Shown here: in pieces, positions 1 to 64,000 of the stretch
Position numbering within the stretch: the first letter of the stretch is position 1
How the letters are laid out: the number at the start of each line of letters is the position of its first letter
Assembly: GCA_005862285.1 (NCBI GenBank)
Contig: SZXW01000010.1
Span: 372,001-436,000, forward strand
Length of the DNA: 64,000 bases
Reading direction: 5' to 3'
Origin: Chlorobium sp.
GTDB lineage: Bacteria > Bacteroidota > Chlorobiia > Chlorobiales > Chlorobiaceae
Program-made: the position numbers and the translations under genes
The notes under the pieces: generated by a model
Seen by the model: only the letters and a program-made list of their open reading frames with translations
Database searches by the model: none
Told to the model about the DNA's origin: nothing

Positions 1-25
1 CCCCATTCCCCTGGAATATTTTGTG

Positions 26-1621
26 TCAGAACGACCTCAGGATGGTATCATTAAGGAAATGCTTGTCGTCAGTGCTCGGATAATCGGTCGTATAATGCAG
101 TCCTCTCGATTCCCGGCGTTTGATGGCGCTTTCGATGATGATGCTCGAAACCTTGATGATGTTGCGCAGTTCAAGAATCTGTGTGGTGATCTTGGTTTTC
201 TTGTAATACGCTTCAGTCTCCTCCTTTAAAAAATCCATTCGTCTTTTCGCCCTCTGGAGCCGGAGATCGCTCCGTACAATACCCACATAGTCGTTCATGA
301 CCTGCTGGGCTTCACGTTTGTTGTGCGATACAAGGATCCATTCTTCCGGATTGACGGTGCCGCTGTCATCCCAGTCAGGAAAATCGACAATGTTGTCAAC
401 ATGCACGATCTGCCCCCGGATATCGTTACATGAACGCCAGGCAAAGACAAGCGCTTCGAGCAGGGAGTTGCTTGCAAGCCGGTTCGCTCCGTGAACCCCG
501 GTGCAGCTTGTCTCCCCGCAGGCATAGAGGCGGTTGATCGTTGTCCTGCCTTGTTCATCCACCTTTATGCCGCCGCAGGAATAATGTGCGGCAGGGACGA
601 CCGGGATCATCTCCCTGGTCATATCGATGCCGAATTCAAGGCAGGTTTCATAAATATTCGGGAAATGCTCCCTCGTCTTGTCGGGATCGATATGCGTCAC
701 ATCAAGAAAAACACACTCTTCGCCGCTTTTCTTTATCTCAGAGTCAATAGCCCTGGCGACGATATCCCGCGAGGCAAGGTTCTGCCTTTTATCATATTTA
801 TGCATGAACTCCTGTCCGTTTTTCAGTCGCAGGATGCCCCCGAACCCTCGCACTGCTTCGGAAATGAGAAACGATTTCGCTTTCGGATGATAGAGCGAAG
901 TTGGGTGAAACTGGATAAACTCCATATTCGCGATTTCCGCCCCTGCCCGGTAACCCATAGCTACACCGTCCCCTGTGGCGATTTCGGGGTTAGTCGTGTA
1001 GGGGTATACATGACCGAGCCCGCCGGATGCGACCATCGTGATTTTTGCAAGGATTTTTTTCGGCTTCCTCTGCATGGAATCGAGCACATAAGCACCATAA
1101 CAGGTGATATCATTGGTTTTTATTCCGAGATGATGTTCGGTCAGCAGTTCGATGGCAATATGATGTTCGAGCAGTGTGATGTTCGGGTGGCTGTTGATCC
1201 GTTCGAGAAGCACGGTTTCCACTTCACGTCCGGTGAGATCTTTTGCATGTACGATCCTGCTTCTGGAGTGGCCGCCTTCCTTTCCGAGATGGAGATGGTG
1301 ATCGTCGGCTTTGGTGAACTGAACGCCGAGTTCCATGAGGCGTGTGATATGCCGGGGTCCTTCCCTGACCATGAGTTCGACCATTTCCGTGTTGCAGAGG
1401 CCGGCTCCGGCAATGAGGGTGTCGGAAACATGCAGTTCAGCACTGTCTGAGTGATCTATCGTAGCGGCTATACCTCCCTGCGCCCAGTTGGAATTGGATG
1501 TCGAGCTTTCTTTTTTCGTGATGATCGTAACCTCTGCGTGATCAGCCATGTGAATGGCAAAGTAAAGCCCGCCTATACCGCTGCCAATTACAAGCACATC
1601 GGTTTTTATCGCTTCAGTCAT
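26..1621 (-). CDS. nadB: L-aspartate oxidase
   Basis: Flavoprotein of 531 residues that oxidises L-aspartate to iminoaspartate, the first step of de novo NAD synthesis; NadA then condenses the product with dihydroxyacetone phosphate. The sequence shows the N-terminal dinucleotide-binding motif GSGIGG (residues 13-18), the [12 protein letters not shown] loop of the succinate dehydrogenase/aspartate oxidase flavoprotein family, the HPTSLYH active-site stretch, and a C-terminal helical domain. Length is normal for the family. It is the last gene of a minus-strand run, 92 bp downstream of the DedA gene. Its partner nadA lies about 10 kb away on the opposite strand, so the two are not in one operon here. 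Confidence 0.96.
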
Positions 1622-1713
1622 AACAGTGATGCAGGTTTAAAAAAGTTGATGTCAGGAAAATACCATTGCCAAGAGAAATATCCGTGATGCATGCCGTTAA
1701 AAAGCAGGCCCCT

Positions 1714-2340
1714 TCAACTTTTCTTTTTTTTCCATTTCAGGTTTTTCACGGAACTGGCAATGATGATGATGATTCCGGCAAAGATAACGTAATGGATATA
1801 GCTGACAATTCCAGGGAAAGCATTTGCAATGAAATATCCGGCCATGGTAAAGCAGAGCACCCAGATAACGGCCCCTGAAACGCTGTAGAACAGGAAGGAA
1901 CGGTAGGGCATATTGGCGACACCGGCAAGTGATGCGGCAAAACTGCGCACAACAGGCACAAAACGTGCAAGGAAAACCGTTTTCGATCCGTGTTTCCGGT
2001 AAAATTCACGGGTTTTCTCGAGGTGTTCCGTATGAAAAAACCTCGATTCTTTTTTCTCGAAGACCCTTTTCTGCAAAAGCTTTCCAACGATATACCCTGT
2101 AGTGTCGCCGCAGATCGCTCCCGATGAAAGGGTTACGATGACCGTGACGATATCGAGATTGCCCGAAGCGGCTATCAGGCCCGCGGTGATGAGAAGGGAA
2201 TCTCCCGGAAGAAAAAAACCTGCAAAAAGTCCCGTCTCGGCAAAAACTATGAAGAACAGCAGCAGGTAGCCTCCCCAGAGGATCAGCTCATCGAGGGTAT
2301 GGATATTCTGTAACGATGAAAGGAAACTCATGCGCGGCAA
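1714..2340 (-). CDS. DedA-family inner-membrane protein
   Basis: Integral membrane protein of 208 residues of the DedA/VTT family, several members of which act in lipid (undecaprenyl phosphate or phospholipid) translocation and membrane homeostasis. Family hallmarks are visible: an acidic residue followed by the PGDSLL loop, the [10 protein letters not shown] motif, the basic linker, and the conserved [16 protein letters not shown] re-entrant segment with its arginines. About five hydrophobic segments are evident. It is separated by 160 bp and a strong hairpin from the upstream arginine decarboxylase gene. The specific substrate cannot be read from the sequence. Confidence 0.88.
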
Positions 2341-2383
2341 CGGGAGTTTGAATGTTATCCACCACTTTGCGCTGCATGATGAA

Positions 2384-2418
2384 AACGGGGAGCAGGATCA
2401 AATTTCCTGTTCCCCGTT
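2384..2418 (-). terminator. Strong hairpin, probable terminator after pdaD
   Basis: Inverted repeat with arms AACGGGGA-N-CAGGA and TCCTG-N-TCCCCGTT around a 7-nt loop, giving 13 pairs and one mismatch. It lies between the pdaD stop and the dedA start, both on the minus strand. Only a short U-run (TTTT) follows on the minus strand, so termination is likely but not certain. Confidence 0.6.
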
Positions 2419-2500
2419 CAGCAGGCTTTTTTAATTCATGATCAGCAGTCCCTTTCCTTCTGTACAAGCACGAGTGGCTTCAGCAGACAGAAATGAACCT

Positions 2501-3046
2501 TTATGGAAGCAGTACTGCGCAGGAAATGACCGTTGTCCAGAGACCGTTGTCGCCTTCGGCTGACTGGGTGATATTGTAGGAGTTGATGATCTTGCCGCTC
2601 ATCTTGTAGATGCCTTCCCGTTCGTCCCAGTCCTGGTTTGGATCGAATGCTATGCCGAGCGTTGTGGCAAGCATGGTTGCAGCGAGATCCTCGGCATATT
2701 CGCCGGACTGCTCTGCAGATTCACCGAAAGGATGGTGCTCCGAAAGGTAACCATACTGTGACTCATCGGCAGGAATGGCAACTCCGACCGAAGCCGCGAT
2801 GAGGCGGTTGAATTCGTTTGTTGAATTGCGTGCTAAAACAGCGAACGTGATCTGACCTGGAGAAAGGAGTTTAATTCCTTCTTCCACACTGATGCGTTGA
2901 CAATGAGGGGGGAAAATACTCGATACAGTAACCAGATTGCATTTTTCGATTTTTGCATCTCTCAAGGCAAGCTCGAATGAGGAGAGATATTCCTTGTGTC
3001 TTCCCACACCTTTGGTGAAAAAAACTTTTGTCGGGACAAATGACAA
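2501..3046 (-). CDS. pdaD: Pyruvoyl-dependent arginine decarboxylase, copy 1
   Basis: Makes agmatine from arginine, an entry to polyamine synthesis. The 181-residue proenzyme self-cleaves at a Ser-Ser pair to create the pyruvoyl cofactor; the pair is visible at residues 42-43 in the stretch [13 protein letters not shown], where family members are cut. The start is TTG, preceded at 7 nt by a full AGGAGG ribosome-binding site, which decides the start. A second copy at 48.6 kb is about 90% identical (19 differences counted by eye) and also has a TTG start. The gene lies 80 bp downstream of tyrS, on the same strand. Confidence 0.93.
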
Positions 3047-3126
3047 TGACGTGCCTCCTGATGGGTTAGTTGTTCAATACTTTTCCAGTTTTGAAACTGA
3101 GCAATTATAGGAAAAACCCTTGGTAT

Positions 3127-4344
3127 TCAAAACGATTTTTTTGCGGCGACTTTGAAAAATTTTCTTTTTCCGGCTTTGATTATTTTCGGATAATGATCGA
3201 GTTCGACATGGATATTCATATCGCCGATTTTTTCATCGCCGACGGTTACCGCTTTCTGCTGGATCATCCTTCTCGCATCGCTTTTTGATGAAGCCGCTCC
3301 TGCCGCGACCAGAATATCGACCAGGGGTTTCGAGGGTTCTTCAAACTCGAACAGCTCGATGTTTTCCGGAGCTTTTTTATGAATGAACACCTGATCGAAA
3401 TGTGTTTCAGCTTCTTCTGCATGTTGTGGCGAATAATACTGCGCTACGATCTGCCTTGCCAGATTGCGTTTTGCGGTCCTGGGGTCAACTTCGTGTTTTT
3501 CAAGAATGTTCCCTCTCTCGTCATGATCCTGCGGCATGAGCAGGCGGCAGTAAGTCTCGATTAACGGATCAGGAATCGAGAGTACCTTGCCATACATATC
3601 CGAAGGCGGATCGTTGAAACAGATCGCATTGCCGAGCGATTTCGACATTTTTTCCTCCCCGGCCGTTCCGACAAGCAAGGGCATGGTAATACATACCTGC
3701 GGTTCTATGCCGTATTCGCGCTGAAGGTCCCTGCCTACCAGGAGATTGAATTTCTGATCGGTGCCGCCGAGTTCCACGTCGTTTTTCAGATGTACCGAAT
3801 CCATGCCCTGGGCGAGGGGATAGAGAAATTCGTGAATCGAGATCGGTTCCTGCGAACGGTACCGGCGCTCGAAATCGTCCCTTTCGAGCATTCGCGCAAC
3901 GGTATAGTGGCTTGAAAGCCTGATGACATCGGCGAACTGCATGTTTCCGAGCCAGTCTGAATTATAGCAGATCGTGGTTTTTTCAGGGTCGAGGATTTTC
4001 GAGGCCTGTTCGAAGTAGCTCTGTCCGTTCAGGCGTGTCTCTTCAGCGGTGAGCTGCGGCCTTGTTTTGCTTTTACCCGAGGGGTCGCCGATCATGGCGG
4101 TAAAATCACCGATGATGAGAATGGCTTCGTGGCCGAGATCCTGAAACTCCCTGAGCTTGCGCAGCACCACGGAATGTCCGAGATGGAGATCCGGCCTCGA
4201 AGGATCGGCACCGAGCTTTATCCTGAGCGGTTTACTTGTCTTATGGCTTTTCTGGAGCTTCCGTTCGAGTTCGTCGACACTGATGATTTCAACGGTATTA
4301 CCGGTAATGATATCGATCTGTTCCTTTACTGATGGAAAATGCAT
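3127..4344 (-). CDS. tyrS: Tyrosyl-tRNA synthetase
   Basis: Class I aminoacyl-tRNA synthetase of 405 residues that charges tRNA-Tyr. The HIGH motif appears as HLGH (residues 54-57) after the [10 protein letters not shown] stretch, and KMSKS is at about residues 231-235. A C-terminal S4 RNA-binding domain contains [17 protein letters not shown]. The motif context ([18 protein letters not shown]) resembles the TyrZ-type bacterial subgroup more than E. coli TyrS. It sits 18 bp downstream of smpB in the same operon-like run. Confidence 0.96.
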
Positions 4345-4362
4345 GAAATGAAATATTTATTT

Positions 4363-4836
4363 TCAGTATTGTTTTTTCAGTTGCTGCAGCTGGCGCTCGT
4401 TTTCCCTGGATTTGATGGTTTCCCGTTTGTCGTAGAGTTTCTTGCCTTTTGCGAGGGCCAGTTCGATTTTCAGGATGCCTTTTGCAGTGAAGAATGCCTT
4501 GAGCGGAACAAGGGTCAGGCCTTTTTCCTGGATTTTTGCCTGAATTTTGCGGATCTCGTCTTTGTGCAGCAGCAGCTTGCGGCTTCTTTTCGGTTCGAGC
4601 TTATCGATATGGGTGTGTTCGTATGGCGTGATCTGCATGTTTTCCAGCCAGATTTCGCCGTGATGGATAATGGCGAAACTGTCGTTGAGGCTTGCATTTC
4701 CCAGCCGGACAGATTTAACCTCACTTCCGAACAACTGAATCCCTGTCACGATGGTATCGAGAATCGAATACTCAAAACGGGCTTTCCTGTTTTGAATCGA
4801 CTGGACGTATTGCCGGGTTTGCTGTTTTTTCGACAC
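4363..4836 (-). CDS. smpB: SsrA-binding protein SmpB
   Basis: tmRNA-binding partner that brings SsrA RNA to stalled ribosomes in trans-translation. The 157-residue protein shows the conserved core [24 protein letters not shown], then [11 protein letters not shown], and the basic C-terminal tail [17 protein letters not shown] that enters the mRNA channel. Length is typical. It lies 9 bp after the FAD oxidase gene and 18 bp before tyrS. No tmRNA gene was seen in the window. Confidence 0.96.
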
Positions 4837-4845
4837 CTTGAGTAG

Positions 4846-6339
4846 TTATTTCACAGGTTGTTCGGTTGCAAGATATCGCTCGGGCACGAGATTGCCTCTG
4901 TTGAGAATCAGCGATGGATCGAGGATTTTTTTTATCCTGACCATTTCCATGATGCCGCTTTCCTTATACATTTCGACAAGATATTCCGATTTCAGCTTGC
5001 CGATGCCGTGTTCCGCTGAGAGAGTCCCTCCAAGCTGCAGAGCCTTCCCGACGAATTTCCGGTACAGGGCTTTTGCCTGCAGGAATTCGTCATGGTTGCG
5101 CGGCAGGATATTCAGATGCACATGAGCATTTCCTATATGACCGAAAATAATATAGACAAAGCCCTGTTGTTCACAAGAGCTTTTGTAAAAATCGAATAGC
5201 TCCCTGAATGCTTCATCGGGAACAGCCATGTCGGTACTGATTTTGCTTTCCTGCTGCCTGCTCAGCCAGTCGTTGACGAGCAGGGGCAGCGAATGACGGA
5301 ACTCCCGGAGCCTCGTCTGGTCTTCACGGTCGAGCGCCATCCAGGATTCATCGGTCATGGCGCCGCAAGATTCCATCAGTTCGAAAAGCAATTCGAGATG
5401 CTCTTCCCGACTGTTCTCCGTCGATTCAAGTTCGATGAAAACAGCGCCTGCCGATTTCACAGGAACGTCGGGATATTTCCCGGCGAGGAAACCGAGCGAA
5501 TTGCGGTCAAAAAACTCGATAGCCCTTGGATTCAGAGCGTTTGCGGAATTTTTCAGGAGAGTAACGAACCTGAACAGATCGTCATGCTCCATGAAATAAA
5601 CAAGCGCTGAAAGAACGGTTTCCGGAAGAGGAATGAGACTGAGATCGGCTTCTGCAATGACGCCGAGGGTTCCTTCGGAACCGATGAAAAGGTCGATGAG
5701 GTCCATCCGTTCGCCGGAAAAATATCCCGCATTGTGCTTCGAGGTGTCAGGCATCCGGTATTGAGGGCTCTGGAAAGTTATCTCACCGGCAATCGGAAGA
5801 TTCAGGCGGAACATCCCTTTTTCATCAGCCCTGCAGGTGCCTCTGGAAAGGTCGAGCACATCTCCCTCGGGAAGCACCACAAGAATTCTCGATATATGGT
5901 TTCTTGTCGGTCCGTATTTGAATGTTCTTGCACCGGATGAGTTGTTGGCTATCGTGCTGCCGATAAAACAGAGTTTTTCCGTTGGATCGGGCGGATAAAG
6001 CCAGCCGCAGGCTTCGGTTTTCTTCTGGATCTCCTCGAGAACCGCTCCTGCCTGTACTGTAATGACCGCATTGCCGTCATCGAGCTTCCGGGGTTCACCG
6101 ATCCGGTTCAGCTGCTGCATGGAAATGACATGATCGCCGAATGGAATTCTGCCGCCGGTCGTTCCGGTGCCGTTTCCGGCAATGGTGAATCGCCGGTTAC
6201 TGGAAACAGCTGTTGCAAGAAGCTCAGTAAGTTCTTCTACCGTTTCCGGGAAAAATACACCGGGAGTATACCCGTTTTTAATATTGCTGGTATCCTCAAG
6301 AAAGCTTCTGATTGATGACGGATCGGCTTTGTATATCAT
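4846..6339 (-). CDS. FAD-linked oxidase of the GlcD/D-lactate dehydrogenase type
   Basis: Flavin-dependent 2-hydroxyacid dehydrogenase of 497 residues. The N-terminal FAD_binding_4 region (about residues 30-210) contains [18 protein letters not shown] and the [16 protein letters not shown] loop. The C-terminal FAD-oxidase domain has [13 protein letters not shown] and ends with the [10 protein letters not shown] segment typical of GlcD, D-lactate dehydrogenase and D-2-hydroxyglutarate dehydrogenase. Substrate cannot be assigned; glycolate and D-lactate are the usual ones. No glcE or glcF homologue is adjacent. It lies between mrdA (20 bp) and smpB (9 bp), so it is probably co-transcribed with cell-shape genes. 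Confidence 0.85.
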
Positions 6340-6359
6340 TCTTCGTTCCTTTCCGTCTT

Positions 6360-9227
6360 TTAGTCCACCGGTTTTTCAGGCGCCGGATTTGACTCCGATG
6401 ATGGTTTTGCGTTTCTGCCGGAACTGGTTTTGCTGCCGGAAGAAGGTTTTGTGCTTTTATCGGAAGCTGGTTTTTCTCCGCTGCTGGGCTTCACATTCGT
6501 ATCGGTACCCGTTTTGTTCGCGGAACCCGGTTTTTCGTTTCTATCAACAGACAGCTTGTCACTGGCCGTAGATTTGACATTCTTTTCGCCAGCAGTCTTT
6601 TCGCTGCCGGTGAGCTTTTTATTGTTATCCCCTTCCGGTTTCGTGGTAACGGCCGGCTTTGCTTTTTTTGGAGTTGCAGGCTTTGTAACCGTTTCAGGAG
6701 TCATTGCTGTAACGGCTGGCGGCTTCGCTTTAGCATGAAGCGGCTTTTTAGTCTGAGCAGGATTGCTGTCCTCAGCGGGATTTGCCGGTTTATCCGGCAC
6801 CTGCCTTTCTGCTGGCTGAATAATCTTTTTAACCGCAACCGGTTTTTTATCCGAAGGCGATGTAACCGTTTTGACAGGCGCCGGTTTTATTTCTTGCACA
6901 GGAACTGCTGACGTTCCGGAAACCGGCTTTTCGACAGCCGGCAACACCTTTTTGGACGAAGCCGGATTCATACCGGCAGCTGGAACTGCTGACGGAACAG
7001 ATGCAGGTTTGGTTACAGGTGCCGGTATAACCTGCTTTGCAGGAGCCGGCTTTGTGTCTGTTCCCTGAATCGGCGTTGAAACAGGGGCACGTTTGATTTC
7101 TGCGGCCGGTGTGACTGTCTTAACCTGAGCCGGCTTTAAAGCGGGCGCAGGAACTGCTGATGTACCTGACACGGGCTTTGCTGCAGGAGGGATAACCTGC
7201 TTTACCTGAACCGGTTTTGCTGCTGTTTCAGGAGTTGATTTTGTGACTGGAGCAGGTTTGATTTCTGCTGCAGGATTTACCGCTTTGCCTTGTATCTGCT
7301 TTCCTTGAGGCGGAACCAATTTTTTATCAGGAATCGGTATGATCTTGGCAGGCGGCATTGTCGTTGCCCCGGTATCCGGATTGACGGATTCGATGTACGG
7401 CAGATCATTGTAGACACTGTCCGAAGGTGCATTTCCGGTCGGTTTTTCAGCTGTGCCGGTTGAAGAGGTCTGATCGTCACCCTTCAGGTAATACTTGATG
7501 AGAGCACCGGCTATCGGAGCGGAAATGGCTCCGCCGAAGCCAGCATTTTCAACAAGGACCGCAATGGCAATTTTCGGGTTCTCGGCAGGAGCGAAGGCAA
7601 TAAACCAGGCATGGGATTTGCCATGAGGATTCTGTGCCGTACCGGTTTTACCGGCTACAACCACATCAGGAACCTGGGAAAGTTTTCCGGTGCCTCTTTC
7701 GACAACGCCGATCATACCATCATGAATGAGGTCAAAAGTCGATTTCGAAATTGGAAGCTGCCGCTTGGCATAAATGAAGGGAATGTATTGATCTGTAGCG
7801 GTATCGCGGTAACCGTTGACGATATGCGGCTGCAGAAGAGTTCCTCTGTTGCCGATAGCCGCGGCATATGCAGCAAGCTGAACAGGAGTGACACCGACTT
7901 CACCCTGTCCGATCGCAAGGCTTACCAGATAGCCTTTTGTCCATTTATCTTTTCCGTATCGGCTGTCGTAATATTCGGTCGAAGGCAGAATCCCTGACCG
8001 CTCGTTGGGCAGATCGATACCGGTTCTGTCTCCGAACCCGAACATCCGGCCGTATTTTGTCCAGTTATCGAAACCGATATTGAACATGAGGTTATAAAAA
8101 TAGACGTTCGAGGAAACAGTGATAGCCTCCCTCATGTCACAAAGACCATGCCCTTTACCTTCATTGCTGAGAAAACGCCGGTTTCCGAAGACAAAACTGC
8201 CGTTATCGAGGATTTTCTTTTTCGGGTCCATTGTTTTTTCTTCGAGTGCGGCCATCGCCGAAACCATCTTGAAGGTCGAACCGGGAGGATAGGCTGCCTG
8301 GACCGCCCGGTTGATAAGGGGTTTCATGGGAGAAGTGACAACGGCGTTCCAGCCCGCTCTGTCAGTCGAACCGTTGAATATTTCGAGGCTGAAATCAGGC
8401 ACGCTGGTCATCGCGAGAATTCCGCCTGTCGCAGGATCCAGTGCAACTACAGCACCGGATTTGCCTGTTTTCCTGAGCAGCTGTTCGGCGCGTTTCTGAA
8501 GGCCGGCATCGACCGAGAGATAAAGATCATCACCCCGGACACAGGGGATGTCGTTTTTCCCCTCGTTGTATTTTCCCGCAAATTTTCCGAAAGGGGTAAC
8601 CAGATCATAATTGACCCCCTTGAACCCTTTCAGGCGGTCTTCATATATTTTCTCCAGCCCACTGTACCCGATTTTGTCATTCTGGACATAGCCCTGCTCG
8701 GCAAGTACCTCGAGTTCGTTTTTTGGTATCGGCTGTAAATAACCGAAAAGATGAGTACCGTTGAGAGAGTCGGCATATTTCCTTTTATTCTCCGTTTCTA
8801 TGGACACTCCGGGAATCTGCCACAGATTTTCCGTAAGCCTTGCTATAATGACAGGGTTGGGATTATATGCTATAACAATCGGTGTATAGCGATTGAAAGC
8901 ATGCCCTTTTGCGATCTTTTCAGCAAGCTCTTCTTCCGGCATTTCCATAAGCTTTGCGAGAAAAGCTATCCGGTTTTTTTTGAATTCGTCAGGTATGATT
9001 CTGATCGTGTAGAGCGGCTGGTTATCGACCATGACAACACCATGACGATCGATCATTCTTCCTCTCGGAGGCTCTACCCAAATCCTGCGAATGCTGCTGA
9101 TTCCCGCCATGGTTCCCATTTTCTGGGACTCGACAACCTGAAGGTAGAACAGGCGGCCAATCAGAACAGCAAAAACGGCAATGAAAAAATATGTTACGAG
9201 TGCTGTGCCTCGCCGGATGATATCCAT
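6360..9227 (-). CDS. mrdA: Penicillin-binding protein 2 with a long Pro/Lys/Ala-rich tail
   Basis: Peptidoglycan DD-transpeptidase of the elongasome, anchored by one N-terminal membrane helix. Present are the PBP dimerisation region, the active-site SXXK motif (PPGSTFKMV), SSN, and the KTGTAQN motif. The catalytic part ends near residue 582, where ordinary PBP2 proteins stop. About 370 further residues form a low-complexity tail of imperfect blocks such as [17 protein letters not shown], later turning Ser/Lys/Asp/Gly-rich. The tail is in frame and continuous. It should be periplasmic and could span or bind the cell wall. The gene is 5 bp downstream of mreD. Confidence is high for the enzyme; the role of the tail is unknown. 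Confidence 0.93.
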
Positions 9228-9232
9228 TTACT

Positions 9233-9736
9233 TCAGTCCAGAAGAATTTTTTTCAGAAACAAAAGGTTAATGATAAAAGCGAGGACCAGCGTAAGGGCTG
9301 ATTTAAGCAGACCGAAAGCTGCGATTCCTATAGCCGGCGGAAATCCCAGCGGGTTGTATACAGCTGCGATAATAGCGCTCGAAGCAAAACCGGCAAAAAT
9401 AATCGCAATGTAGATCCTTTTTGTTTTCTGCTTTGCAGTTGCATGGCTGTTTTCAGGCACATTGAAATACCCGGCAAGAAAACCTTCAACCGTTTTTGCA
9501 AGCATGATCCATCCTATCAGCATTCCCGAACTTTCGGAAAATATACCAAGGATAGCACCTGCAATGAACCCGAAGCTTGCGCTTGCTCTCTGACTAATCG
9601 TAACACCTACAAGTGCGAGAAAAATCGTTGTGACGTCAGGGGTGACGTTCAGAACGGCAGCATACGACAACCCGAAAATCTGGATTGCCAGGACGATACA
9701 GAACACAACGATCAGGAATGGAATATCTTTTATCAC
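9233..9736 (-). CDS. mreD: Rod shape-determining protein MreD
   Basis: Small hydrophobic membrane protein of 167 residues, the MreD component of the elongasome. It has about five transmembrane segments and little else by way of motifs. Identification rests on size, hydrophobicity and position between mreC (17 bp upstream) and mrdA (5 bp downstream), the standard mreCD-mrdA order. mreB is present in this window but 8 kb away on the other strand. Confidence 0.85.
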   Translation of the reverse strand: MIKDIPFLIVVFCIVLAIQIFGLSYAAVLNVTPDVTTIFLALVGVTISQRASASFGFIAGAILGIFSESSGMLIGWIMLAKTVEGFLAGYFNVPENSHATAKQKTKRIYIAIIFAGFASSAIIAAVYNPLGFPPAIGIAAFGLLKSALTLVLAFIINLLFLKKILLD

Positions 9737-9753
9737 AATTCGATAAAGAAAAA

Positions 9754-10629
9754 TTATTGTATTTCGTTTTCGTTTGAAGGGACACTGCTTGTTTTGAGCA
9801 GTCCCGTTTTTTCATGTTCGGCTTTCAACGGTGCGATCAGTACATATGACAAGGTCGAATAATCAACCGCAAGCTGCACCTCGACACGGTAAAAAAGCTT
9901 GTCGGGTTTCATGCTGATCACCCTTCCTACAGGGATACCACGAACTGAAAAAGTGCTGAAATCGGATGTGAGCATCCGTTCATTGATTTTCAGAGAAGTG
10001 CTGATAGGTATATGCTCGACTTCGGCAATATCCTCCCTTCCTCCGCTCCAGCTCAGGATTCCCATGCTGTTGGACTTGTCAGACTCCACGATAACCTTGA
10101 ACTCATGATGAATCAGGGGCATGACTTTCGAATAGTGCTCCGACACAAAAACAACCCTGCCGACAAGTCCGGAAGGAGTGAAAACCGTCATATTCTGTTT
10201 TATACCCCTTTCATTTCCGACATTGATGATGAGCATATTTTCACGGTCGCTGAATTTGCGGCCTACAACTTTCGCTATAATGAAACGCGATGCGTTAATG
10301 GTAGTATCGGCAACAAGTTTATACCGGCTCTTTTCATCTGCGATCTCAGCATCCTGTTTCATGATTTTCGAAAGGAGTGTAGCGTTTACCGCAAGCAGCC
10401 TTTCATTTTCGTTCTGGACATTGAATATTTCACCGATATCTGTCACTTTCTCACTCAGGAAAGAACTGAATTCAATCGCGCCTGTACGGATCGCATCAAG
10501 GGTTTCCCTGTTCTGTAATTTTATGAAAAGCACCGAAATACTGCAGTACAGAAGAAAAAGCAGGTAAGTGCTGTATCTATTTATAAAAGCGGTATATCGG
10601 CGAAATTTGTCGTTTTCAGTATTAAACAT
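9754..10629 (-). CDS. mreC: Rod shape-determining protein MreC
   Basis: Periplasmic scaffold of the elongasome, 291 residues. One N-terminal membrane helix (about 17-37) is followed by a coiled-coil region (ENERLLAVNATLLSKIMKQDAEIADEKSRY) and the double beta-barrel domain with TPSGLVGRVVFVSEHYSKVMPLIH and a central SDKSNSMGILSWSGG loop. It is the first gene of the mreC-mreD-mrdA run and is divergent from the GroES-like gene. The 218-bp gap between them must hold both promoters. Confidence 0.92.
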   Translation of the reverse strand: MFNTENDKFRRYTAFINRYSTYLLFLLYCSISVLFIKLQNRETLDAIRTGAIEFSSFLSEKVTDIGEIFNVQNENERLLAVNATLLSKIMKQDAEIADEKSRYKLVADTTINASRFIIAKVVGRKFSDRENMLIINVGNERGIKQNMTVFTPSGLVGRVVFVSEHYSKVMPLIHHEFKVIVESDKSNSMGILSWSGGREDIAEVEHIPISTSLKINERMLTSDFSTFSVRGIPVGRVISMKPDKLFYRVEVQLAVDYSTLSYVLIAPLKAEHEKTGLLKTSSVPSNENEIQ

Positions 10630-10847
10630 TTGATCTGAACTATTCAGCGCGAGTTAAAGTAACAGAATTTATAACAGCGGATAGCAGTTGAATGATTGTC
10701 ATATGGTTTTTTTTCTTTCGAAGGGAGAAATCAAGTTCATTTACCAGGCATGTTCAAGCTGATTTGCCCGGCGCATAATTTTTCTTACATTTTCCTCATC
10801 TAACGGAAGCAGAAAACACTTCAGTACAATACGTCGAGAGCAAACAT

Positions 10848-11237
10848 ATGACACAAAACGGAAATATAACAGATAAATTTGTTGTTGTTGGTGACAGAGT
10901 TTTAATCAAGCCTAAATCTTTTGACGAAAGAACGAAGTCCGGTATTTATCTTCCGCCCGGTGTACAGGAAAAAGAGAAAATACAGAGCGGCTATGTTGTC
11001 AAAACCGGTCCCGGTTATCCGGTCGGCCCCCCGCCCGAGTCCGACGAACCATGGAAAGAACGTGTTTCAGTTGCGCAGTATATTCCTCTTCAGGCAAAAG
11101 TCGGGGACCTTGCGATTTTTATCCAGAGCAGTTCCTATGAAATCGAATATGAAGACGAACGGTATATCATTGTCCCTAACTCGGCCATCCTTGTTCTTAT
11201 CAGGGAAGATGACGATCTCGATTACTATCTCAAATAA
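10848..11237 (+). CDS. GroES-family (Cpn10-like) co-chaperone paralogue
   Basis: Protein of 129 residues with a Cpn10 fold signature: VVGDRVLIKPKSFDERTKSGIYLPP at the N-terminus and VGDLAIFIQSSSYEIEYEDERYIIV followed by an acidic C-terminus. It is about 30 residues longer than GroES. An extra stretch PPPESDEPWKERVSVAQYIPLQ sits in the middle of the barrel, where GroES has a short strand connection. No groEL is adjacent, so this is more likely the stand-alone GroES-like protein seen in Chlorobi/Bacteroidetes than the chaperonin lid itself. Function is unproven. Confidence 0.8.
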   Translation: MTQNGNITDKFVVVGDRVLIKPKSFDERTKSGIYLPPGVQEKEKIQSGYVVKTGPGYPVGPPPESDEPWKERVSVAQYIPLQAKVGDLAIFIQSSSYEIEYEDERYIIVPNSAILVLIREDDDLDYYLK

Positions 11238-11326
11238 TCCTTCACCGGGAATCCTGCCACTGTAAAAAGGGTTGAACATGATCCCTTCGCCAGCAACTCC
11301 GCTTTTTTAAACGATTGATCCAGATT

Positions 11327-12295
11327 ATGACCATCATCAGAGAAAGTGCCGAGACCGGCATTCTGTCGCAGGAAGAGCTTTTTTCCAGGGTACATGCTCT
11401 GAAAAAAGAGATGAATGCTATCATACTTGCCCATTACTATACATTACCCGAGATACAGCAGGTCGCCGATATTGTCGGCGACAGCCTCGCGCTTGCCAGG
11501 GCCGCCGAGAAAAACAGCGCGGATGTGATTGTTTTTGCCGGTGTCTATTTCATGGCCGAAACCGCGAAAATTCTCAATCCATCGAAACTGGTCCTTATGC
11601 CTGATGAATATGCCGGCTGTCCGCTTGCCGACAGCTGTCCGACCGATGATTTCAGGACGTTCAAGGAACGCCATCCCGGGGCTGTCGTGATCACGTACAT
11701 CAATTCGACCGCAGAAATCAAGGCATTGTCCGATGTCACCTGTACCTCTTCCAATGCCGAACATATTATCCGGCAGATTCCGGAAAACCGTCAGATTATT
11801 TTCGGACCGGACAGAAACCTCGGGGGTTATCTTGCAAGGAAAACCGGCAGGGACCTGATTCTCTGGCAAGGATACTGTTACGTGCACGATGCGTTTTCTG
11901 AACAGGCCGTACTCGAGGCATGCAGGCAACATCCGGAGGCCGAACTGATAGCCCACCCTGAATGCCGTGAGGAAGTGCTCCGTCATGCGGCTTTCATCGG
12001 TTCGACACAGATGCTGCTGAACCACACGGTTTCGAGCTCTTCGGCAAGCTTTATCGTTGCTACCGAACCCGGCATCATTTACGAAATGCAGAAACGTTCA
12101 CCGCATAAAAAGTTCATACCCGCTCCCAAGGATCCTGACAATCCGAGAAGCGTCTGCAAACAGATGAAGCAGAACACTCTCGAAAAGCTCTACCAGTGCA
12201 TGGTGAACCGCAAACCGGAGATCGTCATTGAAGAACAGCTTCGTCTGGCAGCGCTTCATTCGATCAGGACGATGCTTGAAATGACGCCAGGCTGA
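11327..12295 (+). CDS. nadA: Quinolinate synthase
   Basis: 4Fe-4S enzyme that condenses iminoaspartate (from NadB) with dihydroxyacetone phosphate to quinolinate in NAD synthesis. The 322-residue protein has [25 protein letters not shown] near the N-terminus, the cluster-region cysteines (one in [10 protein letters not shown], one in the area of WQGYCYVH, one in HPECREEV) and the [11 protein letters not shown] segment. An upstream TTG at 11315 is also in frame, but the ATG at 11327 matches family starts. nadB is at the left end of the window on the other strand. Confidence 0.95.
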
Positions 12296-12466
12296 CTTCG
12301 GCACCAAGAGTCATTAACTGTCACTTATCGATCTGTTATGGTAAGTAATTGAAAAGAAGAGAGCTGACATGATATTTTTGATGCAGATTGTGATTACCTT
12401 TTCTTCAAGACACTTCTTCGATAAGGATCGGTTTTCCGGTAACGTTTAACAATCAGGGGACACATC

Positions 12467-13183
12467 ATGCGCTATCTGACAAGAGGAATGGCATGTTTTT
12501 CAGCTGTTCTTTCACTTTTTCTATCTACGGTTCAGGCTTATGGATGGCATGACAAAACACATCTTGCCATTGCCCAGGCAGCAGGATTCGAGCGCTGGTA
12601 CAGCGCCGCAGCTCCTGATGTCGCTAAATCGAGGGACGAGTTCAGACCGGTTGAGGAAAAAAACCATTATTTCAATAACAACGCGGGTCAGAAGGTAACC
12701 GAAAAAATGGTGATGGATCAGGTTGCCCGCTTCAACAAACCAGACGACGACGAAGGTCATCTTTACGGAGCCATCATCGGATCGGTAAGGGATTACAAAA
12801 AACTGTCAGCTACCGGAAAATATGCCGATTATCCACTGGTTTTCACCTCTCATTATATCGGCGATCTTTCCATGCCGCTTCACAATACGGCGTACGACTC
12901 CTTCAACAAGGAACGTCATTCCATCAACGACGGTGTAATCGAATGCAACGCCCTCAACAATATCGGTTACATCCAGAGAAGCATCTATGAGATAAAGATT
13001 CAGAACGAGGAAGACCTCGCACGTGAAATTGCCCGGGTTGCCGAGCTTACGCGCAAACTCGGTGCATTGATTCGCAAGGAGAACAGGAACATGACCCAGC
13101 AGGAAGCCTATACGCAGATTATCCACAGCGCTTCGCTTTTCAGGGCTATCCTTGCCTACGTCGGAAAAAACACCTCCTGCTGA
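12467..13183 (+). CDS. Secreted S1/P1-nuclease or phospholipase C-like metal protein
   Basis: Protein of 238 residues with an N-terminal signal peptide ending at about VQAYG. The mature N-terminus starts GWHDKTH, matching the rule in the zinc-dependent S1/P1 nuclease and bacterial phospholipase C superfamily that an N-terminal Trp and nearby His/Asp bind zinc. Further likely ligands are in HYIGDLSMPLHN (HxxxD plus H) and ERHSINDGVIE. It is shorter than S1 nuclease. Substrate (nucleic acid or lipid headgroup) cannot be told. It is followed after 29 bp by the pentapeptide-repeat gene. Confidence 0.7.
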   Translation: MRYLTRGMACFSAVLSLFLSTVQAYGWHDKTHLAIAQAAGFERWYSAAAPDVAKSRDEFRPVEEKNHYFNNNAGQKVTEKMVMDQVARFNKPDDDEGHLYGAIIGSVRDYKKLSATGKYADYPLVFTSHYIGDLSMPLHNTAYDSFNKERHSINDGVIECNALNNIGYIQRSIYEIKIQNEEDLAREIARVAELTRKLGALIRKENRNMTQQEAYTQIIHSASLFRAILAYVGKNTSC

Positions 13184-13212
13184 AAACAGGCTGGTAAAGA
13201 AAATCTGGTTTC

Positions 13213-14286
13213 ATGAAAAATCCTGAACATCTGGAGATACTCGGCAAAGGCATTGAAAGCTGGAACATTTGGAGAAAGGAGCACCCCGAAGTAATACCGG
13301 CTCTGGAATCTGCCAACCTCAGGGGGATGAACCTACGGGAAGGTAATTTCCGGTTTGCGAAGTTTAACCGGGTTGTGCTTGCCGGTGCCGATCTCACCGG
13401 CGCGGACCTGACGGGGGCTGAACTCAGCGGTGCCGATCTCACCGGCGCCGACCTGTCGAATGCTCTTCTCAGCAGAAGCACTATCGATATCAATACTATT
13501 TATACCGGTATCAAGGGATGTGAAATCGGTGTAAACGGTTTTTATTCGCCCGGTACCGATTCAGCATCGCTGATGCGCATCGACCCGCCTGGCAACACCA
13601 TGCAGGGGGCAAACGCCGATGCGGTTATCGAAAGCCTCAAGCACGCCCGGAAACTGCATACCTTCTCTCTCATCCTTGCGGGAATAGCCTTGCTTTTCAT
13701 TGTCATCAAGCCTACATCCGTCACCCTGCCCTATCTGTCCGGATCTTTCAAGTTCGATGATCTCAGCTATGCTTTTCTTGCCATGATCCTTTCAACCGGT
13801 CTGCTCAATCTTGTTTCAACTTTTCTTGCATCTGCACTGCAGGGAGCTCATTACCTGAATGACCGGAAAGCCGCCGTTATCGTCGGTCATTTTCCGTGGT
13901 TATTGTCGAAATATGAGCATGAATCCCCTCTCAAGCGTCAATCGAGGATCATGCGCTTATTCCTGAGCTTTCATCCGGTGATCTATCTTTACTTTTTCGT
14001 AAAATGGAGCGCGCTTTTTACCGGAGACTGGCTGGAAATGATCAGGTATTACAAGGAACTCCCGGTATTTCTCGGCGAGTTGTTCCTGCCGGTTTTCTAT
14101 GTGCTGCTGATGAGGCAGAGCTGGCATATCTTCAAACTGTCGGAAGGCTTTCAGAAACCGATTCTTTTCGATACGGAAACAGAGCTGACCCGCCGCACCG
14201 AAATGGAAAGGCTTGCCGAAGCTGTTGAAAAACAGGCTGCACGCACCGCTGAACTGCTGGAACTGGTCCGCCGTCAGGAAAAATAG
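13213..14286 (+). CDS. Pentapeptide-repeat membrane protein
   Basis: Protein of 357 residues. Residues about 30-95 carry pentapeptide repeats with the A(D/N)LxG pattern (LAGADLTGADLTGAELSGADLTG), preceded by a WNIWRKEHP motif. The rest holds at least four hydrophobic segments (starting FSLILAGIALLFIVI) and a C-terminal basic/coiled stretch. The WNxxR lead-in recurs twice in the secreted pentapeptide protein at 30.6-31.9 kb, so the two belong to one local family. Function unknown; pentapeptide helices usually serve as protein-binding scaffolds. Confidence 0.75.
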   Translation: MKNPEHLEILGKGIESWNIWRKEHPEVIPALESANLRGMNLREGNFRFAKFNRVVLAGADLTGADLTGAELSGADLTGADLSNALLSRSTIDINTIYTGIKGCEIGVNGFYSPGTDSASLMRIDPPGNTMQGANADAVIESLKHARKLHTFSLILAGIALLFIVIKPTSVTLPYLSGSFKFDDLSYAFLAMILSTGLLNLVSTFLASALQGAHYLNDRKAAVIVGHFPWLLSKYEHESPLKRQSRIMRLFLSFHPVIYLYFFVKWSALFTGDWLEMIRYYKELPVFLGELFLPVFYVLLMRQSWHIFKLSEGFQKPILFDTETELTRRTEMERLAEAVEKQAARTAELLELVRRQEK

Positions 14287-14349
14287 CGAGCTATCTGCTC
14301 CTGCAAGACCTGAAGTATGGCTTCAACTTTGTAACAACATCCTCAGGAA

Positions 14350-15828
14350 ATGGAAAACAAACTGCCGTTTTACCCCGACAAGGTCTGGAAACGTTTTTAC
14401 CGTCTGACTCAGATTCCCCGGCCGTCGGGTAAAGAAGAGCGGATAAGGCAATATACAGCCGGGTTCGGATCCAGTCTCGGGCTCGAAACGATTGTCGATT
14501 CCGCTGGAAACGTGCTTGTCCGCAAACCTGCGACACCGGGGATGGAACATTTGAAAGGAGTTATCCTTCAAAGCCATCTCGATATGGTACCCCAGAAAAA
14601 CAGCGGCAGGATACACGATTTCGAATGCGATCCGATAGAAACCGTTGCAGATGGCGAATGGGTCCGTGCGAACGGCACAACCCTTGGCGCCGATAACGGC
14701 ATCGGTGTCGCGGCTGCACTGGCGGTGCTTGAATCGGACGATCTGGTGCACGGACCGCTCGAAGCGCTGTTTACGGCCAACGAGGAAGCCGGCATGAGCG
14801 GGGCCAGGGGACTCGCGCCCGGTCTGTTGAAGGGTACTGTTCTCCTGAACCTGGATTCGGAAGAGGAAGGAGAGCTGTTTATCGGCTGTGCGGGAGGTGT
14901 CGATGCAAAAATAACGTTCCCCTTCAGCGAAAAGCGTTTAAGCGGAGATTACAAAGGTTTCACGATTCAGGTAACCGGACTGAAGGGCGGGCACAGCGGG
15001 ATGGATATCAATCTTGGACGGGGCAACGCCAACAAGATCATGAACCGTCTGCTCTACCATGGCAGCAGGAGCTTTGGATTGCAGCTCGCATCACTGAAAG
15101 GAGGCAGCCTGCGAAATGCCATTGCGCGTGAATCTTTCGCTCATGTCGCCATCCCTTCAAATCATGCGGATGCTTTTGCTGACATGCTCTCGGTTGCGGC
15201 ATTGAAGATAAAAAATGTTTACCGGACCACCGATCCGGGGCTGAAGATTGAAATTGTAACGGCAAATATCCCTGAAAAGGTCATTGAACAACGTATTTCT
15301 GAAAGGATGCTGAACGCAGTCTATGCCTTTCCTGACGGTGTCATGCGGATGAGCAGTGACATGGCAGGCCTTGTCGAGACGTCGAACAACCTTGCTGTTG
15401 TCGTTTCCGGAGAGGGGTCCATTGTCATCGAGTGCCTCCTGAGAAGCTCGGTTGAGTTTGAAAGTGAAAACCTTCAGACGATGATCGGAAGCATCAGCGA
15501 TCTGGCCGGAGCGGTTTCTGTGTTTGATCATGGATATCCGGGCTGGAAACCGAACATCGATTCTCCGGTACTGAAAACCATGCGTGAAGTCTATGAACGG
15601 AAATTCGGTAAATCACCGCATGTCACGGCTGTTCATGCCGGGCTGGAGTGCGGTATTCTCGGCGGTACCTATCCCGGTCTCGACATGATCTCTTTCGGCC
15701 CCACCATCCGCTATCCTCATTCACCCGACGAAAAAGTGCATATCGGTTCGGTAGGCAGGTTCTGGGATTTCCTGGTTGAAACCCTCGGACATATTCCTTC
15801 CGGTCAGGGGCTGAGGACTGAGGACTGA
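14350..15828 (+). CDS. pepD: Aminoacyl-histidine dipeptidase (M20 family)
   Basis: Cytosolic zinc dipeptidase of 492 residues, close to the E. coli PepD length. Metal-site motifs are LQSHLDMVPQ, TTLGADNGIGVAAALA, FTANEEAGMSGARGL and LNLDSEEEGELFIGCAGG, with the late CGILGGTYPGLDMISFGP containing the last ligand region. The final residues GLRTED and the TGA stop are encoded inside a heptamer tandem repeat (15807-15907), so the original C-terminus has been rewritten by the repeat. It is convergent with queA. Confidence 0.94.
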   Translation: MENKLPFYPDKVWKRFYRLTQIPRPSGKEERIRQYTAGFGSSLGLETIVDSAGNVLVRKPATPGMEHLKGVILQSHLDMVPQKNSGRIHDFECDPIETVADGEWVRANGTTLGADNGIGVAAALAVLESDDLVHGPLEALFTANEEAGMSGARGLAPGLLKGTVLLNLDSEEEGELFIGCAGGVDAKITFPFSEKRLSGDYKGFTIQVTGLKGGHSGMDINLGRGNANKIMNRLLYHGSRSFGLQLASLKGGSLRNAIARESFAHVAIPSNHADAFADMLSVAALKIKNVYRTTDPGLKIEIVTANIPEKVIEQRISERMLNAVYAFPDGVMRMSSDMAGLVETSNNLAVVVSGEGSIVIECLLRSSVEFESENLQTMIGSISDLAGAVSVFDHGYPGWKPNIDSPVLKTMREVYERKFGKSPHVTAVHAGLECGILGGTYPGLDMISFGPTIRYPHSPDEKVHIGSVGRFWDFLVETLGHIPSGQGLRTED

Positions 15829-15907
15829 GGGCTGAGGACTGAGGGCTGAGGACTGGGGGCTGAGGACTGGGGGCTGAGGACTGGGGGCTGAGGACTGGGG
15901 GCTGAGG
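15807..15907. repeat. Heptamer tandem repeat (STRR-like)
   Basis: About 100 bp built from 7-bp units GAGGACT, GAGGGCT and GGGGGCT, alternating so that the higher unit is 14 bp (GGGGGCTGAGGACT), present at least four times perfectly. It overlaps the last codons and stop of pepD and fills most of the gap to queA. It resembles the short tandemly repeated repetitive (STRR) heptamers of cyanobacteria. A related fragment is found near 54.87 kb. Confidence 0.95.
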
Positions 15908-15933
15908 TACTTGATTCAGAAAGTGCCGGGTAA

Positions 15934-16959
15934 TCAGAGAATGAGCATGCTGTCGCCATAGCTGAGAAAACGGTACCCCTCAGCAAGGGCTTTCCCATAG
16001 GCTGCCTGAAGATTGTCGAGTCCCGCAAATGCAGCGGTTAGCATGATAACCGTCGATCGGGGGGCATGAAAATTGGTGAGCATGGTATCGATAACCCGGA
16101 ACCGGTAACCCGGATAGATGAAAATATCCGCTTCCCCTGTGACGGGTGCCGTTCCGGAATGATTCATGATGCGGTCTGCAGCATGTTCGAGCGCCCTTGT
16201 AACTGTAGTTCCGACCGCAACGATCCGGCCCCCGGAATTTTTCACCCGAAGGATCTGCCTGACGGTTTCATCAGGAATGGTATAAAACTCACGGTGCATG
16301 ACATGCTCGGTAAGCTCCTCCACCCTGACAGGCAGGAAAGTGCCGAGACCGACATGCAGGACAAGGCTTGCGACATCGACCCCTTTTTTTGCAAGTTTTT
16401 CAAGAAGCGCGGAAGTAATGTTCAGCGATGCCGTCGGGGCGGCAACAGAACCGGGCAGTTCGGCAAAAACCGTCTGATAGCGTTCCGTATCGACATCCCC
16501 GGCCTCGCGCTTCAGATAGGGTGGAATCGGCATGGCTGCGAACTGCCCGAAAAATTCCCTGACCGATCCCTCTCCTGCAAGTGCAAGACGGGCAATACCC
16601 TGACCGGTAAGTTCAGCCACCTTCAGTTCCCTGCCATGGGCAAGCAGGATATCGCCTTTTTTCAGTTTCCCGCGGTAGAGCACCAGATCCTGTTCATCCT
16701 CATGTTTTTCAAGAAGCATAAGTTCGATTCTTGCACCGGTTGGCTTGCCTGCAAAAAGCCTTGCCCGCACAACCCTGGTTTTGTTCAGCAGAAGGAGATC
16801 GCCGGGCTGAAGAAAGAGGTCGAGGTCTGCATACCGCTCATGCCTCACGTTACCCGACCCCCTGTCAAGAACCAGTAGACGGGTCGATCCGCGCTCGGCA
16901 GGCGGGTAGATGGCTATGTTCTCTTCAGGAAGCTCGTAGTCGAAATCACCTGCTCTCAT
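15934..16959 (-). CDS. queA: S-adenosylmethionine:tRNA ribosyltransferase-isomerase
   Basis: Transfers the ribosyl group of AdoMet to 7-aminomethyl-7-deazaguanine in tRNA, making epoxyqueuosine. The 341-residue protein begins [16 protein letters not shown] and contains [58 protein letters not shown] and [10 protein letters not shown]-like [21 protein letters not shown] longer reading frame reaches 17043, but the ATG at 16959 overlaps the hisD stop as ATGA, the usual sign of coupled translation, and matches the family start. Confidence 0.95.
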
Positions 16960-18242
16960 AACGTCCTCAATCTTGCCCGTACAGCCTCGGCATGTGCCTG
17001 AAGCCCCTCGGAATCGGCAAAAGAAGCGATCTTTTCGCCGCACCGTTTGAGCTCCTGCTTCGAATAGGAGATAATCGAGGTGTGCTTGATGAAATCACGG
17101 ACCGAGAGCGGCGAGAAAAACCGGGCAGTCCCGTTTGTCGGCAGAGTATGGTTCGGGCCGGCGAAATAGTCTCCCACTGTTTCGCATGAGTACCCTCCCA
17201 TGAATATGGCACCGGCATGGTGGAGCAGCGGCAGGATATCCCATGGATTTTCAACATGCAGCTCGAGATGTTCCGGTGCGATCATGTCGGAAACCTCGCA
17301 GCCCTCCTCCAGCGATCCGACCAGCACGATAGCCCCGTTGTCCCGGAGCGACGCGGCGATGATATCGCGGCGGTCCATGGAGGGCAGGCGTTCGTCGATG
17401 CAGTACCTGACCGCCAATGCAAGCGATTCGGAAGGTGTGATCAGCACGGCTGAAGCATCGGGATCGTGTTCTGCCTGGGCGAAAAGATCGTAAACGATGA
17501 ACTCGGGATTTGCCGAACCGTCAGCGATAACGGCAACTTCGGATGGACCCGCGATACTGTCGATGGAAACATGGCCGAATACCTGTTTTTTGGCAAGGGC
17601 GACATACTTGTTACCGGGCCCGGTTATAATATCGACCTTCGGTATCGTTTCAGTTCCGAAAGCAAAGGCCGCAACGGCCTGCGCCCCGCCGAGCCTGTAT
17701 ACCGATGTGACGCCTGCAACGGCAGCTGCGGCAAGAATGACAGGATTCACCCTGCCGGACGCATCGCAAGGTGTTGTAAGAAAAATCTCCTTTACACCTG
17801 CAACGATAGCTGGAGCCGCATTCATCAGCACCGAAGACGGGTACGAGGCCTTTCCGCCGGGAACGTACAGCAGGGCCCTTTCCATCGGAGTTACCCGCTG
17901 GCCGAGAATAACGCCTCCACGGGATTCATAAAAAAAGCTCTTCTCGGTTTCATGCTGGTGGAACCGGACGATGTTGCCGAAAGCCTCTTCAAGAAGTTCG
18001 ATAAACCCCTTGTCGGAACGGCTGTAGGCTTCAGCTATCTCATCGGCGGAAACCGTCATCTCTTCGAGCCTGACACCCTGAAACCTTTCAGTGAATTCGA
18101 AGACAGCGGAATCGCCGCGGGACTGAACATTCGAGAGAATCTCATCGACTGCCGCCTGAACACCAGCTTCATAAACGACACTCCGGTTCAATTTTTTTTT
18201 CAAAGCTGAACGGTCTTCAGCAAAACGGTATACCTGCAACAC
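16956..18242 (-). CDS. hisD: Histidinol dehydrogenase
   Basis: Zinc enzyme that oxidises L-histidinol to histidine with two NAD+ in the last two steps of histidine synthesis. At 428 residues it has the normal length. Visible family stretches are [87 protein letters not shown] and the C-terminal [18 protein letters not shown]. Its stop codon overlaps the queA start (ATGA). No other his gene lies in the window. Confidence 0.96.
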
Positions 18243-18501
18243 TTCTTTTCTGGTTTTATTATTACCCTTGCAAATGGAATTTTCCTGTTTGTTAATGTAC
18301 TCAATAGCTATAATTATAGAAACCCTGCAAGCTCAACTTGAAAACCGGAAAAATTTTACAAAAAAGTGACCTGCGGGCCATTCTTTTCATTTGTAATAAT
18401 TCGTTCATTAGCTACCTTTATAGTTCAGTTGAACCCTTGGAATACAGCCAAATCAGCTCCTTTCCAAGCCACTATGACAGCACACAAAGAACTATGACAA
18501 C

Positions 18502-19530
18502 ATGAGCTTTTTCAACAACCTGTTCAGGGATATCGCCATTGATCTCGGAACAGCAAACACGTTGATTTCCATCCGGGACAAAGGCGTCGTATTAAATGAA
18601 CCTTCAATCGTAGCACGCGAACGTAACACAGGAAAGGTTGTAGCAATCGGGCACGAAGCCCTTCTCATGCATGAAAAAACCCATCCCGGCATAATCACAA
18701 TACGCCCCCTTGCCAATGGAGTCATAGCTGACTATGAAGCAACAGAAGAACTGATCAAGGGACTCATCAGCAAAACAAAAACCAATTTCTCCTTCGGTAT
18801 CCGCCGAATGGTCATAGGCATTCCTTCAGGTATCACGGAAGTTGAAAAAAGAGCCGTGCGGGACTCGGCTGAACATGTCGGAGCCAAGGAAGTATATCTT
18901 GTAACGGAACCGATGGCCGCGGCAATAGGTATCGGGCTCGATGTCAAGGAACCGATGGGAAACATGGTTGTAGATATCGGAGGCGGCACAACAGAAATCG
19001 CCGTTATCTCTCTCGGTGGAATTGCATCCGGCGAATCCCTTCGCGTCGCCGGGACCGACATTACCAACGCCATTGTCCGCCATTTCCGTAAAGCTTACAA
19101 TCTTGCCATCGGCGAACGTACCGCTGAGGATGTCAAGATAAAAATCGCATCGGCTTACAGGCTCGAAAAGGAGTTGACCATGATGGTGAGGGGCAGAAAC
19201 CTTGTCACGGCACTCCCTGAAGAGCGTGAGGTAAATTCGGCGACAATACGCGAAGCAATTGCTACCCCGATCAGCCAGATTATCACTTCCATCAAAAAGA
19301 GCCTTGAAGCAACCAAACCTGAACTTTCCGCCGATATCCTCGACAGAGGTCTTTTCCTGGCCGGCGGAGGTGCACTGATCAAAGGGCTCGACAAAAAAAT
19401 CAACGAGGAAACCAAGCTTTCCGTGCATATCAGCGAAGATCCCCTTACCGCCGTTGCGAGGGGTACCGCTGAAGTGCTTGAAAACCTTGAAAAATACCGG
19501 GCTGTACTCCTTTCGACGAAACGGTACTGA
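18502..19530 (+). CDS. mreB: Rod shape-determining protein MreB
   Basis: Bacterial actin homologue of 342 residues that positions the elongasome. The phosphate 1 loop IDLGTANTLI (residues 11-20), phosphate 2 loop VDIGGGTTEIAVISLGG and adenosine-motif region FLAGGGALIKGLDKKI are all present. It stands alone on the plus strand, 8 kb from mreC-mreD-mrdA. A GCTTGAG/CTCAAGC inverted repeat (19536-19563) follows and overlaps the end of the convergent bshA gene, possibly a weak shared terminator. Confidence 0.97.
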   Translation: MSFFNNLFRDIAIDLGTANTLISIRDKGVVLNEPSIVARERNTGKVVAIGHEALLMHEKTHPGIITIRPLANGVIADYEATEELIKGLISKTKTNFSFGIRRMVIGIPSGITEVEKRAVRDSAEHVGAKEVYLVTEPMAAAIGIGLDVKEPMGNMVVDIGGGTTEIAVISLGGIASGESLRVAGTDITNAIVRHFRKAYNLAIGERTAEDVKIKIASAYRLEKELTMMVRGRNLVTALPEEREVNSATIREAIATPISQIITSIKKSLEATKPELSADILDRGLFLAGGGALIKGLDKKINEETKLSVHISEDPLTAVARGTAEVLENLEKYRAVLLSTKRY

Positions 19531-19557
19531 AAAGAGCTTGAGTCTTTTCTTTCCGGC

Positions 19558-20694
19558 TCAAGCCTCATCGAGAAGCTTCATGTAAAAACTCTCATATTGT
19601 TCAACAAGCAGAGCGGTTTCATACCGCTTTGCCTGTTTTACACATGCTTCCGAAAAGCTGACCCATAGTTCCCGATCCGAGAGCAGGGAAAGAGCTTTCC
19701 CGGCCATTCCTTCCACATCGCCGGGAGCGAGCAGGAATCCATGTTCACCGGAAACAATGAATTCAGGGAATCCGCCAGCCTTCGTTGCGATTACCGGAAC
19801 TCCACATGCCATGGCTTCAAGCGCGGCAAGCCCGAACGACTCGGCATTGCTCGGCATCAGCATGAGATCTGAAATCGAGAGCAGCGGCACGATATCGTCC
19901 AGCTTTCCGAGAAATCTCACCCGGCACTCTATACCAAGCTTTCGTGCAAGCACTTCAGCTTCGCTGCGGTCTGGGCCGTCCCCAACGAGGAGAAGAGTGG
20001 CATCTATTCTCTGGCTCAGAATATAAAAGACCCGGATAATGTCTCGGATATATTTTACAGGTCTGAAATTTGAAATATGGATCAGAATTTTTTCACCCCT
20101 AAGACCAAGCTGCTCATTAATTTCAGGTTTGGGAGAACGATAAAAAAAGGAGGTATCGACAAAGTTCGGAATGACTACCACCTCTTTTTTCGGGCTGAAC
20201 ATTTTGACCGTCTCTTCCTTAAGATATTCCGAAACGGCAGTCACCCCGTCCGATTTATTGATGGCAAGTCGAACGACATCCTGCATACCTCTGTCTGCAC
20301 CAACCACCGTGATGTCAGTCCCATGAAGTGTCGTGGCAAGCTTGAAACACTTCGAACCGGAACATTTATCCTCGAGGATCTGGCGGGCAAGCATGGCGCT
20401 CAAGGCGTGGGGAATGGCATAATGCGCATGGACTATGTCAAACTGTTCGTAATAAGCCACATCGGCAACTTTCGAGGCCAGTGCAAGTGAATATAACGGG
20501 CATTCGAACAGCGGGTAGTGCTGTACTTCAACCTCATGGTAGTGGATGTTCCGCGAATAGGTATTGAGCCTGAAAGGGGCCGACTGACTGAAAAAATGAA
20601 TGATGTGGCCTTTGGACGCCAGCGCCTTGCCAAGCTCTGCAGCTATCGCACCGCTCCCGCCATAGGTGTGATGACATAAAATCCCGATTTTCAT
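19558..20694 (-). CDS. bshA: N-acetyl-alpha-D-glucosaminyl L-malate synthase
   Basis: GT4 glycosyltransferase of 378 residues that joins GlcNAc from UDP-GlcNAc to L-malate, the first step of bacillithiol synthesis. Typical BshA stretches are IGILCHHTYGGSGAIAAELG at the N-terminus, HAHYAIPHALSAMLARQ, ATTLHGTDITVVGAD, KSDGVTAVSEYLKEET, VVIPNFVDTSFF and the donor-site region ESFGLAALEAMACGVPVIAT. N-methyl-bacillithiol is known from green sulfur bacteria, which fits. The neighbours mreB and the LuxR-type gene are not bacillithiol genes, so bshB/bshC must be elsewhere. Confidence 0.88.
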   Translation of the reverse strand: MKIGILCHHTYGGSGAIAAELGKALASKGHIIHFFSQSAPFRLNTYSRNIHYHEVEVQHYPLFECPLYSLALASKVADVAYYEQFDIVHAHYAIPHALSAMLARQILEDKCSGSKCFKLATTLHGTDITVVGADRGMQDVVRLAINKSDGVTAVSEYLKEETVKMFSPKKEVVVIPNFVDTSFFYRSPKPEINEQLGLRGEKILIHISNFRPVKYIRDIIRVFYILSQRIDATLLLVGDGPDRSEAEVLARKLGIECRVRFLGKLDDIVPLLSISDLMLMPSNAESFGLAALEAMACGVPVIATKAGGFPEFIVSGEHGFLLAPGDVEGMAGKALSLLSDRELWVSFSEACVKQAKRYETALLVEQYESFYMKLLDEA

Positions 20695-20819
20695 ATAAGA
20701 CCTTTTATTTACTGCATTTTCAAGACCTTGTAGTATAAATTTATCACAAATCCTGTCAAATACAGTTTAACTTGATAGAAAATCAGAAACACATCCGCCA
20801 AGCCGCATCAGTTCCAAAT

Positions 20820-20852
20820 AAAAAAAGGGAACTGAATTTGAATCCAGCTCCC
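20820..20852 (-). terminator. Rho-independent terminator after the LuxR-type gene
   Basis: On the minus strand the stem GGGAGCTG/CAGTTCCC (one G-U pair) with a 10-nt loop is followed directly by seven U residues. It lies about 95 bp downstream of the HTH gene that ends at 20947. Confidence 0.8.
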
Positions 20853-20946
20853 TTAAGAACACACAACAACAAATATTATGTCCAGGTTGACAACAGAAAG
20901 CCTGCCTATGGGAAAATCATTATGATGATCCGGCAGGATGAACATG

Positions 20947-21498
20947 TTATCTTATCGCAAAATCCGAGAGATAGGTCTTGATTGACTGATGTTTTTCGAG
21001 CCCCAGTTTTTTGTGAAGTTTGTAGCGAACACTTTCCATTCCTCTCTTTGTTATACTGAGGGATAGAGCGATATCCTTCGTATCATAGTTGAGTTTGACA
21101 AGAAGAGCTATCTGCATCTCACGCTGATTGAGAGCCGGATGTTTTTTCTGCAGTTTCGAAAGAAAAACGGAATCCATTTCAGTCATTTCGACATCGAGGC
21201 GTTTTTCGATCGTTTCAGTTTCGATCAGACTGAGACACGAATCGGTCATTTTGTTTTTTAGAACTGGATCGATATCAAGAGCCGTTATCTGATCAAACAG
21301 TTTTCTCAGTTTGCCTGTTTTTTCAGCAATTGCCGTTGAGACCCTTGTCAATTCCATATCCCTGTAAGCAACTTTTTCCTGCAGTTCCGATAGTTCCTTT
21401 TTCAGACTATGAACTGACTTGCCGCCATTTTCTGACTTTACTTTCATAGCTTTCAATGTTGGGGGTTTGAGAAGTGATCGAATATGATTGGGGGACAA
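20947..21498 (-). CDS. LuxR-type HTH regulator with coiled coil
   Basis: Protein of 183 residues. The first two-thirds is predicted coiled coil (SLKKELSELQEKVAYRDMELTRV onward). The C-terminal third is a GerE/LuxR-type helix-turn-helix with LNQREMQIALLVKLNYDTKDIALSLSI and KRGMESVRYKLHKKLGL. There is no receiver or ligand domain. This arrangement is common in Bacteroidetes/Chlorobi as a tail of larger sensor proteins, here standing alone. It is divergent from metK and ended by a clear terminator. Target genes unknown. Confidence 0.78.
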   Translation of the reverse strand: MSPNHIRSLLKPPTLKAMKVKSENGGKSVHSLKKELSELQEKVAYRDMELTRVSTAIAEKTGKLRKLFDQITALDIDPVLKNKMTDSCLSLIETETIEKRLDVEMTEMDSVFLSKLQKKHPALNQREMQIALLVKLNYDTKDIALSLSITKRGMESVRYKLHKKLGLEKHQSIKTYLSDFAIR

Positions 21499-21777
21499 TC
21501 ACCATTCAACATCAGTTTAATATACGTACTTTTCAGCATATTATCATTTTTTTTCCGAGCATTTTACAGCTGTATATCCGCATAATCAATCATTTATTGC
21601 AATATCTGCCCTATCACCCTTTGTTTTATTAACTAAAAGCCGCCGTTTGAAGAAAAAACAAAAAAGATATCCATAATTTTGAGAAAAATTACGCAAGAGT
21701 TGCATGCGTATTTTAAGGTAGTTACATTTATGAAGTAATCGGTTTCTTCCCCCGGAAATACAGAAAAGACAAGCAAA

Positions 21778-22992
21778 ATGAATTCTTCCAGGAACATCAG
21801 TATAGAGGAAGCGGGCACTATTCCAGTCGGCTTGCAGCATGTCGAACTGATCGAACGCAAAGGCACCGGACATCCTGACACGATCTGCGACTCGGTTATG
21901 GAAGCCGTCTGCCTGAGCCTCTGCAAAGAATACATGAACCGTGCCGGGCGTATTCTGCACCACAACATCGACAAAGGAATGCTTGTTGCGGGAAGGACCC
22001 TTGTCAAACCAGGTGGCGGTATCATCATGGAACCCATAAAAATCATTTTCGGCGACCGGGCAACCCAGACATTCAGGGATACCGAGATTCCCGTTGGTGA
22101 AATCGCCGAAGCTGCCGCGAAAAAATGGCTGAAAGAAAATCTCCGTTTTGTTGACCCGGATCAGCACGTCTGTTTCCAGAATGAAATCAAGCCCGGTTCG
22201 GCAGAACTGAGCGACATTTTCGCACGCGGGATCCTGACCGCCAACGATACATCGGTTGGAGCAGGTTATGCACCGTTAAGCGCAACTGAAACGCTTGTGC
22301 TCGAAACGGAACGGTTTCTCAACTCTCCGGAATTCAAACATGCCTTCCCGGAAACAGGAGAGGATGTCAAGGTCATGGGGTACAGAAACCGCAATACCCT
22401 CACCCTGACCATTGCCATGGCGTTCGTCGACCGTTTTGTTTCCAGCCCGTCAGATTACTTTAAACGCAAGCAGAACGCGCTCGATGCCATTCATGCATAC
22501 ATTTCTTCGAAAAACCACTCCTTTGATAAGGTGGATGTAGCACTCAATACGCTTGACGATCCATCCCGTGGGGAGAACGGCATCTACCTCACCGTGCTCG
22601 GAACATCAGCTGAAGGCGCTGACGGAGGCGAAGTCGGCCGGGGAAACAGGGTGAACGGACTCATCGCATTCGGAAGGCCGGTAAGCCTCGAAGCCGCTGC
22701 AGGAAAAAACCCGGTCAGCCATATCGGAAAAATATACAATGTGCTGGCGAGGGAAATGGCATACCGCATTTACAGGGAAGTTTGCGGTATAGCGGAAATT
22801 TCCCTCTTCCTTTGCAGCCAGATCGGCAAACCTCTCGATCAGCCCCTTTCCGCTTCGGCAAGGATAATTCCGGAAAATGATGTCAAACTGAAAGATATCG
22901 AAAAGGATATCATTGCCATTATCGACGATGAACTCGCAAATATCGGCAATTTCACATCCCGCCTCGCCCAAGGCGAATTCACGGTCTGCTGA
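21778..22992 (+). CDS. Archaeal-type S-adenosylmethionine synthetase
   Basis: AdoMet synthetase of 404 residues that makes S-adenosylmethionine from methionine and ATP. It belongs to the archaeal MAT family, not the bacterial MetK family: [81 protein letters not shown] and [19 protein letters not shown] match that type. The ATG lies after a 280-bp AT-rich leader in which I see no SAM riboswitch. Green sulfur bacteria use much AdoMet for pigment methylation. Whether a bacterial-type MetK exists elsewhere in the genome cannot be seen here. Confidence 0.9.
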
Positions 22993-22997
22993 AGGGT

Positions 22998-23033
22998 GGA
23001 AAATCAGTGGCAGAGGCGATTTCTGATTTTTCC
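22998..23033 (+). terminator. Probable terminator after the AdoMet synthetase gene
   Basis: Stem with core AAATCAG/CTGATTT, extended by GG/CC around an extra T, begins 5 bp after the stop codon; the right arm carries a T-rich run. The loop of 15 nt is rather long. Confidence 0.45.
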
Positions 23034-23395
23034 CTTGATTGAAGCTCATCCAACCAATATGTGACATATCGGTAACAAAGAATGTCAGAATAATATTGCA
23101 GGAAAATCAGACAGGGTTGGAGATTCTATTTGAGCGTTCCAGTTTTTTAGGCTAAAATCCTGTTCTCCTGACATAATTTCAAGTAGACGACAATGTATTC
23201 CATGTGAATTAAATCGAATGATTTTAAGATAATTTCTACGATTTGCAGGCATCACGTCTTGTTTATGTTCAAATATCAATTTATAAAGCACTTCTTACAT
23301 AGCCTCTTCATCCCCCATTTTCAAGCTTTTTTGTTAAAACTTTGCAAACAATTCCATATCTGCTTTACAACTCTAAAATGTTCGTAAAAAAAAAA

Positions 23396-23422
23396 TTATT
23401 ATTTTGTGTAACAAAATAATAA
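23396..23422. promoter_or_regulatory. 27-bp perfect palindrome upstream of the response regulator
   Basis: Arms TTATTATTTTGT and ACAAAATAATAA pair perfectly around the spacer GTA. It lies 166 bp before the regulator start codon. AT-rich palindromes of this size are commonly dimer binding sites; no protein can be assigned. The right half contains GTAACAA, the heptamer seen in the Pho-box arrays, but only once and without an 11-bp partner. Confidence 0.5.
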
Positions 23423-23587
23423 GGCACTATTTTTAAAATACTTAGTAGTGTTTATTCTTTTTTTTACAACTGCTTTGATTCCACACAATAAGCGTTTAAA
23501 TCTATTGTTTATCAAACAGAATCACCCCTTACGGCAATATTTATTTAGTATCTATAATTATTGAGACAGGGATTAAAATTAGACATT

Positions 23588-24283
23588 ATGTCACTACCAA
23601 TGATACTCGTTGTTGAAGACGACCTGAATCTTGCAAATCTACTTGTTTATAACCTTGAACGTGCCGGTATTAACTGCGCTGTTTCCGTTTCAGGAGAAGA
23701 TGCTCTAAATCAACTCCCAAGAAAAAGTTTCGATCTTGTCCTCCTGGATATCATGCTTCCTGGAATTGATGGATTCGAAGTATGCCGACAAATCCGACAG
23801 CATCAGATATACAGGGAGATGCCGATTATTATGCTGACAGCCAAAGGAGAAGAAATCGATCGTATCCTCGGGTTTGAACTCGGCATTGATGACTATGTTG
23901 TCAAACCATATAGCCCTCGTGAACTCATACTTAGAATAAGAGCAGTTTTAAAACGCGACCGGCGTTCTGGCAGCAAAATACAAAACACACTCAAGAGTAA
24001 TGGTATAGATATTGATTTGACATGCCATAAGGTCACTCTTGATGGTAAAGAGCTTATATTGACGATGATGGAATTCAAGCTGCTTGTAACTTTTTTAAAA
24101 AGAAAAGATCAGGCCCTTTCTCGAGAAGTACTTCTCAGCGATGTTTGGGAAACAGATACAAATATAAATACCAGAACCATCGATACACACATTACAAGGT
24201 TACGTGATAAACTCGGTGAAAAAGGAGAAATGATAAAAACGATACGCGGGATCGGCTATAAACTTCAAGGATCAATCGAGTAA
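23588..24283 (+). CDS. OmpR/PhoB-type response regulator, probable PhoB/PhoP orthologue
   Basis: Two-domain DNA-binding regulator of 231 residues. The receiver has the acidic pair at residues 10-12, phospho-acceptor Asp54 in LVLLDIMLPGIDG, MLTAKGEE, and the switch Lys in DDYVVKPYSPREL. The C-terminal winged helix ends in TRTIDTHITRLRDKLGEKGEMIKTIRGIGYKL. The ATG at 23588 is preferred over an in-frame TTG at 23561, which would add nine atypical residues. The wording of the receiver is PhoB-like, and the phosphate genes at 32-47 kb make a Pho role plausible. Its expected kinase partner is cut off just downstream. Confidence 0.88.
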   Translation: MSLPMILVVEDDLNLANLLVYNLERAGINCAVSVSGEDALNQLPRKSFDLVLLDIMLPGIDGFEVCRQIRQHQIYREMPIIMLTAKGEEIDRILGFELGIDDYVVKPYSPRELILRIRAVLKRDRRSGSKIQNTLKSNGIDIDLTCHKVTLDGKELILTMMEFKLLVTFLKRKDQALSREVLLSDVWETDTNINTRTIDTHITRLRDKLGEKGEMIKTIRGIGYKLQGSIE

Positions 24284-24288
24284 AATTC

Positions 24289-24420
24289 ATGCTGTCAAGG
24301 ATTCCTTTAAGACCAGTCGCCGTAACCGTCTCCTTTGTTTTTATATCTGTATTTGTCGGTCTTTTTCTGTTTAGTGCACAAATAAAAGTTGATAACTCGC
24401 CAAGAGTCTTTTTTGCTTAA
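24289..24420 (+). pseudogene. Truncated start of a sensor histidine kinase (PhoR-like)
   Basis: An open frame of 43 codons starts 5 bp after the response regulator stop, where the cognate kinase gene is expected. It encodes MLSRIPLRPVAVTVSFVF and a further hydrophobic run, i.e. a basic N-terminus and one membrane helix as in PhoR-type kinases, then diverges into VDNSPRVFFA and a stop. No HisKA or ATPase domain follows; 36 bp later the arsenic operon ends on the other strand. I read this as the 5' remnant of a kinase deleted when the arsenic cluster arrived. A genuine 43-residue membrane peptide is the alternative. Confidence 0.6.
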
Positions 24421-24455
24421 TCTTTGTCAAGTATTACTGAGTGCCTATAGGCCTG

Positions 24456-25481
24456 TCAATCATTTGTACGTTCATACCAGTCTTTTGAAGCATTGACAAT
24501 TCTAACGACCAGCAGCATCACAGGCACTTCTATAAGAACGCCTACGACGGTTGCAAGCGCTGCGCCTGAGTTGAACCCGAACAAGCTGATGGCTGCAGCC
24601 ACGGCAAGCTCGAAGAAATTGGATGCACCAATCAGAGCGGAAGGACCAGCTACTGAGTGTTTCTCGCCGACCAGCCGGTTCAGTCCGTAAGCAAGGGCTG
24701 AGTTGAAAAACACCTGGACGAGAATCGGAACGGCAAGCAATGCGATGACAAGCGGCTGTCTCAGGATGGCTTCACCCTGAAACGCGAAGAGCAGCACAAG
24801 GGTTGCGAGCAAGGCAGCGATTGACCATGGCCCGATTTTTTCCATAGCGGCATCAAAAGACCCCTGCCCCTTTGCAAACAGCGATTTGCGCCACACCTGG
24901 GCAAGGATGACCGGAATTACGATGTAGAGCACTACCGAGGTTATCAGCGTGGCCCATGGCACGGTAATGGCCGAAATTCCGAGCAAAAGACCCACAAGCG
25001 GAGCGAAGACCACGACCATGATGGTGTCGTTCAGGGCAACCTGCGAGAGCGTGAACAGCGGATCACCGTTGGTAAGGCGGCTCCAGACGAAAACCATAGC
25101 CGTGCACGGCGCGGCGGCAAGCAGGATCAGTCCGGCGATGTAGCTGTCTATCTGCCCTGCCGGAAGCATCGGCGCGAAGAGGTTTCGGATAAAGAGCCAG
25201 CCAAGGAATGCCATCGAAAATGGTTTGACGAGCCAGTTCACCACGAGGGTGACGCCGATGCCGCGGACATGCTGGCGAACCTCGTGCAATGCGCCGAAAT
25301 CGACTTTCACCAGCATCGGGATGATCATCACCCATATCAGGATGCCGACCGGCAGGTTTACCTTTGCGACCTCCATGCGGCCGATCGCCTGAAACAGGCC
25401 AGGCAGCAGCTGGCCGAACGCGATACCGGCGACGATACAGAGAAATACCCAAACGCTCAGGTAGCGTTCAAATACACTCAT
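24456..25481 (-). CDS. acr3: Arsenite efflux permease, ACR3 family
   Basis: Inner-membrane arsenite exporter with about ten transmembrane segments, 341 residues from the chosen start. ACR3 landmarks are LSVWVFLCIVAGIAFGQLLP, LPVGILIWVMIIPMLVKVDF, the AAPCTAMVFVWSRLTNGDP loop with the essential cysteine, NDTIMVVVFAP and the GASNFFELAVAAAISLFG segment. The frame is open back to 25589, but the ATG at 25481 fits family length and follows a GAAGG ribosome-binding site by 7 nt. It is the last gene of the ars operon and is probably driven by the ArsA ATPase upstream. Confidence 0.93.
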   Translation of the reverse strand: MSVFERYLSVWVFLCIVAGIAFGQLLPGLFQAIGRMEVAKVNLPVGILIWVMIIPMLVKVDFGALHEVRQHVRGIGVTLVVNWLVKPFSMAFLGWLFIRNLFAPMLPAGQIDSYIAGLILLAAAPCTAMVFVWSRLTNGDPLFTLSQVALNDTIMVVVFAPLVGLLLGISAITVPWATLITSVVLYIVIPVILAQVWRKSLFAKGQGSFDAAMEKIGPWSIAALLATLVLLFAFQGEAILRQPLVIALLAVPILVQVFFNSALAYGLNRLVGEKHSVAGPSALIGASNFFELAVAAAISLFGFNSGAALATVVGVLIEVPVMLLVVRIVNASKDWYERTND

Positions 25482-25551
25482 GGTTGAGCCTTCGGATTTT
25501 TTTATTGAGACTTCACATTGAACGGACATAGGTAATCTGGTTTTATCGGGT

Positions 25552-27834
25552 TTAGTTGACGGGGGATTGTCCAAGTTCACGTACGGCATTTTGCAAGGAC
25601 ATCGCGTCGAGATCCTCGATCCTGAGGCTGAGGAACAGCTGGATACGATGAGAAATCTGCATCAGCGAGTCGTGAAATGCCTTGTGCTTCTGCTCCTTCG
25701 AGCCCTGGACTGCGACCGGGTCAGGAAAACCCCAATGCGCCGTGATAGGCTGACCTGGCCATGCTGGACAGGCTTCGCCTGCTGCCTTGTCGCACACCGT
25801 GAAAATGAAGTCCATCTTTGGTGCGTCCGGTCCGGCGAATTCATCCCAGCTCTTGCTCCGCAGACCCTTGACACCATAACCCAGACTTTCGAGCAACTCG
25901 AGCGCCATCGGATCGACCTCGCCTCGCGGATGACTGCCGGCACTGAACGCCTTGAACCGGACATTGCCAAGACGGTTCAGGACAGACTCGGCAATGATGC
26001 TCCGGGCTGAGTTACCGGTGCAGATGAAAAGTGCGTTATAGGTTTTATTTTCCATGTCAGAATGTTTTACGTTCGATTGAGATAGTGCAAGCAATTGGGT
26101 TATGCCGATTGGCTCCAGCTTAAGCAACGGAACGACGGCATATCGTCTGGAGTACCGGGTGGCTATGCGGTCGATTTCCCGACGCTCATTCAACTCACGC
26201 TGCTTCAGCAAGGGCGAGTGCAGCGCGCCTGATGCGACGGCGTTGTTGACTACCCATGCCCATGGCTCGATGCCTGCTCGACGAAGCTCCTCCTGGAGAG
26301 CGGCCGCCTCCAGCACGGGTGTGGGTTCTGCAAGGGTGACAATCAGCACTTTGGTCTGCCGTGGGTCCTGCAACTGCATCATCGGAGTGATTTCAATCAA
26401 GCCGGAAGCGCCTGCCTGTCGGGTGATTTCGCGGTGATAGGCCCCGGTGGCATCGAGCAGCAGAAGCGTATGACCGGTCGGAGCAGTATCCATGACGACG
26501 AATTTCCGGTCTGCCTCACGGATGATTTTCGAGAACGCCTGAAATACGGCGATCTCCTCTGTACACGGCGAGCGCAGGTCCTCTTCCAGAAGCGCCCGGC
26601 CTTCTGCATCGAGATGGGCGCCTTTGGTTTCAAGTACGAGCTGTCGATAACGTTCCGTTTCTTCGTGAGGATCGATCCTGCTGACCATGAGGTTGTCCAT
26701 CTTACCCTCAATAGTATCGGAAAGGTGCGCCGCCGGATCGGAGGTGGAGAGATGTACCGGCAGGCCGCGCAGGGCAAGTTCGACGGCGAAAGCAGCCGCA
26801 AGAGTGGTTTTGCCGACCCCGCCTTTACCCATGAACATAATGAGGCCATGACCATCACCGGCAATATCATCGACCAGCGAAGAAAGTGCCAGGGCGGCCT
26901 GTGATGAAGTGGGGATTTCAATGCAGAGCTCCGAAGTCGCAGCAACGTCGTTATTCAGCAGCTGGTGAAGTGCGTCGAGACCGACAAGATTGAACGGCTT
27001 GAGTGACACCATATCGCGAGGCAGTAATTGCAGCGTTACCGGAATGGCAGCCAATGCCGCCTGTTCACGTTCGAAGATGGCCGCTGCCAGATCGTCCTGC
27101 TCCGCTTCGGCCGATGGCATAACACCGTTGATGACAAGGTATTGCTGTAAGAGCCCGACTGCAGCAAGTTCTTCATGGGTCCGGGCGACCTCCCGCAGCG
27201 TGGACTTCTGGGCACGGGCAACCAGAACAAGGCGGGTCTGCCTCGGGTCTGAGAGGGCCTCGACGGCCTCTTTGTATTGTGTCCGTTGCTTCTCAAGCCC
27301 TGAAAGTGGCCCGAGGCATGAAGCATCGCCCTTCGAGGTTTCAAGAAAACCGCTCCATGCACCCGGCAGCTGCAAAAGGCGGATGGTATGCCCCGTGGGC
27401 GCCGTGTCGAAAACAATATGGTCGTAGAAAGCGGTCAATTCCGTATCGGTAAGAAGAGCGGTGAACTCGTCAAAGGCGGCGATCTCCGTCGTGCATGCAC
27501 CGGAAAGCTGTTCCTCGATGTTCTTGACTACCGCATCAGGCAGCACACCCCGCACGGGACCGACAATTCGGTCACGATAAGCCCTGGCCGCAGCCTGAGG
27601 ATCGATCTCGAGCGCGAAAAGGTTTGGCGAAGTGTTTGTCAGGGCTTTAATCCGATTGCCAATGGCCACGCCGAATACCTGCCCCACATTCGAGGCGGGG
27701 TCGGTGCTGACCAGCAGTACGCGCCGTCCTTCCTCCGAGAGCTGCAGAGCTGTTGCGCAGGCAATAGAGGTCTTTCCCACGCCACCCTTGCCGGTGAAGA
27801 AGAGATAGCGCGGGGGAGTAATAAGAAACTTCAT
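25552..27834 (-). CDS. arsA: ArsA arsenite ATPase fused to ArsC arsenate reductase
   Basis: A single open frame of 760 residues. Residues 1 to about 593 are a full two-half ArsA: P-loop 1 FFTGKGGVGKTS (13-23), signature DTAPTGHTIRLLQLPGAW, second P-loop MGKGGVGKTTLAAA and DTAPTGHTLLLLDATGAY. The three As(III)-binding cysteines of E. coli ArsA are kept in SGACTTEIA, ASCLGPLSG and RSPCTEEIA. After the short linker QSNVKHSD, residues 594-760 are a complete ArsC of the low-molecular-weight phosphatase type (FICTGNSARS, later VCDKAAGEAC). The internal ArsC ATG (26055) has no evident ribosome-binding site, so the fusion is probably translated as one protein that could reduce arsenate and energise export. 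The start at 27834 matches ArsA; the frame is open to 27918. Confidence 0.94.
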   Translation of the reverse strand: MKFLITPPRYLFFTGKGGVGKTSIACATALQLSEEGRRVLLVSTDPASNVGQVFGVAIGNRIKALTNTSPNLFALEIDPQAAARAYRDRIVGPVRGVLPDAVVKNIEEQLSGACTTEIAAFDEFTALLTDTELTAFYDHIVFDTAPTGHTIRLLQLPGAWSGFLETSKGDASCLGPLSGLEKQRTQYKEAVEALSDPRQTRLVLVARAQKSTLREVARTHEELAAVGLLQQYLVINGVMPSAEAEQDDLAAAIFEREQAALAAIPVTLQLLPRDMVSLKPFNLVGLDALHQLLNNDVAATSELCIEIPTSSQAALALSSLVDDIAGDGHGLIMFMGKGGVGKTTLAAAFAVELALRGLPVHLSTSDPAAHLSDTIEGKMDNLMVSRIDPHEETERYRQLVLETKGAHLDAEGRALLEEDLRSPCTEEIAVFQAFSKIIREADRKFVVMDTAPTGHTLLLLDATGAYHREITRQAGASGLIEITPMMQLQDPRQTKVLIVTLAEPTPVLEAAALQEELRRAGIEPWAWVVNNAVASGALHSPLLKQRELNERREIDRIATRYSRRYAVVPLLKLEPIGITQLLALSQSNVKHSDMENKTYNALFICTGNSARSIIAESVLNRLGNVRFKAFSAGSHPRGEVDPMALELLESLGYGVKGLRSKSWDEFAGPDAPKMDFIFTVCDKAAGEACPAWPGQPITAHWGFPDPVAVQGSKEQKHKAFHDSLMQISHRIQLFLSLRIEDLDAMSLQNAVRELGQSPVN

Positions 27835-27848
27835 TTTTTCAATCCCGT

Positions 27849-28205
27849 TCAGCAGCAGCTCTTTCCTGAACAGCAGCTTTGCGGTTTCGGAGCTGCCGAC
27901 AGAGAGATTCCCGACCATCGGGCAAGATCCGCACGGGATGGGTAAAGTCCGGCCATGGCGATGTCTCCGCCGACGAGGGTAAGGGGCAGTGATTCCTGGC
28001 CGGAACGCTCGAGGAACTCCCTGACGGTCGCGTTTTCGGCAAAGGCCATCGGTTGCTGAGCGAGATTGACCCGCTCCACCGGAACGCCGTTCTGCCTGGC
28101 CCAGTTCACGTCAGCTGTGAAGGTGACGAGGGTCTGGTCAACGTCCACACCGCAAACGCCAGTGCTGCAGCAGAGAGCCGGTTCAAATATCTGTATGGTT
28201 TTCAT
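27849..28205 (-). CDS. arsD: ArsD arsenic metallochaperone/trans-acting repressor
   Basis: Hands As(III) to ArsA and weakly represses the operon. The 118-residue protein begins MKTIQIFEPALCCSTGVCG, with Cys12, Cys13 and Cys18 at exactly the positions of E. coli ArsD. It also keeps the two C-terminal vicinal pairs (Cys111-112 and Cys117-118, in QSCCSGKSCC), which many short ArsD proteins lack. The frame is open 20 codons further upstream, but the ATG at 28205 fits the family. It ends 14 bp before arsA, as expected for a chaperone/ATPase pair. Confidence 0.95.
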   Translation of the reverse strand: MKTIQIFEPALCCSTGVCGVDVDQTLVTFTADVNWARQNGVPVERVNLAQQPMAFAENATVREFLERSGQESLPLTLVGGDIAMAGLYPSRADLARWSGISLSAAPKPQSCCSGKSCC

Positions 28206-28218
28206 AATGAATGTAAGT

Positions 28219-28716
28219 TTAGCAGTGTAAGGTTGCGGAAGGCAGCAAGGTGCCGATTCGGTCAAGTTCGAGTTTCAGGTGCTGAGGATCGTGTCTGATT
28301 TCATCCAGAGGAAGCCTCAGGAATGCCTCAATACGAGCACGAAGGATGCTGTAGGCAGTCATGAATGCCCCATCGATCTCCTCTTCGGTGCCGGTTGCGT
28401 GGACCGGGTCTTCAACGCCCCAGTGGGTACGAAGCACAGGGCCGAGGAATGCCGGGCAGGTTTCACCTGCGGCGTTCGAGCAGACGGTAATGACGATATC
28501 CGGTGTAACCGGGAGGTTGTCCCATGATTTGCTATGGTATCCGGAGGTCGGAATGCCTTCACGCTGTAACAGAGCAATCGAGCGCGGATGGATGTATCCA
28601 GCCGGTTTGCTGCCAGCGCTCATGGCCCTCAACCCTGCTGGAGCAAGATGGTTGAAGGTGGCTTCAGCGAGTATTGAACGGCATGAGTTGCCGGTGCAGA
28701 GAAAAAGGATGTTCAT
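28219..28716 (-). CDS. arsC: Arsenate reductase, thioredoxin-coupled (stand-alone copy)
   Basis: Reduces arsenate to arsenite. The 165-residue protein shows the CX5R phosphate loop with catalytic Cys7 (FLCTGNSCRS) and the redox pair Cys79/Cys87 in VCSNAAGETC, the thioredoxin-linked (low-molecular-weight phosphatase-type) arrangement. It is a second ArsC, distinct from the domain fused to ArsA two genes downstream; the fused one has Ala where this one has Cys12. It lies between arsR and arsD. Confidence 0.93.
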   Translation of the reverse strand: MNILFLCTGNSCRSILAEATFNHLAPAGLRAMSAGSKPAGYIHPRSIALLQREGIPTSGYHSKSWDNLPVTPDIVITVCSNAAGETCPAFLGPVLRTHWGVEDPVHATGTEEEIDGAFMTAYSILRARIEAFLRLPLDEIRHDPQHLKLELDRIGTLLPSATLHC

Positions 28717-28782
28717 ACGGATGTTTTGTTTGTTATAACTTAGAATTCGATGAACCGGCTTACGACATTATCGACAACCATC

Positions 28783-29142
28783 TCAACGGACTGCCGAGTG
28801 TTGATCCGAACACTGGGGACAGATTGCTGCCGCGCTGAAGTCGCCGCACGTTTGGGGCTTCCCTCCGCAACACTCGTCAGTGAGATAGGCAATCAGGTCG
28901 ATCATAAGCGGCAGATTCGCCCGGTAACGCAGGAAACGACCCTCTTGTTCAACGTTGATAAGAGCGGCGTGCGTCAGTGCCTTCAGGTGAAACGAAAGAT
29001 TTGTCGACGGTAAGTCGAGCGATGCTGCAATTTCGCCTGCCACCATACCATCCATGCCCTGCTTGATGAGTAATCGATAGATGTCAAGGCGCACAGGCGA
29101 TGAGAGCGATTCAAAAATCGTGATTGCTGAGTTCTTGTTCAT
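28783..29142 (-). CDS. arsR: ArsR-type arsenic-responsive repressor
   Basis: Winged-helix repressor of 119 residues, first gene of the ars operon. DNA-binding core: SSPVRLDIYRLLIKQG, AGEIAASLDLPSTNLSFHLKAL. The metal site is not the CVC box of the plasmid R773 type. Instead Cys91, Cys92 and Cys99 occur near the C-terminus (ECCGGKPQTCG), as in the Acidithiobacillus-type ArsR, with two more cysteines at 108 and 111. It should release the operator upstream (29155-29180) when As(III) binds. Confidence 0.93.
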   Translation of the reverse strand: MNKNSAITIFESLSSPVRLDIYRLLIKQGMDGMVAGEIAASLDLPSTNLSFHLKALTHAALINVEQEGRFLRYRANLPLMIDLIAYLTDECCGGKPQTCGDFSAAAICPQCSDQHSAVR

Positions 29143-29154
29143 GTCTGATATTAC

Positions 29155-29180
29155 AATATTTGTTGAATAATTGAAATATT
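29155..29180. promoter_or_regulatory. Candidate ArsR operator
   Basis: Inverted repeat AATATTT-N12-AAATATT starting 13 bp upstream of the arsR start codon, in an AT-rich stretch that should contain the operon promoter. The position fits an autoregulated repressor; the sequence alone does not prove it. Confidence 0.45.
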
Positions 29181-29184
29181 ATAT

Positions 29185-29535
29185 TCAGAAAACGGCATGC
29201 TGCCGGAAAAAGTTTTCCATTCCGTCACATTCATATGAAAAAGTCGACACTGGTCGCTTAATGTCATCGTTGCACAGATCGCCTTGGTCAACTTGTTGGA
29301 GTGCCTGGAAATCCTGGAGGGAGGGGAGAAATGTGCATGAAGCATGGGGTTCACCTTGAACCTGCTTTTCCCAGTCATGGAGACTTGCCGTAGATATATT
29401 CGCATATTCCAGCCACACATGCACCTGCTCTTCAGTTGCACTGTTTTCAAAAAGATCGGGAGCTGATGATGATCCCCTTTTCCTTGCCATGCTTCCGGGT
29501 TGTTGCTGTGAAAAGTTTGCACAGAGTTCACACAT
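29185..29535 (-). CDS. Hypothetical protein upstream of arsR
   Basis: Frame of 116 codons on the arsR strand, not recognised. It starts MCELCANFSQQQPG and contains the fairly acidic middle ATEEQVHVWLEYANISTASL. A good ribosome-binding site (AAGGGAG, 6 nt before the ATG) supports it over the overlapping frame 29151-29531. It ends 42 bp before the arsR start, so the arsR promoter must lie at its very 3' end. It may mark the right edge of the arsenic island. Confidence 0.45.
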   Translation of the reverse strand: MCELCANFSQQQPGSMARKRGSSSAPDLFENSATEEQVHVWLEYANISTASLHDWEKQVQGEPHASCTFLPSLQDFQALQQVDQGDLCNDDIKRPVSTFSYECDGMENFFRQHAVF

Positions 29536-29590
29536 GAACCACTCCCTTTAGCGCCTGCCTTTGCTATTTTCTTTTTTTAATTTTACCGGA

Positions 29591-30301
29591 ATGCAAATGC
29601 AATGGCTTTACTGTGATTTTCACATCCATACGACTTGGAGTGACGGGGAATGTTCGCTTGACGAAGTTGTCGATCTTTACGGTGATGCGGGGTTCGATGT
29701 GATTGCCATAACCGATCATGTGCTCGACAGTGAAAGCATCAAAAGATCCGGACTGCCGGTTTCGGAACTTTTTGTCATGGGCAGATCGCAATTCGACACT
29801 TACCAGGAGGCCTTGTGGCGGGCGGCAAGAAAAGCGTGGGAGTCATATGGAATGCTGCTGATTCCCGGTGTCGAACTGACTAACAACACTGAACGGTACC
29901 ATATCCTGGCCCTTGATATCAAGGAGTACATCTCACCTGATCTGCCCGTTGAGGAGATCATCGAATCTGCCAGGAGACAGCAGGGAATATCTGTCGCATG
30001 TCATCCATATTTCAGGAATCATTCGGGCGACGATCCTTCATTTTACCTCTGGGAAAATCACGAACGGCTTGCCACCCTTTTCGATGCCTGGGAAGTAGCA
30101 AACAGGGATGATCTGTTCAATGTCATCGGCCTGAAAAAGTTCAACTATATCGCCAATTCCGATTTTCACGAAAGGCGCCATCTGCTGTCGTGGAAAACAC
30201 TGCTGCGATGTGAAAAGAATGTCGAGTCGGTCAAGGAAGCTATCAGGAACAATGACCGGGTTTCGCTATTTCTATACCGCGGAGGCAAAATCAGTCACTG
30301 A
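29591..30301 (+). CDS. PHP-domain metal-dependent phosphoesterase
   Basis: Protein of 236 residues from the ATG at 29591 (the frame is open to a TTG at 29561). Metal-binding motifs of the PHP (polymerase and histidinol phosphatase) superfamily are in order: DFHIHTTWSDGE, AITDHV, PGVELTNN, ACHPYF and NSDFHERRH. It is short, with no polymerase domain, like the TrpH/RNase AM and 3',5'-nucleotide bisphosphate phosphatase branch. Substrate not assigned. It is convergent with the pentapeptide protein. Confidence 0.82.
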   Translation: MQMQWLYCDFHIHTTWSDGECSLDEVVDLYGDAGFDVIAITDHVLDSESIKRSGLPVSELFVMGRSQFDTYQEALWRAARKAWESYGMLLIPGVELTNNTERYHILALDIKEYISPDLPVEEIIESARRQQGISVACHPYFRNHSGDDPSFYLWENHERLATLFDAWEVANRDDLFNVIGLKKFNYIANSDFHERRHLLSWKTLLRCEKNVESVKEAIRNNDRVSLFLYRGGKISH

Positions 30302-30454
30302 TTATCGGGAATGGGAGATTCTGGCCTTTTGTTATCAAAGCGGCAGACAATTTGCGCCAAACCGGAATAATACCTTTAATCGCCGGAGTAATAATAAGAA
30401 TAAATGGGATATCAGTTGCTTTCAGACAGGTTGTCACATAATACGCATGAAGCG

Positions 30455-30490
30455 GCGGGGAAGGCCTCCTGATCATGAGGACTTCCCCGC
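30455..30490. terminator. GC-rich hairpin between convergent genes
   Basis: Perfect 9-bp arms GCGGGGAAG and CTTCCCCGC with an inner CCTC/GAGG pair, in the 259-bp gap between the PHP gene and the pentapeptide gene. The position between convergent genes suits a bidirectional terminator, but no U-run follows on either strand. Confidence 0.4.
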
Positions 30491-30560
30491 ACCTCTCTTA
30501 CTCATAGAACTCGCCCGCCATGGGGATACTGCCGGAATGGTTTGCCTATCTTATTCAGCC

Positions 30561-31877
30561 CTATTTTTCACTGAAAATAAGATTATAACGTCTCACATTT
30601 TCCTTTGTTGCTTTTTTTCCCGAATCAAGAACTGTTGCTCCTGAAACCACTGCGCCATCAAGCCTTGTCCGGCTCAGGTTCGCCCTCCATAAATTGGCAC
30701 CCCTCAGATCAGCCCCTCCAAGATCTGCATGCTCCAGGTTCGCTTCCCTGAAATCAGTATTCTGAAGGTCGGCTGAACGCAAATCGGATTCAGATAAATC
30801 TGCATGCCTGAAATTTGCCCCGGCAAGAGACGCCTGATGTAAATCGGCATACACCAGATTTTTCCCGTTGAATGGTGCTGCATTAAGTTCTACGTGCATA
30901 TCCCTGTCGCGCTTTCTCATATCGTTCCATGTAAAAACATTACGTTTCAGCTGATCATATTGCTCACGGCTGTATGGAACCTGAACAATACCATCCGGTG
31001 ACTGACGCCATATATTTTCAGCGGATTTCTTCTTTTCCCTGAACTCTTCTTTTCTGTCATTTTTTTCAATATCCCGGGAGGTCTGAAGAGAACGTTCAAT
31101 TTTACCGGGTTTTTGTGAATGAACATTCTCAGATTGACTGTTTTTATCAGGAACCAATACAATCGTTTTCTCCTGAAGCGAGTTCAACTGTTTCGGCTCC
31201 TCATCAACAAATACTGCCTGCTGTTTTTCAGCCCAGGCAGCAGAAGCATATTTACCTGTATCGAGAATAGTAACCTTCGAAACCCTGACACCTTTGAGTT
31301 TTGCTCCACTGATATTCGCCCGCCATAAATAGGTTCCCTTTAAATCAGCTTCACGGAGATCGGCATTGACCAGAGACGCTTCCCTGAAATTGCATTCCCG
31401 AAGATCCGAACCTGAAAAATCGGTGTTTGAACAGTCCGCTTTTTTCAGAATGCTCTTTGTCAGGATAGCAGCATGAAGTTTTGCCCCATCGATTACTGCG
31501 CTTTCAAGATCCGCTTCCTGTATTCCTGCATGTTCAAGATCAGCTTTCATAAGCATGCATCCACTCATTTTCGAATGTTCAAGCTGTGCGTTTTGCAGGT
31601 TGGCATGACTGAGGTTTGACTGACTGAAATCGGTGCCCTTCAGATTTGCACCATGTAAATCGATGCTGCTTAAATTACGTCCTTTGATGACTGCCCCGGA
31701 AAAGTCAGGAACAAAATCTCCGTTCGATTTTCTCATTTTGTTCCATGAAGTTACTCCGCCATTAAGCGCGGCAAGATGTTCCGCATTATATGCAGATACT
31801 GTAGAAGGCATTGTCTGCATAAGGACGCCACACAGCATTGCAGGAAAAATTAATTGAAAAACTTTTTGACAGCTCAT
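30561..31877 (-). CDS. Exported pentapeptide-repeat protein with internal duplication
   Basis: Protein of 438 residues with a signal peptide (cleavage near STVSAYN). It is made of two related halves. Each starts with a TSWNKMRK/FTWNDMRK motif, runs through pentapeptide repeats (DLHGANLKGTDFSQSNLSHANL in half one; DLSESDLRSADLQNTDFREANL in half two) and ends LKGVRVSKVTILDTGK or LDGAVVSGATVLDSGK. A charged low-complexity linker (about residues 215-310, rich in K, E, Q) joins them. Function unknown; it should be periplasmic or surface exposed. Confidence 0.8.
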   Translation of the reverse strand: MSCQKVFQLIFPAMLCGVLMQTMPSTVSAYNAEHLAALNGGVTSWNKMRKSNGDFVPDFSGAVIKGRNLSSIDLHGANLKGTDFSQSNLSHANLQNAQLEHSKMSGCMLMKADLEHAGIQEADLESAVIDGAKLHAAILTKSILKKADCSNTDFSGSDLRECNFREASLVNADLREADLKGTYLWRANISGAKLKGVRVSKVTILDTGKYASAAWAEKQQAVFVDEEPKQLNSLQEKTIVLVPDKNSQSENVHSQKPGKIERSLQTSRDIEKNDRKEEFREKKKSAENIWRQSPDGIVQVPYSREQYDQLKRNVFTWNDMRKRDRDMHVELNAAPFNGKNLVYADLHQASLAGANFRHADLSESDLRSADLQNTDFREANLEHADLGGADLRGANLWRANLSRTRLDGAVVSGATVLDSGKKATKENVRRYNLIFSEK

Positions 31878-31970
31878 GTTATCAACAGATAAGAGTGTGA
31901 TTTATTGCGTAACATTAAGATAATTTATATGCAGATTTGCATCTCTACGGATTGCTTTATTCTATTTGAC

Positions 31971-32429
31971 TCAATTAATCCTGCGTTTTCTGTAATCTTC
32001 GTAATCAGGAATCAAACGATTGTACTCCCCTGCCATCAACGGGGATGAAATCATAAAATCTGCCGATGCACGATTGCACGCTATCGGTATATTCCATACA
32101 ACAGCCATGCGCAGAAGCGCTTTTACATCAGGATCATGCGGTTGCGGTTCAAGCGGGTCCCAGAAAAAAATCAGGAAATCGATTTCGTTACTGACAATTT
32201 TAGCGCCTACCTGCTGATCTCCTCCCAGAGGACCGCTTTGCAGTTTTTTTATTTTCAGACCCAGCCTGGCCCTGAGGATTTCCCCGGTTGTTCCGGTTGC
32301 ATAAATTTCATGTTTTGACAGAAGATTACGGTTAAAGACCGCCCATTCAAGCAAATCAAATTTTTTATTATCATGAGCAACCAACGCGATCTTTTTGTCT
32401 TTAAACATTATGATTTTCTTCTGCGGCAT
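31971..32429 (-). CDS. mgsA: Methylglyoxal synthase
   Basis: Converts dihydroxyacetone phosphate to methylglyoxal and phosphate, bypassing lower glycolysis. The family core is clear: [38 protein letters not shown] (with the catalytic Asp in GGDQQ), [38 protein letters not shown]. ATGs at 32441, 32429 and 32408 are possible; I list the middle one. The E. coli enzyme is inhibited by phosphate, which is notable because the gene sits just downstream of pstS, though a terminator separates them. Confidence 0.94.
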
Positions 32430-32543
32430 ATCTGTAACCATTTCTGTTCCTGACTACTTTAATTATCATTTCATGCACTTCATTCTGCCTCGATATCTTC
32501 TGCAACTATACTAACTCTACACTTTAATGATTCGAGATACCAC

Positions 32544-32576
32544 AAAAAAACCGCCTCGAGAGCAGACGGTTTTTTT
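32544..32576. terminator. Bidirectional terminator after pstS
   Basis: Symmetric hairpin: A7 then CCG on the left, CGG then T7 on the right, with about 13 nt between. On the minus strand it acts 44 bp downstream of the pstS stop and ends in a U-run, isolating mgsA from pstS transcription. Confidence 0.85.
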
Positions 32577-32619
32577 GCAGGGGAAGCCGCAGCGTTGAAA
32601 AACTGCGAGATAAAAACAA

Positions 32620-33444
32620 TCAATAATAATTTACAAACCCGGTCTCACTGATAATCTTCTTTCCTTCAGGTGTTTTCGGCATGTCGACAAACTGTTTGAC
32701 AGCTCCGGTCGGCTGTCCGTTTGTGTAGAAGAACAACGGACGGTGAATAGGGTATGTTCCGTTTTTGACGGTTTTGGTATCCGGGTCGATACCATCGACA
32801 AGCAGTGCTTTCACCGTTTGATCAACATAACCCATACCAATAAACCCGATAGCGGAAGGAGTCGAAGCTACACGGCTCTTGACTGCACCGCTGCTCGCCT
32901 GGGTTTCGGTTTTTTTTGAAATCGGGTTGTCCTTGCCCATGACAAGCTCCTTGAAAGAGTCCTGGGTACCGCTGTTCGATTCGCGCTGGATCATGACGAT
33001 AGGTGCATTCGGACCGCCAATCTGGCTCCAGTTTGTATATTTGCCCATATAGATACCGCGGATCTGATCTTTTTTCAATCCATTCACCCGGTTGCTCGGA
33101 TGAACGATCATGCAGAGCCCGTCAAGTGCCACTACATGTTCGACTGGATTGATACCTTTGCCTTTGGCTGCGGCTATTTCATTGTCCTTCATAGGACGGG
33201 ACATCGTGGCGATATCACAGGTTTTGTTGATGAGGCTCTTGGCTCCGTTGCCCGAACCTGATTCACTAACAGTAACCTGGACACCGGTGGTTCTGGTAAA
33301 CTGTTCGGCAAAAGCCTTTGCGATCGGTCCGACTGTCGTCGAGCCATCGATAACGATTTTACCTGCTGCCTGCGCATTACCTGAAGCCATCACTCCAAGG
33401 ACAGCTGCACCAAATACTATTTTTCTGAAGAGTTTCATGATCAT
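32620..33444 (-). CDS. pstS: Phosphate-binding protein PstS
   Basis: Periplasmic phosphate receptor of the Pst ABC importer, 274 residues with a signal peptide ending near NAQAA. Phosphate-contact regions are IDGSTTVGPIAKAFAEQF, ESGSGNGAKSLINKTCDIATMSRPM, VALDGLCMIVHPSN and QRESNSGTQDSFKELVMG. It is not in the pstCAB operon, which begins 4.9 kb away on the other strand. Instead it follows the outer-membrane porin gene by 134 bp, and a hairpin lies between them. No Pho-box repeat is seen directly before it, so the porin promoter probably drives both. Confidence 0.96.
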   Translation of the reverse strand: MIMKLFRKIVFGAAVLGVMASGNAQAAGKIVIDGSTTVGPIAKAFAEQFTRTTGVQVTVSESGSGNGAKSLINKTCDIATMSRPMKDNEIAAAKGKGINPVEHVVALDGLCMIVHPSNRVNGLKKDQIRGIYMGKYTNWSQIGGPNAPIVMIQRESNSGTQDSFKELVMGKDNPISKKTETQASSGAVKSRVASTPSAIGFIGMGYVDQTVKALLVDGIDPDTKTVKNGTYPIHRPLFFYTNGQPTGAVKQFVDMPKTPEGKKIISETGFVNYY

Positions 33445-33498
33445 TATTTCAATTAAAATTAAAAAAAAGTTTTTTCCTGTCGATTCAGCTCGGTTTCA

Positions 33499-33531
33499 CA
33501 GGACTGCCCCGAAGAATCACAGGCAGTCCTG
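33499..33531 (-). terminator. Hairpin between the porin gene and pstS
   Basis: Perfect 10-bp arms CAGGACTGCC/GGCAGTCCTG around a 13-nt loop, in the porin-pstS gap. No U-run follows, so it may be a partial terminator or an mRNA-stability element that sets different levels of porin and PstS. Confidence 0.45.
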
Positions 33532-33578
33532 AAAACCGGCCACACAACCAACCAAAGAAAGAACAGGACACACAGAAA

Positions 33579-34745
33579 TTAGAACTTCACAACAGCATCG
33601 ACCTGAAGCTGATGCAGCGTCTGGTTTTTATCCGAAGGAGTTTTGTCAATATTGTTATATAAGAAGTACCTGGCTCCAAGGGTCATGTTCTGGACAAGAT
33701 GATAGTATAACCCGACTTCAAAGCCTTTAACGTTGACTATACTATAGTTGGTGCCCGTCGTGGCAAGTTTTCTGTCAGAATCGGTAAAGAGAGGGAAAAC
33801 CGAATCCGATTCGATATAGTCATACATTGCGTCGAGCATCCACTGGCCGACCTGCTTTGCATCGCCTATCGTCAAACCTGCAAGCCATGCCTGCCGCCTG
33901 TTTTCTTTCATCACGGAAGTCAGACCAGTATTGAATGCATACTGACCGTAAATGCTCCATGGCAAGGTCTCAGTGATCTGTCCACCAATATTGCCGAACA
34001 GTTCGACTATTCTGTATTCTTTGTCCTTAACACGAGGATCCGTAACGGTAAATCCGGTTCCGGTTCCTGACTTGTCGGCATTTATATCAGTGCAGATGTT
34101 ATTGACGCTTGAGTAAGAATTCCAGCCGGCACCGAGCATATACCTGATATCATTGACTTCTCCTTTGTATGCGCCCTGTGCTATGAACAAAGCTGGATCT
34201 GTTCTCGTAGCCGAAGACCATGAATTGAGCAAATAGTAGCCGGCAATGGCTATAGGCCCGTTCTTTTCTTTACCGTCAGCATCTTTTCCATACTGAAGGG
34301 TTGCACCTTCGAAGGTAAGATCGGGATCGTAAACCAGGTTTTTGACCCTGATAATTTCAGCGGAGCAGTCTCTCTTACCCAGAACCAGGTTAACCTGTCC
34401 GTCAAGGAACATCGGATGGTAATCAACGAACGCTTCGTTCAGATAAATATTTTTAGGCTGGAAAATACCTCCCTCGGACTGGTTGCGGGATATTGTTTCT
34501 TCAGGTTTATCGTTGCCTGTCGCAAACTGAACACCTGCTGAGAGTTCTTCATTGATCCAGGGATAGACACCAAGGCGCACACGGGTACGTGAACGGCTTG
34601 AACTGAAAGTATCTGTGTTATCCTTCAATGTCCGTTGGTCTTCCCAACGTTCGCGCACATCGCCTTTCCAGTTCCAGTCAACAGCCTGGGCATTGTTGAA
34701 TCCAAGTGCTGCGGCAAGACCGACAAGCAGGGAAATTTTTTTCAT
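33579..34745 (-). CDS. Outer-membrane beta-barrel porin, probably phosphate-related
   Basis: Protein of 388 residues with a signal peptide (cut after NNAQA) and alternating amphipathic strands ending in a C-terminal Phe (LQVDAVVKF), the outer-membrane barrel signature. Stretches such as RTRVRLGVYPWINEELSAGVQFATG resemble the putative porin family of Chlorobi/Bacteroidetes. Its own promoter carries a Pho-box-like array (34837-34876) and pstS follows, so a role in bringing phosphate or phosphate esters across the outer membrane is inferred by analogy with PhoE/OprP. Specificity is not visible. Confidence 0.8.
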   Translation of the reverse strand: MKKISLLVGLAAALGFNNAQAVDWNWKGDVRERWEDQRTLKDNTDTFSSSRSRTRVRLGVYPWINEELSAGVQFATGNDKPEETISRNQSEGGIFQPKNIYLNEAFVDYHPMFLDGQVNLVLGKRDCSAEIIRVKNLVYDPDLTFEGATLQYGKDADGKEKNGPIAIAGYYLLNSWSSATRTDPALFIAQGAYKGEVNDIRYMLGAGWNSYSSVNNICTDINADKSGTGTGFTVTDPRVKDKEYRIVELFGNIGGQITETLPWSIYGQYAFNTGLTSVMKENRRQAWLAGLTIGDAKQVGQWMLDAMYDYIESDSVFPLFTDSDRKLATTGTNYSIVNVKGFEVGLYYHLVQNMTLGARYFLYNNIDKTPSDKNQTLHQLQVDAVVKF

Positions 34746-34836
34746 AATTCAAATAGTTGTTTTTTTGGTGTGTGTTTTTCTGTCAAATCAAAAGTTCTCA
34801 ACTCATTATTAAGTGCACATAAACATACGATTAGTA

Positions 34837-34876
34837 GTGTTAAGGAACTGTTACGGGATTGTTACGATATTGAAAA
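34837..34876 (-). promoter_or_regulatory. Pho-box-like array upstream of the porin gene
   Basis: On the plus strand, heptamers GTGTTAA, CTGTTAC, TTGTTAC and (weaker) TTGAAAA begin at 34837, 34848, 34859 and 34870, exactly 11 bp apart with 4-bp linkers. Read along the gene strand the motif is GTAACAA-N4-GTAACAG, similar to the TTAACA repeats of Bacillus PhoP boxes and the 7+4 geometry of PhoB boxes. It lies 92-131 bp before the porin start. Confidence 0.75.
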
Positions 34877-34900
34877 CAATTAAGCATCATCCCTGAGTGC

Positions 34901-35161
34901 TTATTTTTTCGGCTCTGAAATGACAACGACGCCGTGAAAATGCTTTTCAGGAATAACTATGCGTCCTTTGGAATTGATCACGAGATGAGGGTAGCCTGAC
35001 TTATGAAGCAAATGCATTAGTTTGATCAGCTCTTTTTTTCCTGCAGGTTTGATAATGACATCCGCAACAGCGTCAACTTTTTTGACACCATGTTTTTTCA
35101 ATTCCTCCCGAAGAAAAAATTCCCCTTTGATTTCAGCTCTCAGTTCTTCAAGATGCAGCAT
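34901..35161 (-). CDS. Small protein resembling half of a MurB-type FAD subdomain
   Basis: Protein of 86 residues with a good ribosome-binding site (GGGGGG, 7 nt before the ATG). Residues about 28-85 (VDAVADVIIKPAGKKELIKL, then MHLLHKSGYPHLVINSKGRI, then HFHGVVVIS) read like the first alpha/beta subdomain of MurB and other FAD_binding_4 proteins, but the second subdomain and substrate domain are missing. It could be a remnant or a small regulatory or scaffold protein. It sits between the porin promoter and the GNAT gene. Confidence 0.55.
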   Translation of the reverse strand: MLHLEELRAEIKGEFFLREELKKHGVKKVDAVADVIIKPAGKKELIKLMHLLHKSGYPHLVINSKGRIVIPEKHFHGVVVISEPKK

Positions 35162-35231
35162 GGCAGTCCCCCCGCATTAAATGTGTCATTTGTCAACCGC
35201 CTGTAAGTAAACTTGTCAGATCAAGTAACCG

Positions 35232-35894
35232 TCAAGAAATCGTTGTATTCGGAAGTCCGGACTTCCGTTCAAAAATTCCATGCAAGCCATAGATCAACTC
35301 CTGATAAATCCTGCTCCTGCTATCCTTTACACGACTGTAGAGTTTCAGGATATCGAGAGTGAGAATAATGCGGGTTGAAGAACAGTTAAGCTCTCCGAGC
35401 AAGTGTGTCCCGATGATTTCAAAGCCAAGTACACGCGTATGAAAATTCAAAGGGGAATGCTTCTCTCCCTCAAACACGTCCGTAATGAAATGGGTATAAT
35501 CACGATCAATGACCTCTGCGACAGCAGCTCTCATAAGATGCAGGGCTACTTTGTGGTTTCTGCGAAACTTTTCGAGAATCATGAACCTGCCGATTTCCAC
35601 ATAACGCCCTGTTTTTTTCAGTGTTTCAATTTCAATTCCAGGCATCAGCCTAACTTCGTACTCTGCTGGAATATCCAGAGCGGGATCATACTGAAGACGA
35701 AGCAATCCGGCCGGATTACCGTTCACTTTAGCCATAAACCATGAATACACTCTGTTTTCTGAAACATCTTCCGGAATTTGATTGTTAACCGAACTGATCC
35801 AGTTTTTTTCGATACAGAACACCTGATTGATAATGTCAAGAGCGGCATCACGATCAGCGGTATTTACAACTTTGGATACTGTTATGCTGGACAT
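35232..35894 (-). CDS. GNAT-fold acyltransferase, FeeM/autoinducer-synthase-like
   Basis: Protein of 220 residues starting at the ATG at 35894, which follows an AAGGAG site by 6 nt; the frame is open to 35975 but lacks such a site. GNAT-like features are YVEIGRFMILEKFRRNHKV (core strand plus basic pyrophosphate-binding turn) and NFHTRVLGFEIIGTHL (C-terminal strand). The layout resembles N-acyl amino acid synthases (FeeM) and acyl-homoserine-lactone synthases, which transfer acyl chains from ACP. It lies 34 bp downstream of the PlsC-type gene and shares its Pho-box promoter. An OlsB-like role in an aminolipid is a hypothesis. Confidence 0.65.
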   Translation of the reverse strand: MSSITVSKVVNTADRDAALDIINQVFCIEKNWISSVNNQIPEDVSENRVYSWFMAKVNGNPAGLLRLQYDPALDIPAEYEVRLMPGIEIETLKKTGRYVEIGRFMILEKFRRNHKVALHLMRAAVAEVIDRDYTHFITDVFEGEKHSPLNFHTRVLGFEIIGTHLLGELNCSSTRIILTLDILKLYSRVKDSRSRIYQELIYGLHGIFERKSGLPNTTIS

Positions 35895-35928
35895 AGTCGC
35901 TCCTTTTATGGGTTTAAATGAGAAAGCT

Positions 35929-36702
35929 TTAACATGGACACGGATGGCTGTATTGTTTGCCTGATAAAACCGCAAGAGATATCATGATTTCATGGGTCAC
36001 ATTTTCAGCGATTCTGCTCAACTGCTTACGGTCACTATTCGAAGCAACCGATCCCGATATGATCTCTCGATAAGTTTCAGATTCTTTCCTGAATGAAAGT
36101 GGACAGCCGATCCTGACGGTCATTCTTCCTATCACAGGAATTTTATTCCTTTTCTTTTTAGTCTTGAAATCAATGCCTACAGGAATAACAGGAACGCCTG
36201 TACGCAAGGCTATATGAGCGACTCCAGGTTTTCCCTTCAGCAGCATCTCAGGATGTTTATTACGCTTGCCTTCCGGGAATATGCCGATACTGTTACCGGC
36301 AAGTACTTTTCTGGTGCATTGTTCTATAACATTATCTTGAGTAGCCTTTTGTTTCTTTCCTACTATCCACGGTATATTTGTTCTCTTGTTGTAAACATAA
36401 ACAGGATCGATCATATCCATGATCTGACCAATGATGGGTATTTTGCCGTACATCCAGTCTATAACAAAACTGATTCTGCGCCCTCCCTGATGATAAATGA
36501 TGAGTGCTGGTACCATGAGAGCTTCTAACGAATTGTTGTGGTTGAAAGCATAAATCAGGGTACCATTATTTTCAAATAGATGTTCAATGCCGTAAGTTTC
36601 TGTCAACAAAAAGTTTGGAAGCATGAAAAGACGTAACAACAAAGCTTTGCCCTCAGTTAAAAAGGGAAGAGGTTTGAAAAAATAACCATAATCTTTTTTC
36701 AT
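35929..36702 (-). CDS. PlsC-type acyltransferase with HX4E active site
   Basis: Protein of 257 residues of the 1-acylglycerol-3-phosphate acyltransferase superfamily. The acceptor motif FPEG is intact (residues 142-145, GIFPEGKRN), and PGVAHIALRTGVPVIPVGI is typical block IV. The catalytic HX4D box reads HNNSLE (His55 to Glu60), so the conserved Asp is replaced by Glu. It heads a two-gene unit with the GNAT gene and has the best Pho-box array of the window upstream. By analogy with OlsA it may acylate a lyso-aminolipid instead of lysophosphatidate; this is inference. Confidence 0.78.
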   Translation of the reverse strand: MKKDYGYFFKPLPFLTEGKALLLRLFMLPNFLLTETYGIEHLFENNGTLIYAFNHNNSLEALMVPALIIYHQGGRRISFVIDWMYGKIPIIGQIMDMIDPVYVYNKRTNIPWIVGKKQKATQDNVIEQCTRKVLAGNSIGIFPEGKRNKHPEMLLKGKPGVAHIALRTGVPVIPVGIDFKTKKKRNKIPVIGRMTVRIGCPLSFRKESETYREIISGSVASNSDRKQLSRIAENVTHEIMISLAVLSGKQYSHPCPC

Positions 36703-36773
36703 AAGATTTTTCCTTTTAGCGCTCCTCTACTTTCTCAGAACCCTTAATCGTATAACTATAATAAAAGGATATA

Positions 36774-36813
36774 TTGTTACTGAATGATGACAATCTTGTG
36801 ACGATTGTGTAAA
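36774..36813 (-). promoter_or_regulatory. Pho-box-like array upstream of the PlsC-type gene
   Basis: On the plus strand, heptamers TTGTTAC, TGATGAC, TTGTGAC and GTGTAAA begin at 36774, 36785, 36796 and 36807, each 11 bp apart with linkers TGAA, AATC, GATT. It lies 72-111 bp before the start codon, and a plausible -10 (TATTAT) follows on the gene strand. Confidence 0.75.
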
Positions 36814-36870
36814 ATCTTTCATGTAGCAGTTATTATCAGCAGAGTATTATAAAGGCGGTTATTAAGGCCT

Positions 36871-37944
36871 TCAGGAAAGAAGATGCAGACGGGAAAAAAC
36901 ATAATCGAGAGAATCCTCATTCAGAACAATTCTTGAAATATCAGTCGATTCAAGAACAATAGGACGATTATTTCTCTCACTTTTAAATCTCGGGCTCTGT
37001 TTACCATCATACCAATAGACAAGCTTTATAACTCCTGAATCAATTTCAAGAGCCGTAATTCCACGTTTTCCTATCGTACAGCCAGAATTGAAAACACTCG
37101 GGATGGTAATTTCATTGTATACACTTGTTCTTATTCCATTTCTTTTCGATTTACTTATACAGGCGCAGAGTTCGCTTTTCAGTTCATCAATAGTTTCTTT
37201 GATCGATAGCCGTTCTTCTTCATCAAGCTCAGGGTATGTCCTGCAAAGTGCTTCTATTCTGAATTTAAGATAATCAACTTTTGATAATGATTCAAATAAA
37301 GGCCTATGGGTATGACCAATAACTGATATGATTTTAAAACGGTTTGAAAATTCATAAATAGCCTTTTCGATAACATACTTTTTTCTGCTGTTGTAAGCGA
37401 CTGAAAAGTTTTTTATTCCGATCGGCTTGGCAAAATAGCGAAGAATAAATACTATAGCATCATTTAAAAATGAATATTTTTTCCACAAATAAGTTGATAC
37501 TTGATGACCATGAAAAACCAGTATTGTTTCATTTCCATATTTCAGCTTGACTGATTCAACCAATGATGCTGAAAAAGGATATTTTTCATTATTGAACAAT
37601 ATCGCATCATGATTACCATATGTTTTCAGGAAAAAACCATTCTCTTGAAATTTCAGAAATAAATCAAACATATCTTGCCACCTGGCAGAAATACTTTCTA
37701 ATGAAAATTTGTAAAGCTCCTCAATATCACCATTAAGTAACAGGCTATATTTTTGATTAAAATAATAATTATCAAGAATATTTTTTACTAACTCTGCATT
37801 TTGCCTGAACTCATCATTTCTTCCGCCATTACCCATATGCAAATCACTAAGAATCACAATCTTTGATGAGTTATCAATATTTATCGTTACGGCATCTTGC
37901 ATTACTTTTCGCAAAAGGCAATGTCTATTATTATGAATCAACAT
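36871..37944 (-). CDS. Calcineurin-like metallophosphoesterase
   Basis: Protein of 357 residues with every di-metal motif of the family: ILSDLHMG (Asp34, His36), LLNGDIEEL, YGNHDAIL, VFHGHQ and VIGHTHRP, followed by NSGCTIGK. It resembles the UDP-diacylglucosamine hydrolase/PlcP branch that acts on lipid-linked phosphoesters, with an extra helical insert (about residues 230-270). A Pho-box-like pair lies 75-92 bp upstream. Phosphate salvage from phospholipids, as by PlcP in rhizobia, is an attractive but unproven role. Composition is more AT-rich than the neighbours. Confidence 0.8.
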   Translation of the reverse strand: MLIHNNRHCLLRKVMQDAVTINIDNSSKIVILSDLHMGNGGRNDEFRQNAELVKNILDNYYFNQKYSLLLNGDIEELYKFSLESISARWQDMFDLFLKFQENGFFLKTYGNHDAILFNNEKYPFSASLVESVKLKYGNETILVFHGHQVSTYLWKKYSFLNDAIVFILRYFAKPIGIKNFSVAYNSRKKYVIEKAIYEFSNRFKIISVIGHTHRPLFESLSKVDYLKFRIEALCRTYPELDEEERLSIKETIDELKSELCACISKSKRNGIRTSVYNEITIPSVFNSGCTIGKRGITALEIDSGVIKLVYWYDGKQSPRFKSERNNRPIVLESTDISRIVLNEDSLDYVFSRLHLLS

Positions 37945-38018
37945 TTTATATTCATTTCAAATATTGAGTAACTATTTAAATAAATTATTCAAAAAGAAGA
38001 AGACAATACATAGAGTCA

Positions 38019-38036
38019 TTGTTAATTCTTTGTAAA
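38019..38036 (-). promoter_or_regulatory. Pho-box-like pair upstream of the metallophosphoesterase gene
   Basis: Plus-strand heptamers TTGTTAA (38019) and TTGTAAA (38030), 11 bp apart with linker TTCT, in the divergent 353-bp region between the metallophosphoesterase and pstC genes. Orientation relative to the gene is the same as at the other three sites. Apart from this and the pstC box, the region is AT-rich and shows nothing else. Confidence 0.6.
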
Positions 38037-38179
38037 CTTTGAATTATTATTTTCTTTTTTTTATCAACAATATATTACAATCGGCATCCGGCTCCCAACC
38101 TCTAAACATTTAATTATTTAGCCCGCAAGAGACATTCAAATCAATACTCCAATCCATTATTAATACAACAGGATCATTG

Positions 38180-38197
38180 TTTACAAACTTGTAACAA
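38180..38197 (+). promoter_or_regulatory. Pho-box-like pair upstream of pstC
   Basis: On the minus strand TTGTTAC-AAGT-TTGTAAA, i.e. plus-strand TTTACAA (38180) and GTAACAA (38191), 11 bp apart. It lies 101-118 bp before pstC. Because pstC is on the plus strand, the motif again faces the gene in the same sense as at the porin, PlsC and phosphoesterase promoters. Confidence 0.65.
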
Positions 38198-38297
38198 TAG
38201 ACCCATTGCTTCATATGGAGAAAGCTGATAGATTATGTGCACTGAAAATCATATCTATGATAGACTTTAATCATAGCGGCAACCAAAACGAAGAATT

Positions 38298-39461
38298 ATG
38301 GCGGTAGAAGAATCTTTTACAAATCAGCGGTCGACTGCTTTTGTGATCAGTGCCCGGAAACGGGCAATCCAGAAGGTTGGTAAAACATTTGGAGAAGCGC
38401 TGTTGCTTGTTATTGCCTCATTTGTCGCTATTGTCGTGCTCTTTATTTTTTACTTCGTTGCACGGGATGCGGTGCCTTATTTTCAGATCCGGGGGTTCAG
38501 CGAGTTTTTCACCAGCACCGACTGGTACCCCGCCGATGACCCTCCAGCATTCGGAGCTCTCTCCATTATCTATGGCAGTCTAATGGTTACTGTCGGTTCA
38601 GCGCTGCTTGCCGTGCCGATGGGTATCATAGCCGCGATCTGCCTCAGCGATATTCTGCCTTTTTCCATCCGTCAGTATGCAAAGCCGGTCATCGAAATGC
38701 TTGCGGCGATCCCCTCGGTCGCATACGGGTTCTTTGCCCTTGTGGTATTGGCCCCTCTGCTTCAGAACAACGGAGGCAGTATCCTTATGTGGGCGTGGTG
38801 GATCATTGTAGCTCCATTCATGACTCTGGTTGTGGTGGTGACAGCCGATCTCTTCACCTCGCGGATTGCCGACCGGAAAAGCCGGAACCGCTTCAATTAT
38901 GTTTTAACCGCCCTTTTCGGTATCGTGACCATCTTTATACTCTATTTTGTCGGAACTGCTTTGTCGAAACTCCAGATACTCAGCGGCACCAATGCCCTGA
39001 ACGTATCGATAATACTGAGCTTCATGGCATTGCCCACCATCGTGAGCGTTTCGGAAGATGCGCTTCAGGCAGTAGGAAGGGAGCTGCGTGAAGGAAGTTA
39101 CGCTCTTGGCGCAACCAGGGCGGAAACGATTGTCAATGTCCTTCTGCCCGCAGCAAGCAGCGGCATCCTTGCAGCGGTAATACTCGGTGTCATGCGCGCG
39201 CTTGGCGAAACCATGGTAGTGTGGATGGCATCTGGCAATTCGGCGCACATTCCGCAGCCCTGGTTCAATTATCTGGAATCGGTCAGAACGCTGACTGCAA
39301 CCATTGCAGGAGACATGGGCGAAGCTGACCAGGTGACGGGTTCGGCCCGTTACCATGTGCTGTTTGCCATGGGGCTGCTGCTGCTCGTCATCAGTTTTAT
39401 CAGCAATCTCATCAGTGAAAGGATCGTTGTCCGCCAGAGGAAAATATTATCCGGCAACTGA
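38298..39461 (+). CDS. pstC: Phosphate ABC transporter permease PstC
   Basis: Inner-membrane permease of the Pst importer, 387 residues, first of a seven-gene run. The EAA-type loop GRELREGSYALGATRAETIVNVLLPAASSGI and the ALGETM segment are typical. It is some 70 residues longer than usual: the region ADLFTSRIADRKSRNRFNYV followed by a hydrophobic stretch (FGIVTIFILYFVGTAL) is inserted between core helices and may add a membrane helix. Confidence 0.94.
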   Translation: MAVEESFTNQRSTAFVISARKRAIQKVGKTFGEALLLVIASFVAIVVLFIFYFVARDAVPYFQIRGFSEFFTSTDWYPADDPPAFGALSIIYGSLMVTVGSALLAVPMGIIAAICLSDILPFSIRQYAKPVIEMLAAIPSVAYGFFALVVLAPLLQNNGGSILMWAWWIIVAPFMTLVVVVTADLFTSRIADRKSRNRFNYVLTALFGIVTIFILYFVGTALSKLQILSGTNALNVSIILSFMALPTIVSVSEDALQAVGRELREGSYALGATRAETIVNVLLPAASSGILAAVILGVMRALGETMVVWMASGNSAHIPQPWFNYLESVRTLTATIAGDMGEADQVTGSARYHVLFAMGLLLLVISFISNLISERIVVRQRKILSGN

Positions 39462-39511
39462 ACGTTTCGTACCATCAAAACTGTCAGCATCGTTATTTTA
39501 ATGTTACCATC

Positions 39512-40858
39512 ATGAATCTCAGGACCCGGAAATTGCTCGATCGTTCGTTTACCGCCCTCGGTTTCGGTTCTCTTGTCGTCATGGCGCTGGCCCTTCTGGT
39601 TGTCATCGTGCCGATAGCAGTGAAAGGAATCGGGGCTGTCTTTTTTACCGGTACAATCGAACACCGTAAAATGCTTTCGGCTGAATTCCACACAGGCGAT
39701 CCCCGCGAACTGACTTCAGAGGCAGCGGCTTCAGAACGCTACAGGGCAAACATCTATTCGATGCTGTCTGGCTTCGAAGGTGAGCTTGACAGGATGGACC
39801 CGGAGAAAAAAGCCGAATACAAGAACAAATATGGACAGGTGAAAAGTTCTCTCCAGGCGCTGCTTGGACCGTTGCCCGGTGAACCCGCGCCAATGTTGAC
39901 CCGTTTCAAATACGGGCAGACACGATGGGACAAGGCCCAGGAAAAGTTGCATGACCTGCTCTACGAAACAAAGTGGGATACGTCAAATCCCAACGCGATG
40001 TCAACCGAGTATTTTGTCAGGCGTGCCGAGTCTTTCAAGGGCACATCTCTCGAGAAGCTTTTCCCATATGTCGAGCAGAACATTGAGAAGATGATGCTGC
40101 CAAAGTTTACCTTTTATTCGGGATTCATTACGGAAAGCTCCGTCGATTCCCATTTTTTCGGAGGCATCTGGCCTGAAATCCAGGGAACGTTCTTCCTCGC
40201 TTTCGGTGCCATGCTTTTTGCTTTTCCGCTTGGCGTAATCGCTGCCATCTACTTTACTGAATACGCAAAGCCGGGATTTTTCAACAGCATGCTGCGCAGT
40301 GCCAACAGCACGCTTGCAGGAGTGCCGAGTATCGTATTCGGCATGTTCGGTCTCGCATTTTTCATCAATACTTTGAAGGTTTCGGACTCGAAAAGCGTGA
40401 TTGCCGGTTCGCTTACCCTTGCCATAATGATCCTGCCGACCATTATCCGCTCGGCGGAAGAGGCAATCCTCGCCGTTCCCAAAACCTATAAGGAAGCATC
40501 GCTGAGCCTTGGATCCACGAAATGGAACACTATCATCACCGTGATTCTTCCAGCCGCACTGCCCGGTATTCTAACCGGCGGCGTGATCAGTCTCGGCAGG
40601 GCCGCGGGCGAGACGGCGCCGATCATTTTCACCGCTGCGGTGAGTGTAGGTTCGGCGATCGGTCTTGCGGATGTTTTCAATTCACCGACCCCGGCGCTCT
40701 CATGGAATATCTATAACCTCGCCAGTGAACACGAGGCGGCCGGTGAGCTCCGTCATGTCCAGTACGGCATGGTGCTTGCCCTGATAACGGTCGTGCTGCT
40801 GCTGAACCTGTCGGCTATCATTCTGCGGGCACGTATTTCAAAAAAACTTAAAGGCTGA
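39512..40858 (+). CDS. pstA: Phosphate ABC transporter permease PstA with large periplasmic insert
   Basis: Second permease, 448 residues against about 290 for typical PstA. After the first helix ([20 protein letters not shown]) comes a hydrophilic, charged insert of roughly 165 residues ([15 protein letters not shown] through [10 protein letters not shown]) with coiled-coil character. The normal permease core then follows, including [29 protein letters not shown] and [19 protein letters not shown]. The insert lies between helices one and two, so it should face the periplasm and could contact PstS. Confidence 0.93.
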
Positions 40859-40866
40859 CCATAATC

Positions 40867-41721
40867 ATGACAACTGATACACTGGAAACCCCGGAGCTGA
40901 TGTCTGCCCAGAAATCGACGAAGGATATTTACCTGCCTCCGGCAAGAAAGAAAGTTACCGATGGCGGAAAGCCGCATGTCGTTGCAAGAGAGTTTTCAAT
41001 CTATTACGGCGAATTCGAGGCGGTCAAGCGGGTCAACGCTGAAATACCATCAAAGTATGTGACGGCGCTCATCGGTCCGAGCGGATGTGGTAAAAGTACT
41101 TTTCTCCGCTCGATCAACCGGATGAACGATCTCATACCGACTTGTCACACAACCGGAGCATTGCATTTCGACAATGAAGATGTTTACGGCAAGTATACCG
41201 ACGAAGTACTGCTGCGGAAAAAAGTCGGCATGGTGTTCCAGAAGCCAAACCCCTTTCCGAAGTCGATCTTCGACAATATCGCTTATGGGCCTCGTCTTCA
41301 CGGTATAAACGACAGGAAAAAGCTCATGGAGATTGTCGAGCGCAGCCTTCGCAAAGCCGCGCTCTGGGATGAAGTTTGCGACCGCCTGGACAAGAATGCG
41401 CTTGGACTGAGCGGAGGCCAGCAGCAGCGGTTGTGCGTTGCCCGCACGCTTGCGGTCGAGCCGGAAGTGCTGCTGCTCGACGAACCGACTTCGGCTCTCG
41501 ATCCCAAAGCGACGGCCAAGATCGAGGACCTGATCCAGGAACTCCGCGGCAGCTACACCATCATGATCGTTACCCATAACATGCAGCAGGCATCGAGGGT
41601 TTCGGACTACACGATGTTCTTTTACGAAGGGGTGCTTGTCGAACATGCTTCGACGGCCCAGCTTTTTACCAATCCGAAGGATTCGATGACCGAAGACTAC
41701 ATAACTGGAAGATTCAGCTAA
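40867..41721 (+). CDS. pstB: Phosphate ABC transporter ATPase PstB
   Basis: ATPase of the Pst importer, 284 residues, 8 bp after pstA. Walker [11 protein letters not shown]-loop [15 protein letters not shown], signature [13 protein letters not shown], Walker [13 protein letters not shown] and the switch His in IVTHNMQQA are present. An extra N-terminal segment of about 30 residues precedes the ABC core. Confidence 0.97.
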
Positions 41722-41739
41722 CGTAACTATTTCAAAACC

Positions 41740-42435
41740 ATGTCAGAACGCCCTGTTCATGAACTTATCAAAGAACTTTCCATGGTGCTTGTTCAATTAT
41801 CGGACAAAGTGCTGCAGAATTTTTTCGAAGCGATGCATGCCATCAAGCACAAGGATGAACAGATAGCACGAAGGATCAGAATGGCCGATAATGAGATCGA
41901 TAAGGATGAGGTGACCCTCGAAGAGCGCTGCCTTGCCTTTCTTGCATTGCAGCAGCCGGTAGCGAGAGACCTTCGCACGATTGTCACGATCATCAAGATC
42001 AACGATGACCTCGAACGCATCGGTGACCTTGCCGTGCACATCATCGACCGGATGCCTGAAATCAGCACGGAAATGCTGGTATCGCTTGATTTCGAAACCA
42101 TGGGAGTCCATGCAGGGGAGATGGTCAGGAAATCCATCGAGGCATTCGTGCAGAGGGATCGAACTCTTGCTGAAGAGGTCTGTATGCTTGACGAAGCAAT
42201 TGACATGAAACACCGTAAAATATTCAAGCAAGTCACCGAAATGATAAAATTCCAGGGTTCGGAAACCGATGAACTTATCGCTGCCCTGAGTATTTCGCGC
42301 TATATCGAACGGCTGGCCGATCATGCAACCAGAATCGCCCACGAAGTCATCTATCTTGTTACGGGTGAAATTGTCCGTCATAAAGAATGCTCGTATGAAA
42401 GTTTTCTTGATATAACCAATGAAGAGCTTGATTGA
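41740..42435 (+). CDS. phoU: Phosphate transport regulator PhoU
   Basis: All-helical metal-binding regulator of 231 residues that couples Pst activity to the PhoR kinase. It has the two three-helix bundles with the ExxxD-type repeats (DNEIDKDEVTLEERCLAFLALQQPVARDLR in the first; ERLADHATRIAHEVIYLVTGEIVRH in the second). It is 18 bp after pstB. Because the PhoR-like gene at 24.3 kb is truncated, its kinase partner must be elsewhere if it signals. Confidence 0.95.
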   Translation: MSERPVHELIKELSMVLVQLSDKVLQNFFEAMHAIKHKDEQIARRIRMADNEIDKDEVTLEERCLAFLALQQPVARDLRTIVTIIKINDDLERIGDLAVHIIDRMPEISTEMLVSLDFETMGVHAGEMVRKSIEAFVQRDRTLAEEVCMLDEAIDMKHRKIFKQVTEMIKFQGSETDELIAALSISRYIERLADHATRIAHEVIYLVTGEIVRHKECSYESFLDITNEELD

Positions 42436-42476
42436 GCAGCGATTTGATTTGCCAATTATTATTCATGAAATGAGAG

Positions 42477-43583
42477 ATGCCTAATAAAAAGAAGAATGTG
42501 ACTTTTGGAGATATAATGGGAATTCTGGATGGAAAAGGCGACATTGACTGCTCTAACAGATCGCTTACTTCTCTTGAAGGGTGTCCGGAAATTGTCTTAG
42601 GCAACTTCAATTGTTCAGGAAATAACCTGACAACACTTGATGGTGCACCAAAGACAATCGAAGGCGATTTTGATTGTTCACACAACCGTCTTATTTCACT
42701 TTCGAGCGGGCCTCAAGAAGTGTACGGTGATTTCGATTGTTCTGACAACAGCATCATATCCCTTAACGGTGTCTCAAAAAAAATAAAAGGCTCTTTCGAT
42801 TGTTCCGATAACAAGTTGACAACACTTGACGGTGCACCTTATAAAATCGGAGGTGATTTTTCCTGTGCCAGCAATAATTTGTCCTCTCTCGAAGGTGCAC
42901 CGAACGAAGTGGGTGATTTCGATTGTTCACACAACCTCCTTACTTCACTTTTAGGCGGACCCCATGAAGTTCATGGTGATTTTGATTGTTGCGATAATCA
43001 GCTCACTTCACTGATTGGCAGTCCTGTATTTGTAAAAGGAGATTTTTTATGTTCAAAAAATCATTTGGAAACACTGAAAAATGGCCCTATAGTGATTCAT
43101 GGAACATATGGTTGCTCATTTAACAAACTTACATCATTAAAAGGAGTACCAAAAGAGATTGAAGGAAACTTTAACTGCTCGCACAATCAACTCGCTTCAC
43201 TGAAAAGCGCACCATATGAAACAGAGAATTTTGATTGCTCACACAATGAGCTCATTTCGCTTGAATATGCACCAAAAAAAGTGAAAGGTGATTTCGATTG
43301 TTCAGACAATCAGCTTGCTTCCCTTAAAGGCTCCCCAAAAAAAATCAAAGGTAATTTCAATTGTTCAGGAAACCGGCTGGATTCGCTTAAAGGAGCGCCA
43401 AGAAAGGTGAAAGGTGATTTCGATTGTTCAAACAATCATATAACAACATTCGAAAGCGCTATAAAAAAAATAGGCGGAAATTTCATTTGTATCGAAAATG
43501 ATGCAACATTAGAAGAGTCTGTTTTTCGTACATCCTGTATCATAAAAGGCAATATTGTCCAGAACGTGGAAGTGTCTCAATAA
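42477..43583 (+). CDS. Cys-containing leucine-rich-like repeat protein
   Basis: Protein of 368 residues made almost entirely of about 16 repeats of 20-21 residues with consensus GDFDCSxNxLxSLxGAPxxVx. Each turn has the LRR-like NxLxSL element plus a nearly invariant Cys, giving a column of cysteines along the solenoid. No signal peptide or membrane segment is seen. It sits in the middle of the pst-ppk operon, 41 bp after phoU and 28 bp before the CHAD gene. Such repeats are known from phage and Bacteroidetes/Chlorobi proteins of unknown role. Here a binding or scaffold function in phosphate metabolism is a guess. Confidence 0.75.
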   Translation: MPNKKKNVTFGDIMGILDGKGDIDCSNRSLTSLEGCPEIVLGNFNCSGNNLTTLDGAPKTIEGDFDCSHNRLISLSSGPQEVYGDFDCSDNSIISLNGVSKKIKGSFDCSDNKLTTLDGAPYKIGGDFSCASNNLSSLEGAPNEVGDFDCSHNLLTSLLGGPHEVHGDFDCCDNQLTSLIGSPVFVKGDFLCSKNHLETLKNGPIVIHGTYGCSFNKLTSLKGVPKEIEGNFNCSHNQLASLKSAPYETENFDCSHNELISLEYAPKKVKGDFDCSDNQLASLKGSPKKIKGNFNCSGNRLDSLKGAPRKVKGDFDCSNNHITTFESAIKKIGGNFICIENDATLEESVFRTSCIIKGNIVQNVEVSQ

Positions 43584-43611
43584 AATTCATCAGCGTAAAG
43601 GTTAATAAGCG

Positions 43612-45189
43612 ATGAGTTTGATTCCAAAAAAAAAGTTTTATAAGATTCAGCATCCTGATTTTCTGAACAATTTTCCAGATAAAATAATACAGGACAACTG
43701 GAAGTTTAAAGAAATCTATACCCGCACTGAACGTCAGGATTTCTACGATACGTTTGAATGGCAGGCATTCGTAAAAGGAATTATCATTGTTAAAAAAAGG
43801 AATGCGCTTTTTTTACTCGACGATAAAACCGGACATACCAGAGCATCTGTTATGTCTCCCGTCAGACAGTCATATTTTTTTTCTGATGATTTTCCTTCAA
43901 ACAAGGTTTGTGAACTCCTAAGTTCATGTACCGATATCAGGGCATTTATCAAACTTGCTTCCTTTGATGTTAAGGTTCAGGCCTTCCATATTTATGACAT
44001 TAATGACGGTAACGAAAAAATAATCGGTATTCTCATAAAAGAATCAATTGAGCATTCAGAAAAACATAAACACAATCCCCCTGTCCATATCATTTCTCTT
44101 CAACCATTCAGAGGATACAAGGAAGAATCAGAAAACATTGAAAATTCCCTGACCGAAAACAGTGAAAAGTTAAAAGCTATTGATTTAAAGAATTTTTTTA
44201 TCGATCTCATGAGTTATGCCGGACTGAATGTCCAGGGCTACTCTTCAAAACTGCATCTGAACCTCGATCCCAATACATCAATTTATGAGAGCGCACAAAA
44301 AGTCCTGAGGTATACCCTCTCTATAATGAGGGTGAATGAAGCCGGAATAAGAAAAAATATCGATACAGAGTTTCTTCATGATTACCGCGTTGCCGTCAGG
44401 AGAACGCGATCGATTCTTAAACAATTGAAGGGAATTTTTGAACCTGAAGCCACCGCATATTTCCTCGATGCGTTCAGGGACATCGGCAGACAAACCAACG
44501 AAATACGTGATAACGACGTATACCTGCTTGACAAGGTGAATTACTGCAATTGTCTGCCGGCATCTTTTCAACCTTCACTTCATGAATTTTTCAATGAAAT
44601 TGCAGCGTCACGCAAAGCTGTTCACAAGGAATTCAGCAGATATCTTGTTTCAGCTGAATACCTTTCATTAATCCGGCAATGGGAAGAATTCATCAATCAA
44701 CCTGTGCCTGAAGATTCTGAAAGGACTCCCAATGCTTCGCATCCGACAAGCTCAATAGCATTAAAAAGCATAAGGAAAGCATGGAAAAAAGTAATCAGGA
44801 ATGGACGTCAAATCAGTCGCGAATCGACAGATGCGGAGTTGCATTCCATCCGCATCGATTGCAAGAAATTACGATATCTACTCGAATTTTTCGCCTCGAT
44901 TTTTCCTCATGACACTATCGATTCTGTTGTAAGCCAACTGAAAAAACTTCAGGATAACCTTGGAAATTTTATCGATGTTTCAATTCAGCTCGATTATCTG
45001 CAACACTATCTTGCATCTATTGAAATCCGCAAGAAAAACAAATTACTGATTGCCTCAATCGGCAGTCTGATTACCATTATTTATCAGAAAAAGGAAAAAG
45101 CCCGTTTCCATTTTCATGAAACCTTCAGAGAGTTTGATAATGATGATACCGAACGGCGCTTCCAGGATCTATTATCGGCCTCTCACTGA
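43612..45189 (+). CDS. CHAD-domain (polyphosphate-binding) protein
   Basis: Protein of 525 residues. The C-terminal part from about residue 205 is a CHAD domain with its conserved basic motifs: FLHDYRVAVRRTRSILKQL, ELHSIRIDCKKLRYLLEFF and QLKKLQDNLGNFIDV. CHAD proteins bind inorganic polyphosphate, which fits the ppk gene 85 bp downstream. The N-terminal 200 residues match no family I recognise; they are not a CYTH domain. It is probably co-transcribed with pst and ppk. Confidence 0.87.
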   Translation: MSLIPKKKFYKIQHPDFLNNFPDKIIQDNWKFKEIYTRTERQDFYDTFEWQAFVKGIIIVKKRNALFLLDDKTGHTRASVMSPVRQSYFFSDDFPSNKVCELLSSCTDIRAFIKLASFDVKVQAFHIYDINDGNEKIIGILIKESIEHSEKHKHNPPVHIISLQPFRGYKEESENIENSLTENSEKLKAIDLKNFFIDLMSYAGLNVQGYSSKLHLNLDPNTSIYESAQKVLRYTLSIMRVNEAGIRKNIDTEFLHDYRVAVRRTRSILKQLKGIFEPEATAYFLDAFRDIGRQTNEIRDNDVYLLDKVNYCNCLPASFQPSLHEFFNEIAASRKAVHKEFSRYLVSAEYLSLIRQWEEFINQPVPEDSERTPNASHPTSSIALKSIRKAWKKVIRNGRQISRESTDAELHSIRIDCKKLRYLLEFFASIFPHDTIDSVVSQLKKLQDNLGNFIDVSIQLDYLQHYLASIEIRKKNKLLIASIGSLITIIYQKKEKARFHFHETFREFDNDDTERRFQDLLSASH

Positions 45190-45274
45190 GATGTAGGCTG
45201 TCTGCAACTCTTTCAAAACACTTCATAAATTATCAAACGATCCTATTTCATTTCATCACTGGTTCAATATTGAT

Positions 45275-47473
45275 ATGCAAGAAAATTTTCAACAGAGTAA
45301 TAACGGGAAAAGTCAATCAATTCCTGACTTTCATAATCCCGGTTATTACGTTAACAGGGAGTTGAGCTGGATATATTTTAATCAGAGAGTTCTTGAAGAG
45401 GCATTCAATTCCAATGCTCATCCCCTGCTTGAACGGGTGAAATTCATATCGATTTTCAGCTCAAATCTTGATGAATATTTCATGATCCGCGTTTCTGGTA
45501 TAGAGGATCAGTTCGAGGCTGGTATTCATGAGAAAACGATTGACGGACGGACACCTGCAGAACAGCTTGACAAGATCAGGGTGATGGTCCTGCAGCAATT
45601 GAAGCAGAGGAACGAGTGTTTTTATAATGATCTACTGCCTGCTTTAAAAAACGAAGGGATCGATTTTGTTCGATTTTCTCTTCTTGACCAAAAACAGCAG
45701 GAAAAACTCAGGAGCTATTTCCGACAATATATTTATCCGGTATTGACACCTTTGGCTTTCGACACCGGTCATCCTTTTCCTTTCGTATCGAATCTTTCGC
45801 TCAATCTTGCAATCGAGCTTGAGGATGAGGAAACACATGCCTTGAAGTTCGCACGTGTGAAAGTTCCCAGTATACTCCCAAGACTTCTCCAACTTGAAAA
45901 AATTGAAGGGTTTGATGTTGTCGGCAACTGTATCAGATTCATATGGCTTGAGGACCTGATTGAAAATAATCTTGATCAGTTGTTTCCTGAAATGCGGATC
46001 ATTAGATCGCATTTGTTCAGACTGATTCGAGATGCAGATATAGAAATAGAGGAAGATGAGGCAGGCGATCTGCTTGAGACAATTGAACACGGCCTCAAGT
46101 CAAGACGTTATGGCAAAGTTGTTCGGCTTGACATCAATCCGGAAATGCCCCTTCATATCAGGGAATTACTGATCAATAACCTTGAAATCAGCAGCAGGAA
46201 TGTTTATGAAATTGATGGGCAGCTGGGGCTCGGTTGTCTGATCGATCTGCTCAAGCTGGACCGGCCCGAACTCAAGGATGACCCATTTGTTCCTGGAAAT
46301 CCCATTGAGAAAAAGTTTGGAAACAATATTTTCAGTGCGATCAGGGCAAAAGATCAGCTTCTTTATCATCCGTATCAGTCGTTTCAGCCGGTTGTCGATT
46401 TTATCAACCAGGCTGCTGTAGATCCCGATGTGCTCTCCATAAAACAGACCCTTTACCGGGTCGGCAGCAATTCACCTATTGTCAAGGCGCTTATCAAAGC
46501 AGCAGATGCCGGAAAACAGGTTGCTGTTCTTGTCGAGCTGAAAGCAAGGTTCGATGAAGAAAACAATATTGTATGGGCCCGTTCTCTGGAAGATGTCGGT
46601 GCTCATGTGGTATATGGTCTTTCCGGACTGAAAACCCATGCCAAACTTACCATGGTTGTTCGCCGCGAACAGCAGAAACTCAGGCGCTATCTTCATCTTG
46701 GAACCGGTAATTACAACCCTGTAACTGCTAAAATCTATACCGATTACAGCGTGTTTACAGCAAATGAAGAATTGGCCAATGATGTTTCTGAACTGTTCAA
46801 TGTTCTGACAGGATATTCAGGGCATTCTGACTATAAAAAACTTATAGTCTCTCCAAATCATACAAGAAAGCAAGTCATCGGCATGATCGAAAGAGAGATT
46901 GAATGGAAACGTAAAGAGGGATTTGGAAGAATTATTATGAAGATGAATGCGCTTGTCGATGCTAAAACCATCCGTGCACTGTATATGGCTTCTCATGAAG
47001 GTGTCCGGATAGACCTGATTGTCCGGGGAATATGCTGCCTGAATCCGGGGATATCAGGAGTAAGTGAAAATATAAATGTGATCAGCATTATTGGACGCTT
47101 TCTTGAACACAGCAGGGCTTATTATTTCAACAACGGCGGGAATGAAGAGTTGTTTCTCGGAAGTGCGGACATCATGCCGAGAAACCTTGATCATCGGGTT
47201 GAAACACTTTTTCCTGTTTTTGATAAAGAACTCATCGATGATATCAAATCCGACCTTGATCTGATTCTGACCGACAATGTAAAGGCATGGATGATGAATC
47301 CCGACGGCACATATTCTAAAATTGAAACTGAAGCTCCGATGGTTGACAGTCAGCTTGCTTTTTTAAAACGATCTTCTATAAAAAAACATGTAAAGCCCGA
47401 GATGAAAAAATCTGACCCGCAAATATCGTTGCAACCTGCTATTATTTCCAAACCGGAAAACCGTATGGAATGA
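45275..47473 (+). CDS. ppk: Polyphosphate kinase 1
   Basis: Makes polyphosphate from ATP, reversibly; 732 residues. Family stretches: [17 protein letters not shown] at the N-terminus, [28 protein letters not shown], the phospho-His region [34 protein letters not shown], and the second active-site region [19 protein letters not shown]. It is the last gene of the run starting at pstC, so polyphosphate storage is apparently co-regulated with phosphate uptake. Confidence 0.97.
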
Positions 47474-47849
47474 ACAGTAAAATCAATTTTTCTTTCTGAT
47501 TTTTGAAAGAATACGTGTTGATTCGTTACGGAATTATTATGGACATTGGTAAAAGCACCACCTTTTTGCCGATTCCTTTTAAACACAGGTGCGAATCGTT
47601 TTCCCCTCTCAATCAAGCCATCACCTGTAGTCTTGAAATCCTGCGGTGGAAGCGGGTTTATGGCCATCTTTAAGCTGCCTGATGCCAGCAGGATGGGGCT
47701 GATTACTGAAGCTTTTCCGTTTCTCTTCGTTCATAATCGCCCCATGATTCAGGGAAGTTACCAACTTGAAATGTACTCTAAAACGGGTGCCCGCTTCCAT
47801 GAGCCTGAAAAATCTGAAAACAGCAGATTCGACTTTGGCACACATTGGT
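47474..47849. other. Intergenic region of 376 bp without a supported gene
   Basis: Lies between ppk and the convergent DUF6794 gene. Two overlapping reading frames (47546-47857 plus, 47621-47845 minus) exist but show no family features, no good ribosome-binding site and no convincing codon use. A weak AT hairpin (TTCTTTC/GAAAGAA, 47490-47511) follows ppk. Confidence 0.5.
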
Positions 47850-48200
47850 TCACATAATTGTATCCTTTTTGGAAAAAGGTTTTACCGGGACGCGCATTTC
47901 TGTCCTCAAGCGTTTCCATATCGCTTCAAGGATGATGTAGGATGCTTCTTCAGGGTCATCGAGGAAAAGGAGCTGTTCGATCTCGCTTTTTCGGGTATGG
48001 GCACATGCTTTAAGCAGAGCTTTGTTTCCGTTGTAAAGCCCCAAAATTCCTCCGATGAGCATTCCCTGAGAGGAAAGTAACCGGTAAAGTTCTTTCTCTT
48101 TAGTGTTCAAGACCTCTATTTTATCTGCAGAGCTCATTACTTCGATCATCCGTTCTACGGCTTCATTGATCGTTTCCGGCCATATCGTCATACTTTTCAT
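47850..48200 (-). CDS. DUF6794-type small protein
   Basis: Protein of 116 residues beginning MKSMTIWPETINEAVERMIEVM and ending with ASYIILEAIWKRLR. The WPxTIxEAV start, a GLYNGNKALLKAC middle and the closing ILEAIWKRL match a small conserved domain (DUF6794, from memory) often found in immunity-like or accessory contexts. Function unknown. It has no clear ribosome-binding site. Confidence 0.65.
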   Translation of the reverse strand: MKSMTIWPETINEAVERMIEVMSSADKIEVLNTKEKELYRLLSSQGMLIGGILGLYNGNKALLKACAHTRKSEIEQLLFLDDPEEASYIILEAIWKRLRTEMRVPVKPFSKKDTIM

Positions 48201-48626
48201 TTGTTGATAATTTTATATTTATTTCGGTAGCAGCAAAAAATTGATGTACGAATATACCAACTTGTTCAGTTCTTTTTTTTATATAAAGAAGTATTTTCAT
48301 ACTTTTAACAAATAAAAATATCTGTATTTCTTAACAACAACGGACTTTACTGAAAACCGCTATTAGATAAAGGATCTCAAGCTTTTTAGCGCTCTTTAAG
48401 TCATTAATTCTTTGATGGATAAGCATTAAAGGATAAATAGAGCAGCTCCTTTTCCGCTAAAATAAAATGAATATATTTCATACTTTTTTATAATCTTACT
48501 CATATATTAATATTAACATTAATTTAACAATCTCTAATTGCATTCAAATAAATTAAACTGTAAATTTATATTCTAATTCATTTCATAAAATAAAATTATT
48601 CTTTTTATAAGAAAGGAGATACTGTA
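48201..48626. other. AT-rich 426-bp intergenic region upstream of pdaD copy 2
   Basis: Very AT-rich, with no recognisable gene, RNA or repeat. It presumably carries promoters for the DUF6794 gene (leftward) and for the second arginine decarboxylase (rightward). Its base composition differs clearly from the first 30 kb. Confidence 0.6.
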
Positions 48627-49172
48627 TTGTCTTTTATACCAAATAAAATATTCTTTACAAAAGGGGTAGGCAGACACAAAGAATATTTATCTTCATTTGA
48701 GCTTGCATTGAGAGATGCTAAAATTGAAAAATGTAATCTTGTTACAGTATCCAGTATTTATCCGCCTCACTGTGAAAGAATCAGTGTTGAAGAAGGCATT
48801 AAACTTCTTACACCAGGACAAATTACTTTTGCTGTTTTAGCACGTAACTCAACCAATGAATACAATAGACTTATCGCGTCTTCAATCGGCGTAGCAATAC
48901 CGGCAGATGAAACTCAATACGGTTATCTTTCAGAGCATCATCACTTCGGAGAATCTGCAGAATTCGCTGGGGAATATGCGGAAGATCTTGCGGCAACGAT
49001 GCTTGCAACTACTCTTGGCATCGAGTTTGATACCAATAAAGACTGGGATGAAAGAGAAGGTATTTACAAGATGAGCGGAAAAATTATCAATTCCTTTAAT
49101 ATCACCCAGTCTGCGGAAGGAGAAAACGGGGTTTGGACAACTGTTATTTCATGCGCAGTACTACTCCCGTGA
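48627..49172 (+). CDS. pdaD: Pyruvoyl-dependent arginine decarboxylase, copy 2
   Basis: Same 181-residue length as copy 1 at 2.5 kb, with 19 amino-acid differences by eye. The self-cleavage Ser-Ser pair is kept ([10 protein letters not shown]), so it should be active. The start is again TTG with a strong AAAGGAG site 8 nt upstream. Codon use is far more A/T-ending than in copy 1, so the two genes have very different DNA. It stands alone in an AT-rich stretch. It could be a regulated second isozyme or a copy from a relative with lower GC. Confidence 0.92.
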
Positions 49173-49326
49173 TTTTACAAAAAAGTGGTATACAGAAAAT
49201 AGCAAACCGTGTTTTAATAAAACATATAATAGAATCCGGTTTTCTGAGAAGGACCATGGTCAGTTTGAATTTCTCAGGAAGTATATTTTCATTTATATTA
49301 AAAGTTAATACGGCTAAATACTCTGA

Positions 49327-49674
49327 TCATTCCTCACGACATTTTGAGGAAACATAACATGAAAAAGTGCCCTCGCTTTCCTTATTTTCAAGATGAGTAT
49401 AAAGAAGGTGAAGCAGCTGGTCGACTTCATGTAAGAGATTGCGATGATTAAAAGCGAGGGAAACCAGAAAAACAGGAAATGAAATATGTTCTTTCCGTAA
49501 TTTTCGAAGAACATTTCCCATGGCATTTGTCATACAAGGAAATATTCCTGATACATCAACATTGCTTTTATTTTTCTGATTTTGTATTTCACAGTGAGAA
49601 TAATCACATTCGAAATAAAAATCTTCTTTTCCATTCCATTCAATGATGATCCTGTAAGGCTTGACATTATCCAT
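49327..49674 (-). CDS. Hypothetical protein
   Basis: Frame of 115 codons, beginning MDNVKPYRIIIEWNGKEDFYF, with several Cys and a leucine-rich helix (LLHEVDQLLHLLYTHLENK). No family recognised and only a weak ribosome-binding site. It lies convergent to pdaD copy 2. Protein-like composition supports it, but it could be a chance frame. Confidence 0.4.
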   Translation of the reverse strand: MDNVKPYRIIIEWNGKEDFYFECDYSHCEIQNQKNKSNVDVSGIFPCMTNAMGNVLRKLRKEHISFPVFLVSLAFNHRNLLHEVDQLLHLLYTHLENKESEGTFSCYVSSKCREE

Positions 49675-49760
49675 ACGCCATCACATTGTTTTTAATAAAA
49701 AGCCTGGGAAGGGTTTGATACCTCCTGTGCTGATGCTCCTGAATTGAAAAGACTCTTCAG

Positions 49761-50498
49761 TTAAGGCTTTTGCGGAGGAATTCCGGCTCTATCCGCAATT
49801 TCATTGCGCGCAGATTCAAGGTCAGCCTGAAAATCATCACTTGCGGCCAGTGCTCCGACGATCAGCATGGCAAGGTTTTGACCTCCTTCAATATCAACAG
49901 GATAATGGACTCCGGCTTCAATTCTGTGACGAGCTATGGCTTTGGCCCTTTCGCGCAAGGCTTCGAGTTTTTCCGGAAACAACAAACCCAGCACCTCAGC
50001 TATTACTCGCGAAAACGTTGTATGTCCGCTCGGATATGCAGGACTGTCATTAATCGGGTCAACATAAAGCTTGACTCTTGCATCAGTGAGATATGGACGG
50101 CGAGTATGCCAGAATTTTTTGTCAGCCTCGATAATCTGCGACGTGCTTTTGGCAACAAGATCAATCATCGCAAATGTTTTGGGATAAAGCTCCTTCTTGA
50201 AAGCTGGATCAAGTACCGAGGTCATCAATTCGATCCTTGAGCGCTGTTCATTCTTTATCGCGTCAATTTCCTTTTCCGACAAACCCTGCTGTTCACGCAA
50301 AACCTCATTTATTTGCTTTTCCCAGGCTCTGCTTCCCTCGATCGGTGGAGTTAGAAGCAATTGGGGCTGTAGTCTCTGTATTTGGAAGTACTGCCTTGAA
50401 GAATCCGAAGCCCAGGCTGAAGCAGTCAGACAGGAAAGACAATAAAACACTATCAAAACGAAAGAAGGCAAACGGAAAAAACGCATATCGATTTTCAT
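49761..50498 (-). CDS. PAP2-family acid phosphatase (exported)
   Basis: Protein of 245 residues with a signal peptide ending near ASAWA. The three PAP2/class A acid phosphatase motifs are present: KKFWHTRRP (KX6RP), YPSGH, and HRIEAGVHYPVD (the RX5HX3D core, with His where most relatives have Ser before the Arg). It should be a periplasmic phosphomonoesterase or pyrophosphatase and may belong to the phosphate theme of this half of the window. No Pho-box-like repeat is seen upstream. Confidence 0.85.
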   Translation of the reverse strand: MKIDMRFFRLPSFVLIVFYCLSCLTASAWASDSSRQYFQIQRLQPQLLLTPPIEGSRAWEKQINEVLREQQGLSEKEIDAIKNEQRSRIELMTSVLDPAFKKELYPKTFAMIDLVAKSTSQIIEADKKFWHTRRPYLTDARVKLYVDPINDSPAYPSGHTTFSRVIAEVLGLLFPEKLEALRERAKAIARHRIEAGVHYPVDIEGGQNLAMLIVGALAASDDFQADLESARNEIADRAGIPPQKP

Positions 50499-50599
50499 AT
50501 TTTCAGTTTTTATATTTTGAAAATAACGGGTTGATAATTATTCAAATTATAAGGTTTTATGCTGGTTCATCAGCAACGGGACGTTTTCCTGCCGATACA

Positions 50600-50908
50600 T
50601 TACCAAGTTTCAGTCCGCTGAAGTTCATGAACAGAAGCTTCGTCCTCTTTCAATATATTGAGCCGCAATACAGAGAGTTTTTTGAAATGTTCCCGGACAG
50701 GTCCGCGTGTCAGTCTTGCAGAATCAATATCATTGAGAATAGCCTGGTACTGCCCTGCTTTGAATTGTTGAAAAGGCATGCTTGAATCGTTATGCTCATC
50801 ATTATCATCATAGCAACTCCAGTCAACAAAGGATGTCTGGATTTCCTTCACGGCTGCAAGAGCTTTGAAAAAGCTTTCATTTTCTATCAATCTTACAATG
50901 TCGTTCAT
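50600..50908 (-). CDS. Hypothetical protein
   Basis: Frame of 102 codons, MNDIVRLIENESFFKALAAV then an acidic stretch (CYDDNDEHNDSS) and a basic C-terminal half. An AGGA site lies 4 nt before the ATG. No family recognised. It is upstream of the PAP2 gene by about 100 bp on the same strand. Confidence 0.45.
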   Translation of the reverse strand: MNDIVRLIENESFFKALAAVKEIQTSFVDWSCYDDNDEHNDSSMPFQQFKAGQYQAILNDIDSARLTRGPVREHFKKLSVLRLNILKEDEASVHELQRTETW

Positions 50909-51428
50909 TTTGTCCTGCTAATTATTGGCTCAAACAAAACCCGGGGAAATAAGTGATTTTAGATCTAACGAACATAACAAGAAATGTTATCTCGTTTTGT
51001 AAAACCTTTGTAAACAATCATTTTTCAAGTTCGGAAAATTGTGCCTATACGAGAATAACTCTGGGGCACCTCTATTTATTGTCGTGAGAAGCACGAGTTC
51101 AAGGCGGACGGAGCGGAGAAATCCTCATCCCGAAAGCTTTCGGGATGAAGATTTCGATCCCGACGTGTTGGGATAACGCAGCAATGGGGCTTCGGAAGAA
51201 ATAAATAGAGGTGCCCTCTGGAATGACCGGCACATGTGAAGGGATCGGCAACAAACCACGATGAGTGCAGGAAATGCGGACTAAATAAACCCAACACTAT
51301 CGAGTGCGGATACAGAGAGTTCGGCTTCGATATTCAATTATGACTTACCCAATCGAAACTTTCATGGCAAATAGTTATTATTGTCCGTCAGACCTTGGAT
51401 GCGGGAACCGCAGATTAAAACACAAGTA
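50909..51428. other. Intergenic region containing a MITE-like element
   Basis: The 520-bp gap before the CDF gene holds the inverted-repeat element listed separately. The flanks (50909-51063 and 51217-51428) contain no supported gene. The promoters of the hypothetical gene and the CDF gene should be here. Confidence 0.6.
51064..51216. mobile_element. 153-bp MITE-like element with 17-bp terminal inverted repeats
   Basis: The ends GGGCACCTCTATTTATT and AATAAATAGAGGTGCCC are perfect inverted repeats. The element is flanked on both sides by TCTG (51060-51063 and 51217-51220), a likely 4-bp target-site duplication. Inside is a large hairpin (51118-51155): arms GAAATC-CT-CATCCCGAAAG and CTTTCGGGATG-AA-GATTTC. 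There is no coding capacity, so mobility would need a transposase in trans. No second copy is in this window. Confidence 0.8.
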
Positions 51429-52808
51429 ATGGAAGCAAGCCATAAAAAACAGCAGGTCGCGATAAGTTCAGTCGCAGCAAGCATACTGCTGACTCTCATG
51501 AAACTCGTTGTGGGTTTCCTGACCGGCAGTATCGGCATCATTTCCGAAGCGGCGCACTCCGCGCTCGATTTCGGTGCCGCCGCATTGACATATTTTGCTG
51601 TCAGGATGAGCGACAAGCCCGCGGACACGAAACACCATTACGGACATGCAAAAATCGAAAGCGTTTCAGCGCTTATCGAAACCGGTCTGCTCATCGTCAC
51701 GAGCGTGTGGATCATATACGAAGCGATCACCCGTTTGCTGGGAGGAATGACGGAAATTAAAGTGACCTGGTATTCAATCGCGGTCATGGTTGTTTCCATA
51801 GTCGTTGATTTTTCACGGGCAAGGGCATTGAAAAAAGTTGCAAAGGAAACCAACAGCCAAGCCCTCGAAGCGGATGCGCTTCACTTCAGTTCCGATATCC
51901 TCAGCTCTGCGGTCGTCATTGCAGGGCTCGCCTTCGTTTCCTTCGGCATTCCCTGGGCCGATGCCGCTGCCGGTATCGTCGTCGCGATCATGGTTACAAG
52001 AGCCGCAATCCGTCTTGGAAAAACAACGATCGATGTGCTTATCGACGCAGCTCCTGAAGGCTTTGCCGATAAGATCAGAGAGATCACAACATCTGTCGCA
52101 GGGGTCATCGATATCGACAAGCTCCGGGTGAAGCCGACCGGACCGCAGGTATTCGTTGAAATGGCGATCAGTGTGAACAGAACGCTTTCAGTCGAAAAAG
52201 TCCAGGCGATCTGCACAATCATAGAGCAGAACGTCAGGAACGAATTCCCCGTCGCCGACATTACCATCAACACGAAACCAGTTGCGCTCAACAGCGAAAC
52301 CATTGCTGAGCGGGTGCATGTGATCGGTCTGAACCATAACCTTCATGCCCATAATATTTCAACAAGCCTCGATGCCGAAAAAAAGCATATCACCTTCGAT
52401 GTCGAGGTCGATCAGCAGCTTACGATCAAGGAGGCCCATGATACTGTAACCGCTCTCGAAGATGAACTGCACCGGGAATTCGACGGTGACATCGAAATCT
52501 GCATCCATCTCGATCCCCTTCGTTACGAGGAACGAAGCACATCGGCAATCCCCCAGGCTGAGGCTGACCGTTTGCAGGGAATTATTCTCGACTGCTCGAA
52601 AAAGTTCGACAAGATCCAGAATGTCCACGACATCCGGATCCGAAAAACAGAAAAGCAGAAATTTATCATGACCATGCACTGCTCGTTCAACAAAGACGTG
52701 CTGCTTGAAGAGGTACATTGGCTCACGAGCCGGCTTGAAGGCGCGATATACAATGCCATTCCCGATGCCTGCAGGGTTATCATTCACGCCGAACCGCTCT
52801 TTGTCTGA
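51429..52808 (+). CDS. Cation diffusion facilitator transporter with extended C-terminus
   Basis: Divalent metal exporter of 459 residues from the ATG at 51429 (frame open to 51381). The membrane part has about six helices, with EAAHSALDFGAAAL and EADALHFSSDILSSAVV carrying the HxxxD metal sites. Typical CDF proteins end after one ferredoxin-like cytosolic domain of about 90 residues. Here roughly 260 residues follow the last helix and seem to hold three such domains, two of them closing with IHLDP and IHAEP. Metal (Zn, Fe, Mn or Cd) not assigned. Confidence 0.85.
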   Translation: MEASHKKQQVAISSVAASILLTLMKLVVGFLTGSIGIISEAAHSALDFGAAALTYFAVRMSDKPADTKHHYGHAKIESVSALIETGLLIVTSVWIIYEAITRLLGGMTEIKVTWYSIAVMVVSIVVDFSRARALKKVAKETNSQALEADALHFSSDILSSAVVIAGLAFVSFGIPWADAAAGIVVAIMVTRAAIRLGKTTIDVLIDAAPEGFADKIREITTSVAGVIDIDKLRVKPTGPQVFVEMAISVNRTLSVEKVQAICTIIEQNVRNEFPVADITINTKPVALNSETIAERVHVIGLNHNLHAHNISTSLDAEKKHITFDVEVDQQLTIKEAHDTVTALEDELHREFDGDIEICIHLDPLRYEERSTSAIPQAEADRLQGIILDCSKKFDKIQNVHDIRIRKTEKQKFIMTMHCSFNKDVLLEEVHWLTSRLEGAIYNAIPDACRVIIHAEPLFV

Positions 52809-52836
52809 TTTCCAATCAAGCACATTGAAGAAACCT

Positions 52837-53529
52837 ATGTCTGATACTCTTGCATTCGATATCTACGGTACGCTCATCGACACGCAGGGCATTACCGGAA
52901 TGCTCGAAAAACATGCAGGACACAATTCCGGAGCCTTTTCACTGCTCTGGCGCCAGAAACAGCTTGAATACTCCTTTCGCCGCGGGCTCATGCAACTGTA
53001 CCGTGATTTCGATGTCTGCACTGTCCAGGCTCTCGATTATGCCCTGTTGACGTTCGGGATTTTCCTTTCACCCGCCGAAAAAAACGAACTGCTCGAAAAA
53101 TACCGCGCTCTGCCGGTTTTCGAAGATGTGACTGAAAGCCTCGAGCAGTCCAGAAAAGCCGGGTTCAGGGTTTTTGCCTTTTCAAACGGAAAACCATCCG
53201 ATATAGAACAACTGCTTGTCCATGCCGGAATCAGAGAATTCTTTATCGATATCATCAGTGTGGATGAGGTGCAGTCATTCAAGCCTGATCCCGCGGTCTA
53301 CCGGCACTTCCTCGAAAAGACAGCATCGAAACCTGAACATGCATGGCTGGTCTCTTCGAACCCGTTCGATATCCTTGGTGCCGTTGCAGTAAAAATGAAG
53401 GCCGTCTGGGTACAGCGCTCCCCATCCATCATCATGGACCCGTGGGAATTCACTCCGACTCTGACTGTCAAAAAAATGGACGAGATGACAGCGGCGATAC
53501 AATCCTGGAAAAACCGTCAGGGATCCTGA
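52837..53529 (+). CDS. Haloacid dehalogenase type II-like hydrolase
   Basis: HAD-superfamily protein of 230 residues. Motif I FDIYGTLID with nucleophile Asp8 (second Asp replaced by Tyr10, the mark of 2-haloacid dehalogenases as opposed to phosphatases), motif II FSNG, motif III FKPDPAVY, motif IV SSNPFDILGA. The ATG at 52837 is 28 bp after the CDF gene; upstream in-frame codons overlap that gene and are rejected. Its 3' end overlaps the convergent MFS gene by 13 bp. Substrate unproven. Confidence 0.85.
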   Translation: MSDTLAFDIYGTLIDTQGITGMLEKHAGHNSGAFSLLWRQKQLEYSFRRGLMQLYRDFDVCTVQALDYALLTFGIFLSPAEKNELLEKYRALPVFEDVTESLEQSRKAGFRVFAFSNGKPSDIEQLLVHAGIREFFIDIISVDEVQSFKPDPAVYRHFLEKTASKPEHAWLVSSNPFDILGAVAVKMKAVWVQRSPSIIMDPWEFTPTLTVKKMDEMTAAIQSWKNRQGS

Positions 53530-54863
53530 ACCTGAAATGCAACTGACGGCACGTTCCGGATATATCGCCCGGTAACATAAATCGTCAGCATGGCCGCAAG
53601 AAAAAGTCCGAAGGAAAACAGCGCAAGAACCGGAGCCATCCGTCCTCCTGTCGCATCCCGGATCATGCCCGCCAACTCAGGGCTGACATATCCTGCAACA
53701 TTTCCGAACGAATTGACGAGTGCTATACCCGCTGCGGCGGCCGTGCCGGAAAGAATAGCCGGGGGAAGCGACCAGAAACAGGAAAGCGCCGACATGATTC
53801 CTGCTGTCGCAAGTGACAGGGTGAAGATGCCATACCATCCGGAAACAAACGGCATGGCGCTCAATGAGAACGCAACCGCTCCGACAAGGCTCGGAACGGC
53901 GATATGCCATCTGCGTTCACCTGTGATGTCCGAATGCATCCCGTTCAGCACCATCACCACGGCTGCTGCAAGCCAGGGAATCGCTGAAATCCAGCCGATC
54001 GCGGACACTTCCGTGGTGATGGTTTCCCTGATGATCTGTGGAAGCCAGAACGATATCCCGTATAGCCCCATGACAATCGAAAAATAAACCGCACTGAGTA
54101 TCCATACAGCAGGACTGGAAAAAGCATCTTTCAGTGTATGGTGTGTTGAGCGGTTCTGTTTCAGTACTCTGTCTTCCTCAGCAATGCTTTCAGTCAATAC
54201 CTTTTTTTCCGCCTCTGTAAGCCAGGCAGCATGGGCCGGACCAACGTCAAGGAAATAAAATACCCATATGCCGACAATCACCGAAGGCACTCCTTCCAGC
54301 ACAAAAAGCCACTGCCAGCCCTGAAGACCGGCAATCCGGTGCAACGAAGCGAGAATCGAACCGGAAACCGGCCCGCCGATTATACCGGCAACAGCTACCG
54401 CCGTCATGAACCAGGCAACCATCCGCGCCCGGTAACCGGATGGAAACCATAAGGTCATGTAAAGGATAATGCCGGGAAAAAAACCGGCCTCGGCGATACC
54501 GAGAAGAAATCGAAGCAGGTAAAACAGGAACTCGCTCGAAACAAATACCTGCAGGCACGCAATCACTCCCCAGGTGATCATGATCCTTGCGATCCAGATG
54601 CGCGCCCCTATTTTCGAGAGAATGATGTTGCTCGGCACTTCAAAAAGAAGGTATCCGATGAAAAAGATACCGGCCCCGGTACCGTAGGCCGTATCGCTGA
54701 GACCGAGGTCGCTGCACATCTGCAGCTTTGCGAACCCGACATTGACCCGGTCGAGGTATGCGAGGATGTAACAGAGAAACAGGAATGGGATCAGATGCCG
54801 GGCAGCCTTGCCAAAAGCTGCGGTTTCCTGGGGAGAAGTTCTGGGAGATGGAAAGTGCGGCAT
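53517..54863 (-). CDS. MFS transporter, anion:cation symporter (ACS) type
   Basis: Twelve-helix major facilitator protein of 448 residues. ACS-family marks: FLCYILAYLDRVNVGFAKLQM at helix 1, the loop LSKIGARIWIARIMITWG, and RFLLGIAEAGFFPGIILYMTLWFP. Members move organic anions such as hexuronates, phthalate, tartrate or pantothenate with protons. The substrate cannot be inferred and the neighbours give no clue. Confidence 0.88.
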   Translation of the reverse strand: MPHFPSPRTSPQETAAFGKAARHLIPFLFLCYILAYLDRVNVGFAKLQMCSDLGLSDTAYGTGAGIFFIGYLLFEVPSNIILSKIGARIWIARIMITWGVIACLQVFVSSEFLFYLLRFLLGIAEAGFFPGIILYMTLWFPSGYRARMVAWFMTAVAVAGIIGGPVSGSILASLHRIAGLQGWQWLFVLEGVPSVIVGIWVFYFLDVGPAHAAWLTEAEKKVLTESIAEEDRVLKQNRSTHHTLKDAFSSPAVWILSAVYFSIVMGLYGISFWLPQIIRETITTEVSAIGWISAIPWLAAAVVMVLNGMHSDITGERRWHIAVPSLVGAVAFSLSAMPFVSGWYGIFTLSLATAGIMSALSCFWSLPPAILSGTAAAAGIALVNSFGNVAGYVSPELAGMIRDATGGRMAPVLALFSFGLFLAAMLTIYVTGRYIRNVPSVAFQVQDP

Positions 54864-54871
54864 CTTTTTTT

Positions 54872-54951
54872 AGTGCTGAGTGCTGAGGACTGATGCAATG
54901 AGTGAAGAAAATCGGTCCAATCCGTCCGATCGGTCAGATCTGTCAGATTCG
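54872..54951. repeat. Short tandem repeats: GCTGAGT-type and a 9-bp type
   Basis: Two repeat types fill the 104-bp gap between the MFS and DUF2461 genes. First, GTGCTGAGTGCTGAGGACTG near 54874-54893, related to the heptamer array at 15.8 kb. Second, four 9-bp units TCCAATCCG, TCCGATCGG, TCAGATCTG, TCAGATTCG at 54916-54951. Confidence 0.75.
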
Positions 54952-54967
54952 GTTCCTCCGCTCATCC

Positions 54968-55636
54968 CTAAGACAGCCTCTCGTTGATAAACCCGACAAG
55001 CGGCTGTACCGTCCTGAAAACCCTGAAAAGCTCATCGGTGAATCCAGCAGAGATCACCTCTTTGTCCGAGAAAAAGCGCTGTGTGTAATACCCCTTGAAT
55101 TTGAGGTATTCGACAGCCGGGCTCGATGCATCGAACCCTTTCGGAGGCCTCGACAGTTTTCCTGAAGGAAGCACTCCCTCCGGAAACTGCGATGAAAACG
55201 TTTTTTCCGAAACTACCGTCTGCCACTCATTGAAATGCATATCTATCTGCCGCCTGACCTGATCGAGCACCGCTGGTTCCGGCATGTAAATACCGCCGCC
55301 GGCAAATGACGCTCCCGGCTCGAGATGGAAGTAGTAGCCACCGAAAGGGCTTTTCCTGCCATCCCTGGCGATGAAAACAAAAAAATTGGTTTTATACGGT
55401 GATTTGTCCTTTGAAAACCTGATATCGCGGTTGATGCGCATGATGCAGGATTTTGGATCGAGCCCTGACGTAGCGATTTCATCGTCGAATGCCGAAACAC
55501 CGGCGAGAAGCTGTACAACCGTATCGAAAAAATCGGCGTAGGCGGACTGATACTCTTTGCGGTTTGCTTCGAACCAGTTCCTGTCATTGTTGGCCTTCAA
55601 CTTCGTGAGAAATGCAAGTGTATCCCTGGTAATCAT
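54968..55636 (-). CDS. DUF2461/TIGR02453 family protein
   Basis: Protein of 222 residues with the family pattern: TLAFLTKLKANNDRNWFEANRKEYQSA at the N-terminus, MRINRDIRFSKDKSPYKTNF, GYYFHLEPGASFAGGGIYMPEP, and the late KGFDASSPAVEYLKFKGYY. Widespread and of unknown function. It stands alone here and its 3' side is the repeat-filled gap. Confidence 0.9.
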   Translation of the reverse strand: MITRDTLAFLTKLKANNDRNWFEANRKEYQSAYADFFDTVVQLLAGVSAFDDEIATSGLDPKSCIMRINRDIRFSKDKSPYKTNFFVFIARDGRKSPFGGYYFHLEPGASFAGGGIYMPEPAVLDQVRRQIDMHFNEWQTVVSEKTFSSQFPEGVLPSGKLSRPPKGFDASSPAVEYLKFKGYYTQRFFSDKEVISAGFTDELFRVFRTVQPLVGFINERLS

Positions 55637-55705
55637 ATCCGTTCCATTTTCCTTTTGTTGTTTTCAATGCAGAAAATCCGGCTGGCAATCGCTATGACAT
55701 GCTGG

Positions 55706-56596
55706 TCACGGTTCATCCCCGATGATCATGCGGGAAATTTCAAAAACAGGATTGCTGCATGAGGCGCAAATCAGCCGGCAGAGCGGCATATTCCCTGAAC
55801 TGCGCAACATCAGCGGAATATCGGTGACATAGGTCCAGTTCTTTTTCAGCAGCCGGACATAGAGATATGCGAGCTGATCGATGGAATTATTGATCTTTTC
55901 CATAACTGTTTCTTCGCCAAACAGCGAGAAATTTTTTTCTTCACACAGAAATTCCGCACTGATCGCTTCCTCAGGAAGAGAGAAAAACGGCTCAAGACGG
56001 GCGATATCACCAAGTTTTCCATCGTGTTCAAGCAGTTTGTTGACAATAACTCCTGTTGGGAGAAGTAGCCAGAGGTCAGACCTGTTGCATGGAATCCTTT
56101 CGATCGACCTCCACTCGATATTGAACCCCAGAGGATCAAGCAGGATCAGAGCCGAAAACTCATCCGACCGCAATGCGTCCGCGAACCGGTCGAGTTCAAG
56201 ATTGCAGTCTTCCGGCCTGAAAATCATTTTTTTCCGTTCTGCTCCGGGCACTACCGCAAGCCTCTCCTTGAGCTTGACAAGGCTCTGATGGTCGTCAACA
56301 AAATAGTAGTAATCGAATCCTTTCTCCAGGTTCAAAATCCTTTCCGCGGCACCTTTGTATCCGATCTCTTCAGCAGGAGTGAATTTCAGCTGCTGCAGCA
56401 GAGGGCTTTTCGGATCCCGTCTTGAGCCGCTGCCGGCAAATGCGTCAAAATACACGGTTTTCAGGAAAGGATTCGTACCGGCAACCGACAGATAGGAATC
56501 TATATACCGCTCAAAGTAATCGAGTCTCTTTTCAGAGGATGGCCCTTCATATTCCGGATTGAGCTCCATTATACCATTCAGGCTCTCATCATTCAT
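55706..56596 (-). CDS. tcmP: Three-Cys-motif partner protein
   Basis: Protein of 296 residues of the TcmP family. Recognisable stretches: KRLDYFERYIDSYLSVAGT, VYFDAFAGSGSRRDPKSPLL, FRPEDCNLELDRFADAL, ALILLDPLGFNIEWRSIERI, DLWLLLPTGVIVNKLL. The DAFAGSG and LLDPLG motifs suggest a Rossmann methyltransferase-like fold. TcmP genes are named for usual pairing with a three-Cys-motif (DUF5131/Gp37-Gp68-like) protein, often in mobile or phage-related settings; no such partner is adjacent here. Function unknown. Confidence 0.82.
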   Translation of the reverse strand: MNDESLNGIMELNPEYEGPSSEKRLDYFERYIDSYLSVAGTNPFLKTVYFDAFAGSGSRRDPKSPLLQQLKFTPAEEIGYKGAAERILNLEKGFDYYYFVDDHQSLVKLKERLAVVPGAERKKMIFRPEDCNLELDRFADALRSDEFSALILLDPLGFNIEWRSIERIPCNRSDLWLLLPTGVIVNKLLEHDGKLGDIARLEPFFSLPEEAISAEFLCEEKNFSLFGEETVMEKINNSIDQLAYLYVRLLKKNWTYVTDIPLMLRSSGNMPLCRLICASCSNPVFEISRMIIGDEP

Positions 56597-56763
56597 AATA
56601 CCGCTGTTTCGTGTTGTTCATACATTGTTTCCCTGGTTAGCTTACAGCAGCAGACCATATCCTTTTAAAAAAATGGAGCGTATCGAATCGAGATACGATA
56701 AAGCATGCTTAATTTTTTAAAAAGTAAAATATAAATTACGTATTACTGAAGGAAAATCAGTTT

Positions 56764-57495
56764 TTAATCGATAGAAATTGCTTCTGAAAAGCAGTATCCT
56801 GAGCCGTGTGAAGTTTTAACGGGAATCCGGCGCCCTATACCCTTGTTTTTAAGGCGAAGCCGGTGAACCAGGGCATCAAGAGAACGATTGCCATAATCGT
56901 TGTTGTCATAATCAAGCGCACTGAGCAGATCCGGGCGCGCAACGACTTCATTATATGATAAAGCAAGCCGTTCTATCAGATCGAATTCCTTAGCCGTAAG
57001 ATTAATTTCATTTCCGTCCGGAGAGCGCAGGAACTGACCGTTCTTTAACAGCTTCCATCTCGATCCCTGTTTTTGCAACCTAATAGGCTCATTTTTCTTT
57101 GCTTCATCCTTTGACGAATGATCATTTTCGAGACGTCCGAGAATACTTAAAATGGAAGCTGACAATTCTGAAAAATCGACAGGCTTGACCAGATAGATAT
57201 CAGCTCCGGCTTTGTAGGCATTTATTTTGCTTTCCAGCGACGACTGCGCGGTGAGCATAATGATGCGCATGTCGGTATTGTTACGGATATATTCTGCAAG
57301 CACAATGCCGTTCTGGTCGGGAAGACCTATATCGAGAACAACGACATCAAACCCTGCTTCAGCAATGTTCCTATAAAACTCAAGAGCTGAATCAACTCCG
57401 GTTACATCGAGACCTGAAAGCCTGAGGTACTCGACCATACTGTCGCAGAAATCCTTGTCATCTTCAACAATGATGACACGTCTGTTATTGTCCAT
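56764..57495 (-). CDS. OmpR-type response regulator
   Basis: Two-domain regulator of 243 residues from the ATG at 57495 (frame open to 57528). Receiver: acidic pair in VEDDKDF, phospho-acceptor Asp55 in VVVLDIGLPDQNG, MLTAQSS, switch Lys in DIYLVKPVDFSEL. The C-terminal winged helix (LTAKEFDLIERLALSYNEVV, LDALVHRLRLKNKG, HGSGYCF) is divergent from classical OmpR. It follows the multi-PAS kinase by 100 bp on the same strand and is probably its target. Confidence 0.9.
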   Translation of the reverse strand: MDNNRRVIIVEDDKDFCDSMVEYLRLSGLDVTGVDSALEFYRNIAEAGFDVVVLDIGLPDQNGIVLAEYIRNNTDMRIIMLTAQSSLESKINAYKAGADIYLVKPVDFSELSASILSILGRLENDHSSKDEAKKNEPIRLQKQGSRWKLLKNGQFLRSPDGNEINLTAKEFDLIERLALSYNEVVARPDLLSALDYDNNDYGNRSLDALVHRLRLKNKGIGRRIPVKTSHGSGYCFSEAISID

Positions 57496-57595
57496 AAATT
57501 CTGAAGGATATGTTGTATCTGCTTTCAATAGAACAGTATAGTGAAAATGTCACTATTTTTTACAGAAGATGGAGTCATTGCCCCTTTCCGGAAAT

Positions 57596-60500
57596 TCAGT
57601 GAGCTTTCTCATATAACGGAACGCGTACCATCGCTTCTACACCGGTTGGGATACCTTTCAGGCTTACCGTTCCCTTATGCTGTTCGATAATGTTCTTGAC
57701 AAGCCACAAACCCAGTCCTGCTCCGCTTGTGTTCATCGAGTTGCTGCCCCGGTGGTATTTCTCGAAGAACGATTCGGCCTGCTCTTCGGTAATCGGTTTT
57801 CCCTGGTTCCTGATCCTGATTACCGCCTCATGACCTTCATGCTGGCATTCCACTTCTATCGGCTTATCGTCAGGAGAGTATTTCCTGGCATTGTCGAGCA
57901 GGTTGTATATCGCCAGTCCAAACTGGATTGAATCACCCGAAATCCTGCAATCCTTGAGGTTATCAGTATACTTGGCCGTGATGTCGGACCAGAGCGATTT
58001 AAACGACTCGAGCTGTGCCGAGACGACCTGGGATATATAGAATACCTTGAATGTCATCTGAGTCCGGGACTCGAACACACGGCTTTCATGGATCGATTCT
58101 TCCATCAAATCCACAAGACGATCGATTGCCCTGTGGATTTTACCTGTTTCGACCGGGTTGACGCAGTTGTAGCGCTTGTTTTTAAGCTCGATAAGGTCAA
58201 GATTGCCGCGAATGATTGCAAGAGGGGTACGGTATTCATGGGTTATCATGCTCAAAAAGCTGTTCAGGCGGTTCACTTCCTCGTTCAGTTGAGCGGTCCG
58301 TTCGGCAACAGCCTGCTCGAGCCGTTCGATGCTCATCTGCTGCACTTCCTGCAGCGTGATATCGGTAATCATGACCAGTAAGGCCTGCCTGTCGTTGATC
58401 GTGATATATTCGGCTGAAAACAGGATATTCAGGGGTTCTCCCGTCTTTTTCCTGAAATGGAAAGGGGTATTGATGATTTTACGGCAACCGTAGAGTTCCC
58501 TCCTGATCTGTTCCTCATCTTCATCGTTCATCACAATCCCGATCTCGAAAATATTCCGCCCGATAACTTCTTCCCGATCGAACCCGAAGAGTTCGAGCAT
58601 AGCAAAGTTCACATCGTACATGATACCTTTTTCGACTTCCCCGATGGCTATCGCAACAGGAGAGTGATCGAAGATGTTCCGGAATTTGCTTTCGTTTGCC
58701 CTGACAGCCGCTTCGGCCTTCTTTTGTTCGGTGATGTCCTGAACGATACCGAGTACATGCATGTCGTTGTCAGTGACATCTGTCTGACTTGAACCGGTAA
58801 CCCATATCCATCGAAGTTCGCCGCTCTGACGATGAATCCGGCACTCGAACGTATAATTTTCTTTTCTGTGGATGGAGTCCATGATCAAAGCCTGGATCCG
58901 GGCACGATCTTCCGGAACGATATGGCTGATAAACTTTTCAAGGGACCAGTCCGGCTCAATCGAATCGTACCCGAAAATATGGGCATGCTCGAGAGAGCAC
59001 TCCACATGGTAATTCATCAGGCTCATGTCCCAGACGCCTACATGGCTTTTCTTGAGAATAAAATCAAGTTTCTCACGGTTTTTCTGGAGCTCTTCCTCGA
59101 TTTTTTTACGGTTGGTAATATCGATAACGGTGCCGATATAACGATCGACCTTGCCATGGTTGTTGTAAAGTGGCCTGCCTCGCGACATCAGCCAATGGAT
59201 TGAACCGTCCGGATGTTCGACACGGTATTCAGTATTAAGCTCGATTTTTGTTTTTGATGCCGAGTTTACCGCCTGAACAGTTTTTTCTCTGTCCTCGGGG
59301 TATATGGCGCTTTTCCAGAGATCGAATGAAGGTTTTTCTCCATTGCGCCAGTCAAGACCGTATAAAGGCCATGTTTCTGTCGACCAGATATTTTCGCCGG
59401 TTTTCATGTTCCATTCCCAAATGCCGGCACGTGCGGCTTCAAGTGCCTGGCTGAGCCTCATCTTGCTCTCCATAAGATCGTTCAGAAGCTCCTTGCGCTT
59501 GGTAACATCGGATACGGTACCGATATAACTTTTTATCTTTCCGTCGGGGAAGTAGAACGGCACACCTCGGCACATGAGCCAGTGAACCGAACCATCCTTG
59601 TGACAGACCCTGTATTCGACATTGATATCCTTCTCATTGTTGGCCGCAGACATGACCTTCTCGAATGTTATATCCTTGTCGAGAGGGTGGATATTGGTTT
59701 CACACAGTTTATGCGTTGTCTTCTTGCTGTCAGGTTCCAGATCATACAATCTCCAGACACTGTCGGTCCAGGTTACATTGTCTTCAACGACATCCCATTC
59801 CCAGACGCCTGAGTTGGTGGCGTCGAGGGCAAATGTCATTCTTTCTTTGCTTTCCAGAAGTGCAATTTCAGTTGTTTTGCGTTCCGTGATATCGATAATG
59901 GTACCGATATATCGAACCGTTCGTCCTTTGTTGTTCAATTGGGGTTTACCTCGTGACATGAGCCAGTGAACCGAACCGTCAGGATGGATAACTCTGTATT
60001 CCACATTCAATTCCGTTCCCTTCCCGGCAACGGCAGTGACGGTTTTGATGGCAGAGTCCCTGTCATCCGGATGGATAGCGCTGGCCCAGAGATCGAAGGA
60101 AGGTTCAGTGCAACTTTTTTCAAGGCCGTAAAGATCCCATGTTTCATCTGACCAGTTAATGGCATCGTTTTTCAGGTCCCACTCCCATACACCCGCCTGG
60201 GCGGCTTCCAGAGCCATATTGAGCCTTTCCCTGTTTTCGACAAGTTCCATCTCTATATTCTTGCGTTCGGTGATGTCGATTATCGCCCCGATGTAACGAA
60301 CGACCGTTCCTTTGGAATCTCTGATCGGCATCCCACGGGAAGTAAGCCAGCGGATTGAACCGTCCGGGTGAACGGTGCGGTACTCGAGAGAAGCAGCCTC
60401 ACCCCTGCTCACGGCAGACTTGATGATCCATGAGGCCATAGTCCGGTCTTCAGGATGAACGGTATCGGCACAGAGCTGATTGTTCAGGGGGACGCTTCCC

Positions 60501-61789
60501 GGTTCAAGACCGTACAATCGCCATACCTGTTCAGACCAGCTCAGGGTATCGGTCGAAACATCCCACTCCCATACTCCTGACTGGGATGCATCGAGAGCGT
60601 AATTGAACCGGACCTTGCTCTTCAGAAGCTCGATCTCTATCTGTTTCCGATCGGTGATATCGATGATTGTACCGATAAAGCTCTGTTTATTGGTCAAATC
60701 ATTATGCATGGGCTTACCACGGGATAAAACCCAGCGAACCGTTCCATCAGAAAGGCAGACACGGTATTCCACATTCAAATCACTCTTGCTGGCAACAGCT
60801 CCCTTGACCATTTTCTTGACTTTATCGATATCGTCAGGGTGCACCACTTTCTCCCAGAGTTCAATCGAAGCTTTTTCCTTTCCTGGTTCCATACCATAGA
60901 GCTTCCATGTTTCATCCGACCAGTCAACCTCATCAGTTTCCTGGTCCCATTCCCATATACCCGCATGCGCTGCCGAAAGCGCCTGATTGAGCCTTGTTTT
61001 GCTTTTATTCAGCTCCTCTTCGAACTTTTTACGGTCGCTGATGTCGATTCCGATGGAGAGCGCACACGCTTTGCCGTCAATGAATATCCTGCTTGTTCGT
61101 GTCAGCATCCACAAATGCCCGCTACAGCCATGCGGATGTATTTTTAAAACTCTTGAATCATCAACCCCCTTGTTGATAACCTCCATGATTCTCTTCCTGA
61201 GCATGGGCATATCGGCAGGACTGAAAAATTCTGCGGGCTTGGGAATCTTTTTGTCAGACCGGCCTTTACTGTATAGCATCTCTTCGGCATATCTGTTCCA
61301 GACGATCATGCAAAGATCGGCATCGAGGATCACGGCTGAACAAGGCATGGTATCGAGCAGGGCTGTCTTCAATGACCGTTCCGTATTGAGATCCCTGCTG
61401 GTTTTACGAAAACCTGAAATATCCTGGATGGAAACAAGAAGGCTGTTTATGTTATCTTTGCCGGAATTGACAGGATTTATAGTTACCCGCCAAGTATCCC
61501 TTTCATCCTCGAATACTTTCCGTTTCCCGGTTATCAATACTTCGTCTATAAGCTTTTTCTGATGGTCGGCAAGTTCCGGCTGATGCAGGACATCGGCAAG
61601 AAGGTTATAGATATTTTCACCGATGCATTCACTGGTTGTCAAACCGAACCATGATGAAAAAACGCTGTTGGCATTCAGAATTACACCTTCGCTGTCGATG
61701 AGGTACACTAAATCAGGAAGGGCTTCCAGGATTGCGGAAATTTCAGACAACTGCTTGCTGTTTTGAGCGATTGTTTTCATGTGTATCAA
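57596..61789 (-). CDS. Histidine kinase with nine PAS domains
   Basis: Cytosolic sensor kinase of 1397 residues, with no membrane segment seen. Nine PAS domains can be counted: two at the N-terminus (to about residue 250), six in tandem with a strict period near 128 residues (GIWEWD-type positions near 278, 405, 534, 662, 791 and a diverged one near 919), and one more near 1040. Each tandem copy ends with a YIGTIIDITERK-like PAC end. The kinase core follows: phospho-His in MITHEYRTPLAII (about 1183), N-box YNLLDNARKYSP, and GAGLGLWLVKNI. The tandem PAS are so alike that recent duplication is likely. It probably feeds the response regulator just downstream. Confidence 0.93.
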   Translation of the reverse strand: MIHMKTIAQNSKQLSEISAILEALPDLVYLIDSEGVILNANSVFSSWFGLTTSECIGENIYNLLADVLHQPELADHQKKLIDEVLITGKRKVFEDERDTWRVTINPVNSGKDNINSLLVSIQDISGFRKTSRDLNTERSLKTALLDTMPCSAVILDADLCMIVWNRYAEEMLYSKGRSDKKIPKPAEFFSPADMPMLRKRIMEVINKGVDDSRVLKIHPHGCSGHLWMLTRTSRIFIDGKACALSIGIDISDRKKFEEELNKSKTRLNQALSAAHAGIWEWDQETDEVDWSDETWKLYGMEPGKEKASIELWEKVVHPDDIDKVKKMVKGAVASKSDLNVEYRVCLSDGTVRWVLSRGKPMHNDLTNKQSFIGTIIDITDRKQIEIELLKSKVRFNYALDASQSGVWEWDVSTDTLSWSEQVWRLYGLEPGSVPLNNQLCADTVHPEDRTMASWIIKSAVSRGEAASLEYRTVHPDGSIRWLTSRGMPIRDSKGTVVRYIGAIIDITERKNIEMELVENRERLNMALEAAQAGVWEWDLKNDAINWSDETWDLYGLEKSCTEPSFDLWASAIHPDDRDSAIKTVTAVAGKGTELNVEYRVIHPDGSVHWLMSRGKPQLNNKGRTVRYIGTIIDITERKTTEIALLESKERMTFALDATNSGVWEWDVVEDNVTWTDSVWRLYDLEPDSKKTTHKLCETNIHPLDKDITFEKVMSAANNEKDINVEYRVCHKDGSVHWLMCRGVPFYFPDGKIKSYIGTVSDVTKRKELLNDLMESKMRLSQALEAARAGIWEWNMKTGENIWSTETWPLYGLDWRNGEKPSFDLWKSAIYPEDREKTVQAVNSASKTKIELNTEYRVEHPDGSIHWLMSRGRPLYNNHGKVDRYIGTVIDITNRKKIEEELQKNREKLDFILKKSHVGVWDMSLMNYHVECSLEHAHIFGYDSIEPDWSLEKFISHIVPEDRARIQALIMDSIHRKENYTFECRIHRQSGELRWIWVTGSSQTDVTDNDMHVLGIVQDITEQKKAEAAVRANESKFRNIFDHSPVAIAIGEVEKGIMYDVNFAMLELFGFDREEVIGRNIFEIGIVMNDEDEEQIRRELYGCRKIINTPFHFRKKTGEPLNILFSAEYITINDRQALLVMITDITLQEVQQMSIERLEQAVAERTAQLNEEVNRLNSFLSMITHEYRTPLAIIRGNLDLIELKNKRYNCVNPVETGKIHRAIDRLVDLMEESIHESRVFESRTQMTFKVFYISQVVSAQLESFKSLWSDITAKYTDNLKDCRISGDSIQFGLAIYNLLDNARKYSPDDKPIEVECQHEGHEAVIRIRNQGKPITEEQAESFFEKYHRGSNSMNTSGAGLGLWLVKNIIEQHKGTVSLKGIPTGVEAMVRVPLYEKAH

Positions 61790-62001
61790 AAATGATGGAA
61801 AGCAGGCTTGTCACTTCATCGTATGAGATTTATCAGTAAAAAAAATATCAGATTTACAAGATATTTTCTCACCTCGCTTACAATTCATACATAAAAAGCC
61901 ACACTTTTCAATGTACAATCTGTTCAAAGTATAGTTATCCCAGGGAAGCCACTCGCCAAATGAAGCACTTTGATAGTATTATCGTTTCTGATGAAACGAA
62001 A

Positions 62002-62038
62002 AAATGCTGGCCGGGCGTCAAAATCGTGTAGCCCGGCC
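62002..62038 (-). terminator. Rho-independent terminator after the chlorophyll synthase gene
   Basis: Perfect 8-bp stem GGCCGGGC/GCCCGGCC with a 14-nt loop, followed on the minus strand by AGCATTTTTT. It lies 34 bp downstream of the prenyltransferase stop. Confidence 0.85.
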
Positions 62039-62071
62039 CGCACTGGTGATGGAGAAATGAAAGAAGAATGT

Positions 62072-63073
62072 TCAACCGAGGTACTTGATACCGATCAGTC
62101 CGGCAGCGATAAACTGGTTGATTAGAAAAAGGAAATTATTCACGATCTGGAAACGCAGAAAAGCATTGTGCGCATGAACTTCGCTCTTGCCGATCGCATT
62201 GCCGAAACCATCGTCGACGGCATGCTGCAGGAAAGAGGCGCCTGTTTTCGGATTCCGGTAAATTGAAATCTGGATATAGAGGCTGAATGCCGTCGAGGCG
62301 ATAATGATATACATGAGGACATGGAATCCCCAGTTCCAGGCAAGAAAAGCAAAAACACCGAAGACCATGTCGATGATACCAAATGCGACAAGAAATGTTT
62401 TACGGGTCCCGATCATGACGGTAAGCGATTTCATGCCGCTTTTTGCGTCCCCTTCTGTAGATTTGAAATCATTCATGATGATAAGAGAAACGGCCATAAA
62501 GAAGTTAAGGATGCCGAGCCAGATCACTTCAGGCCTTATGTCACTGAACAGAGCATTTGCGGACAGATACGTAATGAATCCATAGGAGAGGCCAACTGCC
62601 GGTGCAGAAAGGAAAATGTTTTTTTTCAGTTTCAACGGAGGGGCCGAATAGATATAGCCGATAACAAGACCGGATAACAGGGAGACAGCAAAAACAATAC
62701 CTCTCACTCCCCCGATATCGAATCCGATCCAGATTGCAAGCAGAATAGCTGTTACCAGCACAATGCCCCAGTTCCATGCTGCTTCCCTTTCTGATATCCT
62801 GCCTGAAGGGATCGGACGGGTAGGCTCATTGAGCCTGTCAAGCTCGAGATCGTAGAAATCGTTTATTGACTGGCTGAAACCAGTACCGAGAGGGCCGTAC
62901 ATTATGAAAAGCGCCAGCAACAGGAGATAATCGTGTAACGTTGGTTTCATGCCTCCTGAAGCCATTACCCCTGCAGCAAGACAGGGAAAAACGCTTATCC
63001 ACGTAACTGGATCAAGCAGCTCTATATGTGCCTTGACCTTGTCGATAAAGAGTGCTCGTGTATTTGGTGACAT
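62072..63073 (-). CDS. (Bacterio)chlorophyll synthase, UbiA prenyltransferase family
   Basis: Membrane prenyltransferase of 333 residues that esterifies (bacterio)chlorophyllide with a prenyl diphosphate. The first Asp-rich motif reads INDFYDLELDRLNEPTRPIP, typical of BchG/ChlG/BchK; the second is MNDFKSTEGDAKSG. About nine membrane helices are evident. Green sulfur bacteria carry three such enzymes (for Chl a, BChl a and BChl c/d/e), and I cannot tell which this is. It is 63 bp downstream of a radical SAM gene, likely one operon for pigment synthesis, and ends at a strong terminator. Confidence 0.88.
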   Translation of the reverse strand: MSPNTRALFIDKVKAHIELLDPVTWISVFPCLAAGVMASGGMKPTLHDYLLLLALFIMYGPLGTGFSQSINDFYDLELDRLNEPTRPIPSGRISEREAAWNWGIVLVTAILLAIWIGFDIGGVRGIVFAVSLLSGLVIGYIYSAPPLKLKKNIFLSAPAVGLSYGFITYLSANALFSDIRPEVIWLGILNFFMAVSLIIMNDFKSTEGDAKSGMKSLTVMIGTRKTFLVAFGIIDMVFGVFAFLAWNWGFHVLMYIIIASTAFSLYIQISIYRNPKTGASFLQHAVDDGFGNAIGKSEVHAHNAFLRFQIVNNFLFLINQFIAAGLIGIKYLG

Positions 63074-63136
63074 GGAATTACTGTTCTGAAGTGATGGAAT
63101 ATGGATAAACAGGCCGTTGATGTTTCGCTTGTTTGT

Positions 63137-64000
63137 TTACAGGTACATTTCCGGTGCAAGTCTTCTTGTGAACCGGTTCATCATGATGTTGGCCAACCAG
63201 ACCCAGTTCAATGGTTTTCCGCTCATCCTCTGCATGATGGCGCGTCCCCGGTACACCTCTTTTTGGAGCTTCACAAAGTTTTCAAGGAGTTTTTCGCCGG
63301 AAATTTTTCGTGGTTCGAACATGTAGTGGTAAGTGTCATACCTGCTCCAGTCAAAATGCCTCAGCCTTGGCTTCATCTCTTCGAAATACGGTGTCCCGGG
63401 AAAAGGCGTTACAAGGGAAAAAACAGGGAACTCTATCCGGTTCTGCATAATGAAATCGTAAGTGGCCTGAAAGCTTTTTTCATTGTCGTCATCAAAACCG
63501 AACATGAAATATCCCTGGATAGCCACACCGTTTCTGTGAAGGTTATTGACAACGGTAGAATAGTTCTGAAGACGATTGGCCCCCTTGTTCACTGTTTTCA
63601 GGACATCGGGGTTGAGTGATTCGAAGCCGATGCTCATCAGGTCGCACCCTGACCTTCCTGCGATCTCGGCAACTTCCGGTTTATGAAGAAAATTCATTGA
63701 GATATTCGCATTCCAACGAACTCCCAGTTTCTCCATCTCCCCGAGAAGTTCAGTGAAGTACTGGGGCCTGAAACTGATGTTGTCATCCATGAAAGAAAAA
63801 TTCACATTCTTCCGGTTCAGACGCTCCTGATGAGAACGCATTTCATCGAGCACCAGTCCTATCTCGCGATAACGGTAACTTTTTCCGTAAACTGTAGGAG
63901 TTGTGCAGAAATTGCACCCGACAGGGCATCCTTTTGTTGCAAGGATCGGAATTCTGGAACTGTATTTTCTGGCATTTTTCGATTGAAGGGCATACCCGAA
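63137..64000 (-). CDS. Radical SAM protein, cobalamin/BChl-type (partial, runs off the window)
   Basis: The C-terminal 287 residues of a larger protein; the frame stays open to the window edge, so the start is missing. The iron-sulfur motif CPVGCNFC (CX3CX2C) is visible, encoded near 63917-63940. Downstream are FMDDNISFRP, MSIGFESLNPDVLKTVNKG, GYFMFGFDDDN and TPFPGTPYFEEMKPRL, as in B12-binding radical SAM enzymes (BchE, BchQ, BchR, HpnJ relatives). Next to a chlorophyll synthase, a role in (bacterio)chlorophyll tailoring is likely. The B12-binding N-terminus, if any, is outside the window. Confidence 0.82.
   Translation of the reverse strand, partial: FGYALQSKNARKYSSRIPILATKGCPVGCNFCTTPTVYGKSYRYREIGLVLDEMRSHQERLNRKNVNFSFMDDNISFRPQYFTELLGEMEKLGVRWNANISMNFLHKPEVAEIAGRSGCDLMSIGFESLNPDVLKTVNKGANRLQNYSTVVNNLHRNGVAIQGYFMFGFDDDNEKSFQATYDFIMQNRIEFPVFSLVTPFPGTPYFEEMKPRLRHFDWSRYDTYHYMFEPRKISGEKLLENFVKLQKEVYRGRAIMQRMSGKPLNWVWLANIMMNRFTRRLAPEMYL

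Follow-up and report, generated by a model that had tools for sequence, protein, structure and literature searches.

Heptamer arrays at an 11-bp period as predicted Pho boxes in the green sulfur bacterial family Chlorobiaceae

Genes and heptamer arrays at the locus

The window (the whole 64,000-nt stretch of Chlorobium sp. DNA that was analysed) carries on its reverse strand a porin gene (PF16930, Porin_5; 33579..34745), followed by pstS (TIGR02136; 32620..33444) and by the co-directional methylglyoxal synthase gene mgsA (TIGR00160; 31971..32441), which is possibly on the porin-pstS transcript. The same strand encodes a PlsC-type acyltransferase (PF01553; 35929..36702), a GNAT acyltransferase (PF00583, with a weak TIGR03694 match; 35232..35894) and a 357-aa metallophosphoesterase (PF00149; 36871..37944). 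On the forward strand, pstC-pstA-pstB-phoU (38298..42435) is followed by co-directional LRR-like, CHAD and ppk genes (42477..47473); judging from gaps of 42, 29 and 86 bp, these genes possibly share the pstC-phoU transcript.

A preliminary description of this DNA had reported heptamer repeats with an exact 11-bp period (7+4) at four promoters, 72-131 bp from the start codons and on the strand opposite to the gene, such that GTAACAA reads along the gene; all four sites, their distances and their strand were found as described. In gene sense, the porin-pstS array (34837..34876, reverse strand, read from 34876 to 34837) has four units, TTTTCAA-tatc-GTAACAA-tccc-GTAACAG-ttcc-TTAACAC, and is predicted to form two tandem Pho boxes. 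The plsC-GNAT array (36774..36813, reverse strand, read from 36813 to 36774) also has four units, TTTACAC-aatc-GTCACAA-gatt-GTCATCA-ttca-GTAACAA. Two units make up the metallophosphoesterase box (38019..38036, reverse strand, read from 38036 to 38019; TTTACAA-agaa-TTAACAA), and two the pstC box (38180..38197, forward strand; TTTACAA-actt-GTAACAA). The unit is better written as [G/T]T[A/T]ACA[A/C], in 2-4 copies at 11 bp. As in a Pho box, these are 7-bp direct repeats with a 4-bp gap and at least two units, and they lie upstream of pst genes, namely pstC and porin-pstS in the window and pstC in most of 56 relatives.

The promoters have two layouts. At porin and plsC, four heptamers precede a putative -10 element, which is TATGTT (34822..34827, reverse strand) 9 bp after the last heptamer at porin and TATTAT (36758..36763, reverse strand) 10 bp after it at plsC; at pstC, two heptamers lie upstream of a full putative -35/-10 promoter, TTGCTT-N17-TAGATT (38206..38234, forward strand). 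About 20 of 23 relatives have TAGATT at a fixed short step (8 or 9 bp) behind the porin array, and relatives also keep a TAGATT-type -10 behind the pstC box; a clear conserved -10 was not found at plsC.

Conservation and significance of the arrays

In a held-out design, a matrix made from the window heptamers was evaluated on relatives, and a matrix made from relatives only was evaluated on the window. With the window-only matrix, the four-unit array was significant upstream of 96% of porin orthologues (23 of 24 relatives) and 83% of plsC orthologues, and the two-unit box upstream of 75% of pstC orthologues; most control genes gave 0-5%, and the controls pstA, pstB and gnat gave 0-8% for four units. 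Unit spacing in the relatives' upstream regions showed a sharp optimum at exactly 11 bp, with an echo at 22. In the other direction, the relatives-only matrix scored the porin array at 50.7 and the plsC array at 27.2, compared with at most 14.8 in simulated windows (n = 10). The relatives-only half-site matrix placed all four regions at the floor p = 0.0025, which is set by the 400 dinucleotide shuffles made of each upstream region. With the relatives-only matrix and shuffles, the window upstream regions of pstS, mgsA, ppk, arsR, an orphan regulator gene, a pentapeptide gene and a small ORF were not significant, pstS having no box of its own in the window; marginal p values in the window's shuffle test came from a PHP gene (0.015) and from metK (0.020 with four units, 0.50 with two).

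Across the family, arrays are present in 83 of 86 Chlorobiaceae genomes (65 of the 65 with at least 90% completeness), whereas they occur in 1 of 12 other genomes of the same order. In the family scan, the best matches sit directly upstream of porin or plsC at nearly all loci, and other matches in relatives lie upstream of pstS and phoU; two-unit boxes precede ppk in 6-7 of 9 cases. Overall, relatives extend the target promoters to those of pstS, ppk, phoU, cold-shock, arsC-like and membrane-protein genes. The comparison with orthologues that had been proposed earlier supports three members of the suggested four-promoter regulon, porin(-pstS), plsC-GNAT and pstC, whose arrays keep their position and sequence across the Chlorobiaceae; the metallophosphoesterase has a good box in the window but a weakly conserved one in relatives.

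The genome scan with GTAACAA-N4-GTAACAA that had been suggested alongside fared worse, as the simple two-unit matrix misses the regulon. Allowing up to 2 mismatches, the plain 18-mer gave 19 matches genome-wide versus 29 for the reversed control; being no commoner than its control, the two-unit pattern is useless as a regulon finder. In contrast, the four-unit array does retrieve the regulon in whole-genome searches. The evidence thus consists of multi-unit arrays and their conservation, rather than the word itself. Three of the single-mismatch matches of the 18-mer elsewhere (L002-L004) were rejected: one marks the start of a ribosomal gene, one is close to a tRNA-like stretch, and one falls in DNA that shows no evident gene. 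Also rejected was an array match in the same genome (contig C14, 61.1 kb; E 0.115), which is in the wrong orientation behind tmk.

Relation to known Pho boxes

B. subtilis PhoP boxes have TTAACA-like units at about 11 bp, with Gram-positive targets. In [G/T]T[A/T]ACA[A/C], a T, a C and an A stand at the same positions as in both the E. coli unit CTGTCAT and the B. subtilis TTAACA. The Pho box has been defined as a 7+4 repeat in a study that cites similar features for B. subtilis PhoP boxes (PMC4415409), and M. tuberculosis PhoP is reported to bind 7-bp repeats with a 4-bp spacer as well (PMC4832192). The E. coli PhoB regulon shares with the present one direct repeats of 7+4 bp that read along the gene, pst targets, a PhoB-PhoR pair, a -10 that follows the box at a short set distance, and five of the six DNA-contact residues. 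Unlike in E. coli, the Chlorobiaceae unit is GTAACA-like, V197 is replaced by T, the loop residues G185 and D192, which PMC3348028 lists as contacts to RNA polymerase, differ, the pst genes are split into porin-pstS and pstCAB-phoU, and PlsC-GNAT is also a target. The cyanobacterial SphR regulon likewise has tandem repeats at an 11-bp period with a TTAAC-like core; SphR sites comprise at least three tandem repeats of 8 bp with a 3-bp linker, and porins and transporters are among the predicted targets (PMC1906773). The SphR unit, from another phylum, is CTTAACCT; in the Chlorobiaceae, porin and plsC arrays as a rule have four units.

A search of the open-access literature turned up no described Pho box for the phylum, nor anything directly relevant on Chlorobi Pho boxes or RegPrecise entries. 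KB01 can grow on nanomolar phosphate, and the pst genes of KB01 have been treated as a pho regulon, with no cis-element given (PMC6616575). The type of switch is known, and its family-specific DNA signature and some of its targets in green sulfur bacteria appear undescribed. These bacteria serve as models of photosynthesis in early oceans that were poor in phosphorus and rich in iron. With a box shared across the family, the regulon can be predicted in each genome; the box also points to the porin and the lipid-acylation unit as part of the phosphate economy.

The PlsC-GNAT pair

PlsC-GNAT is an unusual predicted Pho target that may remodel lipids. A known parallel is ornithine-lipid synthesis by OlsB-OlsA, which is controlled by phosphate. 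Adjacent pairs of N-acyltransferase-like and PlsC-type acyltransferase genes have been described (PMC11631085), and here too a PlsC-like O-acyltransferase gene (PF01553) adjoins an N-acyltransferase-like gene. The GNAT protein, however, has no match to PF13444, the family that marks OlsB, and its identification as OlsB was rejected for this reason. At E values up to 1, PF00583 is the only Pfam family that it matches, and its structure model (pLDDT 63.5) has a GNAT fold, FeeM being one of the many matches. Tentatively, and with the odds against it, the pair could synthesize, at low phosphate, an acyl-amino-acid or amino lipid free of phosphorus through enzymes unrelated to OlsB at the family level; if so, it would be a membrane-remodelling pathway undescribed for the phylum and driven by a four-unit Pho array.

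The regulator and alternative explanations

Repeats spaced by exactly one helical turn before phosphate-uptake and related genes, conserved in nearly all species of the family with sequenced genomes, are very probably Pho boxes, that is, predicted sites of a PhoB-like regulator in a Pho regulon. All OmpR/PhoB-family regulators can bind direct repeats of about 11 bp, and the layout alone therefore does not name the regulator. The preliminary description had named the one at 23.6 kb (23561..24283, forward strand); this is a second PhoB-like response regulator, an orphan, and probably not the main one. A PhoB-type regulator and a PhoR-type kinase are encoded side by side outside the window, in a phoB-phoR operon on contig C1 of the same genome (G000) at about 294.6-297.1 kb; the kinase has Cache-HAMP-PAS-HisKA-HATPase domains and matches PnpS best (392 of 400 bits), and in L044 phoB-phoR directly adjoins pstS. 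This operon's PhoB-PhoR pair is the likelier regulator, and the analysis shifts the candidate to it from the orphan. Both regulators score best against the PhoB equivalog model TIGR02154, although under its cut-off of 296.2 (orphan, 236.8; operon PhoB, 227.2 bits), and are therefore called PhoB-like. Among the residues of E. coli PhoB that contact bases or backbone (T194, V197, R201, R203, T217 and R219; PMC3264566), five of six are kept, and the base-contacting V197 is replaced by T. No box was found upstream of the phoB-phoR operon or the orphan regulator gene. One genome (G038, 96% complete) has two arrays, yet no PhoB or PhoR was detected in it.

It is improbable that the arrays are instead operators of the orphan, responding to a signal other than or besides phosphate. 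Less than 11 kb does separate its gene from the porin array, it has the same DNA-contact residues, and in C. ferrooxidans (L069) an orphan PhoB-like gene adjoins ppk and the pst region; however, no kinase gene stands beside it, its clade comprises few genomes (the window's, L130, L144, L151 and L152; support 98/98), and most genomes of the family encode just one PhoB, whereas nearly all have arrays. Still less credit goes to another OmpR-family regulator of envelope stress, with the pst genes co-regulated for another reason. The family-wide use of 11-bp repeats would fit it, as would the envelope-related nature of porin, PlsC, GNAT and phosphoesterase (3 of 4 targets are envelope genes), but most of the family keeps the box at pstC, relatives also have boxes before pstS, phoU and ppk, and the other OmpR-type regulators detected in the genome diverge much more (36% at most). 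That the repeats arose by chance in AT-rich promoter DNA agrees with the two-unit word's lack of genome-wide enrichment; the held-out results in both directions and the contrast between family and order contradict it for porin, plsC and pstC, and in part only for the metallophosphoesterase box, leaving chance a negligible prospect. Of the prediction first made, the Pho-box-like behaviour of the 11-bp direct repeats is supported; the named regulator, the metallophosphoesterase box and the two-unit scan are revised or unsupported.

With the arrays read as Pho boxes, phosphate shortage would lead PhoR to phosphorylate PhoB, which would bind head-to-tail with one subunit per 11-bp unit, giving two dimers at porin and plsC and one at pstC, and would recruit RNA polymerase of the sigma70 type. 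The porin and plsC arrays would each stand in for the -35 box. The single dimer at pstC would sit upstream of an existing -35/-10 promoter, and pstCAB-phoU could thus keep a basal level of expression. The orphan PhoB-like protein is probably accessory, acting on the same sites or a subset of them.

A further site, GTGACAT-atcg-GTAACAA, lies at 23061, 500 bp from the orphan regulator gene.

Conservation of the heptamer arrays

All four sites of the preliminary description are present as it described them, with four units upstream of the porin-pstS (34837-34876) and plsC-GNAT (36774-36813) genes, and two upstream of the metallophosphoesterase (38019-38036) and pstC (38180-38197). In every site, the gene-sense unit resembles [G/T]T[A/T]ACA[A/C], and four less constrained bases separate the units. 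The genome scan proposed there, using two units, would have failed, because the genome shows no excess of the two-unit word by itself (19 matches versus 29 for its reversed control).

A matrix from the window's ten heptamers alone was run on orthologous upstream regions at 60-odd Chlorobiaceae loci, gathered by PstC similarity. Four-unit arrays were significant in 96% of porin (n = 24) and 83% of plsC upstream regions (n = 23), and two-unit arrays in 75% of those of pstC (n = 56); at the same loci, the controls (pstA, pstB, phoU, gnat and the pstS behind the porin) reached 0-12%. The same matrix gave 56% for ppk (two units) and 36% for the metallophosphoesterase, and its spacing optimum was exactly 11 bp, with an echo at 22. 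Conversely, a 42-bp matrix built only from relatives scored 50.7 at the porin and 27.2 at plsC; the next score in the window, 12.3, was an overlapping register of the porin array, and simulated windows reached at most 14.8. With a relatives-only half-site matrix applied to single upstream regions, each of the four sites had p = 0.0025, and most other window promoters were not significant.

R1, a sequence-only profile of four-unit arrays, matched 83 of 86 Chlorobiaceae genomes, including all 65 with at least 90% completeness, though many are fragmentary MAGs and shared ancestry makes the counts non-independent; among 12 other genomes of the order, there was one weak match. Both window arrays were in R1's training set. 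The family-wide result is independent of them, and for the window itself the relatives-only 42-bp matrix avoids such circularity. Run on the genome that contains the window, R1 gave rough E-values of 3.4e-9 (porin), 1.3e-4 (plsC) and 0.35 (pstC), plus one weak misoriented match; the predicted strong four-unit regulon is small and confined to this one neighbourhood.

Probable regulator and promoter layout

The preliminary description pointed to the PhoB-like protein at 23561-24283, which has no adjoining kinase. It clusters with L130, L144, L151 and L152 in a small clade (support 98/98) found in few Chlorobiaceae, and most family genomes have only one PhoB. A second PhoB-like protein, 71% identical, lies at 296.4 kb of the same genome's contig C1, directly followed by a 601-aa kinase (Cache, HAMP, PAS, HisKA and HATPase domains) whose score is 392 for PnpS (cut-off 400) and 295 for PhoR; in a relative (locus L044), phoB-phoR adjoins pstS. 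The operon's PhoB is more likely to be the regulator, since the kinase-less protein, unlike the arrays, does not occur throughout the family. One relative's 1.6-Mb, 96% complete genome has no detectable PhoB or PhoR despite two arrays (best E-value 5.1e-9). In alignment with E. coli PhoB (NP_414933.1; DNA-contact residues from PMC3264566), T194, R201, R203, T217 and R219 are kept and V197 is replaced by T, a change at a base-contacting residue that would fit an altered repeat unit.

An ars block (ACR3-type transporter, ArsD, ArsC, ArsR) is situated between the kinase-less regulator and the pst genes; its 788-aa ORF (25552-27918) joins two ArsA ATPase domains to a C-terminal LMW phosphatase (arsenate-reductase-like) domain.

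At the porin, about 20 of 23 relatives have TAGATT 8-9 bp beyond the last heptamer; in the window and L069, TATGTT follows at 9 bp. A separate -35 box is absent, and in this the layout resembles PhoB promoters of E. coli, whose Pho box stands in for it. For pstC, the window has TTGCTT-N17-TAGATT 8 bp downstream of the two-unit box, and TTG-like and TAGATT elements are conserved in relatives. After the plsC array, relatives have no clear -10.

Predicted target genes

In nearly all genomes, the best R1 match is directly upstream of porin or plsC. The PlsC-GNAT pair is conserved, its genes usually overlapping by a few bases. The GNAT protein matches only weakly an exosortase-associated acyltransferase model, has no PF13444 match, and is modelled with moderate confidence (pLDDT 63.5) as a GNAT fold, FeeM (N-acyl amino acid synthase) being among many structural matches; on this evidence, a phosphorus-free acyl-amino-acid lipid is a hypothetical product of the pair.

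In relatives, further arrays precede pstS and a phoU paralogue, as well as a gene for a membrane protein that is transcribed divergently from phoB. Others precede arsenate-reductase-like genes beside phoB (L198:1397-1438, L202:3517-3555, L207:2188-2226), which suggests that arsenate detoxification is tied to phosphate starvation. Arrays also precede a cold-shock gene (70 aa), two in succession with a PhoB-like gene near (L194:2242-2428, L195:1977-2157). Where ppk has its own promoter, most relatives carry a two-unit box; the window's ppk is co-directional behind pstCAB-phoU-LRR-CHAD and, judging from the gaps, may use the pstC promoter. The metallophosphoesterase box is plausible but weak, its position being matched only in L069 and L194, with other sites in L050, L073, L200 and L206.

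Between phoU and the CHAD-domain gene, 42477-43583 encodes a 368-aa repeat protein with a leucine-rich-like pattern (SLxGxPxxVxGDFDCSxNxLTSL) and no clear Pfam family. Methylglyoxal synthase (mgsA, 31971-32441) is directly behind pstS, and lies near array promoters in L195, close to the cold-shock gene, and in L200. Elsewhere in the window, a histidine kinase of 1397 aa that contains numerous PAS-like repeats (57596-61789) is followed by an OmpR-type regulator (56764-57528).

Follow-up and report, generated by a model that had tools for sequence, protein, structure and literature searches.

A conserved plsC-GNAT gene pair of Chlorobiaceae, preceded by Pho-box-like repeats, as a candidate source of a phosphorus-free acyl-amino-acid lipid

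Described aminolipid systems and the Chlorobiaceae locus

Bacteria often turn on the production of ornithine lipids when phosphate is limiting. The known routes to aminolipids start with an N-acyltransferase, which is typically followed by a PlsC-like O-acyltransferase, with the hydroxyl group for the second acylation being provided by the 3-hydroxyacyl-ACP; all the established aminolipid N-acyltransferases are stated to carry PF13444, and no O-acylation of FeeM-type products to have been reported (PMC11631085). The systems OlsB/OlsA (ornithine lipid) and GlsB/GlsA (glycine lipid, Bacteroides) resemble the locus described here in that an N-acyltransferase is combined with a PlsC-like PF01553 O-acyltransferase; however, their N-acyltransferases are PF13444 proteins, whereas the GNAT protein of our locus does not match PF13444 at E ≤ 1. 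A second described relative is FeeM (PF21926; structure 2G0B), which represents both the best Pfam relation of this GNAT beyond the generic GNAT model and its best Foldseek match. Unlike FeeM, which is not reported to be followed by an O-acylation (PMC11631085), the GNAT encoded here is strictly paired with a PlsC-like protein and apparently under Pho control. In the open-licence literature, from which older work on the lipids of green bacteria may be missing, no description of this pair or of a Chlorobi aminolipid pathway was recognised from titles and the openings of abstracts.

The window, i.e., the whole stretch of 64,000 nucleotides that was analysed, belongs to a Chlorobiaceae genome of 2.61 Mb (G000). 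The sequence-only reading had placed three genes between pstS and pstC, and all of them are indeed located there, on the minus strand, with matches to PF01553, PF00583, and PF00149, respectively. The first gene of the pair, plsC (35929–36702), encodes a PlsC-like O-acyltransferase of 257 amino acids, whose earlier assignment to the PlsC type is corroborated by its PF01553 match (E = 5.1e-20; 72.1 bits vs a cut-off of 23). The second one (35232–35894) encodes a predicted GNAT-fold, FeeM-like N-acyltransferase of 220 amino acids (PF00583, E = 1.8e-5). The open reading frame originally listed for it (35232–35975) is too long, opening at a TTG within plsC; the alignment of its relatives points to a conserved ATG at 35894, so that the spacing between plsC and the GNAT gene is 34 nt. 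The third gene (36871–37944), a Pho-locus neighbour standing outside the pair, encodes a calcineurin-like metallophosphoesterase of 357 amino acids (PF00149 at or above the cut-off, E = 2.4e-9). On one flank of the three genes, pstS (32620–33444, minus strand) is found together with a porin gene and a small ORF, while on the opposite flank pstC (from 38298, plus strand) is the start of a divergent pstCAB-phoU cluster.

Strict coupling of the plsC and GNAT genes

The GNAT gene is harbored by 59/86 Chlorobiaceae genomes (50/65 of those of good quality) and the PlsC subfamily by 60/86. In each of the 60 places where the GNAT gene occurs in these 59 genomes, the plsC gene is located directly upstream on the same strand, with gaps ranging from −10 to +73 nt as measured between model matches; the co-occurrence of the two genes has a Fisher p of 3.7e-21, uncorrected for relatedness. 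A PlsC relative lies likewise upstream of the GNAT gene and on the same strand in 46/46 related loci fetched from species genomes, and in one genome (G043) the pair has been duplicated as a pair. The only Chlorobiaceae genome possessing the PlsC subfamily without the GNAT is G020, whose assembly consists of one contig (2,154,946 bases): here, plsC ends after about two thirds of its length, the GNAT gene is gone, and the porin gene is found 266 nt past the last PlsC match, in contrast to G016, where the full pair precedes the porin gene. A deletion has thus removed the terminal part of plsC together with the entire GNAT gene. The two genes constitute a conserved and strictly coupled two-gene module, in agreement with the proposal that the GNAT and the PlsC-type gene belong to one unit.

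Outside the family, the pair is rare. The GNAT gene was detected in 62/394 genomes of the Bacteroidota sample, i.e., in the 59 Chlorobiaceae and in 3/308 of the others, as well as in 3/82 genomes of the phylum to which the Caldithrix locus belongs (and in which the KSB1 genome is counted here) and in 2/345 genomes of the phylum holding the 'Deltaproteobacteria' locus; one Spirochaetales locus was also found. A PlsC gene is located upstream in eight of these ten loci (L041, L042, L043, L044, L046, L059, L060, and L089); no PlsC was found beside the GNAT gene in L058 and L063, the latter being a record with only about 1.3 kb upstream and a broken GNAT gene. Both KSB1 loci carry one damaged gene (the GNAT gene is broken in L046, and plsC has two late stops in L041), and the Bacteroidota locus L060 contains one plsC followed by two GNAT genes. 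In the phylogenetic tree, which has a midpoint root and several long outgroup branches, the Chlorobiaceae genes cluster together (support 81/90) to the exclusion of those from the other phyla. The distribution looks like vertical descent in Chlorobiaceae plus sparse transfer. The attribution of the system to Chlorobi is correct insofar as the pair is found there, but it is too narrow as a limit of its range, because the pair also occurs sparsely in Calditrichota, KSB1, Spirochaetales, 'Deltaproteobacteria', and other Bacteroidota.

In 18/46 loci, including the Caldithrix locus L042, a gene for a DASS/CitMHS-type transporter (PF03600) adjoins the pair, mostly in divergent orientation. A strong match to this transporter (E < 1e-150) was obtained in 21 of the 394 genomes of the Bacteroidota sample, all of which also harbor the GNAT gene. 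Within Chlorobiaceae, all the 20 transporter genomes have the GNAT vs 59/86 overall (p = 1.5e-4, uncorrected); in the remaining genome (G094), the transporter gene is located 3 kb from the GNAT gene. The genome of the window lacks this transporter. The transporter could be involved in delivering a polar head group or in transporting the product, which we regard as a lead only.

Conserved Pho-box-like repeats and the neighbouring genes

Upstream of plsC, four half-sites (TTTAC-GTCAC-GTCAT-GTAAC) with a period of 11 bp form a Pho-box-like array (36776–36813, minus strand; p = 0.002 in the window). Since a simple Pho-box pattern turned out to be too strict (11/42 plsC genes), a half-site model scoring three-unit arrays was trained on the promoters of the porin, pstC, and pstS genes only, with promoter p-values being derived from 100 shuffles (floor 0.0099). 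With this model, whose training set did not comprise plsC, 42/43 plsC upstream regions reached p ≤ 0.01, counts which are not independent because the loci are related. The array is conserved and mostly located 95–120 bp upstream of the start. The controls were at chance level at p ≤ 0.05 (small ORF 2/39, pstA 1/18, pstB 0/15, phoU 0/18), and so was the GNAT gene (1/47), whose lack of a Pho box of its own fits a place behind plsC in the same unit. Among the genes of the training set, p ≤ 0.05 was observed for porin in 25/25 cases, for pstC in 17/23, and for pstS in only 4/29. In the window itself, a three-unit array precedes the porin gene (34839–34865, minus strand; p = 0.001), and the two-unit repeat upstream of pstC (38180–38195, plus strand) is not significant (p = 0.17 with the three-unit model). 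Where the transporter gene is divergent, the signals of its promoter were left uncounted because the intergenic region is common with plsC.

Four loci in which no good start was available for plsC (L041, L043, L044, and L046) were left out of the 43-locus test and tested apart. Among the outgroups, the plsC array has p < 0.02 in Calditrichota L042, KSB1 L041, 'Deltaproteobacteria' L044, and L059 (0.012); the plsC promoters of Spirochaetales L043 (p = 0.84), KSB1 L046 (0.13), L060 (0.37), and L089 (0.16–0.21, depending on the start chosen) are not significant. As judged from these promoter repeats, the plsC-GNAT unit is apparently under Pho control.

The occurrence of a Pho-box porin gene near the pair in many loci might point to a different role, in which the pair would modify an existing phospholipid or protein, for instance by N-acylating phosphatidylethanolamine or the lysines of the porin, with the PlsC-like enzyme re-acylating the lysolipid; the combination of a GNAT with a lysolipid acyltransferase would suit such a recycling of the donor. 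Nevertheless, in the other phyla, the flanks that were sampled, some of them short, revealed neither a porin nor a relative of pstS, pstC, or pstA next to the pair, and an acylated phospholipid would save no phosphorus; we give this explanation only a small chance.

The metallophosphoesterase had been considered as the third member of the module, and all three genes had been credited with Pho-box promoters. This second claim stands for the plsC-GNAT unit but is weak for the metallophosphoesterase: the two-unit repeat upstream of it (38021–38036, minus strand; p = 0.018 in the window) is not conserved, with 4/29 orthologues, the window's own included, reaching p ≤ 0.05. According to the full three-gene model, this protein would be a PlcP-like phospholipase freeing headgroup phosphate, with the pair building the replacement lipid. 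The three genes are adjacent in the window, and the metallophosphoesterase gene is located upstream of the pair in 28/46 fetched loci (some contigs end too early to tell); moreover, the best Foldseek match of its structural model is LpxH, a phosphoesterase acting on a lipid substrate (E = 1.7e-4), and a calcineurin-like gene also precedes the PlsC-GNAT-GNAT arrangement of L060. However, the metallophosphoesterase is present in 83/86 Chlorobiaceae genomes, mostly in two copies, irrespective of the pair (57/59 genomes with it and 26/27 without it; Fisher p = 1), the structural model is poor (pLDDT 62.7), and a blast search with the window protein gave no match in L060. Besides, the non-Chlorobiaceae loci among the 46 fetched have no metallophosphoesterase beside the pair, and the second copy of G000, located elsewhere (L086), has no Pho box (p = 0.55).

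On the grounds of this distribution and of the unconserved promoter, the metallophosphoesterase was rejected as a third partner; when the conservation of the three-gene neighbourhood is considered, the PlsC/GNAT pair is kept but the metallophosphoesterase shows no association with it, and the three-gene model appears very unlikely. The likeness of this protein to the PlcP/LpxH type consists of its calcineurin-like PF00149 domain and of the LpxH match, the best in the PDB, of a low-confidence model; on the other hand, it is untied to the pair and has no NCBIfam match at E ≤ 1. It is best read as a neighbouring phosphatase of the Pho locus that contributes no step to the pathway of the pair, quite possibly one that scavenges phosphate or is related to lipid A. 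A PHP-domain phosphoesterase gene, which often lies upstream of the metallophosphoesterase gene, was also considered as a bearer of a Pho box and discarded, with just 2/13 upstream regions at p < 0.05.

Protein families and the proposed pathway

The catalytic motif usual for LPLAT enzymes is HX4D. In the PlsC-like family described here, HX4E is found instead in 25/25 aligned members, with N54, H55, and E60 invariant, whereas the two other PF01553 proteins of the genome have HX4D; therefore, this protein is not the housekeeping PlsC. Since HX4E is unusual for an LPLAT, its catalytic activity is taken here as an assumption.

As for the GNAT protein, 29/29 aligned members match the general GNAT model and 25/29 match the FeeM model PF21926 at E ≤ 0.01 (best 6.2e-9). 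The window protein itself has no PF21926 match at E ≤ 1, and of five members that were scored individually, two are below the Pfam cut-off for FeeM, which is exceeded by the outgroup proteins of L058 and L059 and by one of the two GNATs of L060. Another five GNATs encoded in this genome hit ordinary acetyltransferase models, and none of them FeeM at E ≤ 1. The relation to PF13444 is more limited, with 5/29 members matching at E ≤ 0.01 (best 2.3e-4) and a family member of genome G001 barely exceeding the cut-off (22.5 vs 22.4 bits). A sub-threshold match to TIGR03694, the PEP-CTERM/exosortase-associated acyltransferase, is shared by 14/29 GNATs (best 4.9e-5), but the window protein is far below the cut-off (22 vs 112 bits).

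The AlphaFold model of the GNAT (pLDDT 78.7) retrieved the chains of FeeM 2G0B at ranks 1–4 in Foldseek (E = 6.3e-8; TM 0.56/0.66), so that both the family profiles and this structural check agree with the FeeM-like character that had been suggested. In VIA, FeeM has a Z of 15.2 over 166 residues (rmsd 3.5) and is on a par with numerous acetyltransferases placed above it; the aminolipid families are missing from the VIA list, which was not counted as evidence. Given these ties, the relation to FeeM rests mainly on sequence profiles. FeeM was not found by PDB profile searches with two alignments, and PDB sequence searches recovered no relative. The predicted GNAT fold is firm and the FeeM-specific similarity of the model is suggestive. 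A GxG loop takes part in CoA binding in GNAT enzymes. The GNAT alignment has a conserved E-x-G-R-F motif and no GxG loop at the usual CoA-binding place, a pattern that would be in line with the use of acyl-ACP and not of acetyl-CoA. The pair is best likened to OlsB/OlsA in its two-enzyme logic, and the GNAT is assigned neither to the family of OlsB nor to that of FeeM.

A canonical OlsB was also considered as the real enzyme of this genome and rejected: the PF13444 protein encoded at L068:5788–6585 of G000, OlsB-like in NCBIfam at a sub-threshold level, has no adjacent PlsC and is located between two radical-SAM/SPASM genes. In Chlorobiaceae as a whole, PF13444 matches at E ≤ 0.001 occur in 6/86 genomes, two of the six being weak matches at the GNAT gene of the pair.

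The gene arrangement, the promoters, and the profiles considered together suggest, with somewhat better than even probability in our judgement, that plsC and the GNAT gene form a Pho-regulon transcription unit making a phosphorus-free acyl-amino-acid lipid. At low phosphate, PhoB would bind the repeats of 11 bp that precede plsC; the FeeM-like GNAT would move an acyl chain, probably a 3-hydroxy one, from acyl-ACP to an amino acid or a similar amine, forming an amide; the HX4E PlsC-like enzyme would then add a second acyl chain to the hydroxyl group, forming an ester; and the resulting two-chain aminolipid would replace phospholipid in the membrane. It might be objected that the GNAT makes single-chain N-acyl amino acids, acting as signals or surfactants, and that no two-chain lipid is formed, the PlsC-like protein supplying or recycling lysolipid or acyl donors. 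FeeM itself yields free N-acyl amino acids (PMC11631085), the GNAT is closer to FeeM than to OlsB, and the two loci lacking a PlsC would be compatible with this idea. Against it, the two genes are inseparable throughout Chlorobiaceae, another PlsC is available in the genome for ordinary work, and a phosphate-controlled promoter is better suited to a membrane lipid than to a signal; we consider single-chain products unlikely.

The two-chain lipid might, as a tentative extension that we would sooner doubt than accept, represent an undescribed class of phosphorus-free aminolipids made by a FeeM-type N-acyltransferase and an HX4E LPLAT, with the DASS transporter supplying in some species a head group that is possibly acidic or sulfonated; such a pathway would have been lost by deletion in G020, which could be why it was overlooked.

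If the proposed pathway is true, FeeM-type N-acyl amino acid synthases would also begin membrane-lipid pathways, outside the current PF13444-only view (PMC11631085), and genome surveys based on olsB-type markers would leave the aminolipids of an entire anoxygenic phototroph family unnoticed. Chlorobiaceae live in stratified water that is often phosphorus-poor, and for these bacteria the locus offers two defined genes, a condition under which they are predicted to be induced, and, in G020, a naturally occurring deletion with which to compare them.

Gene neighbourhood of the plsC-GNAT pair

In a locus from another Bacteroidota genome (L060), two tandem GNAT genes, belonging to the same family as the window GNAT, are arranged in a row with a plsC gene and a calcineurin-like phosphoesterase gene, all of them on the same strand (L060:2686-5828). 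When the metallophosphoesterase of the window was used as a blast query, no match was retrieved in L060. In the Calditrichota locus L042 and in 17 Chlorobiaceae loci, plsC is adjoined by a DASS/CitMHS transporter gene (L042:5370-6836), whose distribution across genomes is linked to that of the GNAT gene. In the window, the GNAT gene is followed by an 86-aa conserved ORF (34901-35161), kept in most of the Chlorobiaceae loci fetched; its product looks like an isolated piece of UDP-N-acetylmuramate dehydrogenase (E 8.6e-6 against NCBIfam PRK13905, a score well under the cut-off).

Deletion and gene remnants

A natural deletion affects the pair in genome G020 (L087:13495-14300), where plsC is truncated, the GNAT gene is absent and a porin gene comes next; a second copy of the metallophosphoesterase is likewise broken there. 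The window's own genome (G000) harbors fragments of a second pst gene set, i.e., pstS, pstB and phoU (L086:4979-5635, contig C13), about 2 kb away from its second metallophosphoesterase copy. The same locus also contains HAD-phosphatase and methyltransferase genes, which adjoin the plsC-GNAT pair in other species.

An OlsB-like protein elsewhere in the genome

In G000, the region L068:4223-7914 (contig C2, about 349,200-352,900) spans the gene of a 265-aa OlsB-like PF13444 N-acyltransferase and the two radical-SAM/SPASM maturase genes that flank it on either side; both maturases are relatives of nif11-peptide maturases. Strong counterparts of the PF13444 protein were found in only two other Chlorobiaceae (G042 and G076) among the 86 genomes. 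This gene organization suggests a cluster for a fatty-acylated peptide.
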